Shown here: in pieces, positions 1-57,058 of the stretch
Numbering within the stretch: the stretch's first letter is position 1
Layout: each line of letters opens with the position of its first letter
DNA from: an uncultured Clostridia bacterium
Lineage (GTDB): Bacteria; Bacillota; DTU014
NCBI GenBank assembly: GCA_900016865.1
Contig: FIZI01000027.1
Location: 1 to 57,058 of the forward strand
Length of the DNA stretch: 57,058 nt
Direction of reading: 5' to 3'
Made by a program: the position numbers and the translations under genes
The notes under the pieces: generated by a model
Databases searched by the model: none
What the model was told of the DNA's origin: nothing
The model's input: only the letters and a program-made list of their open reading frames with translations

Positions 1-678
1 GGTCATCCATTCGGCCATAGAAGGGCCGAGCCGCTTGCGGGGATGATAATAGCAGTTCTTGCCGCTGTCCTTGGGTTTACAGTCATAAGGGATTCGCTCC
101 CGGGAGTGTTAGGCGGCACCACCACTGTGTACGACCCTAGTGCGCTTGTGATCGTGCTCTTGGGCGCACTTGCAAAGACGATAATGTGGTTTCTCTATAG
201 GCACGTCGGGCTTAGGACAAGGAGTGTAGCACTCCAGGCTGCAGCCATTGATTCACGCAATGATATCCTTGCATCATCGGTAGTCCTGGTTGGGTACGGA
301 GTAGGCGGCAGATGGGATGCTGTTGCAGGTCTATTGGTCGGGATTTGGATACTCGTGTCCGGCGTCCAAATGGGACTCGAAAACTCCGGGTACCTGCTGG
401 GTGCGTCGCCCTCAAAGGAGTTCTTGGAACGGGTTAGAAGCGTATCAAGATCTGTGCCGGGTGTAAGGGGAGTAAACGATGTGCGTGCACACTTCTTAGG
501 CGATTTAGTGCAGGTGGAGGTGCACATCGAAGTTCCAGGCGACATGGACGTCAAGACCGCACATGACATAGGAATGGCAGTGCAGGAGAGGCTTCTTGAG
601 CTTGACGACATCGGAAGTGTGTTTGTACACATCGACGTCGAGGGTGACCCGGTCCGTTTGCCCTTCTCGCTAGGTTGA
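1..678 (+). CDS. Cation diffusion facilitator (CDF) transporter, C-terminal part
   Basis: The frame is open from base 1 and already reads through the CDF signature HPFGHRRAE, so the gene begins before the window; the ATG at 43 is internal. CDF proteins are proton-coupled exporters of divalent metals in the cytoplasmic membrane. Visible are roughly four hydrophobic segments in the first 125 residues and a soluble C-terminal dimerisation domain (ZT_dimer type) from about residue 140. The metal-site helix reads DSRND, a DxxxD pattern, where zinc/iron members usually have HxxxD; DxxxD is typical of manganese-type CDFs, so Mn2+ is a possible substrate (inference). It is convergent with the amidoligase gene, with only about 40 bases between them. 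Confidence 0.9.
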   Translation, partial: GHPFGHRRAEPLAGMIIAVLAAVLGFTVIRDSLPGVLGGTTTVYDPSALVIVLLGALAKTIMWFLYRHVGLRTRSVALQAAAIDSRNDILASSVVLVGYGVGGRWDAVAGLLVGIWILVSGVQMGLENSGYLLGASPSKEFLERVRSVSRSVPGVRGVNDVRAHFLGDLVQVEVHIEVPGDMDVKTAHDIGMAVQERLLELDDIGSVFVHIDVEGDPVRLPFSLG

Positions 679-721
679 TTTCAGTTATTAGATCGCCTGT
701 GCGCTCGATTTAGCCTTGCAG

Positions 722-2086
722 TCATACGCCCCAGTTCTTTCTAATATCAGACCGATCACGCCAGATCTTTTTGCTGTCTATCAACCTTTTGATCACCCGG
801 ATCTGTTTGCGGTGTGTTTGGTAGTAGGGCGTGCGTTCGATGTCGGCCCACAGCTTGTCGATGTGAGGCCTGAAACGGTCCTTCCGCGCTTTGTAGAAGT
901 CTGATACTGCGTCTGTCGTTCCCAGCAAGTTCATTGTCAGATTCTTGTGTTCAATAACGACAAGTTTTGCCAGGTGAAGGACCCCCTCAGCAACGCGCCT
1001 TGAGACGAGCCAGCTGGCCGGAACTCTGTATTCGAAGCCTCCGTGCGGTTTCGTCCTGACATCTCCAATAAACCCGTATTTGGGACGACGGGTTGACGCC
1101 CTCACTGGGTGTTCGATTAGCATGCACGGAATTGCGAGGTAGTTGTCCAGAGTGCGTATGAGATCAGTAGTCAAGGGTACGCCCGTGAAGTGAATGTGCC
1201 CGCCGGTAGTGTATCCCTTGTAGGGCGAACTCCCCGCAAGCCAGATGCTGTTGACATTGTGCGTCTTCTGAGCCGCTGCAGCAAGGGCTTCCTTTATCTC
1301 CCGCACCAGCTGAGCAGGAGAGGTGTTCGGCCTTGGCCTTATTTCTGCTATCGGGTAGTTCCGCCGATCTCGAAAATAGCTCTGGCTATCATACCCGATT
1401 AGCCCTTCCTTGGGGAAGAAGTCGGACGCGAAGATGACCCGCTTGGTCGCAGGCGAGATCATCATGAACTCCGGATCAGCTCCTAGAACGACGTCGTCTG
1501 GATCCACCGAGTGGCTCTGGCGTCTACGTTCCAAAGCCTTAACAAAGGCATCCATGTATAGGACCGCAAGTTTCTTGGTTATCCGAGGCGCGGCAGAGAC
1601 CGTCAGGACTTTCAGTGTTTTCTTACGCTCTTGGTACAGATCTACTCTTCCGAAGTGGAGCCCAAGGCTATACAGCACCCTCCTTGCTAACCTTATTGCT
1701 CTATCTACTTTGGGTGATGTGAGGTTCGATACAGTCTTGAACTTGCCCCCTTCCTGCGAGGTCACCGCAATCGGTTCCATGTCAACAATGTGTATTCTGT
1801 AGCTCACAGTGGGAGGGGCAGAGTCTGCAGAGGCGGAACGAGATCGAAACGGGATCTTGTTCACACTCAGGCACTTGGCCGCTTCTGTACGCGAGTACAA
1901 GCGCTTGAGTGCTGAAGCTGTATTCAGCTCGAACCCAGAACCCTCGGGGCCTTCGCTATTGCCCCACCTGATGATACAGTCCCACTGGCGTGTTATGTAT
2001 GTGGTTGAGAATACAACTGATTCGTGTGCAGCTTTCTTGAGATGCTCAACACTGGGTTGGTCGTTGTGGAGCAATAGGATTGCCAT
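722..2086 (-). CDS. Putative amidoligase (COOH-NH2 ligase type 2) with degenerate ATP-grasp N-terminus
   Basis: 454 residues. The C-terminal half (about 195-454) matches the phage-type carboxylate-amine ligase family (PF14395-like, glutamine-synthetase fold): GADPEF (202-207), AEIRP (247-251), GGHIHF (295-300) and FEYRVPASWL (351-360) are the expected acidic, histidine and arginine motifs. Such enzymes are predicted to form amide bonds from ATP, a carboxylate and an amine. The N-terminal half looks like a collapsed ATP-grasp protein: it keeps the pre-domain and the tail (about residue 130-150, LGLHFGRVDL) but lacks the glycine-rich lysine loop that binds ATP. The ATG at 2086 has AAGGTG 11 bases upstream. 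It lies in a locus with three intact YheC/YheD ligases and cotE. The product formed is unknown. Confidence 0.75.
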   Translation of the reverse strand: MAILLLHNDQPSVEHLKKAAHESVVFSTTYITRQWDCIIRWGNSEGPEGSGFELNTASALKRLYSRTEAAKCLSVNKIPFRSRSASADSAPPTVSYRIHIVDMEPIAVTSQEGGKFKTVSNLTSPKVDRAIRLARRVLYSLGLHFGRVDLYQERKKTLKVLTVSAAPRITKKLAVLYMDAFVKALERRRQSHSVDPDDVVLGADPEFMMISPATKRVIFASDFFPKEGLIGYDSQSYFRDRRNYPIAEIRPRPNTSPAQLVREIKEALAAAAQKTHNVNSIWLAGSSPYKGYTTGGHIHFTGVPLTTDLIRTLDNYLAIPCMLIEHPVRASTRRPKYGFIGDVRTKPHGGFEYRVPASWLVSRRVAEGVLHLAKLVVIEHKNLTMNLLGTTDAVSDFYKARKDRFRPHIDKLWADIERTPYYQTHRKQIRVIKRLIDSKKIWRDRSDIRKNWGV

Positions 2087-2131
2087 ACTCCTGGTGCACC
2101 TTCTTAAGCTATCGACAGTTACGCTCTACAC

Positions 2132-2140
2132 TAGCCTATG
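2132..2140 (-). promoter_or_regulatory. Possible sigma-K type -10 element of the amidoligase gene
   Basis: On the minus strand the sequence reads CATAGGCTA, which fits the sigma-K -10 consensus CATANNNTA exactly. It would start transcription about 40 bases before the ATG at 2086. An AC dinucleotide lies upstream but at 14 rather than 16 bases, so the -35 match is poor. This is a short motif and could be chance; the spore-coat context raises its plausibility. Confidence 0.3.
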
Positions 2141-2191
2141 TAGGCACCCACAGAGTGGCGATAAGACGGTCTCATGCATGGGTCAAGAGCA

Positions 2192-2220
2192 GGCGGCCGG
2201 TGCGATGTACACCGGCCGCC
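2192..2220 (-). terminator. Perfect 11-bp hairpin between the M14-like gene and the amidoligase gene
   Basis: GGCGGCCGGTG (2192-2202) pairs without mismatch to CACCGGCCGCC (2210-2220) around a 7-base loop. It sits 45 bases beyond the stop of the M14-like gene on the minus strand. The bases after it (TGCTCTTG) are only weakly T-rich, so it is either an imperfect intrinsic terminator or an mRNA-stabilising stem between two co-directional genes. Confidence 0.45.
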
Positions 2221-2264
2221 AAAGCTGCCTGCCGTGCTGAACCCCAGGGCAAAACCCCTAACAG

Positions 2265-4787
2265 CTATTTAGCCTGCATTCCAAGCGTAGTTAGCACATG
2301 AGAAACCGCACTGAGGTTCAGAGCAACTCTGTCTTCGAGTGAATCGTTCGTTGATGTCGAGAAGAATATTGAGTTAACTCCCAAGAAGTCCGCACTGGAG
2401 CGTACCAGGCCGCCGGTAACAGGTCCGTAGAGAGGCACGAACCTTTTGGCTGACGGAACCTCTGAGTTCAGCTTGGCCACCAGCGAGTCGACCATGCCTT
2501 GGGTCGTCTCGTTGTGGACAGTAATCAGCGTATTGCCAAGCGCTCCAGACGTCGTTGCTCTGTAGCCTGCAGCCTCCTGCAGGTCGAGAAGCCAGTCCAC
2601 TTCGTACTCCTGCAGCGCGTCCCAAATCGCAGCGGCTAGCTCGTTCTTTGGAGTGTCCGTGCTGCTGGTCGGGAACTGCCTGTTCAGATCGCCTGAGTCG
2701 CTCAGGTACGCGACACCTTGTTCGACAGCCTGTGCGTTGGCTCGAGGCAGGACCAACAAAGTCCCGGCGTCAATCGAGAACTCCTTGACCATATCCGCAG
2801 CCTTTGGTCCGGAGGCGTCGTTGCCTCTGACACCTCCTACCACCATCACAGTGGGTCCCGGGTTCGCGCTGCGAATGACTGTCATCGGCGTTGCGAACTC
2901 CGTGCCTTCAGCAAGTATGACCTCCTGAGTTAGGGTACCCCGCATGCCGAGGTGTGCGAGGAGGTACTCCACACAGAGCCTGGCGTACTGCTTCCTAGTT
3001 TCCAAAGAGTCTTCAGTGGACGTCGAAACATAGAAGCTCTTTGTCCCCAGCGTATCCGCAGTTGACCTGACAAGGCCTGTCTTGACCGGAGATACCAGAG
3101 GAATGAACTTCTCCGCCTCGCTGTCAACGTGGTTGTTTAGCAGTTCACACAGCAGCGCTGATATGCGATCGGCTCCTGCTGGATGGGAGATAATGCTGTT
3201 TCCTTCAGCCGGCCTGCCTGCTGCCCTGAAGCCGGCCTCCTCGTGGAGGTCAACAACATACTCGATGTTGAGGTCGTCTATGGCATCGTATATTGCCTGT
3301 GCGAGCTCGCTCTTAGCTGCCTCGCCAACCACGGTTGGGAATTGCCTGTTGAGATCGCCCGACTCAACATATTTCTTCCCGGCCTCAACGGCTTGCTTGT
3401 TTGCTTCAGGCAGCACGTAGAGCGTGCCCTTTTCGATTTCCCAATCAAGCAGCTCCTTGGCTACCTCGACACCCGATGGCTCGCCGCCGCGGAGCCCGCC
3501 CACGACCAACACTGCCGGCCCAGGCTCGCTGCCCTTTATGCGGTACATCGTCGTCTCGTAGGGGGTGCCTTCGGCCAATACGCGCGGCCACGGCCCTCTG
3601 TATTGGTCCTCGTTCCATACCGGGATGGAGTCAGACGGAGTCATACCGAGCTCATCCAGGATAATGCCCATCATCCTTAGTTGAAGCTGGACACGGGTGT
3701 TCAAGGTCTGTTTCTGCGAAGTCTCCAGCTCCATTGCATGTGCACCTAGAAGATCGGCTGCTGATCTCGTCAATCCACCTTTGACAGGGTAACGAAGCAG
3801 AGTGAACTTTCTGATGCTTTCAGTAATCTCCGAATTCAAAGTGTTCACGACCTTGCTGGCAACTGCTGCACCCTCTGTGGTCGGGTGGTAGATGACCGTC
3901 TGGCCAACTGACCCGGTGCCGGCCTTGTAGTAGTCTACACCCTCGTGCATGTCTATGACCCAGTCTGGAGAGTAGGTCAACACTAGGTCCCAGATAGCTG
4001 CAGCAAGGGCGCTGTCAGCCGTCTCACCTTTAGTCTGAGGGAACGACCTGTTGAGGTCGGGGTCTCCTACGGCGTACCTTCTGCCTTGCTGAATCGCAGG
4101 GACGTTCGCCCGTGGCAGGACGATAAGAGTTCCGCTGCTAACCTTGTAGCTGGCTACTTGCTCTGCAGCAAGGTATCCGGCTGTCTCATTTCCATGGACT
4201 CCACCGGTGACAAACACAGTCGGTCCGGGCTTGTTGCTCTTGATGACATAGTAAGTGGTTTCGTACTTGGTACCCTCCATCAATTGCCCGGTCCTGATTG
4301 TCACATAGGTTTCCGGAGGCTCCTGACCGGGGTCCTCGGGGTCTTCGCCTGGCTCCTGGCCGGGGTCCTCAGGGTCTTCGCCTGGCTCCTCACCGGGGTC
4401 CTCGGGGTCTTCGCCTGGGTCCTCACCGGGGTCTTCAGGGTCTTCGCCTGGGTCCTCACCGGGGTCTTCAGGGTCTTCGCCTGGCTCCTCACCGGGGTCC
4501 TCAGGGTCTTCGCCTGGGTCTTCACCGGGATCCTGAGGGTCCTCGCCCGGATCTTCGCCAGGATCACTAGGCTCTGAAATTGGCTCCAAGTCGTCCGAAC
4601 TGACCTCGTAGACTTTGCCGAAGAAGTTGACTGTTACCTCCCATCCGTTCTCGTCATATTGGAAATTGGTGGTGACACCCGTGCGGTCTGTGGGTGCCTG
4701 TCCCTGGCTGACTGCTGTGAGGATCAGCACCAGGGCAAACAGTACGGCAAGCGCTCCCAGCCGTCTTTGAATTCTGGTGCGATTCAT
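2265..4787 (-). CDS. Secreted protein with three AstE/AspA-like (M14) domains and an acidic repeat
   Basis: 840 residues from the ATG at 4787, which has AAAGGAG 10 bases upstream. Residues 1-30 form a signal peptide (RRLGALAVLF, then hydrophobic to SQGQA). An acidic repeat fills 75-159. Three homologous domains of the succinylglutamate desuccinylase/aspartoacylase family follow, at about 160-385, 400-615 and 620-840. Domain 1 keeps the zinc ligands H198, E201 (HGNE) and H281 (DMHEG) and a candidate catalytic glutamate (MELE, 352-355). Domain 2 has R433 for the first histidine but keeps E436 and H515. Domain 3 has R654, D657 and Q737. DLNRxFP is conserved in all three. Only domain 1 looks catalytic; it would cleave an amide or peptide bond outside the cytoplasm. 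The substrate is unknown. Confidence 0.8.
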   Translation of the reverse strand: MNRTRIQRRLGALAVLFALVLILTAVSQGQAPTDRTGVTTNFQYDENGWEVTVNFFGKVYEVSSDDLEPISEPSDPGEDPGEDPQDPGEDPGEDPEDPGEEPGEDPEDPGEDPGEDPEDPGEDPGEDPEDPGEEPGEDPEDPGQEPGEDPEDPGQEPPETYVTIRTGQLMEGTKYETTYYVIKSNKPGPTVFVTGGVHGNETAGYLAAEQVASYKVSSGTLIVLPRANVPAIQQGRRYAVGDPDLNRSFPQTKGETADSALAAAIWDLVLTYSPDWVIDMHEGVDYYKAGTGSVGQTVIYHPTTEGAAVASKVVNTLNSEITESIRKFTLLRYPVKGGLTRSAADLLGAHAMELETSQKQTLNTRVQLQLRMMGIILDELGMTPSDSIPVWNEDQYRGPWPRVLAEGTPYETTMYRIKGSEPGPAVLVVGGLRGGEPSGVEVAKELLDWEIEKGTLYVLPEANKQAVEAGKKYVESGDLNRQFPTVVGEAAKSELAQAIYDAIDDLNIEYVVDLHEEAGFRAAGRPAEGNSIISHPAGADRISALLCELLNNHVDSEAEKFIPLVSPVKTGLVRSTADTLGTKSFYVSTSTEDSLETRKQYARLCVEYLLAHLGMRGTLTQEVILAEGTEFATPMTVIRSANPGPTVMVVGGVRGNDASGPKAADMVKEFSIDAGTLLVLPRANAQAVEQGVAYLSDSGDLNRQFPTSSTDTPKNELAAAIWDALQEYEVDWLLDLQEAAGYRATTSGALGNTLITVHNETTQGMVDSLVAKLNSEVPSAKRFVPLYGPVTGGLVRSSADFLGVNSIFFSTSTNDSLEDRVALNLSAVSHVLTTLGMQAK
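4311..4565 (-). repeat. 33-bp tandem repeat encoding an acidic 11-residue unit
   Basis: About 7.7 copies of a 33-bp unit encode DPGEDPGEDPE with E/D/Q substitutions at fixed positions (residues 75-159 of the M14-like protein). It separates a short N-terminal region from the first M14-like domain and is probably an extended, strongly negative spacer. The antisense strand stays open for long frames here only because of the repeat. Confidence 0.9.
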
Positions 4788-5022
4788 ACTGCGACTGCTC
4801 CTTTCGATATGGCTGTGTGCTTGGTATTGATGATTTGAACGGCCTTCCACACAGTGTCAAAGCACCGTTGACCTGCGGAGATGTAGAGGCCGTGTGTTCA
4901 CGAGATCGACTTCGCTGAGCAGTCCGGCCATCCTCTGCGTAATTCTAGGTGTCCGGGGAACGAGTTGCTTTGCCTGCTACTGACCGGTTTAGACTCCAAT
5001 AGCTCGATGCAATTCCTCTTTC

Positions 5023-5049
5023 ACACATTGGTCCGATATCCCATATAGT
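5023..5049 (+). promoter_or_regulatory. Candidate mother-cell (sigma-E/sigma-K) promoter of cotE
   Basis: The 320-base gap 4788-5107 separates the divergent M14-like gene and cotE. Within it CATATAGT (5042-5049) matches the sigma-E -10 box (CATACANT) at seven of eight positions, and CATATAGTG is one base from the sigma-K box. ACAC at 5023-5026 provides a sigma-K-like AC about 15-17 bases upstream. The sigma-E -35 match is weak. In Bacillus subtilis cotE is read by both sigma-E and sigma-K. I see no other gene or clear repeat in the gap. Confidence 0.4.
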
Positions 5050-5107
5050 GAAGTAGCATTGATCCTAGGAGATCGCGTAACTCGGAAGCGAAGGGGTGTG
5101 GCGCGCA

Positions 5108-5680
5108 GTGGCCCAGTGCTACGAATTCAGAGAGATCTTCGTCAAGACGGTCTGCGGCGAAGGCGACGAGAACGTTACTGAAAGCAGGTCGTTCCACCCG
5201 AATCATAGACCGACCAAAATCCTTGGGACGGAGATCACGGGCAATGAGTTCAAGGCGGAATATGTAGACAACAATGTCGTTGTCAAGGGAACTTACGAAA
5301 TGAACATCTGGTACGCGTACAACGAAGGCAGAGATACGGCGCTCTTGGCAGTCCCTGTGGAGTATGAAGACGAGGTTCCGCTAAGGCGTAATGAGGCGAC
5401 ACCGGACAGCGTGTGCGAAGTGAGGGTCTGGAATACCTATGGGCCAAAGGTCATTGATACGGAGATCCGTGGTGCAGACGTAGTGATTACGTGTTCAAGG
5501 ACGTGGCACGCAGAAATCATCGGGGAGGCTGCTCTGTGTGTCAAGGTCTATCCGGGTCAGTGTAGGGTGGATGACCAGTGCGACAAGGAAGACTTGGTAG
5601 ATGACAGCAGCGAAGAGGATTACGAAGACGATGAAATCGAGGTAGCCGATGAACAGGTCGGCAGAACGAGCTCCAGCTAA
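5108..5680 (+). CDS. cotE: Spore outer-coat morphogenetic protein CotE
   Basis: 190 residues. The order of motifs follows CotE throughout: YEFREIFVKTVCG near the start, then PTKILGTEI, YEMNIWYAYN (63-72), and HAEIIGEAALCVKVYPG (134-150). CotE is a mother-cell protein that assembles the outer spore coat on the forespore surface. The GTG at 5108 is preferred because AAGGGG lies 11 bases upstream and the protein then begins like known CotE; an in-frame GTG at 5096 would add four residues. The C-terminal tail (155-183) is almost entirely Asp/Glu, a feature also seen in other CotE proteins. It heads the right arm of the ligase locus. Confidence 0.9.
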   Translation: MAQCYEFREIFVKTVCGEGDENVTESRSFHPNHRPTKILGTEITGNEFKAEYVDNNVVVKGTYEMNIWYAYNEGRDTALLAVPVEYEDEVPLRRNEATPDSVCEVRVWNTYGPKVIDTEIRGADVVITCSRTWHAEIIGEAALCVKVYPGQCRVDDQCDKEDLVDDSSEEDYEDDEIEVADEQVGRTSSS

Positions 5681-5770
5681 TGGCTATGTTGTCCAAGCCG
5701 GGCTGCGGTGGATAGCTCTGCCTCAGGAAGTATGGCTTTGTCCGGCTACGCCATCTGTGGAGAGGCACCT

Positions 5771-5793
5771 CCACCCGATTGCCAATCGGGTGG
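5771..5793 (+). terminator. Perfect 10-bp hairpin after cotE
   Basis: CCACCCGATT (5771-5780) and AATCGGGTGG (5784-5793) pair perfectly around GCC. It lies 90 bases past the cotE stop and before the first YheC/YheD gene. The following bases (TGTTGCG) are not a T-run, so termination may be weak; it may instead set relative expression of cotE and the ligase genes. Confidence 0.5.
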
Positions 5794-5811
5794 TGTTGCG
5801 CGCCGATGTAG

Positions 5812-5819
5812 CATACGAT
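5812..5819 (+). promoter_or_regulatory. Possible sigma-E -10 element before the YheC/YheD genes
   Basis: CATACGAT matches the sigma-E -10 consensus CATACANT at seven of eight positions. The region 14-15 bases upstream (TGGTGTT) matches the -35 poorly, and transcription would begin very near the Shine-Dalgarno site of the ATG at 5837. Weak evidence, recorded because it repeats the motif type seen before cotE and spoIIM. Confidence 0.25.
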
Positions 5820-5836
5820 GCCACTGAGGTGGTCGC

Positions 5837-6976
5837 ATGCGGTGCAAGAGGTCGCCCGAGAAGCTGAGTACGTTGCGTTTGGGGGTGTTCATTGACGAGC
5901 ACAGAGATAAGCCGCCGTACGGAGAGCAGAATACCTATGTGACACGTCTGGCTGCAAGAGCAAGAAGCATGGGCATAGATTTGTTTGCGTTTTCCATCCC
6001 TCAGAAAAGCGTCGACCAAGGAAGACTTCAGGTGCGTTACCCTGAAAGGTCCTGGTCGATTTCGCAGGCACGGCTACCCCACGTGGTGTATGACCGGGCC
6101 ATTTTTACCAGACGGTCCGACAAACTCGCGGCCAGGTCCTTGTTAAGACAGCTGCAAGCACGCGGAGTCCTGGTGTTCAACCCAGTCATCGGAAGCAAAT
6201 TGGTCATTCATAGACAGCTGGAATCAGTGCCGGGAGTGAGTCACTTGCTTCCGGACACCGCCAGAGTGATAGACGTTGAGACAGTCCATCAGTTTCTCAA
6301 GAAATGGGGAGACGTGTTTGTAAAGCCGAGTGTCGGGACTCAAGGCCGGGGAGTGCTACGGATCGTCAGGCGGGGAGAGAGGTTCGAAACGTCCGGTTTC
6401 ACTAACAAACTGGACTACATAGAATATACCGATCTTGACAAGAACGGCCTGAATAGGCTGCTCAGATCCATAATCGGTTCCAGGACACACATGGTGCAAA
6501 GGGCTGTTGAGACTCTCAAGCTGGGCGGATCCAGGACGGACGTCCGGTCACTTGTTCAGAAGGACCGGACAGGTGCCTGGCGTGTTACGGGAGCAGCGGC
6601 CCGAGTTGCCGAAGGCAGCAGCAGCGTAACCAATCTCCACCGCGGGGGACGCGCTTTGCCTCTTTCCGAGCTTGTTCAGGGTATTGGCGAAGCCGCCGGG
6701 ATTGACTTCAGGAGTATCGAGAACGAGATCAACAGGGCGTCGATAGCAGTCTCGGAGGCGCTTTCGCAACGCTACTCGCTCCTTGGGGAACTCGGACTTG
6801 ATTTCATAATAGGCAAAGATGGAAGAGTATGGCTCATAGAGGTAAACCCTCGGCCAGGAAGGAATGTCCTTCGAAACTCGGGCATGGATGATGCAGCTAG
6901 ATTGGGAGACGAACGCCCGCTGGAGTATGCACAATACCTAGTGTCAGCAGTACGAGCAGCCAGAGGCAGGAGGTAG
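5837..6976 (+). CDS. YheC/YheD family ATP-grasp protein (spore coat-associated), copy 1
   Basis: 379 residues. YheC/YheD proteins are ATP-grasp ligases linked to the endospore coat; the reaction is not established but the fold joins a carboxylate to an amine through an acyl-phosphate. Seen here: an N-terminal DExRDKPPYGEQ segment typical of the family, the nucleotide-binding lysine loop FVKPSVGTQGRGV (K163), a SxxxDVR motif near 232-237, NLHRGG (266-271) and the metal-binding end LIEVNPRPG (E335, N337). All key positions look intact. The ATG at 5837 has GAGGTGG about 4-5 bases upstream, close; TTG codons at 5873 or 5879 are alternatives. Only five bases separate it from the next family member. 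Confidence 0.85.
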   Translation: MRCKRSPEKLSTLRLGVFIDEHRDKPPYGEQNTYVTRLAARARSMGIDLFAFSIPQKSVDQGRLQVRYPERSWSISQARLPHVVYDRAIFTRRSDKLAARSLLRQLQARGVLVFNPVIGSKLVIHRQLESVPGVSHLLPDTARVIDVETVHQFLKKWGDVFVKPSVGTQGRGVLRIVRRGERFETSGFTNKLDYIEYTDLDKNGLNRLLRSIIGSRTHMVQRAVETLKLGGSRTDVRSLVQKDRTGAWRVTGAAARVAEGSSSVTNLHRGGRALPLSELVQGIGEAAGIDFRSIENEINRASIAVSEALSQRYSLLGELGLDFIIGKDGRVWLIEVNPRPGRNVLRNSGMDDAARLGDERPLEYAQYLVSAVRAARGRR

Positions 6977-6981
6977 GACCG

Positions 6982-8367
6982 TTGCCCTACTCAGTACGCA
7001 AAGCAGTTGTTGACGTACGCCCGTCTATTGCATCGAGGCATCTGTTGCTTGGAAAGTCTATTGCCTCTGCAATGAAGGGCAGTTCCGACAGGGTTTACGT
7101 TTTTGCAGGCCTTTCATCGAGCACCATGAGGATCGCTTCGTATGGTGCGGACGTAGGGCCTAACGCTCTCGTGTTGAACCCAGGTTGCGCTGCCAGCCTT
7201 GGACTGCAGTCTGGCGACGTAGTGAGGATCCTAATCAAGAGAAACCAAATAAGGATTGGCCCGTACGTTGGGATTCTGACAGCGCCAATCGGGCGGTCGA
7301 CCTCCCCGAGGCGCTGCTATGGAAAAGATACAGAATACTTCCGCGATGTTTGCGCTGCTGGAATGCACATGGGTCTTGTCGCGTATGTGTTCTCCTACGA
7401 TGCCGTAGATATGTCCAAGGGCCGCGTGCTAGGCAGAGTGCCGGAACCCCAGAGATACGGGCGCTGGCACTCTAGGGAGTTCCCACTGCCAGACGTCATC
7501 TTCAATCGCATACCGACAAGGGGACAGGAGCGGTCCGAGCGCGCCAGACGACTCATTGAATACGCCAAGAAACACAATTACATGCGTCTGTTTAACGGCG
7601 GCTTCATGGACAAATGGACTGTATACAAACAGCTCTCTCAACACCCGGATGTCAAGGACATGGTGCCTGCCACTGCTGTCTTTCGTGGCCTATCGATGCT
7701 AAAGAGCTGGCTTCAGCGATACAGGTCAGTTTATCTCAAACCGACAAACGGGAGTCTTGGCGAAGGAATTGTTGTTGTCAGGTTGAGCTCCAGAGGTGTG
7801 GCTTGCCGCTATAGAAACGAACGCAAACGTCCAGTCAGTGAGCTCTTGAGAAACGTAGAGGCTGTGTACGCACGGATCAAACCGATGGTAACTAGGAGAC
7901 GGTACTTGATTCAGCCAGACCTAAATCTGCTGACCGTAGACGGAATGCCGTTTGACGTTAGGCTTTTGATGCAACGGAACTCGAGGGGCAAGTGGTATAG
8001 AACGAAGATGTTCGCTCGAGTTGCGAGGCGAGGAGAATACACTTCGAACATCAGTCGCGGAGGGTCCGGAGTGCCGCTTGATCAGCTGCTGGTGCGGATT
8101 GCTCCCAAGAAGGCACAACACGTCCTGCAGGCAGTGAGGCGGGCCGGAGTGACGGTTGCTCAGGCTGTAGAGAGTATGTCTGAGACACCTGTAGGTGAGC
8201 TAGGTATAGATATCGGGATCGATCGTGCCCTCAACCTGTGGTTAATCGAGGTTAACAGCAAACCTCACGTCGACGTGGTAAAGCCATCTACTTCTGAGAG
8301 AGCGCGGGAAGCCTCAGTCAGACGGCCTATGGAATTTGCGATTTACCTACACAAGAACGCTTTGTAG
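6982..8367 (+). CDS. YheC/YheD family ATP-grasp protein, copy 2, with N-terminal extra domain
   Basis: 461 residues from a TTG at 6982, with AGGAGGT 7 bases upstream. Residues 1-105 form an extra domain found in the longer YheD-like members (NPGCAASLGLQSGDVV, IRIGPYVGILTAP). The ATP-grasp part follows: DVIFNRIP (171-178), lysine loop YLKPTNGSLGEGI (K253), FDVRLLMQ, NISRGG and LIEVNSKPH. The active-site residues are present, so it should bind ATP. It is translationally close to both neighbours, which argues for one operon of three paralogues. The paralogues are clearly diverged from each other rather than recent duplicates. Confidence 0.85.
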   Translation: MPYSVRKAVVDVRPSIASRHLLLGKSIASAMKGSSDRVYVFAGLSSSTMRIASYGADVGPNALVLNPGCAASLGLQSGDVVRILIKRNQIRIGPYVGILTAPIGRSTSPRRCYGKDTEYFRDVCAAGMHMGLVAYVFSYDAVDMSKGRVLGRVPEPQRYGRWHSREFPLPDVIFNRIPTRGQERSERARRLIEYAKKHNYMRLFNGGFMDKWTVYKQLSQHPDVKDMVPATAVFRGLSMLKSWLQRYRSVYLKPTNGSLGEGIVVVRLSSRGVACRYRNERKRPVSELLRNVEAVYARIKPMVTRRRYLIQPDLNLLTVDGMPFDVRLLMQRNSRGKWYRTKMFARVARRGEYTSNISRGGSGVPLDQLLVRIAPKKAQHVLQAVRRAGVTVAQAVESMSETPVGELGIDIGIDRALNLWLIEVNSKPHVDVVKPSTSERAREASVRRPMEFAIYLHKNAL

Positions 8368-8410
8368 AAGGGCGGGCCCCGCCGCTTCCATCCACCAGGA
8401 GGCATTAGGA

Positions 8411-9562
8411 ATGGCTGTTAGGAGGAGGAAATCCGTAGTTTCCGCAAGGCCGTTGCTAGGAATCGTCACCTGTCGGTGCGGGTTCAAAATAACCAAGCGA
8501 AGGCCCTTCGCAGGCCAGACGGCGAGGTTTAGACGGCTCTGCGAAGATGCTCGAAAGCTTGGGCTTGATGTAGCCGTCTTCTATGCAGAGGACATCCATC
8601 CGGCGTCGGATCAGATCAACGGGATGACCTACTCAGCAAGAAAGCGGAAATGGATCTCGAAAGCGTATAGGTTTCCGGACGTCGTGTACAACCGCATCCC
8701 AAGTCGGAAAAGAGAAGCTAACGAACGAATCGCTTCGGTGCTAGACGCTGTCAGTCGGCTTGGGATACCGCTGTTTAACACGAGGTATCTCAATAAACTG
8801 GAAGTGTACAGAGCGGCGAAGAAGTCGCCGGAGCTGGCGAGCCACGTACCGGACACTCGGCGACTGCGCGAGGCACAGGATCTCTATACGATGTTGGCCA
8901 AGTACAATGCGGTGTACGTGAAGAGAAGCGACGGCACGCTGGGCAATGGAATCAGCGCTGTTTCAAAGGTAGGCAAGAAGTATGTCATCCGGAAAAATGT
9001 GGGACGCAAGGTCCTCGAAAGCAAACTCACCAAGAGTCAGGTTACTCAAGTAATCGCCGGTTATGTCAAGCGCAAACGATATCTTGTTCAGCAAGGGTTG
9101 GATCTTGTCACGTACAACGGCAGGCCGCTGGACTTCCGAGTCATGGTGCAGAAGAGAGGAGATGGGAAGTGGCGAGTCACTGGCATCGGAACAAGAGTAG
9201 CCGGCCCCAACCAGATCACAACTCATGTTCCTCGTGGAGGGACGAAGCTTTCGTTCAGGAAGGGAATAGAGTGCGCCGTTGGCGACAACCAAAAGAGCGC
9301 CCGTGTGTTGACCAGGCAGATACGGCGCCTGTGCTGCGCCACTGCACGGCAGGTTGAGAAGTCGTTAGACTTGCATCTCGCCGAGGCTTCGTTCGACATA
9401 GGTGTGGATACAGCTGGCCGCATATGGTTGATAGAGATGAACTCAAAGCCTTTCGTCTTTGATGAAAAGCGCATCCAAGCCAAGGCTAGCAGATATCTCC
9501 TCGACTACGTATGGCACGTTATCCGCAGTGGCAGGACAAGTGCGAGACTTGGAGAAGTATGA
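8411..9562 (+). CDS. YheC/YheD family ATP-grasp protein, copy 3
   Basis: 383 residues from the ATG at 8411, with AGGAGG 8 bases upstream; a longer in-frame start at 8336 would overlap copy 2 and lacks a ribosome site. The ATP-grasp landmarks are DVVYNRIPSR (90-99), lysine loop VYVKRSDGTLGNGI (K171), FRVMVQ, HVPRGG and LIEMNSKPF. The glutamate and asparagine of the metal site are kept. The N-terminus (LGIVTCRCG) is shorter than in copy 2. As third gene of the run it probably acts with the other two, for example adding different residues to one product; this division of labour is inference. Confidence 0.85.
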   Translation: MAVRRRKSVVSARPLLGIVTCRCGFKITKRRPFAGQTARFRRLCEDARKLGLDVAVFYAEDIHPASDQINGMTYSARKRKWISKAYRFPDVVYNRIPSRKREANERIASVLDAVSRLGIPLFNTRYLNKLEVYRAAKKSPELASHVPDTRRLREAQDLYTMLAKYNAVYVKRSDGTLGNGISAVSKVGKKYVIRKNVGRKVLESKLTKSQVTQVIAGYVKRKRYLVQQGLDLVTYNGRPLDFRVMVQKRGDGKWRVTGIGTRVAGPNQITTHVPRGGTKLSFRKGIECAVGDNQKSARVLTRQIRRLCCATARQVEKSLDLHLAEASFDIGVDTAGRIWLIEMNSKPFVFDEKRIQAKASRYLLDYVWHVIRSGRTSARLGEV

Positions 9563-9639
9563 CAAAGCTACATCGGCCGGTCCGAAGCTGCCGAATCCCC
9601 AGGGAGCGCAGCATGGCCTGAACTGTGGGGTGCATCCGT

Positions 9640-10329
9640 ATGCTCGAGTCGCTGAAAGAATCAGTCTATCAAGCAAACTTGCAGCTGTACAAGAGTGGTC
9701 TAGTCATACTGACATGGGGCAATGTCAGCGGGATAGACCGCGAAAGCGGGCTAGTGGTGATCAAACCTAGCGGAGTCGACTACTCCACCATGACCGCCGA
9801 TGACATGGTTGTTGTCGACATCCACGGAAAAGTGGTTGAGGGGAGATATCGGCCTTCATCTGACACACCTACGCATCTCGTACTGTACCGAGCCTTTCCG
9901 AACATCGGAGGAGTGGTTCATACCCACTCCACCTATGCAACGATGTGGGCACAGGCGGGCAGACCCATTCCGTGCTTTGGGACCACGCATGCAGACCACT
10001 TCTACTCTGAGATACCTTGCACACGTTTCCTAACCAGCGACGAGACAGGAAGCTCGTACGAATACAACACCGGTCTGGTGATCGTGGAGGCTCTATCCGG
10101 GTTGGATGCGGATCAAGTTCCTGCGGTCTTGGTGAGAGGTCACGGGCCTTTCACTTGGGGACATTCACCCCTATCAGCCGTCGAAAACAGCATCGTCCTA
10201 GAAGAGGTTGCCAAGATAGCATTCGGGACGATCGCGATCAACCCGGACGCAGTCCCGATCCCCCAGAACCTTCTCGACCGCCACTTTTTCCGCAAGCACG
10301 GCGAGAACGCCTACTACGGGCAGAGATAG
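9640..10329 (+). CDS. araD: L-ribulose-5-phosphate 4-epimerase (class II aldolase family)
   Basis: 229 residues. The class II aldolase/AraD fold is clear: WGNVSGID (about 26-33), KPSGVDY, the zinc histidines in [12 protein letters not shown] and a third histidine in GHGPFTWG. AraD interconverts L-ribulose-5-phosphate and D-xylulose-5-phosphate, linking arabinose to the pentose phosphate pathway in the cytoplasm. The length and the [11 protein letters not shown] segment favour AraD over fuculose-phosphate aldolase. The ATG at 9640 is chosen over a GTG at 9625; both have weak ribosome sites. No araA or araB is visible nearby. It ends 11 bases from the convergent chromate transporter gene. Confidence 0.85.
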
Positions 10330-10340
10330 GGAGATCCGGC

Positions 10341-10919
10341 TCATCCGCCCGTGATGCTAAACAGGATGATTCCAAGTACAGCTCCGACGATTAGCACTTT
10401 GACTGGGTGGCCGTCCGTCCTCCAGAGCAGCAAAGCAGAAACAGCGAATATAACAGCGGCCACCAGGTCTATACCCAAGATCTGCAAGGGTGCGGAGAAT
10501 CCACCTGCATCAGCTGCCGCACTCAAGGTTTGGATGCCCAGCCCGATCCCTGCACCCGCAATAAGGCCCACAACTACCGGCCTTATAACAGCGAACACAC
10601 GAGGTATGTGAGGGTTGTCCTTGTGTGCGATCAGGATCGATGAGAAGAGTGTAACAATGACAAACGACGGAAACATGACACCAAGAGTGCATGCTATAGC
10701 TCCGGTCACTCCTGCGAGTTTATACCCCGTAAACGTTGCGAGGTTGACTATGATCGGTCCGGGAGTCATTTCAGCTATAGAGATCATGTGTGTGAACTCG
10801 TTGAGGCTTATCCAGCCTCTGGAGACTATCTCATCTTGAAGCAAGGGTATCATGGCCAGGCCACCGCCGATGGTCAGCAGACCGACCTTGGCAAACACCA
10901 ATACTGCTTTGATCAACAT
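10341..10919 (-). CDS. Chromate transporter family, half-size protein (second of pair)
   Basis: About 192 residues, one CHR domain with about six hydrophobic segments. The family signature KVGLLTIGGGLAMIPLLQDEI lies at the N-terminus, followed by EMTPGPIIVNLATF. Half-size CHR proteins act as pairs in the membrane and export chromate or related oxyanions; the natural substrate in anaerobes is often unclear. The ATG at 10919 has AGAGGA about 8 bases upstream. A GTG at 10937 overlaps the stop of the upstream partner (GTGA) and would add six residues. Confidence 0.85.
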   Translation of the reverse strand: MLIKAVLVFAKVGLLTIGGGLAMIPLLQDEIVSRGWISLNEFTHMISIAEMTPGPIIVNLATFTGYKLAGVTGAIACTLGVMFPSFVIVTLFSSILIAHKDNPHIPRVFAVIRPVVVGLIAGAGIGLGIQTLSAAADAGGFSAPLQILGIDLVAAVIFAVSALLLWRTDGHPVKVLIVGAVLGIILFSITGG

Positions 10920-10933
10920 CTTGCATCGTCCTC

Positions 10934-11617
10934 TCACACGTGTTGCTCAAATCGAGTGCTCAGCCATGAATATGCTGTTCCAAGCACAACGGCACCCAGG
11001 ATGACTCGCACGGAACTGATCCGCACAAACACAACTAAGACTAGCGATGCGAGAGCGAGGACGAGAGTTATCGGTGTCCGGATGCTCCTCATGCCAAGAC
11101 GGATCGCTGCGTCGGCGATCAGTGCCACTACAGCAGCTGACATGCCCTTAAGTGCATACATGGCTATCGGGACTTCGATGATGCGGGATAGAAACTCCGC
11201 AACAACGATGATAATAGCTATCGAGGGAGTAGCTACCCCGAGTAGTGCAGATATGGCGCCGGGCACACCGGCTACGATGTTGCCGATGAACGTCGCCGAA
11301 TTGAGGGCGATCGCTCCGGGCAGTGATTGAGCTGCAGCGTATATATCGAGTAGACGGTCCTGGTCAATCCATCCTCGCTTTTTGATAATCTCGCGCTCGA
11401 ACATCGGAAGCATGGCGTAGCCGCCACCTATTGTGAAAAGCCCTACTCTGAAAAAACTAGTGTAGATCTGCCAAAGCAATGCCACTATAGATGCTCCTTC
11501 CTGCTGGTTCGGTTGTCGCTCTCGAATTCGCCGCAGGTCAGTGATGTCCTGCCCGCTTTGCTCGGGAGGAGGATCTGAGGCTGTTTGCGAGAATAAAAAA
11601 GGAATCATCTCATTCAT
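10934..11617 (-). CDS. Chromate transporter family, half-size protein (first of pair)
   Basis: 227 residues. A polar leader of about 45 residues precedes the CHR domain, which starts with FRVGLFTIGGGYAMLPMFE and continues with SLPGAIALNSATFIG. About five to six membrane segments follow. It is the promoter-proximal partner of the second half-size gene, and the two overlap by a few bases at most, so they are co-translated. The ATG at 11617 has GGGAGAG 7 bases upstream. The gene is divergent from the aminotransferase with only about 40 bases between the starts, so the promoters must overlap. Confidence 0.85.
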   Translation of the reverse strand: MNEMIPFLFSQTASDPPPEQSGQDITDLRRIRERQPNQQEGASIVALLWQIYTSFFRVGLFTIGGGYAMLPMFEREIIKKRGWIDQDRLLDIYAAAQSLPGAIALNSATFIGNIVAGVPGAISALLGVATPSIAIIIVVAEFLSRIIEVPIAMYALKGMSAAVVALIADAAIRLGMRSIRTPITLVLALASLVLVVFVRISSVRVILGAVVLGTAYSWLSTRFEQHV

Positions 11618-11660
11618 GAGGGATCTCTCCCTATATGATTAAGAACCGACGGTGAATAAC

Positions 11661-12533
11661 ATGCACAGCAAAACTATCTACCTAAACGGGCAAAGAGTAG
11701 CTGAAGACGCTGCTCGTATTTCCATATTTGACAGAGGGTTTCAGTTTGGCGATTCAGTGTATGAGGTGATACGCTGCTACAACGGAGTTCCGTTCCTGCT
11801 TGATGAGCACCTCAGCCGTCTTGAACGCAGTCTTCGAGAGCTAAGCATCGATCTTCCACAGCCTATGAGCGAAATCCGTGACCTCTGTGTCAAGGCAGCA
11901 AGAGAACAAGGACGGTCTCCATCAGTGCTGTATATCCAGATCACTCGAGGTGTAGCTGACCGCTCGTACTCGCCTCCTTCGGGTCTCGTTCCTACTTTCG
12001 TGCTCTACTGCGAAGATAAACCTGTCACTGCTGAGAGAGTCTATGCCGAAGGTATATCAGTTGCGGTGCTCGAGGATATCCGGTGGCTGCGATGCGATAT
12101 CAAGAGCACCAGTTTGGTCGCGAGTGTGTTCCAAAAGATGAGCGCAGCTGCAAAAGGCGCAGATGATGTGTTGCTCGAGAGGGCTGGAGTAGGAGTAGTC
12201 GAATCAGGGAGCGGGAATCTGTTTGTAGTAAAAGACGGTTGCATAACCACAGCACCTGAGGGCAACCTGATTCTCTCTGGAACATCGAGAGCTTTGGTGT
12301 TGCAGCTTGCCCGGGGTCTGTCCATTCCCATCAAGCTAGCGGTTCCTCAGACGGCGGAGATTTACAGTGCTGACGAGGTGTTTATTACGAGCACAACAGC
12401 AGAGGTCCTGCCGGTATGTAGAGTCGACTCTGTACGCATCGCTGACGGAACGCCTGGGCCGATATCCCGACGTCTCTTGAGAGCCTACCGCGCCGAGGTT
12501 ACCAGAGAGACCAATTATCATTACGAGGAGTGA
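11661..12533 (+). CDS. Class IV PLP aminotransferase (D-alanine / branched-chain aminotransferase-like)
   Basis: 290 residues. The fold-type IV features are present: IYLNGQRV at the start, FDRGFQFGDSVYEVIR (23-38), the pyridoxal-phosphate lysine K148 in CDIKST, and the cofactor phosphate-binding region ESGSGNLF and SGTSR. The length and the short N-terminus favour D-amino-acid aminotransferase, which makes D-glutamate or D-alanine for peptidoglycan, over IlvE or aminodeoxychorismate lyase; these cannot be separated with certainty by eye. The ATG at 11661 is chosen; a GTG at 11652 is in frame. It is followed after six bases by the epimerase gene. Confidence 0.8.
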   Translation: MHSKTIYLNGQRVAEDAARISIFDRGFQFGDSVYEVIRCYNGVPFLLDEHLSRLERSLRELSIDLPQPMSEIRDLCVKAAREQGRSPSVLYIQITRGVADRSYSPPSGLVPTFVLYCEDKPVTAERVYAEGISVAVLEDIRWLRCDIKSTSLVASVFQKMSAAAKGADDVLLERAGVGVVESGSGNLFVVKDGCITTAPEGNLILSGTSRALVLQLARGLSIPIKLAVPQTAEIYSADEVFITSTTAEVLPVCRVDSVRIADGTPGPISRRLLRAYRAEVTRETNYHYEE

Positions 12534-12539
12534 TGGTAT

Positions 12540-13526
12540 ATGGCCAGGTATCTGGCAACAAGGGGCAATTTTGACACGGCGGCTACATGTGAGCTGATCG
12601 ACACTGAAGCAGGCATTCGGGCAGTGATTGTCCCATCGGTCGGGAGCAATATGATAGCACTGCGGCATGACAAGCTCGGCGCGAAAGTCCTTCACGAGCC
12701 GGGTTCGCTAGAAGAACTTATGAACGCGTCTACTGCCTTCGGTTATCCGGTCTTGATGCCTCCAAACCGGATATGGAAAGCGAGATTTGAACTAGATGGG
12801 GTGGTCTACGAGTTCCCGGTAAATCGTGAGGATTATCATATCCACGGACTTGTACACAACATTGAGTGGAAAGTCGTAACCCACACTGCGTCTGAGGACG
12901 AAGGAGCAGTCCTCGTCACCGAGATGGATTCAGCTGAGCATCCGAGTGTGCAGAGGACCTATCCACAGCACTTCAAGTTGTCCATGAAGTTCGTGCTCAA
13001 GGATGGGACGGTGACAGTCGAGACGCGCTGTGAGAACTTCAGTGACACCGCGCTGCCGTTTGGGGTTGGATTTCATCCGTACTTCAACACACCGATGACC
13101 GAACAAAGCAGCAAGGATCTTTGTTTTGCCAGGCTGGCTGCACAAGAGCATTGGGAGCTCGAGAGATGCTTCCCTACAGGCCAAAGGCATGAACCGTCCG
13201 GAGATTTTGACTTGCGCGAATTCAAGCCTGTGTCTTCGCTGGCACTCGACGACCTGTACGGCCGCGTTCTTGACCGCAGTGCTGTTTTGGAGGATAGAGG
13301 CTCCGGTTTGCGTTTGACGGTGACTGCGAGTGAGTCATATCCGTTCTGGGTGGTCTGGACAGGTGCTTCGCCCAGTGCACCCTTCATATGCTTTGAGCCG
13401 TACAGCTGCGTTACAAACGCCCCTAACCTCGATATGCCAATCAGCGAAACAGGGCTCAAGTTGCTGGAGAAAGGCGAGACGTTTACGGGTACTGTGACAC
13501 TGTCTCTGAGTCGGATCCAAAGCTGA
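12540..13526 (+). CDS. Aldose 1-epimerase family protein
   Basis: 328 residues, galactose-mutarotase fold. Seen are PSVGSNMIALRH near residue 30, YPVLMPPNRI, HIHGLVHN with a catalytic-type histidine, GVGFHPYF with the second histidine, and FEPYSC near the C-terminus. Aldose epimerases interconvert alpha and beta anomers of sugars in the cytoplasm. It may act on a sugar-phosphate as YeaD-type enzymes do; the substrate cannot be read from the sequence. The ATG at 12540 has GAGGAG 9 bases upstream, overlapping the end of the aminotransferase gene. Confidence 0.8.
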   Translation: MARYLATRGNFDTAATCELIDTEAGIRAVIVPSVGSNMIALRHDKLGAKVLHEPGSLEELMNASTAFGYPVLMPPNRIWKARFELDGVVYEFPVNREDYHIHGLVHNIEWKVVTHTASEDEGAVLVTEMDSAEHPSVQRTYPQHFKLSMKFVLKDGTVTVETRCENFSDTALPFGVGFHPYFNTPMTEQSSKDLCFARLAAQEHWELERCFPTGQRHEPSGDFDLREFKPVSSLALDDLYGRVLDRSAVLEDRGSGLRLTVTASESYPFWVVWTGASPSAPFICFEPYSCVTNAPNLDMPISETGLKLLEKGETFTGTVTLSLSRIQS

Positions 13527-13528
13527 AG

Positions 13529-14485
13529 GTGAGAGGCTTGAGCATTCTAGACGTTGCGGCCGATGTAGTGCAAAAGCACTACGCCTTGCAGACTGACCTG
13601 CAATTGCGGCCTCTGCCCGGGCGCAGGCACGTCTTCTTGGTAACCTCAAAGGACACCAGGTATGTGCTGAAATGCGTGCCTGTGCCGTCTGTGGCTGCCG
13701 AACGCATCGAGTTCACTCACAGGCTCGTACGGTTCTTGGAGCAGAGGAACTTCACGACGTACTCTCTGATTGCATCTGTATCAGGTTGCACGTGGGTATT
13801 CGAACACGGCCTGGTTTGGGAGATGCACACGTACATCGATGGAGAGCCCCTCGAAACGATAGCAGCCTCGCCCAGCGCAGTGGGTGAGCTCCTGGGCAGA
13901 TATCACAACGCAGTGCATTACCTGATACAGGATGGAACACTGGAGGTGCCTGTCAACAAAAACGACTGGTATCACTCTGTTGATCCGATAGCTCTGCTCA
14001 GAGTATTTCGCTCATTCGTTGCTGATAACACGCTTGCCGCGCTTATTGACAGCCTGCTGGATAAGAGCATGTTGTGGATGGACTCGCTTGCGGAGCCTCA
14101 GGCAATCATCCCAATACACGGTGATGTGTCCGCGTCCAATGTGATCATCACACCCGTACGAGCGTATCTGATAGATTTCGAGTGCGCTCAGTGGGAGGAC
14201 TCTCTCGTCGACTTAGCTCAGGCAGTGGCTCGATTGGTATCTGCTGGCAACCCCGATCCTGAAACGAAAAAGAGAGCCGTAGGCCTCCTGATATCAAGCT
14301 ACCTGAACTCATCCGGACTGTCTAAACCCTCACATGACAGGCTTGTAGCGGCCGCGTCGCTCCACCTGGCCCTTGACTGGGCGTGCGAACAGCTTCGCAG
14401 GCACACTGCAGGCTGCGTGGTCCACGATGAACCTCATGCCGACATCAGCAGAGCGCTAGAGAGCCTCGAGAGTTGTTTGGTTTGA
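13529..14485 (+). CDS. CotS-like phosphotransferase (APH/choline kinase fold)
   Basis: 318 residues of the aminoglycoside phosphotransferase/choline kinase superfamily. The Brenner-type catalytic motif reads IHGDVSASNVI (about residues 197-207) and the metal site reads LIDFECAQW. An ATP-binding lysine is in YVLKCVPV. Similar kinases occur as spore-coat proteins CotS/YsxE/YtaA in Bacillus, and the sporulation-rich neighbourhood fits that, but a small-molecule kinase is equally possible. The GTG at 13529 has no clear ribosome site; a TTG at 13538 with AAGGTGA 5 bases upstream is a good alternative. Confidence 0.7.
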   Translation: MRGLSILDVAADVVQKHYALQTDLQLRPLPGRRHVFLVTSKDTRYVLKCVPVPSVAAERIEFTHRLVRFLEQRNFTTYSLIASVSGCTWVFEHGLVWEMHTYIDGEPLETIAASPSAVGELLGRYHNAVHYLIQDGTLEVPVNKNDWYHSVDPIALLRVFRSFVADNTLAALIDSLLDKSMLWMDSLAEPQAIIPIHGDVSASNVIITPVRAYLIDFECAQWEDSLVDLAQAVARLVSAGNPDPETKKRAVGLLISSYLNSSGLSKPSHDRLVAAASLHLALDWACEQLRRHTAGCVVHDEPHADISRALESLESCLV

Positions 14486-14535
14486 TTTGCACAGGCATGG
14501 AAATGCTGTGGATAGGTAGTGCTTGAGGTGATGAA

Positions 14536-15723
14536 GTGGCCAGTATCTGCCTAAGACAGGGGCGGGTCGTATCTGTCGACGAAACCCTGGACGACCTCAC
14601 TGTAGTTACAGTCAGCCTTGCAGTGCCTGTGGAGTCGGGTGAAACGCGAATCGATTCGCTGAAAGCGTGTGTGTACAAGGGCATTACACCGACACCGACT
14701 CCCGGCGATCTGGTTGTAGTCAACACTCTCGGGGTGGAACTCGGACTTGGAACCGGCGGATACGGCTTTGTCTTGATAAACCTATCCAAACGCCTTCCTG
14801 ATTTGTCGCAGGATGTCCATAGTGGACATATCGTGAAGCTACGCTACACACCCCTTCAGACCTGTGTCCTCTCAGTTGAGGAGGAACTCAGTCCCTATCA
14901 CAGCAAGCTCAGAGACGAGAGGCTGTCCCTCGAGGGCAAGCCTGTGGTCTGCGCGGAGCTGCACAGCGCATTGCCTGCCATAGTCGCAGGAGTCAAAGCT
15001 TATGATCCTTCACTGTCTATATGCTATGTAATGACTGATGGAGGCGCACTGCCACTGGCGTTTAGCAAGACAGTGCGGAAGTTGAAATCAATGAGCCTGT
15101 TGCAGTCGACGGTCACAGTGGGGCACGCGTTTGGCGGCGACCTCGAGGCCGTCAACGTGTTTTCAGGGCTCATCAGCGCTAGGCATATCGCAAACGCCGA
15201 CGTCATTGTAGTAGCAAAGGGACCGGGTATCGTAGGAACCGGCACTCCCCTGGGCCATACTGGAATGGAACAGGGTGAAGCTGCAAACGCCGCCTTTCGA
15301 CTCAACGGTGTACCAATCCTTATCCCGCGCCTATCAGAAGCAGATGACAGAGAGCGCCACTCGGGGATCAGCCATCATTTCGTCTCCGTCCTGCGCTACT
15401 GCGTCTACTGCCCAACAATCATTCCAGTCGCTTCCGAGACTCCGCACGTCTACGCCGAGCTTGAAGACTGCCTCGCTTCGCTTCAGGCCTCGCAGCAACA
15501 CCGCTTAGTCAAAGCGGCTTCAGGTCCGGGCCTAGACCTCGCATCTCGCCGCGGCATAGAGCTGTCTACTATGGGCCGTTCAGTCTCTCAGGAACCGGCC
15601 TTTTTTGCACAAGCTGCTGCAGGCGGCTGGTTTGCAGGCCGGGTGGCTCGACTCGGCCTTGACAGATCTGCACTGCTCGGCGCATGCTGGGCTTCACCGG
15701 AGCACCTAGGCGACAGCGGCTAG
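14536..15723 (+). CDS. DUF3866 family protein
   Basis: 395 residues. The sequence fits the uncharacterised DUF3866 family of Bacillota and Actinobacteria: an N-terminal beta-rich part (VVSVDETLDDLTVVTVS), then LPAIVAGVKAYDP, YVMTDGGALPLAFSKTV (about 165-181), TVGHAFGGDLEAVNV and KGPGIVGTGTPLGHTGMEQGE. The last glycine-rich segment suggests a ligand site. No function is known. The GTG at 14536 has GAGGTGA 5 bases upstream. It lies between the kinase and spoIIM; no transmembrane segments are visible. Confidence 0.75.
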   Translation: MASICLRQGRVVSVDETLDDLTVVTVSLAVPVESGETRIDSLKACVYKGITPTPTPGDLVVVNTLGVELGLGTGGYGFVLINLSKRLPDLSQDVHSGHIVKLRYTPLQTCVLSVEEELSPYHSKLRDERLSLEGKPVVCAELHSALPAIVAGVKAYDPSLSICYVMTDGGALPLAFSKTVRKLKSMSLLQSTVTVGHAFGGDLEAVNVFSGLISARHIANADVIVVAKGPGIVGTGTPLGHTGMEQGEAANAAFRLNGVPILIPRLSEADDRERHSGISHHFVSVLRYCVYCPTIIPVASETPHVYAELEDCLASLQASQQHRLVKAASGPGLDLASRRGIELSTMGRSVSQEPAFFAQAAAGGWFAGRVARLGLDRSALLGACWASPEHLGDSG

Positions 15724-15743
15724 GAGCTGCGAGCGCAGTCAAG

Positions 15744-15772
15744 TCATACCAAAGGCTGTGCAGGCATACTGT
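15744..15772 (+). promoter_or_regulatory. Sigma-E-like promoter of spoIIM
   Basis: TCATACC (15744-15750) and CATACTGT (15765-15772) are separated by 14 bases. The -35 box matches KMATATT at five of seven positions and the -10 box matches CATACANT at seven of eight, with the spacing known for sigma-E. Transcription would begin near 15779, 72 bases before the GTG. In Bacillus subtilis spoIIM is a sigma-E gene, which agrees. Confidence 0.55.
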
Positions 15773-15850
15773 ATATAGACAAGCAACGTGAATGCACACA
15801 AGGGCACCTCCCATCGAGAGATCAATCACCACACGCTGGAGGAATGACGA

Positions 15851-16489
15851 GTGTCTGCACGAAGACGACGCACTCACGTCAAAGGGCCTGCGCTTAGGGA
15901 CTTGGCCATTCCGTCTGTAATGGTAGTGATCATGTTGGTGATGGGAATTATCTTCGGAAGCATCGCTGCTCAAACCTTAGACCCGATGGAGAAGAACCGG
16001 CTGGTGCAGTTTCTCGGGCGGTTCAGCCAGTCGCTCCTCAATGGCATGCCCTCTGCCAAAGCGTCGCCTGAGGCCGCAATTATTGCGAATCTTCAGAAGC
16101 TGGGCGCAGTATGGGTGTTGGCAGTGACAGTGATAGGAGCCCCTTTCATCCTGGCAATGATGTTTCTTCAGGGGTTTGCTACCGGGTTCACAGTTGCGAT
16201 TCTTGTGTCGGAGTGGTCCATCAAAGGACTCCTACTGGCGCTTGCCTCAGTCGTTCCCCACAATGCTTTTCTTGTAGGAGGGCTTGGCGTATCCTCAGCT
16301 GCAGGCCTGACTCACGCCTGGACATGCGCCAAGTCGCTCTTTGTCAGGGAAGTCACACCTCTGCGAGCAAGGCTGTTTGTGTTTTCGCTGATCTGCCTCA
16401 TCTGTGCGGCCGTACTGGTCGTCGGCGGACTGGTCGAAGCCTATCTCTCGCCGCTGCTGTTGCGCAAGGTTGCACCGCTTGTATTCTAA
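15851..16489 (+). CDS. spoIIM: Stage II sporulation protein M
   Basis: 212 residues with about five membrane segments. The fold and motif order fit SpoIIM: an N-terminal membrane helix, a periplasmic-side loop with FLGRFSQSLLNG, then a hydrophobic block containing FLQGFATGFTVAIL, VVPHNAFLVGGLG and a last helix near the C-terminus. SpoIIM works with SpoIID and SpoIIP in the mother-cell membrane to remodel septal peptidoglycan and drive engulfment. The GTG at 15851 has GGAGG 8 bases upstream. xerD follows after 58 bases. Confidence 0.9.
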   Translation: MSARRRRTHVKGPALRDLAIPSVMVVIMLVMGIIFGSIAAQTLDPMEKNRLVQFLGRFSQSLLNGMPSAKASPEAAIIANLQKLGAVWVLAVTVIGAPFILAMMFLQGFATGFTVAILVSEWSIKGLLLALASVVPHNAFLVGGLGVSSAAGLTHAWTCAKSLFVREVTPLRARLFVFSLICLICAAVLVVGGLVEAYLSPLLLRKVAPLVF

Positions 16490-16547
16490 TGCAGGTAACG
16501 CCATCCTGCAGGGAGAATACGCACTATAAGGCAAGGAGGCAGCTCGA

Positions 16548-17462
16548 GTGGATACCGATATGCTCGTGACAGAGTATCTTGAGTATTTGGCTGTAGAAAG
16601 AGGCCTGGCCGCCAACACCATCGAGGCGTATCGACGCGATCTTTCCAAGCTGCGGTCGTATGCCGAGGATGAAGAAGGCGTACATCTGATCGGCGCCGAT
16701 CAGAACACCGTTGTCTCTTTTGTATCATCCATCCGAAGAAGCGGTGTTTCTCCAAGAAGTATAAGCCGGATCATCTCTGCTGTCAGAGGTTTCTACAAGT
16801 ACCTCTTGATGACCAAGAGGATACAGGCTGATCCTACGATAAACATCGAATCTCCAAAGCCTGAACGCAGGCTTCCAAGTGTGTTGACAGAAGAGGAAAT
16901 CGACAGGCTGCTTTCGTTCCCCAACAACGCCGATCCGCTAGCCATGCGGGATCACGCGATCCTTGAGCTCATGTACGCAACCGGGCTTCGTGCATCTGAG
17001 GTCGTCTCTCTCAAAGTCAGCGATGTAAATCTTGACCTCGGGTACGTCAGGTGTATCGGCAAAGGGTCAAAGGAGAGAATAGTACCCATCGGATCGAAAG
17101 CTATTGAAGCCCTTGAGCGTTACATCTCCGGGCCAAGGAACCTGTTAGTAGCGAAAACGGGGTCACGAGCTCTTTTTCTCAACTCTCGGGGTGGCAGTCT
17201 AAGCAGGCAGGGTCTCTGGAAACTGATCAAGGCACGGGTGAGGGCTGCAGGCATCGCCCGCAGAGTGACTCCCCACATGTTGCGCCATTCCTTCGCGACT
17301 CACCTTCTCTCGCACGGAGCAGATCTTCGATCTGTGCAGGAGATGCTCGGCCACGCAGACATATCTACTACGCAGATATACACCCACTTGGACAAGTCTC
17401 GCCTTAAGCAGGTGTATCTGTCTGCACATCCGCGAGCTAGAGCAGAACGGCAGTCGAGCTAA
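16548..17462 (+). CDS. xerD: Tyrosine recombinase XerD
   Basis: 304 residues, the usual length. The N-terminal SAM-like DNA-binding domain (about 1-90) has VERGLAANTIEAYRRDL. The catalytic domain carries the full set: R148 (TGLRASE), K172 (GKGSKER), H243 and R246 (HMLRHSFATH), H269 (LGHADIS) and the nucleophile Y278. XerD with XerC resolves chromosome dimers at dif. A XerD gene next to deoB and the sporulation genes is the usual Bacillota arrangement, which favours XerD over XerC. The GTG at 16548 has AAGGAGG about 9 bases upstream. Confidence 0.9.
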   Translation: MDTDMLVTEYLEYLAVERGLAANTIEAYRRDLSKLRSYAEDEEGVHLIGADQNTVVSFVSSIRRSGVSPRSISRIISAVRGFYKYLLMTKRIQADPTINIESPKPERRLPSVLTEEEIDRLLSFPNNADPLAMRDHAILELMYATGLRASEVVSLKVSDVNLDLGYVRCIGKGSKERIVPIGSKAIEALERYISGPRNLLVAKTGSRALFLNSRGGSLSRQGLWKLIKARVRAAGIARRVTPHMLRHSFATHLLSHGADLRSVQEMLGHADISTTQIYTHLDKSRLKQVYLSAHPRARAERQSS

Positions 17463-17511
17463 GAAGTGGCCTGCAGAGCCCTCAAGCTTGAAGTAGGAAA
17501 GGTGGATTTCT

Positions 17512-18729
17512 GTGTCGCCTATAGAGCGAGTGATAATCATAGTAATGGATGGTGTTGGGATTGGGGCGGCCCCAGACGCAGACGCCTATGGAGATTCTGA
17601 CAGTGCCACTCTTCAGCACGTGGCCAAAAGCGTCGGAGGGCTCCACCTTCCTGTACTGGCCTCGTTGGGGCTAGGCAGAGCAGCTGACCTCACCGGCTTT
17701 GCGATCCAAGGGGTCAGTCCCTCTGAGCATGTCATCGGCTCGTACGGCATCATGCAGGAAGTGTCTGCAGGCAAGGACACCACGACTGGGCATTTCGAGC
17801 TATCCGGTATTAGGCTGGATGAGCCTTTCCCAACTTACCCCAATGGGTTTCCCCCGGAGGTCATAGAGGGCTTCTCCGAGCGAATCGGCAGGGGAGTGCT
17901 TGGAAACAAGGTTGCATCAGGCACAGCGATCATCGAAGAACTGGGGGCTGAGCACATCCGCACAGGCAAACCCATAGTCTATACATCCGCTGACAGCGTA
18001 TTTCAGATAGCCGCTCACGAGGATGTTATTCCTGTAAACGACCTATATGCCATGTGCATGCACGCGAGAGAGCTTCTGCAGGGCGAGCACAGAGTTGCCC
18101 GAGTGATCGCAAGGCCATTCGTAGGCTCACCAGGATCGTTTAGACGCACAGAGCGCCGGAGAGATTTCTCTGTGGCTCCCCCGGACGAGACGGTGTTCGA
18201 CATTTTGACAAAACGGGGGATACAGACTGTCGGCATAGGCAAGATCAGCGACATCTTCACGGGACGGGGAATTTCATTGTCCATTAGCACGACCAACACA
18301 GAAGACAGTCTCAAGGCTACAGTCGATTGTCTCGACTCGGTTGCATCTGGACTGGTATTCACCAACTGCATTGACTTTGACATGCTCTGGGGGCATAGAA
18401 ACAACCCGCAAGGGTATGCACGGGCTTTGACAGAATTTGATGCGGGGTTGAAGGCTGTCTTGGACAAGCTGGCAGCAAGTGACCTCCTCATAGTTACCGC
18501 GGACCATGGGAACGACCCTACCACTCCGAGCACGGATCACTCTCGAGAGTACGTTCCTCTGTTGGCGTACAGCCCGAGCTCAGAAGCTGCTGTATGCCTT
18601 GGAATACGCATCGGGTTCTACGACGTTGCTGCCACAGTCAGTGAAGCCCTTCTTGGCTCAGTGCTGACCAGTCATGGCAAGAGCTTCCTTGGTCCTGTCA
18701 TGGGAGAGGGTGCTAATGAGAGCTGTTGA
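17512..18729 (+). CDS. deoB: Phosphopentomutase
   Basis: 405 residues. DeoB moves the phosphate between C1 and C5 of ribose or deoxyribose, feeding nucleoside sugars into central metabolism. It belongs to the alkaline phosphatase superfamily. Metal-site motifs are VMDGVGIG (D13), DTTTGHFELSG with the phospho-threonine region, FVNxxDFD-like TNCIDFDMLWGH and TADHGNDPTTPSTDHSREY. The GTG at 17512 has AGGTGG about 8 bases upstream. The 3' end overlaps pdp by 14 bases, showing translational coupling with the enzyme that produces its substrate. Confidence 0.95.
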   Translation: MSPIERVIIIVMDGVGIGAAPDADAYGDSDSATLQHVAKSVGGLHLPVLASLGLGRAADLTGFAIQGVSPSEHVIGSYGIMQEVSAGKDTTTGHFELSGIRLDEPFPTYPNGFPPEVIEGFSERIGRGVLGNKVASGTAIIEELGAEHIRTGKPIVYTSADSVFQIAAHEDVIPVNDLYAMCMHARELLQGEHRVARVIARPFVGSPGSFRRTERRRDFSVAPPDETVFDILTKRGIQTVGIGKISDIFTGRGISLSISTTNTEDSLKATVDCLDSVASGLVFTNCIDFDMLWGHRNNPQGYARALTEFDAGLKAVLDKLAASDLLIVTADHGNDPTTPSTDHSREYVPLLAYSPSSEAAVCLGIRIGFYDVAATVSEALLGSVLTSHGKSFLGPVMGEGANESC

Positions 18730-20017
18730 CCTCATCATAGCCAAGAGAGACGGGCGTGAATTGACTCCGGAGCAGATCAGGTTTTTTGTGCGCGGCCTGT
18801 TGAGCGGAGAGGTGTCAGACTACCAGGCTTCTGCCATGTGCATGGCGATTTACCTGCGCGGGTTGACAGATGCAGAAACAGCTGCGCTCACGCTGGAGAT
18901 GGCGCACTCCGGAGAGACTGTTGATTTGAGCGCAATTAAGGGGTTTAAGGTGGATAAACACTCGACAGGCGGTGTTGGCGACAAGACGACCCTCGTAGTA
19001 GCCCCTCTGGTTGCAAGCCTGGGAGTTCCAGTAGCCAAGATGTCAGGGCGATCACTCGGATACACAGGCGGAACAATAGACAAGCTTGAGTCCATTCCAG
19101 GGTTCAACCCCTTCATGGAGATATCGGAGTTTGTCGACAGCGTCAACAGGATCGGCATCGCAGTGGTCGGACAGACCAAAGACCTCGCTCCTGCTGACAG
19201 AGTGCTCTACTCTCTGCGAGACGTAACCGGGACTGTTGAGAGCATCCCTCTGATCGCCAGCAGCATTATGAGCAAGAAGATCGCAGCAGGTGCAGACGGG
19301 ATTGTGCTGGACGTCAAGTGCGGGAGCGGCGCGTTTATGAAAAACTTGAGTGACGCGCGCCTGCTCGCTGAGGCTATGGTGAACATTGGAGAATCATTAG
19401 GTAGGAGGACTATGGCGGTCATAACTGCCATGGATCAGCCTTTAGGCAGGGCAGTAGGTAATTCCGTAGAGGTCAAAGAGGCGATTGATACACTAAGAGG
19501 AACGGGGCCCGAAGACTTCACACGTTTGTGCCTCGAAGTAGCGTCGCGCATGCTCCTGGTTGGCGGCTTGGCAGACTCCTTAGAGGAATGTCGCAGTTTG
19601 GCCAGGCGCACGCTGTTGTCCGGGCAGGCTCTTGCGAAGTTTAGGCAGTTCGTCGAAAACCAGGGAGGCAACCCTGAAGTTTGTGAGAGTTATGACTTGC
19701 TTCCAAATGCGAGATATCAGGAAGTCATAGTCTCGTCGAGCACAGGTACAGTGGTTCGGTGCGATGCTTTGAGCATAGGCAACGCAAGCATGGTTCTTGG
19801 CGCGGGCAGACGGAAGGCCGAAGACCGTATAGACCACTCCGCAGGTGTGCTGTTGCACAAGAAACTTGGAGAGCAAGTAGAGGAAGGCGAACCAATTGCC
19901 ACGATGCTCACTAACAGAAGAGATGCGCTTGATGAAGCAAGGAATATGCTAAGTGAAGCGTTCAGTGTGAGTGATGTTGCGGCACCTGTTCCTGATGTCA
20001 TACTCGATCCCCTCTGA
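18716..20017 (+). CDS. pdp: Pyrimidine-nucleoside phosphorylase
   Basis: 433 residues. Cleaves uridine, thymidine and deoxyuridine with phosphate to base and pentose-1-phosphate. The thymidine-phosphorylase signature region is intact: KVDKHSTGGVGDKTT, SGRSLGYTGGTIDKLES, and the lysine/serine-rich SIMSKKIAAG with VLDVKCGSGAFMK. Domains are the alpha N-terminal part, the glycosyl-transferase-3 domain and a C-terminal PYNP domain from about 345. The ATG at 18716 lies after GGGAGAGGG inside the end of deoB; a longer frame starting earlier has no ribosome site. Confidence 0.95.
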   Translation: MRAVDLIIAKRDGRELTPEQIRFFVRGLLSGEVSDYQASAMCMAIYLRGLTDAETAALTLEMAHSGETVDLSAIKGFKVDKHSTGGVGDKTTLVVAPLVASLGVPVAKMSGRSLGYTGGTIDKLESIPGFNPFMEISEFVDSVNRIGIAVVGQTKDLAPADRVLYSLRDVTGTVESIPLIASSIMSKKIAAGADGIVLDVKCGSGAFMKNLSDARLLAEAMVNIGESLGRRTMAVITAMDQPLGRAVGNSVEVKEAIDTLRGTGPEDFTRLCLEVASRMLLVGGLADSLEECRSLARRTLLSGQALAKFRQFVENQGGNPEVCESYDLLPNARYQEVIVSSSTGTVVRCDALSIGNASMVLGAGRRKAEDRIDHSAGVLLHKKLGEQVEEGEPIATMLTNRRDALDEARNMLSEAFSVSDVAAPVPDVILDPL

Positions 20018-20088
20018 ATAATCTACGGCGTTTGAGAATAACTAATTACATGAGGCGGGCGTGCCCGCTGACTGGGAGGGGATGGCGA

Positions 20089-21282
20089 ATGATCAATCCA
20101 GTTTCATGTTTTAGGTGCACCATTCCCGTTAGATGGATGGCGTTGTCTCTGATCGTATTATGTTTGGTAGTTGCGTGCGGGCTTACTTGTTCGGCAGCAG
20201 CGCTGAATATCTCAGCACCCTCAGCTATCCTTGTCGAAGCGCATACTGGGCAGATCCTTTTTGAAAAAGACATAGACACACCTCGGCCTCCGGCAAGCAT
20301 GACAAAGATCATGACTATGCTGCTAGTCATGGAGGCCCTCGAACGCGGGCAGATCTCACTTGACGACGTGGTGGTGACTTCAGAATATGCCGCTCGAATG
20401 GGAGGGACGCAGATCTGGCTGGCAGCAGGTGAGGAAATGAGTGTTCGGGACTTGCTGAAGTCAGTGGCGATCGCGTCTGCAAACGACGCTGCTGTGGCAC
20501 TAGCGGAGCATGTTTCCGGTGCTGCGGAGGTTTTCGTCGATCGAATGAACAAGCGTGCAGCCGAGCTTGGAGCCACGAACACTCACTTTGTAAACCCGAC
20601 GGGGCTGCCCAAGGGCGACGGCGGGCCTGAGAATATGGCTTCTGCACGGGATATAGCGTTGATGTCGATGGAGCTCCTGAAGTACCCGATGGTACTCGAA
20701 TACACGTCGACTTGGATTGATCAGGTCAGAGGAGGGAATCCGGTCCTCAACAACACCAACCGCCTCGTCCGCTACTACGACGGTTGTGACGGAATAAAGA
20801 CCGGCTATATTGACGCATCGAAACACTGCCTGAGCGCGACCGCGATGAGAGACAACCTGAGGCTGATATCGGTAGTGATGGGTGCGTCCACTTCAAATGA
20901 GCGGTATGACGATACGAGGAAGCTACTCGACTACGGCTTCGCTAATTACCAGGCGATACCGGTAGCAAAGGCTGGCCAGGTCGTCGGTGACTTAGAAATC
21001 TCGCGAGGCGAATACGAGACTGTGTCGGTTGCTCCGAAAGCAGACCTGACTGCAGTCATTGGCAAGAGCGAGTCACCGGAAGTCGAGACTGAGCTTGTTT
21101 TCCCCGAGCGAGTAGTTGCTCCGATAGCTGAGGGCCAGTTGGTTGGCAAGCTAAGGGTTACGAAGGACGGGCGCGAGATAGGTTCTGTGGATCTCATAGC
21201 TTTGCAGGAAGTGAGAAAGGGAAATCCCATTAAGCTGTTTTTCCGTTCTGTAAAAAACCTGTTCGGGATGGTATTTCGCTAA
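20089..21282 (+). CDS. dacF: D-alanyl-D-alanine carboxypeptidase, DacF type
   Basis: 397 residues. Penicillin-binding protein of the S11 family that trims D-alanine from peptidoglycan stem peptides outside the membrane. A signal peptide covers about 15-37 (ALSLIVLCLVVACGL). The active-site triad motifs are S70-MTK (SxxK), S130-AN (SxN) and K237-TG. A C-terminal beta domain (PBP5_C) follows from about 290, ending in an amphipathic stretch (IKLFFRSVKNLFGMVFR) that would anchor it. The ATG at 20089 has GGGAGGGG 7 bases upstream. Its place just before spoIIAA, as in Bacillus, supports DacF, active in the forespore. Confidence 0.9.
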   Translation: MINPVSCFRCTIPVRWMALSLIVLCLVVACGLTCSAAALNISAPSAILVEAHTGQILFEKDIDTPRPPASMTKIMTMLLVMEALERGQISLDDVVVTSEYAARMGGTQIWLAAGEEMSVRDLLKSVAIASANDAAVALAEHVSGAAEVFVDRMNKRAAELGATNTHFVNPTGLPKGDGGPENMASARDIALMSMELLKYPMVLEYTSTWIDQVRGGNPVLNNTNRLVRYYDGCDGIKTGYIDASKHCLSATAMRDNLRLISVVMGASTSNERYDDTRKLLDYGFANYQAIPVAKAGQVVGDLEISRGEYETVSVAPKADLTAVIGKSESPEVETELVFPERVVAPIAEGQLVGKLRVTKDGREIGSVDLIALQEVRKGNPIKLFFRSVKNLFGMVFR

Positions 21283-21312
21283 ACTCATCCCGTCACAGTA
21301 GCACCTCTGCAG

Positions 21313-21340
21313 AAGCCGGCCATGCGCCGGCTTTTCGTTT
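21313..21340 (+). terminator. Intrinsic terminator after dacF
   Basis: AAGCCGGC (21313-21320) pairs with GCCGGCTT (21326-21333) around CATGC, followed by TTCGTTTCTT. It separates the dacF transcript from the spoIIA operon. Confidence 0.8.
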
Positions 21341-21378
21341 CTTGCGCATTTCTGCGGAATCATCTGTGCGATTAGGTT

Positions 21379-21405
21379 GAAGGAAATCTTTGCATGGTGA
21401 AGTAT
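21379..21405 (+). promoter_or_regulatory. Sigma-H-like promoter of the spoIIA operon
   Basis: GAAGGAAAT (21379-21387) matches the sigma-H -35 consensus RNAGGAWWW at every position. Eleven bases later GAAGTAT (21399-21405) matches RNNGAAT with one mismatch. The spoIIA operon of Bacillus subtilis is transcribed by sigma-H, so motif, spacing and location agree. I see no clear Spo0A box (TGTCGAA) in the 80 bases upstream. Confidence 0.6.
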
Positions 21406-21462
21406 TAGTAACTGCACGGCTTGTCCTTGGTGATCAAAGCGGCTCTGAAGGGAGTTGAGCGA

Positions 21463-21831
21463 ATGTCTGTGGAGTCGAAGCAGGATCGCGAGTGTCTGGT
21501 TGTCAGGGTTAGCGGTGAACTGGACTTGAGGACAGCGGGTGAGCTCAAATCAGAAGTCGATCCGGTCCTCGAGCGGGCACCCGAGCGACCCGTGGTGGTG
21601 TTGGATCTCTCAGATGTGAGCTTCATGGATTCCTCAGGAATGGGAGCTATACTTGGACGCTATCGAACAGTCAGCCAAATGGGAGGGAAGCTAGTGGTTT
21701 GCGGTCTGACTCCACAACTGCGGAAGCTGTTTGAGTTGACTGGACTCATGCGCATCATCCCGGTGTACGCCTCAGTGGACGATGCCATCTCTAGTCTGCG
21801 AGGAGGGAGTGCAGGTGCGCAGTCTCAATAA
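21463..21831 (+). CDS. spoIIAA: Anti-sigma F factor antagonist SpoIIAA
   Basis: 122 residues, a STAS-domain protein. Unphosphorylated SpoIIAA binds SpoIIAB and frees sigma-F in the forespore. The phosphorylation site S58 sits in SFMDSSGMGAILGRY (53-67), identical in context to the Bacillus site. VRVSGELDLRTAGEL marks the first strand and turn of the fold. The ATG at 21463 has AAGGGAG 8 bases upstream; a TTG at 21421 would add 14 residues without a ribosome site. The 3' end overlaps spoIIAB by 17 bases. Confidence 0.95.
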   Translation: MSVESKQDRECLVVRVSGELDLRTAGELKSEVDPVLERAPERPVVVLDLSDVSFMDSSGMGAILGRYRTVSQMGGKLVVCGLTPQLRKLFELTGLMRIIPVYASVDDAISSLRGGSAGAQSQ

Positions 21832-22270
21832 CGTCAAAATCGTCTTCCAAGCTCAGCCCGAAAACGTAGGATTCGCAAGAGTCGCGGTTGCCTGCATAGC
21901 ATCCCAGCGCGATGACCTTACGCTAGACGTACTTGAGGACATCAAGCTCGTTGTATCCGAGGCAGTTTCCAACGCGATTATCCACGGGTACGGCAACGAT
22001 CCGAGCAAATACGTTACAGTTGAGTGCACGCTGTATGATGAGGGGATCGAGGTGGTCGTGGAGGATCAAGGAACGGGGATCGAGGACGTTGCAAAGGCTC
22101 GTGAACCTGCGTTTACGACAAATCCTGAGCGAATGGGAATGGGAATGACTTTGATGGAAGCGCTGATGACGCAGTTTGAGATCACGTCCAAACTCGGACA
22201 GGGCACAAGAGTCGTGCTCTTCAAAGCCTTTGACCATTCTGACAGTCAACAAGACGCTGCGGAGGACTAG
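21815..22270 (+). CDS. spoIIAB: Anti-sigma F factor / serine kinase SpoIIAB
   Basis: 151 residues of the GHKL kinase fold. It binds and inhibits sigma-F and phosphorylates SpoIIAA on serine with ATP. The N-box is E49-AVSNAIIHGY and the G1 box is VEDQGTGIED (82-91); MGMGMTLMEALM forms the ATP lid and GQGTRVVL the last motif. The GTG at 21815 is chosen because AGGAGG lies 9 bases upstream; an in-frame ATG at 21782 would need a longer overlap with spoIIAA. It is followed by sigF after 77 bases. Confidence 0.95.
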   Translation: MRSLNNVKIVFQAQPENVGFARVAVACIASQRDDLTLDVLEDIKLVVSEAVSNAIIHGYGNDPSKYVTVECTLYDEGIEVVVEDQGTGIEDVAKAREPAFTTNPERMGMGMTLMEALMTQFEITSKLGQGTRVVLFKAFDHSDSQQDAAED

Positions 22271-22347
22271 CCTGACACAGCCATACCAACACACTTGTAG
22301 CGTTCTCTGCGTCGCTATATGCGTCAAACTCGCAGGAGAGAGTATTT

Positions 22348-23115
22348 ATGTCTGCCATTGAGGCCACAATAAACCTGCCGAAGCTTGGCCTCCTCGATGA
22401 CAGTACTACCAAAGACTTGATTTACAAGGCACAGGCAGGCGATATAGCTGCCAAAGATAAACTGGTCCAGCACAACCTGCGCTTGGTCTACAGCATCGCT
22501 CTGCGCCTTAAGCGCCCGGGCATCGAACTAGAGGACTTGTTCCAAGTTGGTTGCCTCGGCCTTATGAAGGCGATCGATGATTTTGACCTGAGCTACAACG
22601 TGCGCTTCTCGACGTATGCCGTCCCGGTGATTGCCGGAGAGATCAAGCGGCTGATTCGCGAAGACGGGTTGATCAAAGTCAGCCGTTCGACCAAGAGGCT
22701 TGGTCAGCTGCTAATGTCCACCCGCGAGAGGCTTTCTGCTGAGCTGTCGAGAGAGCCTACAGTTCATGAACTGGCGGCTGCTGTTGGCGTGTCGCCGGAG
22801 GAGGCGGTAGAAGCCCTTGAAGCGTCTTTGCCAGTATCTTCGCTGCATGAGAGGATAGGCTCGCCTGACGGCGGGCTGGAAGTTGAGGACATGATCGCTG
22901 CAGGCAGCGATCCGGAGAGCGCGGTCGTTGACAGTGTATCACTGAAGAACGCTCTGTCGCAGCTCTCTGAGAGGGAGCGTAGAATACTCTTGATGCGGTA
23001 TCTCGAGGAGAAGACTCAGGCTGAGGTGGCCAAGGTAATAGGCGTGTCGCAGGTGCAGATTTCACGAATCGAAAAGCGCATTTTGGCAGCTCTCAAGGAC
23101 TCGATTGAGCGCTGA
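22348..23115 (+). CDS. sigF: RNA polymerase sigma-F factor
   Basis: 255 residues, sigma-70 family of the sporulation/SigB type. Region 2 carries LVQHNLRLVYSIALR and DLFQVGCLGLMKAIDDFD with FSTYAVPVIAGEIKR; region 3 has LSREPTVHELAAAVGVS; region 4 has LSERERRILLMRYLEEKTQAEVAK with the helix-turn-helix VSQVQISRIEK. It directs early forespore transcription and is held by SpoIIAB, encoded directly upstream. The ATG at 22348 has CAGGAGAG about 10 bases upstream. The two genes that follow start after only 18 bases and may be read from the same transcript. Confidence 0.95.
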   Translation: MSAIEATINLPKLGLLDDSTTKDLIYKAQAGDIAAKDKLVQHNLRLVYSIALRLKRPGIELEDLFQVGCLGLMKAIDDFDLSYNVRFSTYAVPVIAGEIKRLIREDGLIKVSRSTKRLGQLLMSTRERLSAELSREPTVHELAAAVGVSPEEAVEALEASLPVSSLHERIGSPDGGLEVEDMIAAGSDPESAVVDSVSLKNALSQLSERERRILLMRYLEEKTQAEVAKVIGVSQVQISRIEKRILAALKDSIER

Positions 23116-23133
23116 GCGACGAGAGGGGCTATC

Positions 23134-24054
23134 ATGGTCACAATCGGAATGCCTCGAGCACTCCTGTACTACGACTGTGCTCCAACTTGGAACAACTTCT
23201 ATCGAATTCTCGGGGCCAACGTGGTGGTGTCACCGGCCACTACCAAGACCACCATAGACGCGGGCGTGTCGCTATGCGTAGACGATGCCTGCCTGCCTGT
23301 AAAAATCTACTTCGGCCATGCTGTTGCATTGGCTCCTCTAGTTGACTTCCTCTTTGTGCCTCGGCTTGTCAGCATCGAAAGGGGCAAGTATCTGTGTCCC
23401 AAGTTTCTTGGCCTTCCTGACATGGTCAAAGCAGTGTTGGGAGAACGCGTACGCATGATAACGCCAACCGTCGACCTCTCCAAATCGGACAGGGCCATCT
23501 ACCGCGCAGTCCTGACTGCGGCGTCTCCGATAACCAAGAACCCTGTGCGCACTATAGCTGCTTGGCAAGCCTGCCGCCGTCAAGAATCTAGCTCGAGCGC
23601 GTCTTCGCAGCCCGAACCGGAATCCAAGGTACATGTCGGTGTGCTTGCTCATCCGTATATCATCAAAGACGCAGCTTTAAGCTTTGGCATTCTCGAAAAA
23701 CTGAACGAGATGGGAGTTCAAGCCATCCTAGACGATCACCCTAAGTTCGATGCGGATCTACCCGGAACCCTGCAGCCGGGCAGACGCATCTTTTGGACTC
23801 ACGAGGACCGCATTTATGCTGCGGGGATGACTATGGCGTCTACAGGCGCTGTAGACGGAATTATCGTTGTGCAGGCATTTGGGTGCGGGCCCGGCTCGAT
23901 GATATTCGATCTGCTAATCCGCAAGTTTCGTCGAGAATACTCTGTACCTGCTCTGACTCTGAGTATCGATGAGCATACTGGAGAAGCCGGGATCGTTACG
24001 CGGCTCGAGGCTTTCGTAGACATGCTCCTTAGGACAGCGAGGGGTTGTAGTTGA
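23134..24054 (+). CDS. Acyl-CoA dehydratase activase-related protein (DUF2229/COG3580-like)
   Basis: 306 residues. It resembles the 2-hydroxyacyl-CoA dehydratase/activase-associated family: IGMPRALLYYDCAPTWNNFYRILG at the N-terminus is the family start, with cysteines in SLCVDDACLPVK, YLCPKF and FGCGPGS that could bind an iron-sulfur cluster. A low-complexity serine-rich stretch near 147-158 separates two halves. No enzymatic role is established for these stand-alone members. It overlaps the related next gene (TTGA), so the two are a coupled pair, probably forming a heterodimer (inference). Confidence 0.7.
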   Translation: MVTIGMPRALLYYDCAPTWNNFYRILGANVVVSPATTKTTIDAGVSLCVDDACLPVKIYFGHAVALAPLVDFLFVPRLVSIERGKYLCPKFLGLPDMVKAVLGERVRMITPTVDLSKSDRAIYRAVLTAASPITKNPVRTIAAWQACRRQESSSSASSQPEPESKVHVGVLAHPYIIKDAALSFGILEKLNEMGVQAILDDHPKFDADLPGTLQPGRRIFWTHEDRIYAAGMTMASTGAVDGIIVVQAFGCGPGSMIFDLLIRKFRREYSVPALTLSIDEHTGEAGIVTRLEAFVDMLLRTARGCS

Positions 24055-25154
24055 AACTTACGTTTCCACACATGGGCACCTTGGCTATTCCGTTGAGGTC
24101 ACTCTTTGAACAGTTGGGTTGCGATGTCGTGGTGCCGCCCAGGACCAGCAAAGCAACGCTTGAGATCGGGGTGAAGCATTCTCCTGAGTTCGCGTGTCTA
24201 CCGCTGAAAATAACTCTTGGCAACCTTGCCCAGGCTCTTGAGCTCGGTGCGGACACCATCCTCATGGCGGGCGGGGTGGGGCCGTGCAGGTTTGGGTTTT
24301 ACGGAGAGCTCCACCGCGAGATTCTCAAAGACATGGGATACGATTTTCGCATGGTGATAGTCGATCCTCCTCAGGGGAGAATTCGGCACATTGTTAAAGT
24401 AATAAGAAGCTTCCTTCCCCCGGTCACTGTCCGTCAAGTCGTCCGAGCGTGCCGCTTGGCATGGGTCAAGCTGACCTGTATTGACAGGCTTGAGGTATTG
24501 GCAAACAGGTGTCGGGCGTTTGAGACCCGACCTGGCGCTGTGTCGACAGCCCTCGATCGAACCCTCTCTGACATTGACCTCGCTGAGAGTCAGGAGGAAG
24601 TGCTTGCAGCGTATGATGCCGGTGTCAAGCGTATTGAGCGCTCTGTCTATGCCGACGGACGGCCGGACGTTGTCCGAATTGCGGTGGTGGGCGAGATATA
24701 CGTTGTGCTCGAGCCGTTTGCAAACCACTCGATCGAGCGCACGCTCGGCGAACTCGGAGCTGTCGTTGACCGCCCACTGAACGTCAGTCACTGGCTCAAG
24801 CTCAATGTGGTGCTTGATCTGATCAATATGGCCGGTGGCGTCAATCCAGGCAAGCTGGCAAGGCCTTACCTCTTGCACGGCGTCGGAGGCCACGGCCGCG
24901 AGACTATAGCTCACGCGGTGTCATACGCAAGGGCTGGCTACGATGGAATCATTCAGGTAGCGCCGTTTACGTGTATGCCTGAGATCGTGGCAGAGAGTGT
25001 CTTGCACCGGGTCAGCCGTGAACAGGGCATTGCAGCTATGACTGTTGTAGTGGATGAACAGACTGGGGAGGCGGGCCTGGTCACAAGGCTGGAGGCCTTC
25101 GTAGATATGTTAAGACGTAAGAAGGCTGCACGGTCGCGTCTGGTTTCCGTTTAG
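24051..25154 (+). CDS. Acyl-CoA dehydratase/activase-like protein, partner subunit (COG3581-like)
   Basis: 367 residues. The N-terminus KLTFPHMGTLAIPLRSLFEQLG parallels that of the preceding protein, and cysteines occur in SPEFACLPLKITLGN, GGVGPCRFGFYG and APFTCMPE; the ending VDEQTGEAGLVTRLEAFVDML is nearly shared with the partner (IDEHTGEAGIVTRLEAFVDML), showing common ancestry. The TTG start at 24051 overlaps the previous stop and has AGGGG 6-7 bases upstream. Function unknown; the paired cysteines suggest an ATP- or cluster-dependent electron-transfer role. Confidence 0.7.
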   Translation: MKLTFPHMGTLAIPLRSLFEQLGCDVVVPPRTSKATLEIGVKHSPEFACLPLKITLGNLAQALELGADTILMAGGVGPCRFGFYGELHREILKDMGYDFRMVIVDPPQGRIRHIVKVIRSFLPPVTVRQVVRACRLAWVKLTCIDRLEVLANRCRAFETRPGAVSTALDRTLSDIDLAESQEEVLAAYDAGVKRIERSVYADGRPDVVRIAVVGEIYVVLEPFANHSIERTLGELGAVVDRPLNVSHWLKLNVVLDLINMAGGVNPGKLARPYLLHGVGGHGRETIAHAVSYARAGYDGIIQVAPFTCMPEIVAESVLHRVSREQGIAAMTVVVDEQTGEAGLVTRLEAFVDMLRRKKAARSRLVSV

Positions 25155-25177
25155 ATCTCTGTTCTCGAAGCAATTGC

Positions 25178-25216
25178 AGAGGCAGCTCGAAGTCACGAAG
25201 GCGTGGAGCTGCCTCT
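25178..25216 (+). terminator. 11-bp inverted repeat after the dehydratase-like pair
   Basis: AGAGGCAGCTC (25178-25188) pairs perfectly with GAGCTGCCTCT (25206-25216) across a 17-base loop. No T-run follows. It lies between the end of the sigF-linked genes and a new promoter at 25250, so a transcription boundary here is likely. Confidence 0.5.
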
Positions 25217-25249
25217 CACAGAGTGAACGGAGCCAGGTGAGCAGAGCGT

Positions 25250-25278
25250 TTGACTGCCCCAGAGCCTTGTGCTATCAT
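25250..25278 (+). promoter_or_regulatory. Sigma-A promoter of the site-2 protease/scp genes
   Basis: TTGACT (25250-25255), 17 bases, TATCAT (25273-25278), with a TGC extended -10 directly before it. Transcription would begin near 25285, which excludes translation starts further upstream for the next gene. Confidence 0.65.
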
Positions 25279-25324
25279 AGCTGTGCATGTCTACCATTGT
25301 GGTCCGGATCGGAGGATGCAGCAC

Positions 25325-26002
25325 TTGAGCAATGTATTGCTCCGCATCGTGGTGATGCTACCCATCTTGTTGTTTTCCCTAGTTATCCACGAGGTAGCTC
25401 ATGGGTATGCTGCTTACTTGATGGGTGATCCGACTGCCAAGAGATTTGGGCGGTTGACGCTGGATCCTCTGGCTCACTTGGATCCACTTGGCACTCTCAT
25501 GATGGTCTGGACCCTGGTCACCGGGTATGGGATCGGATGGGCCAAACCTGTTCCAGTTGATTTCCGAAACTTCCGCAATATTCGCCTCGGTGCCATTGCG
25601 GTTGGGATAGCCGGGCCCTTGGCCAATATCTTGTTGGCGTTGCTTTTCAGCGTGCCTTTTCGCTATGCTTTGCTCGCGTATGCCCAGGGCGGCGGCAGTC
25701 CGTACCTAGCAGGAGTCTTAGCAGGCGCAATAGTAGTGAACTTGTCACTAGCCGCGTTTAACCTGCTGCCCATACCTCCTTTGGACGGCTCCAGAGTTGT
25801 CCTTGGCCTGCTCCGTGGAAGACTTGCCTTTTACTATGCTCAGCTCGAGAAATATGGCATGTTTATCCTTCTGATGCTGGTCCTATTGGGATGGTTGTGG
25901 CGCCTGGTCTTTCCAATAGTCAGCTTTCTTGGGCCGTTGATTATGCGATGGACCGGAGTTCCGTTCCAATGGGTATGGATCACGTACGGGGCGTTGCTAT
26001 GA
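25325..26002 (+). CDS. Site-2 protease family membrane metalloprotease (M50)
   Basis: 225 residues from a TTG at 25325, with GGAGG 9 bases upstream. The zinc motif HEVAH is at 22-26 in the first membrane segment and the third ligand region reads NLLPIPPLDGSRV near residue 155. About six hydrophobic segments in all. Short members of this family occur widely next to scpA; their substrates are unknown, and SpoIVFB-type sporulation roles belong to a different subgroup. An in-frame ATG at 25316 is too close to the GGAGG to be used. The stop overlaps the scpA start (ATGA). Confidence 0.85.
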   Translation: MSNVLLRIVVMLPILLFSLVIHEVAHGYAAYLMGDPTAKRFGRLTLDPLAHLDPLGTLMMVWTLVTGYGIGWAKPVPVDFRNFRNIRLGAIAVGIAGPLANILLALLFSVPFRYALLAYAQGGGSPYLAGVLAGAIVVNLSLAAFNLLPIPPLDGSRVVLGLLRGRLAFYYAQLEKYGMFILLMLVLLGWLWRLVFPIVSFLGPLIMRWTGVPFQWVWITYGALL

Positions 26003-26754
26003 GTCAATACCACGTCAAGCTAGATGTGTTTACCGGCCCGTTTGACCTTCTGTTGCATCTCATACAAAAACACAAGATCGACATATATGACATCCCAATC
26101 GCCCAGATTGCCGACGAGTTTGTTGAATATCTCGAAAATGCGGAGCTGGTCGACGTCGAGCTTGCAGGGGACTTCTTGGTCATGGCCGCTACGCTGATGC
26201 AGATCAAGGCCAGGATGCTTCTGCCGAGGCCGCCTGTGGATGCGGAGTCTGAGGAACCTGAGGACCCCAGATCCGAACTGGTAGAGCGTTTGCTTGAGTA
26301 CAAGCGCATGAGGCATGTTGCGGACATACTGCGCGACCGATCGGAGTACTGGAGTCATATCTTCACGAGAGAGATTGACGTAGTGATCCAAAGCTCTGAC
26401 GAGCATGTCCCGGACCTGGGCGGAGTGACCGCGTCTGATCTGGCCAAGGCGTTCCTTGTAGCGCTGTCTCGCGCCCAAGACGCAGCAGAAGACGAACCTG
26501 CTGTGATCAGCAGGGACCGTCTGCCTGTCGCAACCGTGTTGCGCAGGATCCGGTTGCGCCTCAGGCTGGAACACAGGGTTTCGTTTTTCTCCTTGTTCGA
26601 TGATAATGCCACTCGAGAATTGGTCATAACTGCGTTTCTTGCTGTACTAGAGCTGATCAAGCTGGGGGAGATCACCGCAAGACAGTCCGGGCCTTTTTGC
26701 GATATTGAACTGACTCTTGTATCTAGTGAAAGAGGCCGATCTGATGAGCATTGA
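25999..26754 (+). CDS. scpA: Segregation and condensation protein A
   Basis: 251 residues, kleisin family. ScpA bridges the SMC dimer heads and binds ScpB to organise the chromosome. The N-terminal segment VFTGPFDLLLHLIQKHKIDIYDIPIAQI is the diagnostic ScpA motif, followed by FLVMAATLMQIKARMLLP (about 55-72). The C-terminal winged helix ends near FLAVLELIKLGEI. The ATG at 25999 overlaps the upstream stop by four bases; upstream in-frame codons would lie inside the protease gene. Its end overlaps scpB by 11 bases. Confidence 0.95.
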   Translation: MSQYHVKLDVFTGPFDLLLHLIQKHKIDIYDIPIAQIADEFVEYLENAELVDVELAGDFLVMAATLMQIKARMLLPRPPVDAESEEPEDPRSELVERLLEYKRMRHVADILRDRSEYWSHIFTREIDVVIQSSDEHVPDLGGVTASDLAKAFLVALSRAQDAAEDEPAVISRDRLPVATVLRRIRLRLRLEHRVSFFSLFDDNATRELVITAFLAVLELIKLGEITARQSGPFCDIELTLVSSERGRSDEH

Positions 26755-27319
26755 GCAGAGAATGTCTCAAATAGAATCGTTGCTCTTCGCCTCGTCCACA
26801 CCCCTCAAAGCCGCAGAGATCGCTGAGGTATTGGGTTTGGATGAGACGACTGTCCTCCGCTTAGTCGACCTTGTCGCCGAAAGGCTCCGCGAGCATGGCC
26901 ATGGCGTTCAAGTGATTAGGGTAGCAGGCGGGTACCAGATGGCCACTGTCCCCGAGAATGCTTACTTCGTTTCACGGCTCAGCCAGATTGGGGAGAGGAG
27001 TAAGCTTTCCGCGGCAGCCCTGGAGACCCTGGCGGTAGTTGCGTACAGGCAACCGGTGACGCGAGCGGAGGTCGAAGCGATCAGGGGAGTGCAGTGCTCG
27101 GGTATACTGGCAAACCTGGTAGCCCGGGGACTCATCGAAGAAAGGGGTAGGAAAGAGACTGTCGGACGTCCGATAATGTATGGTACTACCGACCTCTTTC
27201 TTCGCGCGTTTGGCCTTGATAGTCTCGACGACCTCCCGCCACTCACTCTGGGTGATTCACCAGAAAGCCTTCTTGACGTGGCTGCTGCATATGATCCAGA
27301 CACAGGTGAACCCGAATAG
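26744..27319 (+). CDS. scpB: Segregation and condensation protein B
   Basis: 191 residues with two winged-helix domains. Typical motifs: QIESLLFASSTPLKAAEIAEVLG at the start, GYQMATVPE, LSAAALETLAVVAYRQPVTRAEVEAIRGV (about 92-120) and ARGLIEERGRKETVGRPIMYGTT. ScpB dimers bind the middle of ScpA in the SMC complex. The ATG at 26744 has AGAGG about 9 bases upstream and overlaps scpA; a longer reading start at 26717 lacks a ribosome site. The gene ends in an acidic tail. Confidence 0.95.
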   Translation: MSIEQRMSQIESLLFASSTPLKAAEIAEVLGLDETTVLRLVDLVAERLREHGHGVQVIRVAGGYQMATVPENAYFVSRLSQIGERSKLSAAALETLAVVAYRQPVTRAEVEAIRGVQCSGILANLVARGLIEERGRKETVGRPIMYGTTDLFLRAFGLDSLDDLPPLTLGDSPESLLDVAAAYDPDTGEPE

Positions 27320-27406
27320 CTCAGACAGTCGTCGGGCATTGTAGATGATAGAATCTCCCAACCGCGCCTCTAGTATTCTCTGTGGGATCTGTCGGAGCTG
27401 CCTGCT

Positions 27407-28075
27407 GTGTCTAAGCTAGTCATTGTCCTAGTTGGTGCTATAATCTTGTTGCTCCTGTCTGTAGTCGTCTTTCCGATGCTGCTAATCATCACTGTCCGCC
27501 TGAGTCGCTCGGGTTTGCTCTTTGAAGTGCACGTAGGCCTTTACTCGGGTAGGCTTCGATTTCGGATCTTTCGATATGCCTCGGACGCCGGCGAGATAGG
27601 CAGCGATGACCGCGGCCGGGCTAGCTTTGTCGATCTAGTGCTCCATGGTCTTGGCCTCGCTCTCCATCAGGTCAAAGTTGCCCGGCATATGAGGGAGTCA
27701 GCATTTCCGCGCCGTCTGAGCAAGAGAAGCCTGATGCTGTCTGTGCTGAACATGACTCACCGCGTTATTGGCGAACCTGGATGCCAGTGCACGAGGTTTG
27801 AGATACACGCTGAGCTAGGCACGCAGGATCCATTCTGGACCGCATTGGCGGTGGGGTTAGCGTACGCCGCATTTGGGTCATCACAACAGCTGCTGAACAA
27901 GTCGCTGCGATTTGCTCCTTCTGTGATCCCAGTGGTCGAACTTAGGCCGTCTTTTCAATCCAGGGAAGTAACGGGCTCATTCGACTGCATATTCAGGATA
28001 TCCTTGGGTTATATTATCGCTCGTGAGGTGGCCGGGCTGGTGCGAACGCGATCTACTCCACGAAAGGTGGCCTGA
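27407..28075 (+). CDS. DUF2953 family membrane-anchored protein (YtfI-like)
   Basis: 222 residues. A long N-terminal membrane helix (3-30) is followed by a domain with VHVGLYSGRLRFRIF and, later, ALAVGLAYAAFGSSQQLLN, the DUF2953 pattern. In Bacillus the homologue ytfI lies directly upstream of ytfJ, as here, where only two bases separate it from the gerW-like gene. The shared operon points to a role in sporulation or germination, but the function is unknown. The GTG at 27407 follows GTCGGAGCTG. Confidence 0.75.
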   Translation: MSKLVIVLVGAIILLLLSVVVFPMLLIITVRLSRSGLLFEVHVGLYSGRLRFRIFRYASDAGEIGSDDRGRASFVDLVLHGLGLALHQVKVARHMRESAFPRRLSKRSLMLSVLNMTHRVIGEPGCQCTRFEIHAELGTQDPFWTALAVGLAYAAFGSSQQLLNKSLRFAPSVIPVVELRPSFQSREVTGSFDCIFRISLGYIIAREVAGLVRTRSTPRKVA

Positions 28076-28077
28076 AA

Positions 28078-28524
28078 ATGCCCGAACATCCGATCGAGAC
28101 TCTCATCAAGACCTCGATGGAGAGCATCCGCGAAATGGTAGATGTCAATACGATCCTCGGTGACGCGGTGGAAACCCCTGACGGAAGCGTGATTGTGCCT
28201 GTGTCCAGAGTGACGTTTGGATTCGCAGCAGGCGGCAGCGAGTTCGTCCCAGGCAGTAGTGGCAAGGACCAGCGAGGTGGGGACGGCACTCAGTCCACTC
28301 AGTTTCCATTTGGGGGAGGAAGTGGTGCTGCCGTGTCACTGCAGCCCACCGCGTTCTTGGTTGTCACAAGGGGCGATGTTCGGCTGTTGCCTGTAGTTCA
28401 TGGTGCAATCGCCAACAGGATCATTGACGTTGCTCCGGCGATTCTTGACAGGATTCAGAGCATGTTGAGCAAAGACCGTTCTACGCAGATAGTACAGCCT
28501 GTAACCGGTCAGCCTCTCCCATAG
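28078..28524 (+). CDS. ytfJ: GerW family sporulation protein (YtfJ)
   Basis: 148 residues. The family pattern is clear: HPIETLIKTSMESIREMVDVNTILGDAVETPDG-type start, VPVSRVTFGFAAGGSEF, a glycine-rich middle (FPFGGGSGAAVS) and AFLVVTRGDVRLLPV. YtfJ is made in the forespore under sigma-F in Bacillus and GerW is needed for lysozyme-sensitive or germination-competent spores in Streptomyces. It follows the DUF2953 gene by two bases, with AAAGGTGG before the ATG. Confidence 0.9.
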   Translation: MPEHPIETLIKTSMESIREMVDVNTILGDAVETPDGSVIVPVSRVTFGFAAGGSEFVPGSSGKDQRGGDGTQSTQFPFGGGSGAAVSLQPTAFLVVTRGDVRLLPVVHGAIANRIIDVAPAILDRIQSMLSKDRSTQIVQPVTGQPLP

Positions 28525-28610
28525 AGACCCCAAAGCCCAGGAAAGCCCATCTCGCAATGCACTGCAAAGCCGCTATGCCCGGAGCTTGCATGTATCTCTC
28601 TGCGCGTCCA

Positions 28611-28639
28611 TTGACACCCACCCAAGCCGGTATTAGACT
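28611..28639 (+). promoter_or_regulatory. Sigma-A-like promoter of the pseudouridine synthase gene
   Basis: TTGACA (28611-28616), 17 bases, TAGACT (28634-28639). The -35 box is perfect and the -10 box matches four of six. It lies in the 219-base gap 28525-28743, which otherwise holds no gene, and would give a leader of about 100 bases. Confidence 0.5.
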
Positions 28640-28743
28640 CGTAGTTGAACGATCGGCCCGCCCACTATGAGCGGCTTTATCTTGTGCTCATGTATAGGCT
28701 AGCGACGCATGCTCATATAGCGCCGATATCACAGGTGTAGCGA

Positions 28744-29511
28744 ATGGACGGTTTAGAGAGGCTCCAGAGATACCTGGCCCGCTGCGGAGTAGGTTCTCGC
28801 AGGGCTTGCGAGAAGCTGATATCCGACGGGAGGGTCTCGGTCAACGGCAAGTTGGTAGTCCAGCTCGGCATCAAAATCGACCCGATGCGGGATGTCGTCG
28901 CGGTAGACGGCAAGCCTGTAGTACTGCAAGATCAATGCGTCTACATCGCGTTGCATAAGCCCAAGGGCGTTTTGACGTCAGCTTCTGACCCGTATGGGAG
29001 GCCTGTAGTGACTGATTTGGTCACAGACGTACCTTACAGGGTGTTTCCTGTTGGCCGCTTGGATATGGATTCCGAGGGCCTTCTGCTGCTTACCAACGAC
29101 GGCGAGCTCGCTTACAGATTGACTCACCCGAAATACATGGTGCCAAAGACCTACCTGGTAACAGCCGTCGGAGAACCAAGTCCAGAGGCTTTGGATCAGC
29201 TGAGGACAGGGATAGCACTCGAGGACGGGATTACCAGTCCTGCTGAAGTCAGACGGTACTCCCCCCGCAGATCCAAGCTGGTTGACGCAAGCGACCCCGG
29301 GTATTCCCACTGGCTTGTCACTATTCACGAAGGGCGCAAGCGACAGGTGCGCCGGATGTTCGATGCACTTGGGCACCCTGTCAAGAGGCTCGTCCGGACC
29401 AGGTTTGGCTCTGTGCCCCTCGGAGGCCTTGCACCCGGGTCATACAGGCATCTCAGCCGAGAAGAAGTGCGACAGTTGCAGAGAGAGGTAGGCTTGACTA
29501 GTGACAGATAA
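28744..29511 (+). CDS. rluB: Pseudouridine synthase, RsuA/RluB family
   Basis: 255 residues. An S4 RNA-binding domain (about 1-48, LQRYLARCGVGSRRACEKLI) precedes the catalytic domain. The catalytic aspartate is D107 in PVGRLDMDSEGLLLLTND; KPKGVLTSASDP and EGRKRQVRRMFDALGHPVKRL are the other family motifs. It isomerises a uridine in 23S rRNA (RluB, near position 2605) or, less likely, 16S rRNA. In Bacillota the homologue sits beside scpB, which agrees with this locus. The 3' end overlaps the flavoprotein gene by 11 bases. Confidence 0.9.
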   Translation: MDGLERLQRYLARCGVGSRRACEKLISDGRVSVNGKLVVQLGIKIDPMRDVVAVDGKPVVLQDQCVYIALHKPKGVLTSASDPYGRPVVTDLVTDVPYRVFPVGRLDMDSEGLLLLTNDGELAYRLTHPKYMVPKTYLVTAVGEPSPEALDQLRTGIALEDGITSPAEVRRYSPRRSKLVDASDPGYSHWLVTIHEGRKRQVRRMFDALGHPVKRLVRTRFGSVPLGGLAPGSYRHLSREEVRQLQREVGLTSDR

Positions 29512-30745
29512 GGGCTCGATATGTGTCGCGGGCGGAGGCCCGTCTGGAATGATGGCTGCAATCACCGCTGCGCGAATGGGTGCCAAAGTGATTTTGCTGG
29601 AGAAGAAGCGGCGCCTGGGCATCAAGCTAGCGATCACAGGCAAAGGCAGATGCAACTTCACTAACGCTGCGGGCATCGAGGCCTTCATAGATCAGATCCC
29701 TCAGAATGGCCGCTTTTTGTACTCGGCTCTCAACGCAATGAACCCAGAGTCACTCATTCAGTTTTTCGAGGACCTGGGTGTCTACGCCAAGGTCGAGAGG
29801 GGCGGGCGAGTCTTCCCGGCCAGTGATTCGGCGCAGGAGGTTCGCGACGCCTTGCTTGCGGAACTCAACAGGCTACAAGTCGATGTGCGGACAGGATGGA
29901 AGGTAGTCTCTGTCGAGACAGACCGCGAGGGTTTTTTCCGTGTAAAGGCAAAGAATCGTCCGGCAATTAAGTGCAGCAAGGTCGTGATTGCAACCGGGGG
30001 CATCACGTATCCGCAGACAGGATCAACGGGTGACGGGTACGATTTGCTTGAAACTCTCGGGCACCGTATAGTGACCCCGAGGCCAAGCCTCGTGCCTCTG
30101 CGTTCGGAGGAGAGCTGGGTTCACGGGCTCAAGGGCTTGAGTCTCAGGAATGTCGCTGCAGAGCTTCTAGCTGACGGAAATACTGTTCAGAGACAGTTTG
30201 GAGAGATGCTCTTTACCGATTCTGGACTCTCTGGCCCTATAATACTGACTCTGAGCAGAAGAGCAGTCACATTGCTGGATGAGGGCCGAGAAGTTGCAGT
30301 CCGGATTGACCTGAAGCCTGCTTTGGACCGGCGCACTCTTGATGTGAGATTGACGCGTGACTTCAGTGACATGCCTTGCAAGTCGCTCAAGAACGCTCTC
30401 GAATGCGTCTTGCCTCGGCGCCTGATCCCTGTGATCATAAACCGGGCGGGAGTTGATCCGAACAAGCGCTGTTCCGAGATCAAGAGGGAAGAACGGCATC
30501 GTTTGGCCGAGTCCCTCAAGGCACTGCCTGTCAGGATAACAGGGTATGCTTCGCCCGCAGAGGCTATCGTGACTCAAGGCGGGGTCAACCTTCGAGATGT
30601 AAACCCTTCGACCATGGAGAGCAAACTCGTCAAAGGCCTATACGTATGTGGCGAACTTCTCGATGTCGACGGGTATACTGGAGGGTTCAACTTACATATT
30701 GCCTTTGCAACAGGGTTTCTCGCAGGCCGGTCAGCAGCTGATTGA
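29501..30745 (+). CDS. NAD(P)/FAD-dependent oxidoreductase (HI0933/BaiN family)
   Basis: 414 residues. The N-terminal dinucleotide fold has VAGGGPSGMMAAITAARMGAKVILLEK (about 9-35), then the family mark ITGKGRCNFTN. VVIATGGITYPQTGSTGDGY and GLYVCGELLDVDGYTGGFNLHIAFATG near the C-terminus complete the FAD-binding parts. The family contains bile-acid reductase BaiN and many proteins of unknown substrate. The GTG at 29501 overlaps the preceding gene, with AGAGAGG upstream at a rather long spacing. A leader for the next operon begins within 30 bases of its stop. Confidence 0.85.
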   Translation: MTDKGSICVAGGGPSGMMAAITAARMGAKVILLEKKRRLGIKLAITGKGRCNFTNAAGIEAFIDQIPQNGRFLYSALNAMNPESLIQFFEDLGVYAKVERGGRVFPASDSAQEVRDALLAELNRLQVDVRTGWKVVSVETDREGFFRVKAKNRPAIKCSKVVIATGGITYPQTGSTGDGYDLLETLGHRIVTPRPSLVPLRSEESWVHGLKGLSLRNVAAELLADGNTVQRQFGEMLFTDSGLSGPIILTLSRRAVTLLDEGREVAVRIDLKPALDRRTLDVRLTRDFSDMPCKSLKNALECVLPRRLIPVIINRAGVDPNKRCSEIKREERHRLAESLKALPVRITGYASPAEAIVTQGGVNLRDVNPSTMESKLVKGLYVCGELLDVDGYTGGFNLHIAFATGFLAGRSAAD

Positions 30746-30772
30746 CTGATGCCAACAACTGCTGCTTTCCAC

Positions 30773-30932
30773 TTGTGCTACGGCGGTGATTGTGGTATTG
30801 TATGATCTAAAGTGGTACGGTAGCATGCCCGTTGGTGGCTCGTTGATCAGGTAGAACGGTAGTACGGTGTCAATGGATTGAGATTTCGGTCTCTCTTTGA
30901 CCATGTACACTCCTGCCGTTGGGAGTGTTTTT
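30773..30932 (+). promoter_or_regulatory. Attenuator-like leader of the hutP-aro operon
   Basis: A weak promoter TTGTGC (30773-30778), 17 bases, TATTGT (30796-30801) with an extended TGG precedes a leader of about 170 bases. In it the heptamer ACGGTAG occurs twice (30817-30823, 30856-30862) plus a further GTAG, giving several UAG triplets. A two-part stem follows (GTCAA 30869-30873 with TTGAC 30897-30901, GAGA with TCTC inside). Then ACACTCC (30907-30913) pairs with GGAGTGT (30922-30928) and is followed by TTTT, an intrinsic terminator 44 bases before the first gene. The layout is that of regulated antitermination; the first gene encodes a HutP relative, and HutP binds UAG-containing RNA. Confidence 0.55.
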
Positions 30933-30976
30933 CGTTATACGCCCGTTCTGAAATCCCGAATTATGGAGTGGATCCT

Positions 30977-31408
30977 ATGAACAGTCTTGGGAGTAAAGAC
31001 GCGGCCAGAGCAGCCATTCTTATGGCGACCTCCATCGATCGAGAGCACGAAAACGAGATCAAGGCATCATTTGCCAATGAGATGATAAAAGCGGCTGCCG
31101 TTGACTACGGCGGGGAGTTTGTTTTTTCTACTAACAGGATTGTTGAGCGAGCGATAGTTGCCGCAAAGCGCGAAGGGTTGATCAAACCGGAGCACGCCGA
31201 AGAGGGAGCTCTAGCTGGTGCGACTCACGAAGCCCTTACACAGATACTCCCAAAGGCAGTCGGGTTCAATGTCGGAGGCAAGATCGGGATGTCTCGCAAG
31301 GACGATCACATCTGTGTTGCCGTGTTTTTCGTGGTTGGCATGGTTCACCTCAACGAGGTTGCAATCGGACTCGGTCATAGAGTCGTCCACAGACCGGCGA
31401 GTGAGTGA
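30977..31408 (+). CDS. HutP family protein (putative RNA-binding antiterminator)
   Basis: 143 residues. The C-terminal two thirds fit the HutP fold: HAEEGALAGATHEALTQILPKAVGF corresponds to the HutP helix with its AHALYHATMEAL stretch, and VGMVHLNEVAIGLGHRVVHR corresponds to the HutP strand with the metal/histidine-binding HETFGVGINHI. In Bacillus, HutP with L-histidine and Mg2+ binds UAG repeats in the hut leader and prevents termination. Here the gene follows a terminator-bearing leader and precedes aroH by six bases, so an aromatic or other amino acid may be the ligand (inference). The ATG at 30977 has GGAG 8 bases upstream. Confidence 0.75.
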   Translation: MNSLGSKDAARAAILMATSIDREHENEIKASFANEMIKAAAVDYGGEFVFSTNRIVERAIVAAKREGLIKPEHAEEGALAGATHEALTQILPKAVGFNVGGKIGMSRKDDHICVAVFFVVGMVHLNEVAIGLGHRVVHRPASE

Positions 31409-31414
31409 GGGCAT

Positions 31415-31795
31415 ATGGCAGTGACACAGAGAGTCAGAGCAATACGCGGTGCAGTCGTTGTCGAAGAGGACAGCCCCAAGCAGATCATAGAAAAGGCTAC
31501 TGAGTTGCTTCTTGAGATGGTATCTCGGAATAACATCGCCCAGGATGACATAATACAGATTATGTTTACTACGACTCAGGACCTCACCTCTGCGTTTCCG
31601 GCTGCAGCCGCTCGGAAGATAGGGTGGGTCGACACGCCGCTGATTACAGCAGTAGAAATGGATGTTGTCAACGGCCTCAAGAGATGCATCAGAGTACTGA
31701 TGACAGTGTATACGAGCTTGTCAAAAAGAGACATCGTGCACGTCTATCTGGGAGAGGCGAAGGCACTGCGTCCTGACCTTTCGCGTCCTGACTGA
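31415..31795 (+). CDS. aroH: Chorismate mutase, AroH type
   Basis: 126 residues, the size of the monofunctional trimeric Bacillus enzyme. It converts chorismate to prephenate. Motifs: VRAIRGAVVVEEDSPKQI at the start, NIAQDDIIQIMFTTTQDLTSAFPA (about 40-62), WVDTPLITAVEMDVVNGLKRCIRVLM and HVYLGEAKALRPDL at the end. Arginines for the substrate carboxylates are at R7 and in CIRV. The ATG at 31415 directly follows GAGTGAGGG. It provides substrate for TyrA, encoded three genes downstream. Confidence 0.95.
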   Translation: MAVTQRVRAIRGAVVVEEDSPKQIIEKATELLLEMVSRNNIAQDDIIQIMFTTTQDLTSAFPAAAARKIGWVDTPLITAVEMDVVNGLKRCIRVLMTVYTSLSKRDIVHVYLGEAKALRPDLSRPD

Positions 31796-31868
31796 CCTCG
31801 GTTCGGGACGTTCACACCCTGTTTTGTGCTACTACACTTCACTTTACATATGAAGAGAGGCGATCAGA

Positions 31869-32984
31869 GTGAGTCTGACTTCGAAATCCGAGGAGAGAGT
31901 TCGCAGCTCAGTCCTTAAGATCAAACCTTACGTACCGGGCAAACCTATTGAAGAGGTGCGCAGAGAACTCGGTTTGACAGATGTCATCAAGCTGGCTTCA
32001 AATGAAAACCCACTCGGTGCTTCGCCAAAGGCAATTGAGGCTGTGCGTGAAGCCGCTTCTGCGGTTCACCTTTACCCTGATGGCAGCTGCCACGAGCTTC
32101 GCCGAGCGCTTGCTAAGAAGCTAGATGTCTCTGGAGAGAGCATAGTCTTTGGGTGCGGATCCGATGAATCCATCCGTCTAGTCGCTGAAACCTTTGTCGG
32201 GCCAGGCGATGAGGTCCTGTTTGGTGAGATAACATTCAGTCAGTATGAATTCGTGACGCATGTAGCAGGCGGTACTTGTGTGACTGTGCCAATGAAAAAC
32301 ATGCAGCTCGACCTCAAGGCCATGAGGGAACGCGTGACTCCGCGCACCAAACTGGTGTATATAGCTAATCCAAACAACCCGACTGGACTGATGGTGCCCA
32401 AGTCGGAGCTTGATGCTTTTATTGACTCGCTCCCTGATCACGTCACAGTGGTGCTTGATGAAGCCTACTACGAGTATGTGACATCTAGCGAATACCCGGA
32501 TTCGATTCCTGACTATGTCAAGAAGGGACGCAATGTCATCGCCATGCGGACCTTCTCGAAGATATACGGGCTTGCCGGACTCAGAGTCGGTTACCTCGTA
32601 GCCAAACCGGAATTGGCTCAGGCAATAGAAAGGGTTCGGCCCCCGTTCAACGTAGGTTCTCTTGCTCAGGCAGCAGCCATAGCTGCACTCGAGGACACCG
32701 AGCACGTTGAAAGGTCGCGCAGCCTTAACGAGAGTGAGAAACAGTTCCTCTATTCGAGGCTGACTGCACTCGGGGTAGACTACCTCGAAAGCCATGCAAA
32801 CTTCATATTGTTGGATGTCAAAAGGCCTGCTAAAGAGGTCTTTGAGAAATTGCTTCGCAGAGGAGTTGTTGTAAGGAGTGCGGACGTCTTTGGGCTAGAT
32901 ACCTGGTTGAGAGTCACTGTCGGAACTAGAGAGCAAAACGAGCGCTTCCTTACTGAATTCTCTGCCTGTATAAGAGGTGACTGA
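31869..32984 (+). CDS. hisC: Histidinol-phosphate aminotransferase family (HisC), probably aromatic aminotransferase
   Basis: 371 residues, PLP fold type I. The cofactor lysine is K231 in [16 protein letters not shown], with NPNNPTG at 168-174, LDEAYYEY and a C-terminal [14 protein letters not shown]. No other histidine gene is present; the gene lies between chorismate mutase and DAHP synthase, so its main role is probably transamination of phenylpyruvate, 4-hydroxyphenylpyruvate or prephenate, a known activity of some HisC enzymes. The GTG at 31869 has AGAGAGG about 8 bases upstream. aroF starts two bases after its stop. Confidence 0.9.
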
Positions 32985-32986
32985 CA

Positions 32987-34000
32987 GTGATCGTTGTAAT
33001 GGAGCCAAGAGCTGCCGAACAGCGGATAAACCAAGTGGTAGAGAGACTCAAATCCCTGGGGTTTGAGGTGCATTTGTCTCGCGGTGTTGAGAAAACAATA
33101 ATCGGCGCAGTGGGCGAGCGGCGGGCTGAGGCTGCTCAGGCCATAGAAGCGATGCCCGGAGTCGAAAAAGTTGTGCCTATACTGCACCAGTTCAAACTTG
33201 CAGGCCTGCAGTTCAAGCCCGAGCGATCTGTCATAAATGTGAGTGGGATCGAATTCGGTGGCGAAAAGGTGGTTTGCATAGCAGGGCCATGCGCTGTCGA
33301 ATCGAGGGAGCAACTCATTGCCGTGGCCGAAGCTGCGAAGCAGGCAGGGGCTGATATGCTTAGAGGAGGCGCGTTTAAGCCTAGGACGTCTCCTTACTCA
33401 TTTCACGGCCTAGAAGAGGAAGGGCTTAAGCTCCTTGCCGAAGCACGAGAAGTCACTGGCCTCCCTTTTGTCACAGAAGTGGTGAATCCACGCGACATCG
33501 AACTGGTAGCTTCGTACGCCGATATGCTTCAGATAGGAGCGCGCAACATGCAAAACTTCACCCTTCTCAGAGAGGTGGGAGCGTCAGGCAAGCCAGTCAT
33601 TCTCAAGAGGGGTCTCTCAGCGACGATTGAGGAATGGCTGAATGCAGCTGAGTACATCATATCCGCAGGCAACTGGAACGTGATCTTGTGTGAGAGAGGT
33701 ATTAGGACCTTCGAGACATTTACACGGAACACCCTGGATGTCTCAGCGATACCCGCTGTGAAATCTCTCAGTCACCTTCCGATCATCGCGGACCCAAGCC
33801 ATGCTACAGGAAAATCCAAGCTAGTTCCTGCCGTCGCACTGGCAGCGGTTGCAGCCGGTGCTGACGGGTTGTTGATTGAAGTTCACCCGTGCCCGAGCGA
33901 AGCACTGTCCGATGGGCCCCAGTCTCTCACTCCTGCAGAGTTCAAGAGCTTGATGACAGAGCTGAGGCCAATCGCGGCAGCTGTGGGCAGGCTGCTCTAG
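32987..34000 (+). CDS. aroF: 3-deoxy-7-phosphoheptulonate (DAHP) synthase
   Basis: 337 residues, type I-beta like the Thermotoga enzyme. The N-terminal ferredoxin-like regulatory domain (about 1-70, [22 protein letters not shown]) precedes the barrel. Catalytic motifs are [10 protein letters not shown] (about 97-106), [39 protein letters not shown] and [12 protein letters not shown]. It condenses phosphoenolpyruvate and erythrose-4-phosphate, the first step of the shikimate pathway, and the N-terminal domain is the likely feedback-inhibition site. The GTG at 32987 has AGAGGTGA about 6 bases upstream. Confidence 0.95.
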
Positions 34001-34010
34001 GTGATTAGCG

Positions 34011-35138
34011 GTGGTTGCTGACAAGCCTGTTGTTGGCGTTGTAGGTGTCGGCCTGATTGGCGGATCGCTGGGTATGTGTTTGGCAAATAGAGCGGGGTGC
34101 CGAGTCATAGGGTGGGATGCGTGCAGCGCCTCCCTCGATACTGCACTCAAGATCGGCGCAGTGACAGACAGAGCGGCTGACTTGTCTGAACTTTGTACTC
34201 AATCGGACGTCATCTTCGTTGCAACTCCAATATCAGTGTCGATGGAGCTCTTGCCCGTCATTCTCAAGACTGCGCCAAGAGGTAGCATAGTTACAGATGT
34301 CTGCAGCACCAAGCAAGGTATAGTGGATTTGTGCTCCACCATAGGCTGCAATGGTTCTTTGCCTGTGTTCATCGGAGGGCATCCGATGGCCGGGTCAGAA
34401 CGAGCCGGGATAGGGGCGGCAGATCCCTATCTCTTTGAGAATGCCCTGTACATACTGACCCCTCCCAAGTCGGACTGGAAGAACGACGAGAGGCTTTCTC
34501 AGGCTATCTCCAAACTGTCTGGCCTGCTGGAGTATACAGGGGCTCGGCTTGCCTTTCTCTCTCCACAGGAGCACGACTTGATGGCTGCCATAGTAAGCCA
34601 CCTGCCACACGTCATTGCAGTAGCACTTGTCAAGACGCTCGAGTCATACAGCCGAGATTATCCACAGATTTCGTCTATGGTGGCAGGAGGCTTTCGCGAT
34701 GCCACCAGAGTGGCAATGGGCAGCCCGCTGCTCTGGACGGACATCTTGACATCCAATGCGTCCAACGTGGCCAAGGCTATTGAGAGCTTCTCAAGAGAGC
34801 TGGCCGAACTGAGCGCCTTGATCGCCTCGGATGATAGAGATACTGTCACAGACAATCTACAACACGCAGCAGATCTAAAAAGATCTCTTCCACAAAACCT
34901 GAAGGGGCTCGCCGCACCGCTGTACGAGCTGGTTGTTGCAATCAATGATGAGCCTGGGAAGATCTCAGGTGTTACATCGCTGATTGCAGCAGCGGGGATC
35001 AATATCAAAGACATAGAGATACTCAAAATACGAGAAGGCGAAGGGGGCACCCTCCGCCTCGGATTCGCGGATCAGGCAGACTGTAGGGCAGCCCTGTCCT
35101 TATTGTGTTCTAACGGCTACAGAGCGAGGGAACGTTAA
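34011..35138 (+). CDS. tyrA: Prephenate dehydrogenase with ACT domain
   Basis: 375 residues. An NAD-binding fold starts with VVGVVGVGLIGGSLGMCLA (about 7-25); GGHPMAGSERAGIGAADPYLFENA is the family active-site stretch with its histidine. A C-terminal ACT domain (about 300-375, AINDEPGKISGVTSLIAAAGINIKDIEI) is the expected tyrosine sensor. It oxidatively decarboxylates prephenate to 4-hydroxyphenylpyruvate. The GTG at 34011 has AGGTGA about 7 bases upstream. aroA begins on the base after its stop codon. Confidence 0.95.
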   Translation: MVADKPVVGVVGVGLIGGSLGMCLANRAGCRVIGWDACSASLDTALKIGAVTDRAADLSELCTQSDVIFVATPISVSMELLPVILKTAPRGSIVTDVCSTKQGIVDLCSTIGCNGSLPVFIGGHPMAGSERAGIGAADPYLFENALYILTPPKSDWKNDERLSQAISKLSGLLEYTGARLAFLSPQEHDLMAAIVSHLPHVIAVALVKTLESYSRDYPQISSMVAGGFRDATRVAMGSPLLWTDILTSNASNVAKAIESFSRELAELSALIASDDRDTVTDNLQHAADLKRSLPQNLKGLAAPLYELVVAINDEPGKISGVTSLIAAAGINIKDIEILKIREGEGGTLRLGFADQADCRAALSLLCSNGYRARER

Positions 35139-36458
35139 ATGAGTGAAAAGACTCTCAAGGTGAAAGGCCCGTTTCGCATTCAGGGTGACGTCGAGGTTCC
35201 CGGTGACAAGTCGATTTCGCACAGAGCAGTTCTTCTGCTTGCGTTGTCCAACGGGACCGCCAAGATAAACGGCTTTTTGCATTCGGCAGACTGTATCGCC
35301 ACGATCAACGCTATGCGGTCGCTTGGAGTTGAGGTTGATCTCTCCAACCCGGCGCAAGTGACGATAAAGGGAGTCGGCCTCTTTGGCTTGACCGAACCCG
35401 AGGATATCATCGATTGCGGCAACTCCGGGACTCTGATGAGATTGATACTCGGGATTCTCGCAGGACAGAATCTCACCGTTTTTCTCACAGGAGACGATTC
35501 CCTTCGACTTAGGCCAATCGATCGCGTAATCGATCCCCTTAGGTCTATGGGAGCTACTATTCTTGCCAGGGCGGAAAACACCCGAGCACCAGTAGCGATT
35601 AGAGGTGGCGATCTTGCGCCGATCGCGTACACGCTGCCAGTTGCAAGTGCGCAGGTGAAGTCCTGCGTTCTTCTTGCAGGGCTGTTTGCAAGAGGCGTTA
35701 CGGAGGTGCATGAATCTCGACCAACAAGGGATCACACAGAGAGGATGTTGGAGTACCTCGGGGCAAGAGTGCGTCGGGTGCCCGGCGGAGTTGCGGTCGA
35801 AGGGCGCTCGCCGCTGGAGGCTCGCGATATCGAGGTCCCCGGTGACATCTCCTCTGCCGCCTTTGCCATTTGCAGTGCTGCTGCGAGTCCAAACAGCAGC
35901 TTGACCGTAAAGCGGGTCGGTGTAAACCCGACCAGAATCGGCCTACTCAGAGTTCTTGAACGAATGGGTGCTGACATCGAGATCAGGTCGAGACGAGTCG
36001 TCAACAACGAGCCTGTCGCAGATGTAGCAGTTGTAGGCCGTCAGTTGCGAGGGGTGACTATTCTGCCTGAAGAGATACCTGACATCATCGATGAAATCCC
36101 GATCCTCTCACTAATCGCTACCCAATGCTACGGCACTACAAGTATTCTCGGTGCAGGCGAGCTCAGAGTGAAGGAATCGGATCGCCTGCAAGCTATCAAG
36201 GACATGCTGGAGAGGCTGGGCGCTAGCGTCTCTGTAGAGGGACAGGACATAAGAATCAGCGGGCCGGCGAAACTGAAGCCATGTACAATAGACAGTCGCG
36301 GAGACCATCGCATAGCTATGACAGCGGCAATGGCAGGCGCGTTTGTCGACGGAGTCGTTGAGGTCAGAGGTGCCGACTGTGTTGATATCTCTTTTCCTGG
36401 ATTTGATCGGTTCTTAGCGGAATTATCTAGTGACAACGCGGGAAAAGTCACTCTCTGA
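35139..36458 (+). CDS. aroA: 3-phosphoshikimate 1-carboxyvinyltransferase (EPSP synthase)
   Basis: 439 residues. Makes EPSP from shikimate-3-phosphate and phosphoenolpyruvate. Signature regions: VPGDKSISHRAVLLLALSNG (lysine and serine of the substrate site), DCGNSGTLMRLILGILAG, RPTRDHTERMLEYLGA, GDISSAAFAICSAAA, ELRVKESDRLQAI and GDHRIAMTAA. GNSGT with an alanine/glycine pattern follows the general class of Bacillota enzymes; I cannot assign glyphosate class by eye. The ATG is immediately after the tyrA stop with GAGGGA upstream. It is the last of the five clustered aromatic genes before a 124-base gap. Confidence 0.95.
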   Translation: MSEKTLKVKGPFRIQGDVEVPGDKSISHRAVLLLALSNGTAKINGFLHSADCIATINAMRSLGVEVDLSNPAQVTIKGVGLFGLTEPEDIIDCGNSGTLMRLILGILAGQNLTVFLTGDDSLRLRPIDRVIDPLRSMGATILARAENTRAPVAIRGGDLAPIAYTLPVASAQVKSCVLLAGLFARGVTEVHESRPTRDHTERMLEYLGARVRRVPGGVAVEGRSPLEARDIEVPGDISSAAFAICSAAASPNSSLTVKRVGVNPTRIGLLRVLERMGADIEIRSRRVVNNEPVADVAVVGRQLRGVTILPEEIPDIIDEIPILSLIATQCYGTTSILGAGELRVKESDRLQAIKDMLERLGASVSVEGQDIRISGPAKLKPCTIDSRGDHRIAMTAAMAGAFVDGVVEVRGADCVDISFPGFDRFLAELSSDNAGKVTL

Positions 36459-36582
36459 ATTGATCTTTCGGGCAGACTACGGAAGGAACAGGCAAGTTGA
36501 CGTAGAATACGTTATTGCTGTGCTACGCCAGTCTAGAACGTGAGATTGATTTATTGGTTTGCTTGGAGTGGCAGCTATTTCT

Positions 36583-37362
36583 ATGTCTTCTGAGTCACAT
36601 ATTCGCATGAAGTCAGATCCTGAGTTCCCTCAGCCTCGGTACTCTTCATGCAGTGCTATTAGGGAACGCAAGCCGAATATAGCTATAGACGGACCCGCCG
36701 GCGCAGGCAAGACAACTATTGCCAGACTTGCTGCCCGGCGGTTAGGTTTTACATACATAAGCACCGGCGCTCTGTACAGAGCGATAACCCTCGGACTGCT
36801 CAAGAGACAGGTTGACATTACTGAGTTTGAGAATTCCTCAGATCAGGAATCAGTATTGCAGACCATGACTATCTCTGTAGGCTACGACTCCGGAGAACCC
36901 AGAATTTGTCTGGACGGCGAGGATGTCACAGACCGACTGTCTGATGCAAGCGTCACGCAATGGGTATCCGAGGTGGCCAGAATCCCCAAGGTCAGAGCGT
37001 GCCTGCTGGACCTTCAGCGTAGGTGCGCGAGTTCAGGCGGGGTTGTGATGGATGGCAGAGATATCGGGTCTTTTGTTCTTCCCGACGCCGAGTTCAAGTT
37101 CTTCCTGACAGCATCGGTCGAAGAACGAGCGCGAAGGCGTGCTCTGGAGTTGCAAGCCAACGGCCAGGAAGTGTCGCTTGAACAGGTTCGGTCAATCATA
37201 GAGAAGCGCGACAGGATAGACTCGACTCGGTCGGTCGCACCGCTAATCAAAGCTGAGGATGCAATAGAGATTGACACCACCGGGAAGTCAATTGAGGAAG
37301 TGCTGGATGAACTGCTCAGCCATGTCACGCGGTCTGTGCATGCCGATCGGGGGGAATCGTGA
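36583..37362 (+). CDS. cmk: Cytidylate kinase
   Basis: 259 residues from the ATG at 36583. The P-loop GPAGAGKTT, STGALYRAITLG, GRDIGSFVLPDAEFKFFLTA and RDRIDSTRSVAPL are diagnostic for CMP/dCMP kinase. About 35 residues precede the core strand, longer than the usual two or three, and no start codon lies nearer to it than 36607. The ribosome site is unclear (GGAG is 14 bases upstream), so the start is uncertain; TTG at 36559 is also possible. In Bacillota cmk sits between aroA and ispH, as here. Its stop overlaps plsC. Confidence 0.9.
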   Translation: MSSESHIRMKSDPEFPQPRYSSCSAIRERKPNIAIDGPAGAGKTTIARLAARRLGFTYISTGALYRAITLGLLKRQVDITEFENSSDQESVLQTMTISVGYDSGEPRICLDGEDVTDRLSDASVTQWVSEVARIPKVRACLLDLQRRCASSGGVVMDGRDIGSFVLPDAEFKFFLTASVEERARRRALELQANGQEVSLEQVRSIIEKRDRIDSTRSVAPLIKAEDAIEIDTTGKSIEEVLDELLSHVTRSVHADRGES

Positions 37363-37958
37363 TGTTCTACAAGTTCTGTTGGGTAGTGGTGCGTGCCTTT
37401 TTCTGCTTGATATTCCGAGTGTCTGTGGTCGGCCTCGAAAATGTCCCAGAAAAGGGCGGAGCCGTAATAGTGGCAAATCACCTAAGCTATCTTGACCCAC
37501 CGCTAATAGGAGCTATGCTGCGGCGTCCGATTAGGTTCATGGCTAAGAAAGAGCTGTTTCGCTTCAAGCCATTTGCTTGGCTTATTCGCACCCTGGGGGC
37601 ATTCCCCGTGGACCGCGGCAGTGTTGACAGAGCAGCGATAAGGGAAGCCATTGATACGGTGTCTTCCGGCAGCCTTCTGGGGATTTTTCCGGAGGGCGGC
37701 CGCAGCAAAGATGGCAGGCTTCAGCAAGGCCACGCCGGCGCTGCCCTTGTCGCCATCAAGACAGGAGTACCTGTTGTCCCCGTGGGAATACTAGGCTTAG
37801 GCCGCAACTCCGCAGGCCAGGGGCTGAGGCGGCAGATACGCTTAGTCATCGGAGAGCCATTGATTCCCCCTCCCCAGACGAGCGACAAACTCGACAGGGC
37901 TTCACTGGCAATATTTACTGATGATATAATGAAGGCAATCGCTGACTTGATTGCCTAA
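37362..37958 (+). CDS. plsC: 1-acyl-sn-glycerol-3-phosphate acyltransferase
   Basis: 198 residues. Adds the second acyl chain to lysophosphatidic acid at the membrane. The acyltransferase motifs are [12 protein letters not shown] (HxxxxD), [30 protein letters not shown] and VPVVPVGI. A hydrophobic N-terminus (residues 3-22) is the membrane contact. The ATG at 37362 overlaps the cmk stop (TGATG) and has a run of six G about 8 bases upstream; a GTG just before it is also in frame. Confidence 0.95.
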
Positions 37959-37987
37959 ATACTCAGTTGATGGAGGGGGGAGCAAGT

Positions 37988-38638
37988 TTGAGGTTCTTCT
38001 TGGACACAGCCAACATAGATGAGATCCGTGAAGCGTATTCGTGGGGTGTAATATCTGGAGTCACCACCAATCCGTCACTTGTAGCCAGAGAAGGGCGTAT
38101 CTTTGAAGAGGTGGTCAAAGAAATCGCATCAACCGTCGACGGGCCTGTCAGTGCAGAGGTGATTAGTCTTGATGCTGACGGCATGATCAGAGAGGCCCGG
38201 ACTATGGCGGGGTGGGCTGACAATGTAGTCATCAAGATACCGATGACGCCCGAAGGGCTCAAGGCAGTGTCTGTGTTGAGCCGGGACGGCATTGATACAA
38301 ACGTAACGCTGGTATTCAGTCCGACTCAAGCACTTCTCGCTGCAAGAGCCGGAGCTAGGTATGTGAGCCCGTTCGTCGGCAGACTGGATGATATCGCGTC
38401 AGACGGGATCGGACTGGTGGCTGACATAGCTGAGATTTTCGCTGTTCACGGTATTGAGACAGAGATAATCGCAGCGAGTATTCGCCATCCTATGCACGTG
38501 GTAGAAGCCGCTAAGGCCGGTGCGCACATAGCGACAGTGCCATTTGCGACTCTTGTGGCAATGACAAAGCACCCGTTGACAGACATCGGGATTCAGCGTT
38601 TCTTAGCTGATTGGAAAAAATCTACTGGCCAGGCGTAG
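37988..38638 (+). CDS. tal: Transaldolase, small TalC/MipB type
   Basis: 216 residues, the size of the compact transaldolases. The Schiff-base lysine is K83 in [25 protein letters not shown] at the start and GVTTNPSL (24-31) are family marks, with [11 protein letters not shown] and [13 protein letters not shown] later. It transfers dihydroxyacetone units between sugar phosphates; some relatives are fructose-6-phosphate aldolases. A TTG start at 37988 is chosen because GGAGGGGGG lies about 7 bases upstream and the resulting protein starts exactly like the family; an ATG at 37970 falls within the ribosome site. Confidence 0.9.
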
Positions 38639-38652
38639 CGAATCGAGGTTCA

Positions 38653-41049
38653 GTGGCTTTGCAGATCCGAGTTGCCAGGAATGCTGGTTTTTGTTTCGGA
38701 GTCGAGCGTGCCATTAGGATGGCAAAGAGTGCGAAACCGGTGGCAGATGGGCCTCGGACTTACATATTGGGTGCGCTGGTTCACAATCCGCTGGTCACTG
38801 CCAAACTGACACAGCTTGGATTTGTACACGTAGACTCGCATGAGTCTGTGCAGTCCGGCCGAGTCGTGCTCCCGTCCCATGGAGTGACGCCTTCTGTTCG
38901 CAAGAGTCTGATCGACAGGGGTATAGATGTCATAGATGCAACTTGCCCTTTTGTCGCGAGAGCGCAACAATTTGTAGAGGAGTTGTCTCGCTCAGGGCGT
39001 AGAGTGATTATAGTAGGAGATAGGGGACATAGGGAGGTGGTCGGACTCGCGGGTCACAGTGCCACCGGAGTAGAGATCATCAGCAGTGTTGAAGAGTCGG
39101 TGGAGCTTTTCAGCAGGTTGCCTCTAGATTCTCCAGTGGCTGTGATCTCCCAGACCACTCAAGATCAAGTTGCTTTTGAATTGATAGTCAGAGCTCTCAA
39201 ATCACGCTTTACTGACATCGTAGTTAAGAACACCATTTGCACGGCCACCAGTGACCGCCAGCAAGGAGTAATTGAGCTGGCTTCACAGGTTGATATGATG
39301 ATAGTGGTCGGAGGCCGCAATAGCGCCAATACTCGTCGGTTGTACGAGATTAGTCGATCACTGGGAGTAGACACGTGTCATATCGAGTCGGCTGATGAAC
39401 TGGATGAGGTGGTTGTCGCAAGCGGCAGCAGAATAGGTATTGCCGCTGGGGCATCAACACCGGGTTGGGCAATCAAGGAGGTTGTGAACAAGATGGAAGA
39501 GAAGACAAAAGGACTCAATGGCGAACTTGAGGGGGCGATGACGTCAGAAGGCGCAGGGTTGGACCAGGCAAATGCAAACGAGGCAGAACAGGCGACACAA
39601 GTTGTCGGCCAGCCCGAACAGACCGAATCTGCAGCGCCTCAGGACACCGACGCCGTGCCTGCACAGGAGCAGGACGGCATTGGCGGGGCCTCTGATACTG
39701 ACGAGTCAGGGCAGCTCTCGGCATCAACTGTTGATGGAGAACTCGAGTCAGGACAGGCTGTTGAGGATGTTGAGTCCACTCCTGAAGCCGACCAGGTTGA
39801 GGTTCCCCAGGAAGCTCCTTCTGAGGACGTTACCACTATGACTGAGGCCCTGAAGTCTGAATACGTTCCCCAAGAAGGAGAGATCATCAAGGGCAAGGTT
39901 GTACAGATCGGCGATAACGAAGTCTTGGTCGACATAGGTTACAAGTCAGAGGCAGTAATACCTGTGAAAGAGCTGTCTGTACGGCCGGTCGATCACCCAT
40001 CTGAAGCTGTGCAAGTCGGCGACGAGATTCACTGTGTTGTCCTCTCAGTGGATATCGACGAAGAGCGAAGCATCGTCGTTTCCAAGAAACGCGCGGACTT
40101 GATTCAAGCATGGGAACGTGTAGAGACCGCGTTTAACGAGGGCACGACTGTTGAAGGAAAGGTCGTCGATGTTGTAAAGGGCGGCGTGACAGTGGACATC
40201 GGGCTGCGCGGCTTTGTACCGGCTTCCCAGATTGCACTGCGTCCAGTCGCGGACTTGAGGTCTGTGCTTGGTCAAACCCTTACTATGAAGGTCCTGGAAG
40301 TTGAGAAGGAGCGCAACAACGTCGTGCTTTCTCAGCGTGCGTACCTGGAGGAGCGGCTTGCTGAGGCCAAGAAGCGGATCTTTGAGACTGTCAAGGAGGG
40401 CGACCTTGTCCTAGGCACTGTCACCAGGCTTACTAACTTCGGTGCATTTGTAGATATTGGCGATGGCGTAGAAGGACTACTCCACGTATCTGACATCTCC
40501 TGGAACAGGATTGGCCATCCTGGACAGGTCCTCAAGGAAGGAGACCAGATCAAGGTCATGGTCCTCAATATGGACCCGGAGAAGGAGAGAATCTCACTGG
40601 GCCTCAAGCAAACCCAGGACGACCCCTGGACTAAAGTGCCGACGAAGTACCCGGTCGGAACAGTAACTGATGGCAAGATCACCCGACTAACTGACTTCGG
40701 AGCGTTTGTCGAGCTGGAGCCGGGTATAGAGGGCTTGGTCCACGTTTCGCAGATTTCCCGTGAGAGAGTGGAGAAGCCAAGCGATGTCCTCAAGGAGGGC
40801 CAGACCGTTCAGGTCAAGGTCATCAGCCTCAGGCAAGATCAGCGACGTATTGGACTGAGCATAAGAGAAGTCGAGGACGAGTTTTCTGTATACAGCACCG
40901 GTTCTACTGCACGGACGAAGTCCAACTCGGACGAACCTAGCGGTGGCGCCACGATTGGTGAGCTTGTAGGAGATATCCTCAAGCAGCACAACTTCACACT
41001 GGAGTCCAGTGATGAGTCTGACTCCGAAGAGGATGAGTCCGAGAGATAA
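38653..41049 (+). CDS. ispH: Fusion of HMBPP reductase IspH and S1-domain protein
   Basis: 798 residues. Residues 1-280 are IspH, the last enzyme of the MEP isoprenoid pathway, with cluster cysteines C14 (GFCFGVERA), C98 (DATCPFV) and C196 (NTICTAT). A linker rich in Glu, Asp, Gln and Ala (285-405) leads to four S1 RNA-binding domains (about 407-480, 495-565, 580-650, 665-735), the last two of bacterial ribosomal-protein-S1 type (TNFGAFVDIGDGVEGLLHVSDISW). The tail is acidic. IspH-RpsA fusions occur in Clostridia, so this is a true gene fusion rather than an assembly fault. The GTG at 38653 has GAGG close upstream; a TTG at 38659 is the alternative. Confidence 0.95.
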   Translation: MALQIRVARNAGFCFGVERAIRMAKSAKPVADGPRTYILGALVHNPLVTAKLTQLGFVHVDSHESVQSGRVVLPSHGVTPSVRKSLIDRGIDVIDATCPFVARAQQFVEELSRSGRRVIIVGDRGHREVVGLAGHSATGVEIISSVEESVELFSRLPLDSPVAVISQTTQDQVAFELIVRALKSRFTDIVVKNTICTATSDRQQGVIELASQVDMMIVVGGRNSANTRRLYEISRSLGVDTCHIESADELDEVVVASGSRIGIAAGASTPGWAIKEVVNKMEEKTKGLNGELEGAMTSEGAGLDQANANEAEQATQVVGQPEQTESAAPQDTDAVPAQEQDGIGGASDTDESGQLSASTVDGELESGQAVEDVESTPEADQVEVPQEAPSEDVTTMTEALKSEYVPQEGEIIKGKVVQIGDNEVLVDIGYKSEAVIPVKELSVRPVDHPSEAVQVGDEIHCVVLSVDIDEERSIVVSKKRADLIQAWERVETAFNEGTTVEGKVVDVVKGGVTVDIGLRGFVPASQIALRPVADLRSVLGQTLTMKVLEVEKERNNVVLSQRAYLEERLAEAKKRIFETVKEGDLVLGTVTRLTNFGAFVDIGDGVEGLLHVSDISWNRIGHPGQVLKEGDQIKVMVLNMDPEKERISLGLKQTQDDPWTKVPTKYPVGTVTDGKITRLTDFGAFVELEPGIEGLVHVSQISRERVEKPSDVLKEGQTVQVKVISLRQDQRRIGLSIREVEDEFSVYSTGSTARTKSNSDEPSGGATIGELVGDILKQHNFTLESSDESDSEEDESER

Positions 41050-41089
41050 ACACGCGCCGATGATTGGCTGTAAAGCGATGAGCATATGA

Positions 41090-41116
41090 GGGTGCGGCAT
41101 AGGTCGCACCCTTTTT
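41090..41116 (+). terminator. Strong intrinsic terminator after ispH-rpsA
   Basis: GGGTGCG (41090-41096) pairs with CGCACCC (41105-41111), followed by TTTTT. It closes the long block of genes that begins at the hutP leader. Confidence 0.9.
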
Positions 41117-41204
41117 GCGTGTCGAATAACCCTCCGAGCTACTGGAGAAGCTAACGACACAGCGGTACGGCGCTTGCCTGTGCCGGTGCTCGGAGGTGGT
41201 CTGA

Positions 41205-41960
41205 TTGCCTGTTGGGGGCATTATTCTTCTTGTCATAGCGGCGTTAGTCTTCCTCGGCTTTGCCCAACGGATCCTTGACCGTATGCACCTCACAGACGGC
41301 CAAGCGATTTTGATCCTTGCTGCGATGGCGCTCTTGAGCCTGATCAATATAACGGTCAGCAGAGCCAACCCTCGAGTCATTGTCAACCTAGGCGGGCTGG
41401 CGGTTCCAGTCGGCCTCGCAGTTTATGTCTTGGTCAGAGCCACCGCGGCAGAGAAGGCACGGTCCATCATAACTGCTCTCGCGACCGGCGCTGTCTTGTA
41501 TGGAATCACCAAGGTGTTTGACTTCGAGGAAGGCCAACAGATCATAGCTCCAATTTACCTGTTCGGCCTCGTCGCGGGCGTCTTGTCATACATCGGAACC
41601 AGGTCCAGAAGGACTGCGTTTGTCACCGGAGTCTTGGCTGTGATAGCGCTAGACTTGGCAAACCTGATAGAGTCGGTTGTGCGCGGGCTGCCTACCACCG
41701 TCAATTTTGGAGGAGCAGGGGTCTTTGACTCTACAGTAGTTGCGGGCGTCGTCGCTGCCTTGCTGGCGGAAGCCTTTGGTGAGGCGGCTGAGCGTCTGGG
41801 CGGGGCACAACACGAGCTTGAGGAGCATCCTGAGATCAAGCAAGCTTCTGCAGTCGATACAGAGCAACCTGAGAGCGATCCTGTTGTGCAGCGAAATCAG
41901 GGCAACAACTTGGTCGAGTTCAAACAGCGCAATGGGAATGGTGGTGGAAAGCGTGAGTAG
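41205..41960 (+). CDS. DUF1614 family membrane protein
   Basis: 251 residues from a TTG with CGGAGGTGG 6 bases upstream. About six to seven hydrophobic segments fill residues 1-200: VGGIILLVIAALVFLGFA, ILILAAMALLSLINITV, NLGGLAVPVGLAVYVLV and so on. The motif GGAGVFDSTVVAGVVAALLAE near 167-187 fits DUF1614. The last 50 residues are polar. It overlaps spoIIP by eight bases, and the pair is likely co-expressed in sporulation; the function is unknown. Confidence 0.7.
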   Translation: MPVGGIILLVIAALVFLGFAQRILDRMHLTDGQAILILAAMALLSLINITVSRANPRVIVNLGGLAVPVGLAVYVLVRATAAEKARSIITALATGAVLYGITKVFDFEEGQQIIAPIYLFGLVAGVLSYIGTRSRRTAFVTGVLAVIALDLANLIESVVRGLPTTVNFGGAGVFDSTVVAGVVAALLAEAFGEAAERLGGAQHELEEHPEIKQASAVDTEQPESDPVVQRNQGNNLVEFKQRNGNGGGKRE

Positions 41961-43122
41961 ACCGCGCCCCTTGATCCTCACAATAGTCTCTTGCCTGGCG
42001 TTGAGTGTGATAGCCGTTGCGAGCACTGCTCAAGCAGAACGCGAGTTGTCGATTGACGAAGGCTACTTCGAGATCTTGGACGAGGAAGGCAATATCCTCA
42101 CAGCCACAGGATTGGTAGTGTCTATTGATGACATATTCATCGACTCGTCAAATCGTTCCTATCGGATTGAGTCTATCACAGAGCAAAAAGCACAGGCGAA
42201 GTTCCTGTCAGTAGTTGAGCTCCCTAAGATCGATTCTGAACCTGCAGCCGGGGTCGTTGGCTGGTTCAAGGGGCTAGTAGGCCTGGCAGACAAAGACCCC
42301 TCGGGCGGTGGTGAGTACTTGGCCCAGGACAGGTCAAGGCCTATAGCCATTTACTGCACTCACAGTGACGAATCCTACGTTCCTACCAGCGGGACAGCGT
42401 CAAAGGAGGACACTCACGGTGACGTGTACCAAGTTGCCGAGGTTCTCAAGGCCAACGTTGAGAAGTCGGGAGGTAAGGCGGTTCTCTCCTATGAGCAGCA
42501 CCACCCCCATGACGGGGCTGCGTACGAGCGTTCCAGGCGGACTGCAATGCAACTAATGCGCGAGCAGCCTCTCGCTCTGATTGACGTCCATAGAGACGCC
42601 GTCCCAGCGCATGTTTACGAAGCCAGTGTCGCAGGCAAGAACATCGCTGCTGTCAAGCTTGTGGTAGGCAGACAGAACGCAAACAGCGGAGCCAACCTCG
42701 AATTCGCTAAGTATCTGAAGGCTGTTGCGGACAAGATGTACCCTGGACTAGTCGAGGGCATATTTTGGGGATCGGGCAGCTACAACCAAGATCTGAGCCC
42801 ACGATCAGTGCTCTTTGAGGCCGGTGCTCACACCAATACGCTTGAGCAGGCAAAGCAGGGAATGCAGTTGATGGGAGAAGTCCTTGCAACTGCGGTCTAC
42901 GGCGCGACGCCTGATGGGCAAGAACGAGCACCGGAGCCACGCACGGGAACTACAGCTCGGACCGTATTCTGGGTAGTGGTAGCCGTGTTGGTGGTGGGCG
43001 CGATCTATCTATTTGTAAATGAAGGCGGGTTTGAGGGAATCAAGAAGCGAGTGAAGTCGTTTACGTCAAAGGAGATGCTAGGTCAGTCCGGAGACGATTC
43101 CGATGAAAACGGATCGCGTTAA
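41953..43122 (+). CDS. spoIIP: Stage II sporulation protein P
   Basis: 389 residues. SpoIIP is a peptidoglycan amidase and endopeptidase that, with SpoIID and SpoIIM, drives engulfment. An N-terminal signal or anchor (7-26) precedes the SpoIIP domain, where IYCTHSDESYVP (H137), HGDVYQVAEVL, LIDVHRDAVP (H213) and VLFEAGAHTNTLEQA (E289) give the zinc and catalytic residues. An additional hydrophobic helix (338-355, VFWVVVAVLVVGAIYLFV) sits near the C-terminus and is unlike the Bacillus protein. The GTG at 41953 has GGTGG about 6 bases upstream. Confidence 0.9.
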   Translation: MSRPRPLILTIVSCLALSVIAVASTAQAERELSIDEGYFEILDEEGNILTATGLVVSIDDIFIDSSNRSYRIESITEQKAQAKFLSVVELPKIDSEPAAGVVGWFKGLVGLADKDPSGGGEYLAQDRSRPIAIYCTHSDESYVPTSGTASKEDTHGDVYQVAEVLKANVEKSGGKAVLSYEQHHPHDGAAYERSRRTAMQLMREQPLALIDVHRDAVPAHVYEASVAGKNIAAVKLVVGRQNANSGANLEFAKYLKAVADKMYPGLVEGIFWGSGSYNQDLSPRSVLFEAGAHTNTLEQAKQGMQLMGEVLATAVYGATPDGQERAPEPRTGTTARTVFWVVVAVLVVGAIYLFVNEGGFEGIKKRVKSFTSKEMLGQSGDDSDENGSR

Positions 43123-43126
43123 TGAC

Positions 43127-43164
43127 CGCCCTCGCAGCATCAATGTTTGACAGCCACGAGGGCG
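43127..43164. repeat. 8-bp inverted repeat after spoIIP, overlapping a promoter
   Basis: CGCCCTCG (43127-43134) and CGAGGGCG (43157-43164) are perfect inverted repeats with 22 bases between. The right arm lies between the -35 and -10 boxes of the promoter at 43147, so it may be an operator; a weak terminator for spoIIP is the alternative. Confidence 0.45.
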
Positions 43165-43175
43165 TGTGCTAGACT
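43147..43175 (+). promoter_or_regulatory. Sigma-A promoter of the DUF512 gene
   Basis: TTGACA (43147-43152), 17 bases, TAGACT (43170-43175) with a TGC extended -10. The same TTGACA/17/TAGACT arrangement precedes the pseudouridine synthase gene. A second weaker candidate, TTGCGC (43186-43191), 18 bases, TAGAAT (43210-43215), lies nearer the gene. Confidence 0.6.
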
Positions 43176-43256
43176 CTACCCGGACTTGCGCAATTGCGGT
43201 AATATTCTCTAGAATGCGATTATCTGTCGAGTCGCGGCGGGAGAGGCTTGAAGTCC

Positions 43257-44666
43257 ATGGCTAGTAGATCCAACAGAGAAGATGCGATCAGAGACAATCC
43301 GTCTGTAGCCGGATGCGGCAGCCGTGGAGCAATGATTACAGAAGTTGCTCCGGGCAGCATTGCCGACGAACTGGGACTTCGGCCGGGAGACCGATTGGTC
43401 AGCATCAACGGCCACAAGGCCCGGGATCTGTTGGAATACTCATACCTTACGCAGACGTCAGAGCTTAGGCTTGAGGTCGCTCGTGGCGACGACGAGATCA
43501 TAATGTGCGATATCGAAAAGGACGAGGACGAAGACCTTGGCATCTCTTTTGCCGACGCTTTGTTCAACGGCACGATGCAGTGCTCCAACAACTGCCTTTT
43601 TTGTTTCATTCGCCAAAACCCTCGAGGCGTTAGGCCAAGCCTGTGCGTAAGGGACGACGATCCGAGGCTTTCGTTTTTTCATGGCAACTACATATCCTTG
43701 ACCAATCTGTCGAACGATCACTTCAACATGTTGTTGAAGATGCGTCTCTCGCCACTGTACGTATCTGTGCATTCTACGGACCCGGCAGTCAGGAAGCGGC
43801 TGATGGGATATAAGCGAGACATTGACATCATAAGTCAGCTCTCAGCGTTGGTTGCTGCAGGAACAACTGTTCATTGTCAGATTGTCTTGTGCCCGGGCAT
43901 TAACGACGGTTCTGAGCTGACTCGCACTGTGGATGACCTGCACAGATTGCATCCGGGCGTCGCGTCCGTAGCAGTGGTGCCAGTTGGCCTCACCAGTCAC
44001 CGCGAGCATCTGCCTCCCTTGAGACGGCCGGACCGTGCAGTGGCTCGGGAGACACTGGCTATAGTCGAACGACTGCAGGAGCACTGTCTCAAGTCATCCG
44101 GCACTCGGTTTGTCTTTGCTTCTGACGAGTTTTACTTCCTGGCGGATATGCCATTTCCTGAGGGAGTGGAGTACGAGGAGTACCAGCAGATCGAGAACGG
44201 TGTTGGCTTGACGAGGAAGATGTACGACGAGTTCAAGGAGATCGTGGAGACCAGAGGTTTCCCGACTGCCAATGGTGACCGTCCGGTCAGTCTGATTACC
44301 GGAGTGCTGGGGGCAAAGGCGTTGAAGTTCATCCTTTCGGTGCTTCGGACCGATCAGCTGAAGCACGTCCATATACACGCAGTCGAGAACTCGTTCTTTG
44401 GCAGCCCTGTCACTGTCACAGGCCTTCTTTGCGGCCGCGACGTCTTGAGGGGCATTGAGGAAATGCGACAAGCATTGGGCTCATTGCCGGCTACGAGGCC
44501 GGTGGTTGTGATACCTGATGTCATGGTCAACGTTGACGGGCTGTTTGTGGACGATCTCAGCCTCGAACAGGTCAGAAAAACAGCCGCCCAACTTGGCGTG
44601 GACCTCAGAGTTGTCAACACTTCAGCAGACGGCCTGTACTGCGCGCTTGCGACAGCGAGAGAGTGA
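43257..44666 (+). CDS. DUF512 family protein with PDZ and radical-SAM-like domains
   Basis: 469 residues. A PDZ-like N-terminus (AMITEVAPGSIADELGLRPGDRLVSING, about 25-52) precedes a barrel with the cluster motif C109-SNN-C113-LF-C116, followed by FIRQNP and LTNLSNDHF. The C-terminal DUF512 part includes FPEGVEYEEYQQIENGVGL and ENSFFGSPVTVTGLL. These are putative iron-sulfur enzymes; the reaction is unknown. In Clostridia the gene almost always sits before der, as here. The ATG at 43257 has GGGAGAGG about 10 bases upstream; a TTG at 43248 is too close to it. Confidence 0.9.
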   Translation: MASRSNREDAIRDNPSVAGCGSRGAMITEVAPGSIADELGLRPGDRLVSINGHKARDLLEYSYLTQTSELRLEVARGDDEIIMCDIEKDEDEDLGISFADALFNGTMQCSNNCLFCFIRQNPRGVRPSLCVRDDDPRLSFFHGNYISLTNLSNDHFNMLLKMRLSPLYVSVHSTDPAVRKRLMGYKRDIDIISQLSALVAAGTTVHCQIVLCPGINDGSELTRTVDDLHRLHPGVASVAVVPVGLTSHREHLPPLRRPDRAVARETLAIVERLQEHCLKSSGTRFVFASDEFYFLADMPFPEGVEYEEYQQIENGVGLTRKMYDEFKEIVETRGFPTANGDRPVSLITGVLGAKALKFILSVLRTDQLKHVHIHAVENSFFGSPVTVTGLLCGRDVLRGIEEMRQALGSLPATRPVVVIPDVMVNVDGLFVDDLSLEQVRKTAAQLGVDLRVVNTSADGLYCALATARE

Positions 44667-44675
44667 GGTGAGAGG

Positions 44676-45989
44676 ATGAGCAGTCTCTTTGTTGCGATTG
44701 TAGGACGGCCAAACGTAGGCAAGTCTACGTTGTTCAACAGGATCATCGGAAAGCGTGTAGCCATTGTCGAAGACACTCCGGGTGTTACCCGTGACAGGAT
44801 ATATGGCAAGGCTAAATGGCTTGGCGTCCCCATGACAGTGATTGACACTGGGGGCCTGGACTTCGGAAGCAAGACGTCGGTGTCTGCCGCAGTGCGTTTC
44901 CAAGCCCAGGTCGCCATAGACGAAGCAGACGTGGTGTTGTTCGTTGTGGACGCACGCGAGGGGATTACGGCCAACGATCGAGAGATAGCCGACATCCTCA
45001 GAAGGACAACAAAACCCGTTGTGCTGACGGCCAATAAGGTAGAGGACTTCACTTCTGACCACTCCTATCTTGACTTCTACGAACTCGGGCTTGGCCGTCC
45101 TGTGCCTATTTCCGCGGCTCACGGCATGAACATCGGGGATCTGCTGGACATAATCATATCGCACAGGCCGCCTGAGCAAGTCGTGCGCTATGATCAAAGC
45201 GCGATAAGGATTGCTGTGGTTGGCAGGCCCAATGTAGGTAAGTCTTCGTTGGTCAATACCATGCTGGGTCAGGAGCGTTCGATCGTAGACAGCGTGCCTG
45301 GAACCACCAGAGACGCGATCGACACTCAGTTTCACCGCGATGGACAGCATTACGTCATAGTCGATACAGCGGGATTAAGGCGCAAGGGAAGGATCCTGGA
45401 GAGCATAGAGAGGTACAGTGCTCTTCGCACCCTGAGGGCGGTAGATGACTGCGATGTTAGCCTCGTCCTCCTGGACGCCACAGAAGGCGTGACCGATCAA
45501 GATGCCCGGATTGCCGGATATGTGGACGACGCTGGCAGAGCGATGTGTATACTTGTAAACAAATGGGATAGCGTTGACAAGGACAGTACATCAGCGCGTG
45601 AGTTTGAGCTCAGGATCAGACAAGCTTTGACCTTTGCGCACTACGCTCCGATCCTGTTTATCTCTGCGAAAACAGGGCTTGGGATCGACGGAGTTTTTGG
45701 GTCCATTCACCGAGTAGTTGAGCAGTACAGACGGGAAGTCCCTACTGCTCTCCTAAATGAGATTCTTGAGGAAGCGGTGCTTCGGAATCCTCCTCCGTCG
45801 CGACGAGGAAAGCCGCTGTCCGTCTACTACATGACCCAGATTGGGACCTCACCGCCGCGCTTTCGCTTGTTTGTCAACAAAGCCGACCGGATGCATTTCT
45901 CATATCTCAGGTATATTGAGAATGAGCTCCGGACCTCACTGGGGTTCGAAGGCACTCCGATCAAACTTCACATCGCCGAACGCAAGTAG
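44676..45989 (+). CDS. der: Ribosome-associated GTPase Der (EngA)
   Basis: 437 residues with two tandem GTPase domains and a C-terminal KH-like domain. First domain: GRPNVGKSTLFNRI, DTPGVTRDR, DTGG and NKVE. Second domain: GRPNVGKSSLVNTML, DSVPGTTRDAID, DTAGLRRKG and NKWD. The KH-like part carries PPSRRGKPLSVYYMTQ. Der is essential for 50S ribosome assembly. The ATG follows GAGTGAGGTGAGAGG. It starts 10 bases after the DUF512 gene and is followed by plsY, a common Bacillota order. Confidence 0.98.
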   Translation: MSSLFVAIVGRPNVGKSTLFNRIIGKRVAIVEDTPGVTRDRIYGKAKWLGVPMTVIDTGGLDFGSKTSVSAAVRFQAQVAIDEADVVLFVVDAREGITANDREIADILRRTTKPVVLTANKVEDFTSDHSYLDFYELGLGRPVPISAAHGMNIGDLLDIIISHRPPEQVVRYDQSAIRIAVVGRPNVGKSSLVNTMLGQERSIVDSVPGTTRDAIDTQFHRDGQHYVIVDTAGLRRKGRILESIERYSALRTLRAVDDCDVSLVLLDATEGVTDQDARIAGYVDDAGRAMCILVNKWDSVDKDSTSAREFELRIRQALTFAHYAPILFISAKTGLGIDGVFGSIHRVVEQYRREVPTALLNEILEEAVLRNPPPSRRGKPLSVYYMTQIGTSPPRFRLFVNKADRMHFSYLRYIENELRTSLGFEGTPIKLHIAERK

Positions 45990-46106
45990 TTACGACATAT
46001 GGATTCAGCTGCTGTTTACTGGAGGAAGGTCGTAGGCGCCCGTCGAAGTACCTTCTTTATGAGGCCTTCTGCGTGCTTCACCCGGACTGTAGAGGAGAGT
46101 GAGATT

Positions 46107-46709
46107 GTGGATCATTTCCGCGTGGTGCTTGCCTTAGCCATTGGGTATTTCATCGGATCAATACCGTTTGGTGTCCTGATTGGACAGCAGGCTGCCGGGG
46201 TGGATGTACGTAGGCTGGGAAGCGGCAACATAGGCGCAACCAATGTTCTCAGAGTCCTCGGACCGCGGATTGCAGCTGTTGTACTAGCGACAGACGTGGC
46301 AAAAGGCATGGTTGCCGTTCTCATAGGCAAATGGTTGGTAGGTGGCGAAACGGTCCCTCTTATAGCTGGCCTTGCAGCGGTAGTAGGACATAATTGGTCG
46401 GTTTTTCTCAGACTTGGCGGGGGAAAAGGAGTTGCAACCACCGCCGGAGTAGTCATCGCGACAATGCCACTCGTTGCAGCTATTGCAATTCTTGCATTTG
46501 CGGTAGTTGTGGGGATTACAAGGTATGTATCTCTGGGATCACTGGTCCTGGCGTGCACCTTGCCGATTGCAGCTTGGCTTAGCGACAGGCCAGTATTGCA
46601 CACAGTGTTTGCCCTCATCCTTGGACTGATGGTGATCTGGCGGCATCGGTCGAATATCGTCAGGTTGATAGAGGGGAGAGAAAACAAGCTGGGCAAGCGA
46701 GTACGGTAG
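46107..46709 (+). CDS. plsY: Glycerol-3-phosphate acyltransferase PlsY
   Basis: 200 residues, five to six membrane helices. It acylates glycerol-3-phosphate from acyl-phosphate in the membrane. The three family motifs are GSIPFGVLIG, the GSGNIGATNVLRVLG loop (about 37-51), and GHNWSVFLRLGGGKGVATTAG. The GTG at 46107 has AGAGGAG 9 bases upstream; earlier in-frame starts would add a non-conserved polar extension. Confidence 0.95.
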   Translation: MDHFRVVLALAIGYFIGSIPFGVLIGQQAAGVDVRRLGSGNIGATNVLRVLGPRIAAVVLATDVAKGMVAVLIGKWLVGGETVPLIAGLAAVVGHNWSVFLRLGGGKGVATTAGVVIATMPLVAAIAILAFAVVVGITRYVSLGSLVLACTLPIAAWLSDRPVLHTVFALILGLMVIWRHRSNIVRLIEGRENKLGKRVR

Positions 46710-46734
46710 AATCCACTACATAGGAGGGGTATTC

Positions 46735-47166
46735 ATGTCGGAAGATGTGGTGACGAATGGGGCTGCGGCCATTCATCTGATAATCCTGGCTCTATCAGTA
46801 GTCGCCTCGATTGTCGCCGGGATCCTTGTGTATAGGGACGCGAAGGTCAGAGACTACAACCCGTTTGTGTGGGGGCTACTGTTTCCGCTGCTCGGTTTGT
46901 TGTCTCTTAGAAACCCGATTCAGGTTGCCATAATCCTAGTAGTCGGTATACCCGCGTATCTGCTCCTTAGGCCTAAAGGCGAGATCAAGGCGTGTCCGCA
47001 CTGCAGCGGCAAGTACATCGATGAACTTGCATTCTGCCCTCACTGCAAGAAAGAGGTCAAAAAGGAATGCCTAAAATGCCACGATTTGGCCGACCTAGAC
47101 GAAGCAAGATGCCCTCATTGTGGCGCACCGATGCTGATGTACGAGGGGAGGGAGTCTAGGCACTAA
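46735..47166 (+). CDS. Small membrane protein with zinc-ribbon C-terminus
   Basis: 143 residues. Two hydrophobic segments (about 12-33 and 43-80) are followed by three CxxC pairs in a row: CPHCSGKYIDELAFCPHC and CLKCHDLADLDEARCPHC, a double zinc-ribbon like the DZR domain. No function is recognised. The ATG at 46735 has TAGGAGGGG about 6 bases upstream. It is two bases upstream of mgtC and may be co-translated with it. Confidence 0.75.
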   Translation: MSEDVVTNGAAAIHLIILALSVVASIVAGILVYRDAKVRDYNPFVWGLLFPLLGLLSLRNPIQVAIILVVGIPAYLLLRPKGEIKACPHCSGKYIDELAFCPHCKKEVKKECLKCHDLADLDEARCPHCGAPMLMYEGRESRH

Positions 47167-47168
47167 CC

Positions 47169-47861
47169 ATGGACCCACGTTCTGTCGTCACGAGACTGCT
47201 GATTTCATTCGTGCTCGGAGGCGTAATCGGTCTCGAGAGAGAAAGCCACCAAAGGCCAGCGGGTCTGCGCACTCACATATTGGTGGCCACCGGGTCCTGC
47301 CTGATTACCCTGGTGTCGTTCTACTCGGGAGCGTCAGTTGCTGCAACGCACGGGGTGTCCTATGACCCTACACGTATAGCTGCCAATATCATCACAGGAA
47401 TCGGATTTCTCGGTGCAGGCACCATATTAAGAGACGGCATGACTGTCAGGGGCCTTACCACTGCAGCCAGTCTCTGGGTCGTATCTGCAATCGGACTTGC
47501 AGTCGGCTTCGGCTTCTATGGAGCAGCCCTAGTAGCCGCAGGCCTGGCTGCTCTAACGCTGATACTGTTAGATCGAATCGAGGCGATGTTTTTCGAAAGC
47601 AGGAGGCTGAGTCTCAGCCTCAGCCTCGAGGATCGGCCAGGAATTCTGGCGCAGCTCAATTCTACGTTGCGAGACGAGGGCATCAAAGTTACTCGGCTTG
47701 CTGCAGACAGCTCTTCCGGTAAGGACGGGGTCGTAGACGTCTCTCTCGGCATTCGCTTGCCTGTCGGGTACAAAGGGTTTCCGGCGTTTATAGACCGGAT
47801 CCGTGCGATTCCCGGCGTTTACTACGTGGATGCTGAACACTTCGGCAACTTCAGTGAATAG
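47169..47861 (+). CDS. MgtC/SapB family membrane protein
   Basis: 230 residues. The MgtC N-terminal domain is clear: LLISFVLGGVIGLERESHQRPAGLRTHILVATGSCLITLVS (short parts of one block, residues 10-50), then AANIITGIGFLGAGTILRDG and VRGLTTAASLWVVSAIGLAVGFG. About four membrane segments. A soluble C-terminal ACT-like domain follows (LSLSLEDRPGILAQLN), unlike the shorter Bacillus forms. It is involved in magnesium homeostasis or modulation of ATP synthase in pathogens; the role here is not known. Confidence 0.9.
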   Translation: MDPRSVVTRLLISFVLGGVIGLERESHQRPAGLRTHILVATGSCLITLVSFYSGASVAATHGVSYDPTRIAANIITGIGFLGAGTILRDGMTVRGLTTAASLWVVSAIGLAVGFGFYGAALVAAGLAALTLILLDRIEAMFFESRRLSLSLSLEDRPGILAQLNSTLRDEGIKVTRLAADSSSGKDGVVDVSLGIRLPVGYKGFPAFIDRIRAIPGVYYVDAEHFGNFSE

Positions 47862-47874
47862 GGATGAGGTTTCA

Positions 47875-48651
47875 GTGTTGATCCTTGTTGCAAATGATGA
47901 CGGCGTGTACTCGCCGGGTCTTAGGACTCTCGTCCTCGAACTCTCGAAACTTGGAAACGTCTATGTGACGGCACCCAGCACTGAACGCAGTGCTGCGGGG
48001 CACGCGTTGACTATGCGGATGCCTATCATCGTCCAGGAAATAGAGATCGAGGGAGCCTCGTCTGCATGGTCAATAGATGGAACACCCGCAGACTGTGTCA
48101 AACTCGGGCTTGAGGTCTTGCTGAGGGGCCAAACACCGGACGTGGTCGTCTCCGGTATCAACAAAGGCCCTAATCTCGGCACCGATGTGCTGTACTCTGG
48201 AACTGTGTCTGCTGCCATGGAAGGCATTATCGAGAAAATCCCATCAATAGCTGTGTCGCTGGCGTCGTTTAGCAGCGAGTCGGACTTCTCTACCGCAGCG
48301 AGGTTTACTGCCAAGCTGGTGATGAAACTGCTGGACTCACAGGCCGAGGCCTTTACACAGACTCTGCTAAACGTCAACGTGCCTGCACTGCCGCAAAGCG
48401 ACATCAAAGGGGTAAGGATCACCCGACTCGGTGAGAGGCGTTATACAAACGTCTTCGACCGCAGGGTAGATCCCAGAGGCAGGACCTATTTCTGGATGGC
48501 AGGGGATGTCCAGGAGGAGTTGGAGCAGCAGGACGAGACCTACGATACATGGGCAGTCCGCAACGGGTATATTTCTGTAACACCAATCAAACTCGAATAT
48601 ACTGCCAAAGACATGATCGAACTTCTCAAGAAATGGCGGCTTGAGCCCTGA
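47875..48651 (+). CDS. surE: 5'/3'-nucleotidase SurE
   Basis: 258 residues. Metal-dependent nucleoside-5'/3'-monophosphatase. The metal site is LVANDDGVYSPGL (D8, D9), with APSTERSAAGHALTM and VVSGINKGPNLGTDVLYSGTVSAAMEG as further family motifs. YISVTPIKLEYTA lies near the C-terminus. The GTG at 47875 gives the typical MLILVANDDG start and has GATGAGG about 6 bases upstream; the gene starts 13 bases after mgtC. Confidence 0.95.
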   Translation: MLILVANDDGVYSPGLRTLVLELSKLGNVYVTAPSTERSAAGHALTMRMPIIVQEIEIEGASSAWSIDGTPADCVKLGLEVLLRGQTPDVVVSGINKGPNLGTDVLYSGTVSAAMEGIIEKIPSIAVSLASFSSESDFSTAARFTAKLVMKLLDSQAEAFTQTLLNVNVPALPQSDIKGVRITRLGERRYTNVFDRRVDPRGRTYFWMAGDVQEELEQQDETYDTWAVRNGYISVTPIKLEYTAKDMIELLKKWRLEP

Positions 48652-48713
48652 GGAACGGTTGGCTGATTGGCCGCGGCCGCAGCAAGGCTTAAATACGACA
48701 AGGGGAGATATAG

Positions 48714-48968
48714 GTGGACAACTTGGAGCGCGTAAACTGCGCTGACAAGAATTGCGAACCTGTGAAAGCAGATACAAGTGAAGAGCGAGCTATCATTGAG
48801 ATAGCATCTCAAAGTTTTGGGTCAAATGACGGACTACATCGGGTCGTGACGTTCTTGAACAAGAGCCTCAAGGGACGAGGCCTGATCTTCGGCCTGACTC
48901 GCGATCGAGCGGACGAGCTCAGGATCACTGTCTACGAAGTGATAGACAATAACGTACAGGCGCAATAG
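48714..48968 (+). CDS. YpmA family protein (DUF4264)
   Basis: 84 residues. The core GLHRVVTFLNKSLKGRGLIFGLTRD (about 43-67) and ITVYEV match the small YpmA family of spore-formers, with an N-terminal extension of about 30 residues. Function unknown. The GTG at 48714 has AGGGGAGA about 7 bases upstream. A strong terminator lies directly after the stop. Confidence 0.8.
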   Translation: MDNLERVNCADKNCEPVKADTSEERAIIEIASQSFGSNDGLHRVVTFLNKSLKGRGLIFGLTRDRADELRITVYEVIDNNVQAQ

Positions 48969-48969
48969 G

Positions 48970-49005
48970 AAAGGGAGCCATCTATTCCAGATGGCTCCCT
49001 TTTGA
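48970..49005 (+). terminator. 14-bp terminator hairpin after ypmA
   Basis: AAAGGGAGCCATCT (48970-48983) and AGATGGCTCCCTTT (48989-49002) pair perfectly around ATTCC. A/T ends on both sides let it work in both directions, so it may also end the convergent tRNA-Trp transcript. Confidence 0.9.
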
Positions 49006-49006
49006 A

Positions 49007-49082
49007 TGGCAGGGGAGACAGGACTCGAACCCGCAACCTACGGTTTTGGAGACCGCCGCTCTGCCAATTGAGCTACTCCCCT
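49007..49082 (-). tRNA. tRNA-Trp (CCA anticodon)
   Basis: Reads on the minus strand from 49082. Acceptor arms AGGGGAG and CTCCCCT, D-arm AGCTCAATTGGCAGAGC, anticodon loop CTCCAAA giving CCA, T-arm GCGGGTTCGAGTCCTGT, discriminator G, and an encoded CCA end (49007-49009). Stands alone. Confidence 0.97.
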
Positions 49083-49129
49083 CTGAACTACAACTCAGAC
49101 AACCACGATGACTTCTTGTTGCAGTCATA

Positions 49130-49158
49130 ATTATACCCGAGCACAGACGCGTTGTCAA
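49130..49158 (-). promoter_or_regulatory. Consensus sigma-A promoter of tRNA-Trp
   Basis: On the minus strand TTGACA (49158-49153), 17 bases, TATAAT (49135-49130). Both boxes are perfect. Transcription would begin about 40 bases before the tRNA. Confidence 0.9.
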
Positions 49159-49174
49159 TCAAAACGGGCATTAC

Positions 49175-49203
49175 TTGAAATCCTACTCTAATGGCGTTAA
49201 GAT
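49175..49203 (+). promoter_or_regulatory. Sigma-A promoter of pduL
   Basis: TTGAAA (49175-49180), 17 bases, TAAGAT (49198-49203). Five and four of six bases match. An in-frame ATG at 49204 would abut the -10 box, which supports the GTG at 49237 as start. Confidence 0.5.
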
Positions 49204-49236
49204 ATGACTGGTAACGATGGCAACGAGGTGATATTC

Positions 49237-49818
49237 GTGGCTTCCACAAATAACAAAATCCCTGTCGGCGTCTCCGGCAGGCATGTACATTTGTCAGCAA
49301 AGGACCTTGAGACTCTGTTTGGTCCAGGCTATGAGCTTACTGAGTACAGACCACTGTCCCAGCCTGGGCAGTTTGCTGCTAATGAGAAAGTCAATCTTGT
49401 AGGGCCAAAGAGCAGAATCGACGGTGTCAGAGTGCTCGGCCCGGTCAGAGATCAGACGCAGGTAGAGATATCCCTGACAGACGCTTACAAGCTAGGAGTA
49501 AGGCCGCCCGTGAGAGATAGCGGTGATGTAGATCGATCTGTCGGACTCACAATCGAAGGGCCAAAGGGCAGTATTGCTCTGGAGCAGGGTGTTATACTCG
49601 CCAAGAGGCATATTCACTTGAGCCCAGAGGACGCAGCTGCATTCGGACTTGTTGACAAACAACTAGTGAGCGTCAGGGTCAGTGGCGAGCGGGCGTTGGT
49701 CTTTGAGCAAGTCCTCTGTAGAGTAAGCCCGAAGTTCGTCACGGAGTTCCACATTGACACTGACGAGGCAAACGCAGCTCTCCTTTCCACAGGGAGTACA
49801 GTTGAACTGGTGAAGTGA
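49237..49818 (+). CDS. pduL: Phosphate propanoyltransferase PduL
   Basis: 193 residues. PduL moves acyl groups between coenzyme A and phosphate, giving acetyl- or propionyl-phosphate for ATP synthesis or the reverse. Both copies of the PduL domain are visible: VGVSGRHVHLS (near 10) and AKRHIHLSPEDAAAFGL (near 120), with zinc-binding histidines in each. PGQFAANEKVNLVGPKSRIDGVRVLGP is the conserved middle part. No microcompartment genes or targeting helix are seen, so a cytosolic role in acetate metabolism is likely. The GTG at 49237 has GAGG 8 bases upstream. Confidence 0.95.
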   Translation: MASTNNKIPVGVSGRHVHLSAKDLETLFGPGYELTEYRPLSQPGQFAANEKVNLVGPKSRIDGVRVLGPVRDQTQVEISLTDAYKLGVRPPVRDSGDVDRSVGLTIEGPKGSIALEQGVILAKRHIHLSPEDAAAFGLVDKQLVSVRVSGERALVFEQVLCRVSPKFVTEFHIDTDEANAALLSTGSTVELVK

Positions 49819-49819
49819 G

Positions 49820-50713
49820 ATGACAGCGCCTAGTCCACGGATACTGGTAGGCACTTCAGGCTACAGTTTTGACGACTGGAGGGGAACATTCTATCCAGAA
49901 CACGTTCGCGCCTCCGAGATGCTGAGCTTCTACGCCTCCCAGTTTCCGATGGTCGAGGTCAACTTCACCTATTATCGGATGCCCTCAGCTCGGGTCACGC
50001 AGGGTATGGAGCGCAAGACACCGAAGGAGTTTGAGTTCGTAGTCAAACTGAACCGAGTGATGACCCACAGCAACCCTATTATCGGCTCATATGTTCCAGA
50101 CTCGGGTCAGGCTGTTGGCGGCCCGGTTGATCTCTTTGGCCATGCGAGCTCCCAGGCGATCGGTTCGGCTGCGTGGTCGCTCGAGAGAGCTATTGCTGAG
50201 TTCAAGAAGGGTATTGAGCCGTTTGTGGATGCGGGCAAACTCAAATGTGTCCTTGCTCAGTTCCCGTGGGGATTCAAAAACACGCGCGATAACCTGCGAT
50301 ACGTGATTGACCTGGCCAAGGAATTCGACGAGTTCTGGTTCGTCGTGGAGTTTCGAAACGCAACGTGGGCGAGCGACAGCGTGTTCGACGCGCTCAGGCA
50401 GAACAACATAGGCTTCTGTTGTGTAGATGAACCTCAGCTGGAGGGTTTGTTTCCTCCAGTGATTACATCAACTTCCAGTGATGTGTCATACGTAAGGTTT
50501 CATGGACGCAACGCAGCGAAGTGGTGGCGTCACGACCGTTCATCTGAAAGGTATGACTACCTGTACAGCATCGAAGAGCTGAGACCGTGGGCCGACAAGA
50601 TACAGATGCTGGCTGAGAACAGCAAACAGACCTATGTGTTGTTTAACAACTGCACTGACGGCAAAGCCGCTCAAAATGCAAAGCAGATGCTGTCGCTTTT
50701 AGGTCTCGCTTGA
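49820..50713 (+). CDS. DUF72 family protein (YecE-like)
   Basis: 297 residues with the TIM-barrel DUF72 pattern: LVGTSGYSFDDWRGTFYPE at the start, FPMVEVNFTYYRMPS, FEFVVKLNRVMTHS, VLAQFPWGFKNTRDNL and FVVEFRNATWA. SDVSYVRFHGRN leads the last part. Function unknown in spite of wide occurrence. The ATG at 49820 starts two bases after the pduL stop, so the two are translationally coupled. A 101-base gap to fmdB holds nothing recognisable. Confidence 0.9.
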   Translation: MTAPSPRILVGTSGYSFDDWRGTFYPEHVRASEMLSFYASQFPMVEVNFTYYRMPSARVTQGMERKTPKEFEFVVKLNRVMTHSNPIIGSYVPDSGQAVGGPVDLFGHASSQAIGSAAWSLERAIAEFKKGIEPFVDAGKLKCVLAQFPWGFKNTRDNLRYVIDLAKEFDEFWFVVEFRNATWASDSVFDALRQNNIGFCCVDEPQLEGLFPPVITSTSSDVSYVRFHGRNAAKWWRHDRSSERYDYLYSIEELRPWADKIQMLAENSKQTYVLFNNCTDGKAAQNAKQMLSLLGLA

Positions 50714-50814
50714 CACATAGACATGAAAGGGCATGCAACCGGTTGGCTGGAGGGCAACAAACTTGTCAGTAAGGCCTGGCGCCGACTAGGACATCAGGAG
50801 GGGCTTGATGACAG

Positions 50815-51018
50815 ATGCCTATCTTTGAATACAAGTGCAACCAATGTGGCAACAAGTTTGAGAAGTTAGTTAGATCCTCAAACGAGCAGATTGCGTGTCC
50901 GTCGTGCAACAGCGAGGACGTGCGTAAGCTCTTTAGCACGTTCGCAGCGCACGGAACCGCGTCCGGATCAAGCGGTTGCGCTTCCTGTTCAGGTGGAAGT
51001 TGCTCGACCTGTCACTGA
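50815..51018 (+). CDS. FmdB family zinc-ribbon protein
   Basis: 67 residues. The FmdB/CxxC_CXXC_SSSS pattern is intact: MPIFEYKCNQCGNKFEKLV and IACPSCNSEDVRKLFSTF, forming one zinc ribbon. The tail is rich in Ser, Gly and Cys (SGCASCSGGSCSTCH), typical of the family. It is a small cytoplasmic regulator-like protein of unknown target. The ATG at 50815 follows AGGAGGGG at 11 bases. Confidence 0.9.
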   Translation: MPIFEYKCNQCGNKFEKLVRSSNEQIACPSCNSEDVRKLFSTFAAHGTASGSSGCASCSGGSCSTCH

Positions 51019-51035
51019 GGTGACGCGACGCTCTT

Positions 51036-51099
51036 GAGACGTGGCCCTTGACCACAATGCGGCGTCTTTACGCACTCTGTGGTCCAAGGGCGTCTCTTT
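51036..51099 (+). terminator. Long imperfect hairpin after fmdB
   Basis: GAGACG (51036-51041) pairs with CGTCTC (51091-51096), and CCCTTGACCACA (51045-51056) pairs with TGTGGTCCAAGGG (51078-51090) with one bulged G. A short inner stem GCG/CGC closes the loop. TTTC follows. The total arm is about 18 bp, large for a terminator. Confidence 0.7.
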
Positions 51100-51112
51100 C
51101 ATGCGCTTAGTT

Positions 51113-51142
51113 TACATAATATATATTATACGACGTTATGTA
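51113..51142. repeat. AT-rich palindrome in nested inverted repeat
   Basis: ATAATATATATTAT (51116-51129) is a perfect 14-base palindrome. It is nested in TACATAA (51113-51119) and TTATGTA (51136-51142). The stretch is nearly pure A/T in a GC-rich region between the fmdB terminator and the 3' end of the LysM gene; no gene is seen in 51019-51207. Confidence 0.6.
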
Positions 51143-51207
51143 TTCTAGGAAAACGGGACGCCATTGCATCCCATCCATCAGCTCTACCCGATGTGAGCCC
51201 ATCACGC

Positions 51208-51525
51208 CTAATCAATGGGCACCAGCAACTGCTGCCCCGGATGTATCGTGGCTGCACCCAAACCGTTTATCGCACGGATCTCGTAGACCATTCGCCTGAT
51301 GTCTGCTCCCTCGCGGCTGAGCGACCGTGCGATGCTCCACAGAGTATCTCCAGGCTGCACGACGACAACTTCGTATCCAGCAGCGCCCTCAGTGTCCGGT
51401 ATACCTACGCGGGTCCACGCAAATGCGATGGATGCAACAGAGACAAGTGCGAGAATGCCAATGTACCCTACTGTGGCCAGTATCCGACGCCTTGACTTGG
51501 CAAGAGCCAGCTCTACAGCTTGCAT
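51208..51525 (-). CDS. yneA: YneA-like LysM membrane protein (SOS cell-division inhibitor)
   Basis: 105 residues. One membrane helix (about 15-36, ILATVGYIGILALVSVASIAFA) precedes a LysM domain (VVVQPGDTLWSIARSLSREG and INGLGAATIHPGQQLLVPI). Bacillus YneA has this layout, is divergent from lexA, and blocks septation during DNA damage. The ATG at 51525 has GGAGGT about 5 bases upstream. Its upstream region has a promoter with LexA boxes on and beside it. Confidence 0.85.
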   Translation of the reverse strand: MQAVELALAKSRRRILATVGYIGILALVSVASIAFAWTRVGIPDTEGAAGYEVVVVQPGDTLWSIARSLSREGADIRRMVYEIRAINGLGAATIHPGQQLLVPID

Positions 51526-51563
51526 GACGCACCTCCAGGCAATGTGGCATTGCTGTCGAACAT
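51513..51563 (-). CDS. Possible 16-residue leader peptide overlapping yneA start
   Basis: ATG at 51563 preceded by AAGGAG with a 5-base gap opens a short frame (MFDSNATLPGGASCKL) ending in TAG at 51513-51515, just inside yneA. Its ribosome site is better than that of many genes here. It overlaps LexA box 2 and the yneA transcript start region. It may couple translation into yneA; it may also be chance. Confidence 0.3.
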   Translation of the reverse strand: MFDSNATLPGGASCKL

Positions 51564-51570
51564 TAGTTCT
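51557..51570. promoter_or_regulatory. LexA (SOS) box 2, yneA side
   Basis: CGAACATTAGTTCT fits CGAAC-N4-GTTC. It lies just downstream of the predicted yneA transcription start. Confidence 0.75.
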
Positions 51571-51580
51571 CCTTAGATGA

Positions 51581-51609
51581 AACATACCACGAACGTTTGT
51601 TCGTGTCAA
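51581..51609 (-). promoter_or_regulatory. Sigma-A promoter of yneA
   Basis: On the minus strand TTGACA (51609-51604), 17 bases, TATGTT (51586-51581). LexA box 1 fills the spacer. Confidence 0.75.
51588..51605. promoter_or_regulatory. LexA (SOS) box 1, central
   Basis: CACGAAC-GTTT-GTTCGTG is a perfect 7+4+7 dyad fitting the Gram-positive LexA consensus (CGAACNNNNGTTCG). It sits in the spacer of the yneA promoter. Confidence 0.9.
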
Positions 51610-51617
51610 GGCTCTGT

Positions 51618-51631
51618 CGAACTGATGTTTG
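51618..51631. promoter_or_regulatory. LexA (SOS) box 3, lexA side
   Basis: CGAACTGATGTTTG fits CGAAC-N4-GTTYG and overlaps the -35 region of lexA, as expected for self-repression. Confidence 0.75.
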
Positions 51632-51657
51632 CATGTTTAGTGCTCACATGCTATAAT
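51629..51657 (+). promoter_or_regulatory. Sigma-A promoter of lexA
   Basis: TTGCAT (51629-51634), 17 bases, TATAAT (51652-51657), with TGC extended -10. The weak -35 is offset by the perfect -10. Confidence 0.75.
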
Positions 51658-51700
51658 CGACCTGTAAATGACTAACCACAGACTGGTGGTGGATGGTGAG

Positions 51701-52321
51701 ATGTCTTCCCGCCTTACTGATCGACAGGTCAAGATACTGGACTTCCTTATCGATACAATACGCACGCGCGGATACCCGCCGTCTGTGCGAGAGATTGGTG
51801 CTGCGGTAGGTCTTCGTTCCAGCTCCACGGTTCATTCTCATTTGGATAAGCTTGAGAAACTTGGCTATATCAGGCGTGACCCCACCCGCTCTCGCGCTAT
51901 AGAGATTGTGGACAAGGCCTTGGATGTTCGTCCAACTAAGGACATGATCAATGTCCCTCTCGTAGGTCGTGTCACTGCCGGGTCGCCGGTTTTGGCTACG
52001 GAAAATGTTGAGGACTACTTCCCCATTCCCCTTGAGTTCATTGGGTCGGGCGAGTTCTTCATGCTTCGCGTGCGCGGGGACAGCATGGTTGGTGCCGGTA
52101 TCCTCGATGGCGACCACGTCATCGTCCGCAAGCAAGATGCAGCGGTCGACGGCGACATTGTCGTGGCTCTAGTCAACGACGAAGAGGCCACTGTCAAGAG
52201 GCTGTACAGAGAGAAGGACCACGTGAGGCTCCAGCCGGAAAACCCTCACATGGCCCCGATAATAGCAGTCGACGTCCGCATACTCGGAAAGGTAGTAGGG
52301 CTAGTTCGCAAGATTCATTAG
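51701..52321 (+). CDS. lexA: SOS repressor LexA
   Basis: 206 residues. The N-terminal winged helix has [17 protein letters not shown] and [30 protein letters not shown] (blocks within 4-53). The cleavage site is A93-G94 in RVTAGSPV, the serine nucleophile S128 in GDSMVGAG and the lysine K166 in ATVKRLY. RecA-stimulated self-cleavage releases SOS genes. The ATG at 51701 follows GGTGAG and lies about 37 bases after the predicted transcript start; an in-frame ATG at 51668 lacks a ribosome site. It ends 15 bases from a convergent gene. Confidence 0.97.
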
Positions 52322-52336
52322 ACAGCTCGGACGCTA

Positions 52337-52729
52337 CTATTGCCCGGCATCCTCTGCTGCTGATGCCTTCACAGACTCGGCATACTCCTCAGCCGTAATG
52401 AACTCTCCCTTCGAGAACCTTCCTTCAATGATCTTTTGCCGCACGATTCTGTATCTTTCGTCAAACTCGATCACCACGTTCATGCGATTGGGGCATCTCG
52501 AGTTCCCATCGGCTACTACCTTCTGAACATAATACTCACAGTTAGGGTGGTTCTCCCTGTCGTAGTTTCGCTGTATCTCAGACGTCTTTCTCAGCCTGAG
52601 CATGACAGCTTTTCCGCATATCCCGCACCTAAGGTACACAGGTACCTCATTAGCCCCCACCTTTGGTTCTTTCTGAGAAGCCGATCCTGAGATCCAGTCG
52701 GCTATTCTCCTAAGAAGGCCAAAAGGCAT
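52337..52729 (-). CDS. Conserved hypothetical protein with zinc-binding cysteines
   Basis: 130 residues. Four cysteines in YLRCGICGKAV (about 35-45), NCEYY and SRCPNRMNV could bind a metal, and the end FDERYRIVRQKIIEGRFSKGEFITAEEYAE resembles small uncharacterised proteins that end in a GGxFITxEEY pattern. The ATG at 52729 has GGGGAG about 9 bases upstream; a GTG at 52735 is in frame. It is the last of four minus-strand genes and is convergent with lexA. No function recognised. Confidence 0.65.
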   Translation of the reverse strand: MPFGLLRRIADWISGSASQKEPKVGANEVPVYLRCGICGKAVMLRLRKTSEIQRNYDRENHPNCEYYVQKVVADGNSRCPNRMNVVIEFDERYRIVRQKIIEGRFSKGEFITAEEYAESVKASAAEDAGQ

Positions 52730-52764
52730 TTCCACAGCTCCCCGTTCTATATTTGACTAGGAAG

Positions 52765-53157
52765 TCACGAGACCCCCTGTCCAGCAGCATCCCCTACTTC
52801 TTCGCTGCCCAAGATACTCAAGAAGTTCTCCAATGCCTGCTCACGGCCAACTTCGCCTGCGATCGAAAGGTCGCTTGCAGAAAGCTTCTTGATGGTGTCT
52901 CTTCTATTGTCCGCTTTGTATATTGAAAGGCGTGCCTTCAGCTCCTTGTAGGCTGTAGAAGCCTCATCATAAGCCGAACTCACGCCTTTGTCCATCACAA
53001 CCTGAATTAGTCTCTCGTACTCGTCCTTCCGAGCCTGAGCCATTGCCCTAGTCGTCTCGGGATGGCTCGTCAAATCAGCAGCCAGCAGCTCTTGTTTAGC
53101 ATAGCTCTTGAACCTCTTCAAGCTGCTTATCAGGTCCTCACGGCCGAGATAGATCAA
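52765..53157 (-). CDS. Hypothetical protein, helical
   Basis: 130 residues from a TTG at 53157, with AAGGGGG 7 bases upstream; a longer frame to 53217 has no ribosome site. It is predicted mostly helical and charged (LISSLKRFKSYAKQELLAAD, ARKDEYERLIQVVMDKGV), with possible coiled-coil parts and no membrane segment or cysteine motif. I do not recognise a family. It begins about 230 bases after the upstream gene and runs to within 36 bases of the zinc-binding hypothetical gene. Confidence 0.5.
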   Translation of the reverse strand: MIYLGREDLISSLKRFKSYAKQELLAADLTSHPETTRAMAQARKDEYERLIQVVMDKGVSSAYDEASTAYKELKARLSIYKADNRRDTIKKLSASDLSIAGEVGREQALENFLSILGSEEVGDAAGQGVS

Positions 53158-53349
53158 GAGGCATTCCCCCTTAGCATTTGTATCTGTCCGGATTCGACAC
53201 TTCGGCCTTGTCGTCAAACTGAGGAATACTTCATGGCTGATTACTTCGTGCTACCTAATTCGACGCACCCGACGTTGAATCCTCCCGGCCCCTCGGCAAT
53301 GCCTATATTGGCGCGTCAGTGCACAGCTAAACCCTGCTTGCTCTTCAGT

Positions 53350-53384
53350 AATGCAAAGAAGGACACAATCCCTCGACTGTGTCC
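53350..53384 (-). terminator. Terminator of the 53385-53723 gene
   Basis: On the minus strand GGACACA (53384-53378) pairs with TGTGTCC (53367-53361), followed by TTCTTTGC. It begins right at the stop codon. The remaining 53218-53349 stretch shows no gene or clear promoter. Confidence 0.7.
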
Positions 53385-53723
53385 CTAGTCTTCTGCTGCT
53401 CCTTTGTCTACTCGCTCGTTGAATACATAAGAGACTGTCTCGCCGTCGTCAATCCTGTAGTAGTCAACGATCTTTCCGCTACGTACCAAAGTCCCCAGGA
53501 GCCTAGCTTCTCCCTTAATGATGTCGTGTCTTTGAATCTGTCGCTTCTCTAAATGGGTCCGATCGTGCAGTTGGATGGCACGCTTGCCAATTCGGGAAGT
53601 AAACACCGGATCTCCCCTCCCAAGCTGCACCAGAACTTCTACGCTCAGAAGCAACTGGCGGCCGCAAGTTAAGTCTTGCTCTGTTAGTAGCATGCCTTCG
53701 GACGCCGCGGTGTATTCATTCAC
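53385..53723 (-). CDS. Hypothetical protein
   Basis: 112 residues. No family recognised. It contains a basic middle (SRIGKRAIQLHDRTHLEKRQIQRHD) and ends with DYYRIDDGETVSYVFNERVDKG. There is no signal peptide or membrane helix. The ATG at 53723 has only a weak GTGA upstream; the ATG for residue 11 is too near to GAAGG to be better. Support comes from the terminator at its 3' end and the absence of any competing frame. Co-directional with the membrane protein gene 30 bases upstream. Confidence 0.5.
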   Translation of the reverse strand: MNEYTAASEGMLLTEQDLTCGRQLLLSVEVLVQLGRGDPVFTSRIGKRAIQLHDRTHLEKRQIQRHDIIKGEARLLGTLVRSGKIVDYYRIDDGETVSYVFNERVDKGAAED

Positions 53724-53752
53724 ATTTCACAACCGACTATCTAGACACTTCA

Positions 53753-54148
53753 TCACAGGTTGACACCAAGGATTCCGCCTAAAAGCCCTGCAGCAGTAAC
53801 TGTAAGCATCTGACGGCCTACTGCGAAAAAACGCGATCCACCTGAGGATGGGTCGGACGAGGCGACGAAGTAAACTGCGGCAAATACAAGCCCAACCACT
53901 AACCCAACGAGCCAGCCTCTGCTGGCGCTGGTCCTTCCCGCAGCCAAGCCGCCAAGAAACACCCCTATGATTCCCACGGCTGCCTGGACGTTCATACACG
54001 CGGCTTCTGAGATGTCAAACAGAGTCGTGAGAAACGCGAAAAGGACCGTGGCGACTACAACAAAGATCGCTGCAGTGATGCAGCCTCTTACGATCGATCG
54101 CACAAAGCCATACGGCCTCGTGTTGTTCGTAAACGGCGCAATGGGCAT
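53753..54148 (-). CDS. TIGR04086 family membrane protein
   Basis: 131 residues with four hydrophobic segments: ITAAIFVVVATVLFAFLTTLF, ACMNVQAAVGIIGVFLGGLAAG, RGWLVGLVVGLVFAAVYFVA and MLTVTAAGLLGGILGVNL. The second segment with its GGxxAGR turn fits the TIGR04086 family, often near yajC or spoVB in spore-formers. Function unknown. The ATG at 54148 has AAGGAGG 10 bases upstream; an upstream ATG at 54214 lacks a ribosome site. Confidence 0.75.
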   Translation of the reverse strand: MPIAPFTNNTRPYGFVRSIVRGCITAAIFVVVATVLFAFLTTLFDISEAACMNVQAAVGIIGVFLGGLAAGRTSASRGWLVGLVVGLVFAAVYFVASSDPSSGGSRFFAVGRQMLTVTAAGLLGGILGVNL

Positions 54149-54254
54149 GCAAACCCGACCTCCTTGATTGCGCTCATGTGCGGGTAGAGAACGCATCGGA
54201 CTCTCGCTACTCATACTCTATTGTACGAGAGTGCTCATAATGACCTATTACACT

Positions 54255-54288
54255 GCGTAGCCGTGAAGACAAAGCAGCGTAGCCGTGA
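54255..54288 (+). repeat. Two 12-bp direct repeats
   Basis: GCGTAGCCGTGA occurs at 54255-54266 and 54277-54288, 22 bases apart, which places both copies on the same side of the helix. They lie in the gap 54149-54459 between the membrane protein and the tRNA promoter; no other gene is seen there. Confidence 0.6.
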
Positions 54289-54459
54289 GGCAAAAGAGGG
54301 CAACGTGTGCGGATGGCACCATATACATAAGGTCTGCTGTACGTATGTGGTCACATGCAAATGACGAGGAAAAATCACATCTTATCCTCGATGCCGCATA
54401 CGTGTCGAGAACGTTATTAGTGCACGGGCATCTTGATATGGAGGTTAGTGCGCTTGTGT

Positions 54460-54488
54460 TTGACAATGACCGGGGAGTTCAGTATAAT
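54460..54488 (+). promoter_or_regulatory. Consensus sigma-A promoter of the tRNA pair
   Basis: TTGACA (54460-54465), 17 bases, TATAAT (54483-54488). Both boxes perfect; transcription would begin near 54495. Confidence 0.92.
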
Positions 54489-54512
54489 ACTCTGTGTTCA
54501 GCAAATACGTGC

Positions 54513-54589
54513 CGGGGCGTGGCTCAGCTTGGTAGAGCGCATGGTTCGGGACCATGAGGTCGCTGGTTCAAATCCAGTCGCCCCGACCA
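54513..54589 (+). tRNA. tRNA-Pro (CGG anticodon)
   Basis: Acceptor arms CGGGGCG and CGCCCCG, D-arm GGCTCAGCTTGGTAGAGC, anticodon loop TTCGGGA giving CGG, T-arm CTGGTTCAAATCCAG, discriminator A and encoded CCA (54587-54589). Confidence 0.97.
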
Positions 54590-54614
54590 TTTCTTTCGGT
54601 TTTCAATCAAGTAG

Positions 54615-54699
54615 GCGAAAGTGGCGGAATGGCAGACGCGCTAGACTTAGGATCTAGTGGGTTATACCCGTGGGGGTTCAAGTCCCCCCTTTCGCACCA
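54615..54699 (+). tRNA. tRNA-Leu (TAG anticodon)
   Basis: Acceptor arms GCGAAAG and CTTTCGC, anticodon loop CTTAGGA giving TAG, a long variable arm (TGGGTTATACCCGT) as in class II tRNAs, T-arm GGGGGTTCAAGTCCCCC, discriminator A and encoded CCA. It lies 25 bases after tRNA-Pro. Confidence 0.97.
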
Positions 54700-54710
54700 C
54701 CCTCTTTCGA

Positions 54711-54754
54711 GACCGTCTGTGCCTTTGCAACGCAAGGCTAGGCGGTTGTTTTTT
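54711..54754 (+). terminator. Terminator of the tRNA pair
   Basis: ACCG (54712-54715) with CGGT (54743-54746) encloses GCCTTTGC and GCAAGGC with one bulge; GTTTTTT follows. Confidence 0.75.
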
Positions 54755-54824
54755 GCACGGCACGATTGTCATAGGTGCCGCAGAAGCCGCAGAAACGGAA
54801 TGCTGTCACCCACCAAGAAGCAAA

Positions 54825-54862
54825 CAGCGCCATGCAGCCACATTGACAGCCACACGGCGCTG
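54825..54862 (-). terminator. Possible terminator of the pyrophosphatase gene
   Basis: CAGCGCC (54825-54831) and GGCGCTG (54856-54862) form a 7-bp stem about 30 bases past the minus-strand stop, followed by TTTGCTTCTT. The loop of 24 bases is long. Confidence 0.4.
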
Positions 54863-54892
54863 CACGGGCATTCCCAGCGTTGTTGGCAAGAG

Positions 54893-57025
54893 CTAGAGCA
54901 GAGAGTTTTGGACGACGAGTGATGCGAATACGATTGAAACCATCGAGAGCAGCTTAATGAGGATATTGATCGAAGGCCCGGCAGTATCCTTTAGAGGGTC
55001 GCCGACAGTGTCCCCTACAACAGTTGCTTTGTGGCAATCGCTCCCTGTGCCGCCGAACTCGCCGCTTTCGACATACTTCTTTGCGTTATCCCAGCTACCT
55101 CCGGCATTTGCCATCAAGACTGCCAATATGAACCCGGTAACTGTGGCACCCGCCAGCAGACCCGCCACACCGTTCACTCCCAAGACTAGCCCGACTACGA
55201 TAGGAACAACGATGCCGGCAAGAGTAGGAGCAATCATCTCTCGTTGGGCCGACCTGACGCAGATGTCAACACACGCAGCATAATCAGGGCTGGCTTTGCC
55301 GTCCATCAGGCCTTTAATCTCGCGAAACTGCCTTCTGACTTCAAACACTATGGATTGAGCAGCTCTTCCCACCGCAGATATTGTCATAGACGAAAACATG
55401 AAAGGCAGTGCAGCGCCGACGAATACACCTACAAGCACAGGTGGATTGAGCAGACTTAGATCTATCTTGATCGCACTCGAGGTTTTCTGAATGATCAGGT
55501 CCACCTGATCCTTGTATGCTGCAATCAAAGCGAGGGCTGTGAGTGCTGCGGACCCGATGGCAAAACCTTTGCCTGTAGCGGCTGTCGTATTTCCTAGAGC
55601 ATCGAGTGCGTCAGTCCTCTGCCTGACTTGCGGAGGCTGATTGGTCATCTCTGCGATCCCTCCGGCATTATCGGCAACAGGGCCATATGCGTCGGTAGCA
55701 AGGGTAATCCCGAGCGTGCTGAGCATGCCTACTGCCGAGATAGCTATTCCATAAAGGCCTTTGCTTACATCTGACCCGCCTCCGGCAAGAAAGTAACTAG
55801 CCAAGACAGCTGTTCCTACCGTAACTACAGGCAGCACAGTCGAGCCCATACCCAAAGAGAGACCATTGATTATGACAGTCGCGGGCCCAGTCTCTGAGGC
55901 GGACGCGAGCTTCTTAGTTGGACTGTACTGAGCAGAAGTGTAGTACTCGGTGGTTACTCCGATTATGATACCTGCGAGCAAGCCGGCAAGAACTGCGCCG
56001 TAAACCCCGATGTTATCCCATCCCAGGACAAAGCCTATCAGGAAGAAACCCACAACCGCTATGAGTCCTGCGCTGATATAGGTGCCCCTGCGAAGGGCGC
56101 CCAACAGAGAATCGTCGCTCTCATTGTCTGTCAACTTGACCATGAATGTCCCTATGATCGATGCCAAAACCCCGAGTGCGGCCATAGCCATAGGCAGCAG
56201 CATCCTGCCGACCATCTCGCGAACTGAACCGCGGCTGGCAGCGACTGCAAGCGCTACAGTTGCGATTATCGAGCCGACATAGGACTCATATAGATCTGCA
56301 CCCATGCCCGCCACGTCGCCGACATTGTCACCGACATTGTCCGCAATGACCGCAGGGTTGCGCGGATCGTCTTCGGGAATGGATGCTTCGACTTTTCCAA
56401 CAAGGTCGGCGCCAACGTCCGCTGCCTTGGTGTAGATACCCCCTCCTACTCTCGCAAACAGGGCCATAGAGCTGGCGCCCATGCCAAATGTCAGCATCGT
56501 GCTCGTGATGTTGGTGATCCTCTGAGCCAACTCCAGATCTCTGTAGTACCAGTCAAGCAAGAAGTACCAGACGCTCAAATCCAGCAAGCCCAGGCCAACG
56601 ACTACGAGGCCCATAACCGTTCCGCTTGAAAAAGCGACAGTGAGCGCGCTGTTGAGGCTCTGCTTCGCAGCGTAAGCTGTCCGAGCGTTGGAATTCGTGG
56701 CCACCGTCATCCCGATGAAGCCTGCAAGGCCGGAAAAGAAGCCTCCGGTAAGAAAGGCAAACGGCGTGAAAACTGAGAGATATCCTCTCCAGGCGAGGAG
56801 CAGGAGTATTACGAACATGACAGCAAAGAACAGGCCTACGCCGTAGTACTGGCGCCTTAGGTAAGCTCGAGCACCCTGCCGTATGGCCGATGCGATCCTT
56901 ACCATTTCTTTGCTACCCTCTTCGCGCTTCATTATAGAAAACGCGAGGTAAGCAGCGTAAGCCAAAGCTATTGCCGAACCAATAGGGACCACAACAAAGA
57001 ACCTTTGTATGGCTTCAATGCTCAT
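54893..57025 (-). CDS. hppA: Membrane-bound ion-pumping pyrophosphatase
   Basis: 710 residues with about 16 membrane segments. It hydrolyses pyrophosphate and pumps H+ and/or Na+ across the membrane. The catalytic motifs are DVGADLVGKVE, the DNVGDNVGDVAGMGADLYESY block and the C-terminal NAGGSWDNAKKYVE with GDTVGDPLKDTAGPS. ALGNTTAATGKG has alanine where K+-independent enzymes have lysine (GNTTKA), so a K+-dependent subtype is expected; ion specificity (Na+ or H+) cannot be told by eye. The ATG at 57025 has GGGGA about 6 bases upstream; a TTG just before it is in frame. The start lies 33 bases from the window edge. Confidence 0.95.
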   Translation of the reverse strand: MSIEAIQRFFVVVPIGSAIALAYAAYLAFSIMKREEGSKEMVRIASAIRQGARAYLRRQYYGVGLFFAVMFVILLLLAWRGYLSVFTPFAFLTGGFFSGLAGFIGMTVATNSNARTAYAAKQSLNSALTVAFSSGTVMGLVVVGLGLLDLSVWYFLLDWYYRDLELAQRITNITSTMLTFGMGASSMALFARVGGGIYTKAADVGADLVGKVEASIPEDDPRNPAVIADNVGDNVGDVAGMGADLYESYVGSIIATVALAVAASRGSVREMVGRMLLPMAMAALGVLASIIGTFMVKLTDNESDDSLLGALRRGTYISAGLIAVVGFFLIGFVLGWDNIGVYGAVLAGLLAGIIIGVTTEYYTSAQYSPTKKLASASETGPATVIINGLSLGMGSTVLPVVTVGTAVLASYFLAGGGSDVSKGLYGIAISAVGMLSTLGITLATDAYGPVADNAGGIAEMTNQPPQVRQRTDALDALGNTTAATGKGFAIGSAALTALALIAAYKDQVDLIIQKTSSAIKIDLSLLNPPVLVGVFVGAALPFMFSSMTISAVGRAAQSIVFEVRRQFREIKGLMDGKASPDYAACVDICVRSAQREMIAPTLAGIVVPIVVGLVLGVNGVAGLLAGATVTGFILAVLMANAGGSWDNAKKYVESGEFGGTGSDCHKATVVGDTVGDPLKDTAGPSINILIKLLSMVSIVFASLVVQNSLL

Positions 57026-57058
57026 CAAATCCCCGTCCTTTCCATCTCGTAACTAGGG

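Follow-up and report, generated by a model that had tools for sequence, protein, structure and literature searches.

The window considered here, that is, the whole analysed stretch of 57,058 nucleotides, belongs to the genome of an uncultured Clostridia bacterium (2.19 Mb, 59 contigs). Six neighbouring proteins are encoded between positions 722 and 9562, with family calls being Pfam profile matches as judged against curated cut-offs, and with all six scores lying far above those cut-offs. On the reverse strand is found the gene for a PF14395 carboxylate-amine (COOH-NH2) ligase (722..2086; 321.6 bits vs. a cut-off of 25), along with that for a secreted protein possessing three tandem AstE/AspA-like domains (2265..4787; PF24827 three times, 138.2 bits vs. 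25). On the forward strand there is cotE (5108..5680; PF10628, 114.7 bits vs. 25), encoding an outer spore coat morphogenetic protein which here has an acidic C-terminal tail, and then genes for three YheC/YheD-type ATP-grasp ligases (PF14398, cut-off 26.8), to be described as YheC/D-1 (5837..6976; 211.9 bits), YheC/D-2 (6982..8367; 254.2 bits), and YheC/D-3 (8336..9562; 231.8 bits). An earlier note on this DNA had described one glutamine-synthetase-like and three ATP-grasp ligases lying with CotE and an AstE-like protein, and with this the Pfam scores agree.

The PF14395 gene is the only one of this genome, and three of the genome's four YheC/D genes are located here. The CotE match spans positions 2-170 of the 177 of its profile, with translation more likely starting at GTG 5108, for a protein of 190 amino acids, than at 5096. 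For the hydrolase, ATG 4787 is the most likely start, rather than 4850, giving 840 amino acids and with AAAGGAG as ribosome site. Two non-coding features are relevant as well: a block at 5011..5066 (forward strand) which is identical between two genera and carries a sigmaK-like promoter, and a conserved CATAGGCTAGTG block at 2129..2140 (reverse strand), upstream of the PF14395 gene, which fits the sigmaK -10 element (CATAnnnTA).

Markers of a spore former, as recognised by reading, are found elsewhere in the window: spoIIAA-spoIIAB-sigF-like genes at 21421-23115, a spoIIM-like gene at 15851-16489, and a spoIIP-like gene at 41740-43122. An open frame of 812 amino acids at 38611-41049 looks, by its sequence, like a fusion of IspH (LytB) with ribosomal-protein-S1-type domains.

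Linkage across the phylum

Relatives were sought in 300 genomes drawn evenly from the phylum, a sampling which was chosen since a single-query scan of genome contigs gave only three Syntrophomonadaceae loci. PF14395 was present in 36 of these genomes (35 once one weak fragment is left out), representing 12 families, with genomes within one family not being independent of each other. CotE exceeded its cut-off in 36 genomes as well, and it was encoded no more than 10 kb from PF14395 in all 23 of the genomes possessing both (ten families). YheC/D was encoded within that same distance of PF14395 in 32 of 35 genomes, with the chance expectation for such proximity being approximately 0.7% per gene. 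Among genomes with CotE and without PF14395, YheC/D was near CotE at none of 13 loci. No other gene family was as constant near PF14395 in a survey of neighbourhoods, and the only other genome of the same class that was compared displays the same arrangement, up to where its contig ends. The linkage of PF14395, YheC/D, and CotE is real and old, and conservation of this kind, to which the earlier note had looked for confirmation, extends over about a dozen families. It does not extend, however, to the entire triplet of PF14395, YheC/D, and AstE which had been expected alongside cotE. The ligases and CotE indeed are linked, but only 14 of 36 genomes, from five families, have AstE adjoining PF14395; that is far above chance, with linked AstE absent from most families.

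The strongest sign of a common pathway for the two types of ligases is a fusion. In one genome (G088, family f50; L044:8164-10938 on G088:C1), an open frame of 924 amino acids joins PF14395 to a complete YheC/D (E=7e-88). Arrangements vary in other families. In the Paenibacillus-like family f23, CotE adjoins PF14395, the YheC/D genes are located elsewhere, and no sigmaK site was recognised, while in family f16 both PF14395 and YheC/D are present and CotE was not found anywhere in the genome.

Other architectures were seen in passing. Two YheC/D units are joined in tandem within single proteins of 935 and 911 amino acids (L091:6366-9173 and L092:8551-11286, respectively), in genomes lacking PF14395. 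At eight loci (L039, L055, L057, L059-L061, L063, and L064), CotE is represented by a tandem pair of paralogues, only one of which has an acidic tail.

Catalytic residues, folds, and possible substrates

The PF14395 protein of the window matches its profile in full (1-254 of 254, over residues 201-454), with D204, E206, E248, R250, H297, H299, and R344 found in 44 of 44 homologues. In YheC/D the ATP-grasp residues K, K, D, R, E, and N are kept in essentially all of the approximately 110 copies covering the site, and the set K/K/D/R/Q/D/E/N/P is found whole in each of the three window proteins. Judged by these residues, the active sites of the window's four ligases are intact. Such retention would be unexpected of dead enzymes, making it barely credible that YheC/D and PF14395 are structural coat proteins which have lost catalysis, this despite YheC and YheD being known in B. 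subtilis as components of the coat, with no activity assigned to them (PMC7352945, PMC7769602).

For PF14395 itself Pfam gives a GCS/glutamine-synthetase-like fold. The window protein possesses in addition an N-terminal extension of approximately 200 amino acids, which aligned by hhalign to the C-lobe of YheCD with E=8.5e-4 but a probability of 24%, and residues 127-270 match PHROG 2599, a RimK-like phage family (E=2.8e-7). These matches are suggestive only of that extension being a degenerate ATP-grasp lobe. The AlphaFold2 model of this protein was poor (pLDDT 50), a profile search of the PDB with PF14395 gave no match, and tblastn against phages found no relative. Syntrophomonadaceae-like PF14395 proteins end in low-complexity tails of 74-111 amino acids, mostly basic (R/K/S/N-rich; L035-L037, L040-L043, L047-L049, and L054), a tail which the window protein does not possess.

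The AlphaFold2 model of YheC/D-2 is better (pLDDT 86.5), and its fold matches those of D-Ala-D-Ala ligase, glutathione synthetase, LysW-ArgX, RimK, and RiPP ligases, with TTL lower down. As far as a predicted structure allows, that settles the type of chemistry, i.e., ATP-grasp amide ligation, though it would fit protein and small-molecule substrates equally. Enzymes with ATP-grasp and GCS folds indeed have small-molecule substrates as often as proteins.

One reading of these folds is that the ligases make a soluble peptide or poly-amino-acid, e.g., a gamma-linked oligopeptide, within the late mother cell, and that this product is afterwards incorporated into the coat or added to its surface. 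Among the closest folds are those of D-Ala-D-Ala ligase, glutathione synthetase, and D-cycloserine synthetase, and stepwise synthesis would suit several different ligases in a row (a general argument; PMC4431377). Conservation with the cluster, however, was seen for neither a transporter nor a tailoring enzyme nor a precursor gene, the most constant non-ligase partner instead is CotE, a structural coat protein, and YheD in B. subtilis is itself a component of the coat (PMC3533761). Synthesis of a soluble product consequently is viewed as possible but not the expected outcome.

From a different perspective, the ligases might cross-link coat proteins via side-chain amide or ester bonds, Asp/Glu to Lys/Ser/Thr, much as do the ATP-grasp ligases of graspetide RiPPs. 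RiPP-associated ATP-grasp ligases (7mgv, 7drp) are among the top structural matches, and the coat, as is well established, is highly cross-linked. That similarity is at the level of fold only, though, with 10-11% identity, and the surroundings of the genes yielded neither a conserved acceptor motif nor a leader-like peptide, which together leave cross-linking unlikely.

If instead the ligases modify coat-layer proteins, then the CotE tail is one candidate acceptor. It carries 17 Asp/Glu among its last 40 residues, and tails reaching 10 or more acidic residues over that length were seen at 22 of 23 linked loci vs. 5 of 10 others (p=0.005, uncorrected for relatedness). Acidic tails occur also, however, in genomes that yielded neither PF14395 nor YheC/D (L078, i.e., genome G194, and L081, i.e., genome G125), and in B. 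cereus a CotE tail of 15 negative charges renders assembly of the CotE meshwork Ca2+-dependent (PMC11980541). Because of these two points the tail possibly is an acceptor, one for which an independent function is known, rather than evidence of modification. Other possible substrates are the Met/Asn/Tyr-rich, coat-like proteins of family f12 (L060:8989-9417, L064:9094-9459), which have sigmaK-like promoters and adjoin PF14395.

Promoters, timing, and the hydrolase

Between the genes for CotE and the hydrolase there are approximately 55 bp which are identical in two genera, with diverged flanks. This block contains ACACA-N16-CATATAGTG, a sigmaK-like promoter matching at 5023-5050. The promoter occurs once in the genome, and the sigmaK-like pattern four times in the whole window, both strands considered. 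SigmaK is the late sigma factor of the mother cell. Among the collected loci, sigmaK-like sites are found upstream of 15 of 18 leading cotE genes and 24 of 43 leading yheC/D genes, with approximately 0.5 expected in each case, and upstream of 15 of 258 other leading genes (Fisher p of ~5e-14 for cotE and ~4e-14 for yheC/D); they were seen in 10 of 12 families. As the final base of the pattern was relaxed after the window's own site had been seen, the window is not independent evidence and the weight rests on loci other than the window. The strict pattern was found at 8 of 18 cotE and 4 of 43 yheC/D genes, vs. 0.2-0.4 expected. Reversed and complemented control patterns were not enriched, nor were sigmaE, sigmaF, sigmaG, or sigma-70 patterns at ligase or cotE genes. 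The sigmaK gene exceeded its cut-off in 33 of 36 genomes, including that of the window. Given these sigmaK-like promoters before cotE and yheC/D, the ligases most likely act in late coat assembly.

The PF14395 gene of the window has a conserved CATAGGCTA block of its own, with a weak -35; for the CATAGGCTAGTG block, the -35 is not convincing. Co-transcription of the AstE-like and PF14395 genes in the window was considered as well; it is countered by a GC-rich inverted repeat between the genes and by the separate, conserved CATAGGCTA block.

In B. subtilis, cotE P2 is sigmaK-driven, and yheC and yheD are sigmaE/SpoIIID genes, that is, of the mother-cell programme (PMC517825).

The hydrolase displays a different association. 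Its N-terminus, MNRTRIQRRLGALAVLFALVLILTAVSQGQA, reads as a signal peptide, and a signal-peptide-like segment is present by eye in all linked AstE copies. Export from the mother cell leads to the medium or to the intermembrane space, i.e., not to the mother-cell cytoplasm where the coat forms. Contact of an exported AstE with the coat would consequently have to await lysis or germination. SigmaK-like promoters were found at 0 of 19 copies of AstE genes. Of its three domains in the window, the first has complete zinc-ligand motifs (HGNE and DMHE), and the second (RGGE/DLHE) and third (RGND/DLQE) have incomplete sets. Relatives in the PDB are 3cdx (7e-12), DoeB, and secreted Csd4 (4wck, 4q6m), and because Csd4-type cell-wall carboxypeptidases are among these relatives, a role on cortex or wall peptides would seem at least as likely.

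The acidic repeat is found within this same hydrolase. The linker, of DPGEDPGEDPE type (4316..4565, reverse strand), follows the N-terminal segment and precedes the first AstE domain, and contains a 33-bp tandem unit in 7 copies (4318-4547), with 42 Asp/Glu in 83 residues. About four GGEDP units stand in its place in sister genus G001, and it is missing in other families. As read from these sequences, the DPGEDPE repeat is a fast-evolving linker. Thus, of the two acidic segments that the earlier note had pointed to, both are real, but the repeat is inside the hydrolase, not in a protein of its own.

Other observations concern AstE in relatives. A secreted protein of 1219 amino acids beside PF14395 (L071:10365-14024) has approximately five AstE-like domains, with several of the later copies lacking the zinc-ligand histidine. 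Upstream of AstE in family f16 there is a conserved, sigmaH-like AGGA-N-GAA(T) box (L040-L043, L045, L047-L049, L054). This box was tested only after its sighting, and in one variant a reversed control pattern did equally well, so that the box amounts to no more than a lead.

The cycle envisaged by the earlier note, in which ligases add residues to the acidic segments of CotE and the repeat and the AstE-like hydrolase then removes them, is very improbable. What would speak for it is the above-chance adjacency of AstE and PF14395, along with the greater frequency of acidic CotE tails at linked loci, that p value being uncorrected for relatedness. Linked AstE proteins, however, would appear to be exported from the compartment of coat formation, their genes are without sigmaK-like promoters, linked AstE is absent from most ligase-bearing families, two of the three window domains are degenerate, and the supposed acidic target is a variable linker within the hydrolase itself. 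Under the best explanation the secreted AstE-like protein would instead be a neighbour that is not always present, one acting separately and beyond the mother-cell cytoplasm. The hydrolase and the acidic repeat, that is, drop out of the model.

Proposed function and known systems

Linkage, intact catalytic residues, the fusion, and sigmaK-type promoters together make a sporulation-time carboxylate-amine ligation system likely, and this ligase half of the earlier proposal stands even as the hydrolase half does not. The ligases probably act on coat carboxylates in late coat assembly. More specifically, the cotE-yheC/D operon and the divergently oriented PF14395 gene would be expressed in the mother cell under the control of sigmaK, during late sporulation, with the YheC/D ATP-grasp enzymes and PF14395 then acting together, probably in sequence. 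Carboxylates would be activated as acyl-phosphates and amide-bonded to amino groups, with acceptors being proteins of the CotE-organised coat layer, and potentially including the CotE tail. For sigmaK-timed, ATP-dependent ligation on coat-layer proteins by PF14395 plus YheC/D the prospects are roughly balanced between right and wrong, with the protein substrate, the residue joined, and CotE as target being what we infer. If true, this predicts for the spore coat a type of covalent chemistry not yet described, from a cluster linked to CotE across some ten families. A broader reading, under which many Bacillota covalently modify their spores with amides in this sigmaK-timed manner, e.g., adding amino acids to the CotE tail or other coat carboxylates, and so tune the Ca2+-dependent CotE meshwork in a way resembling tubulin polyglutamylation, is offered only tentatively. 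A search for literature on spore-coat polyglutamylation found no relevant paper.

The TTL/TTLL tubulin polyglutamylases have the ATP-grasp fold in common with YheC/D. YheC/D-2 scores 23.4 bits against Pfam TTL (cut-off 20.1) but with only residues 406-432 matched, and the YheC/D family profile matches TTL, TTLL6, and TTLL7 weakly and over short stretches (E of 2.6e-3 to 6.7e-3). The TTL match spans just 27-38 residues, at the catalytic E-x-N, and the top structural matches of YheC/D-2 instead are Ddl, GSHS, ArgX, and RimK. Assignment of YheC/D-2 as a TTL/TTLL polyglutamylase with a full TTL domain was rejected on the basis of so short and weak a match. Closer in fold are LysW-ArgX (TM 0.69) and RimK (0.65), which show the best target-normalised similarity to YheC/D-2 among the matches listed. 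These ATP-grasp enzymes attach Glu at the C-terminal end of a protein, acting on acidic protein tails. They differ from YheC/D-2 in that identity is 14-16% and the locus has no LysW-like carrier or link to S6. The window hydrolase similarly has AstE_AspA_cat domains in common with AstE/AspA and M99 Csd4-type metallohydrolases, but unlike these it possesses three tandem domains, two with incomplete zinc-ligand sets, behind an acidic linker.

A PF14395-YheC/D-CotE gene context, with a role in modification of the spore coat or wall, reportedly was predicted by Iyer, Abhiman, Burroughs and Aravind in 2009, and the Pfam text for PF14395 presumably repeats that prediction. Beyond it, the present analysis quantifies the linkage, describes the fusion protein and the sigmaK signature, finds AstE to be optional and differently regulated, and assesses both the CotE tail and the repeat.

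The B. subtilis YheC and YheD belong to the same family, PF14398, and are expressed in the mother cell (PMC517825), with YheD a SpoIVA-dependent coat protein (PMC3533761, PMC7769602). PF14395 was not found in B. subtilis, among the control genomes, and in two genomes with high, B. subtilis-like CotE scores, cotE is unlinked to yheC/D (L079, L080). The YheC and YheD of model Bacilli are coat proteins without known activity, and for these the cluster suggests one, with mass shifts of coat proteins as the prediction.
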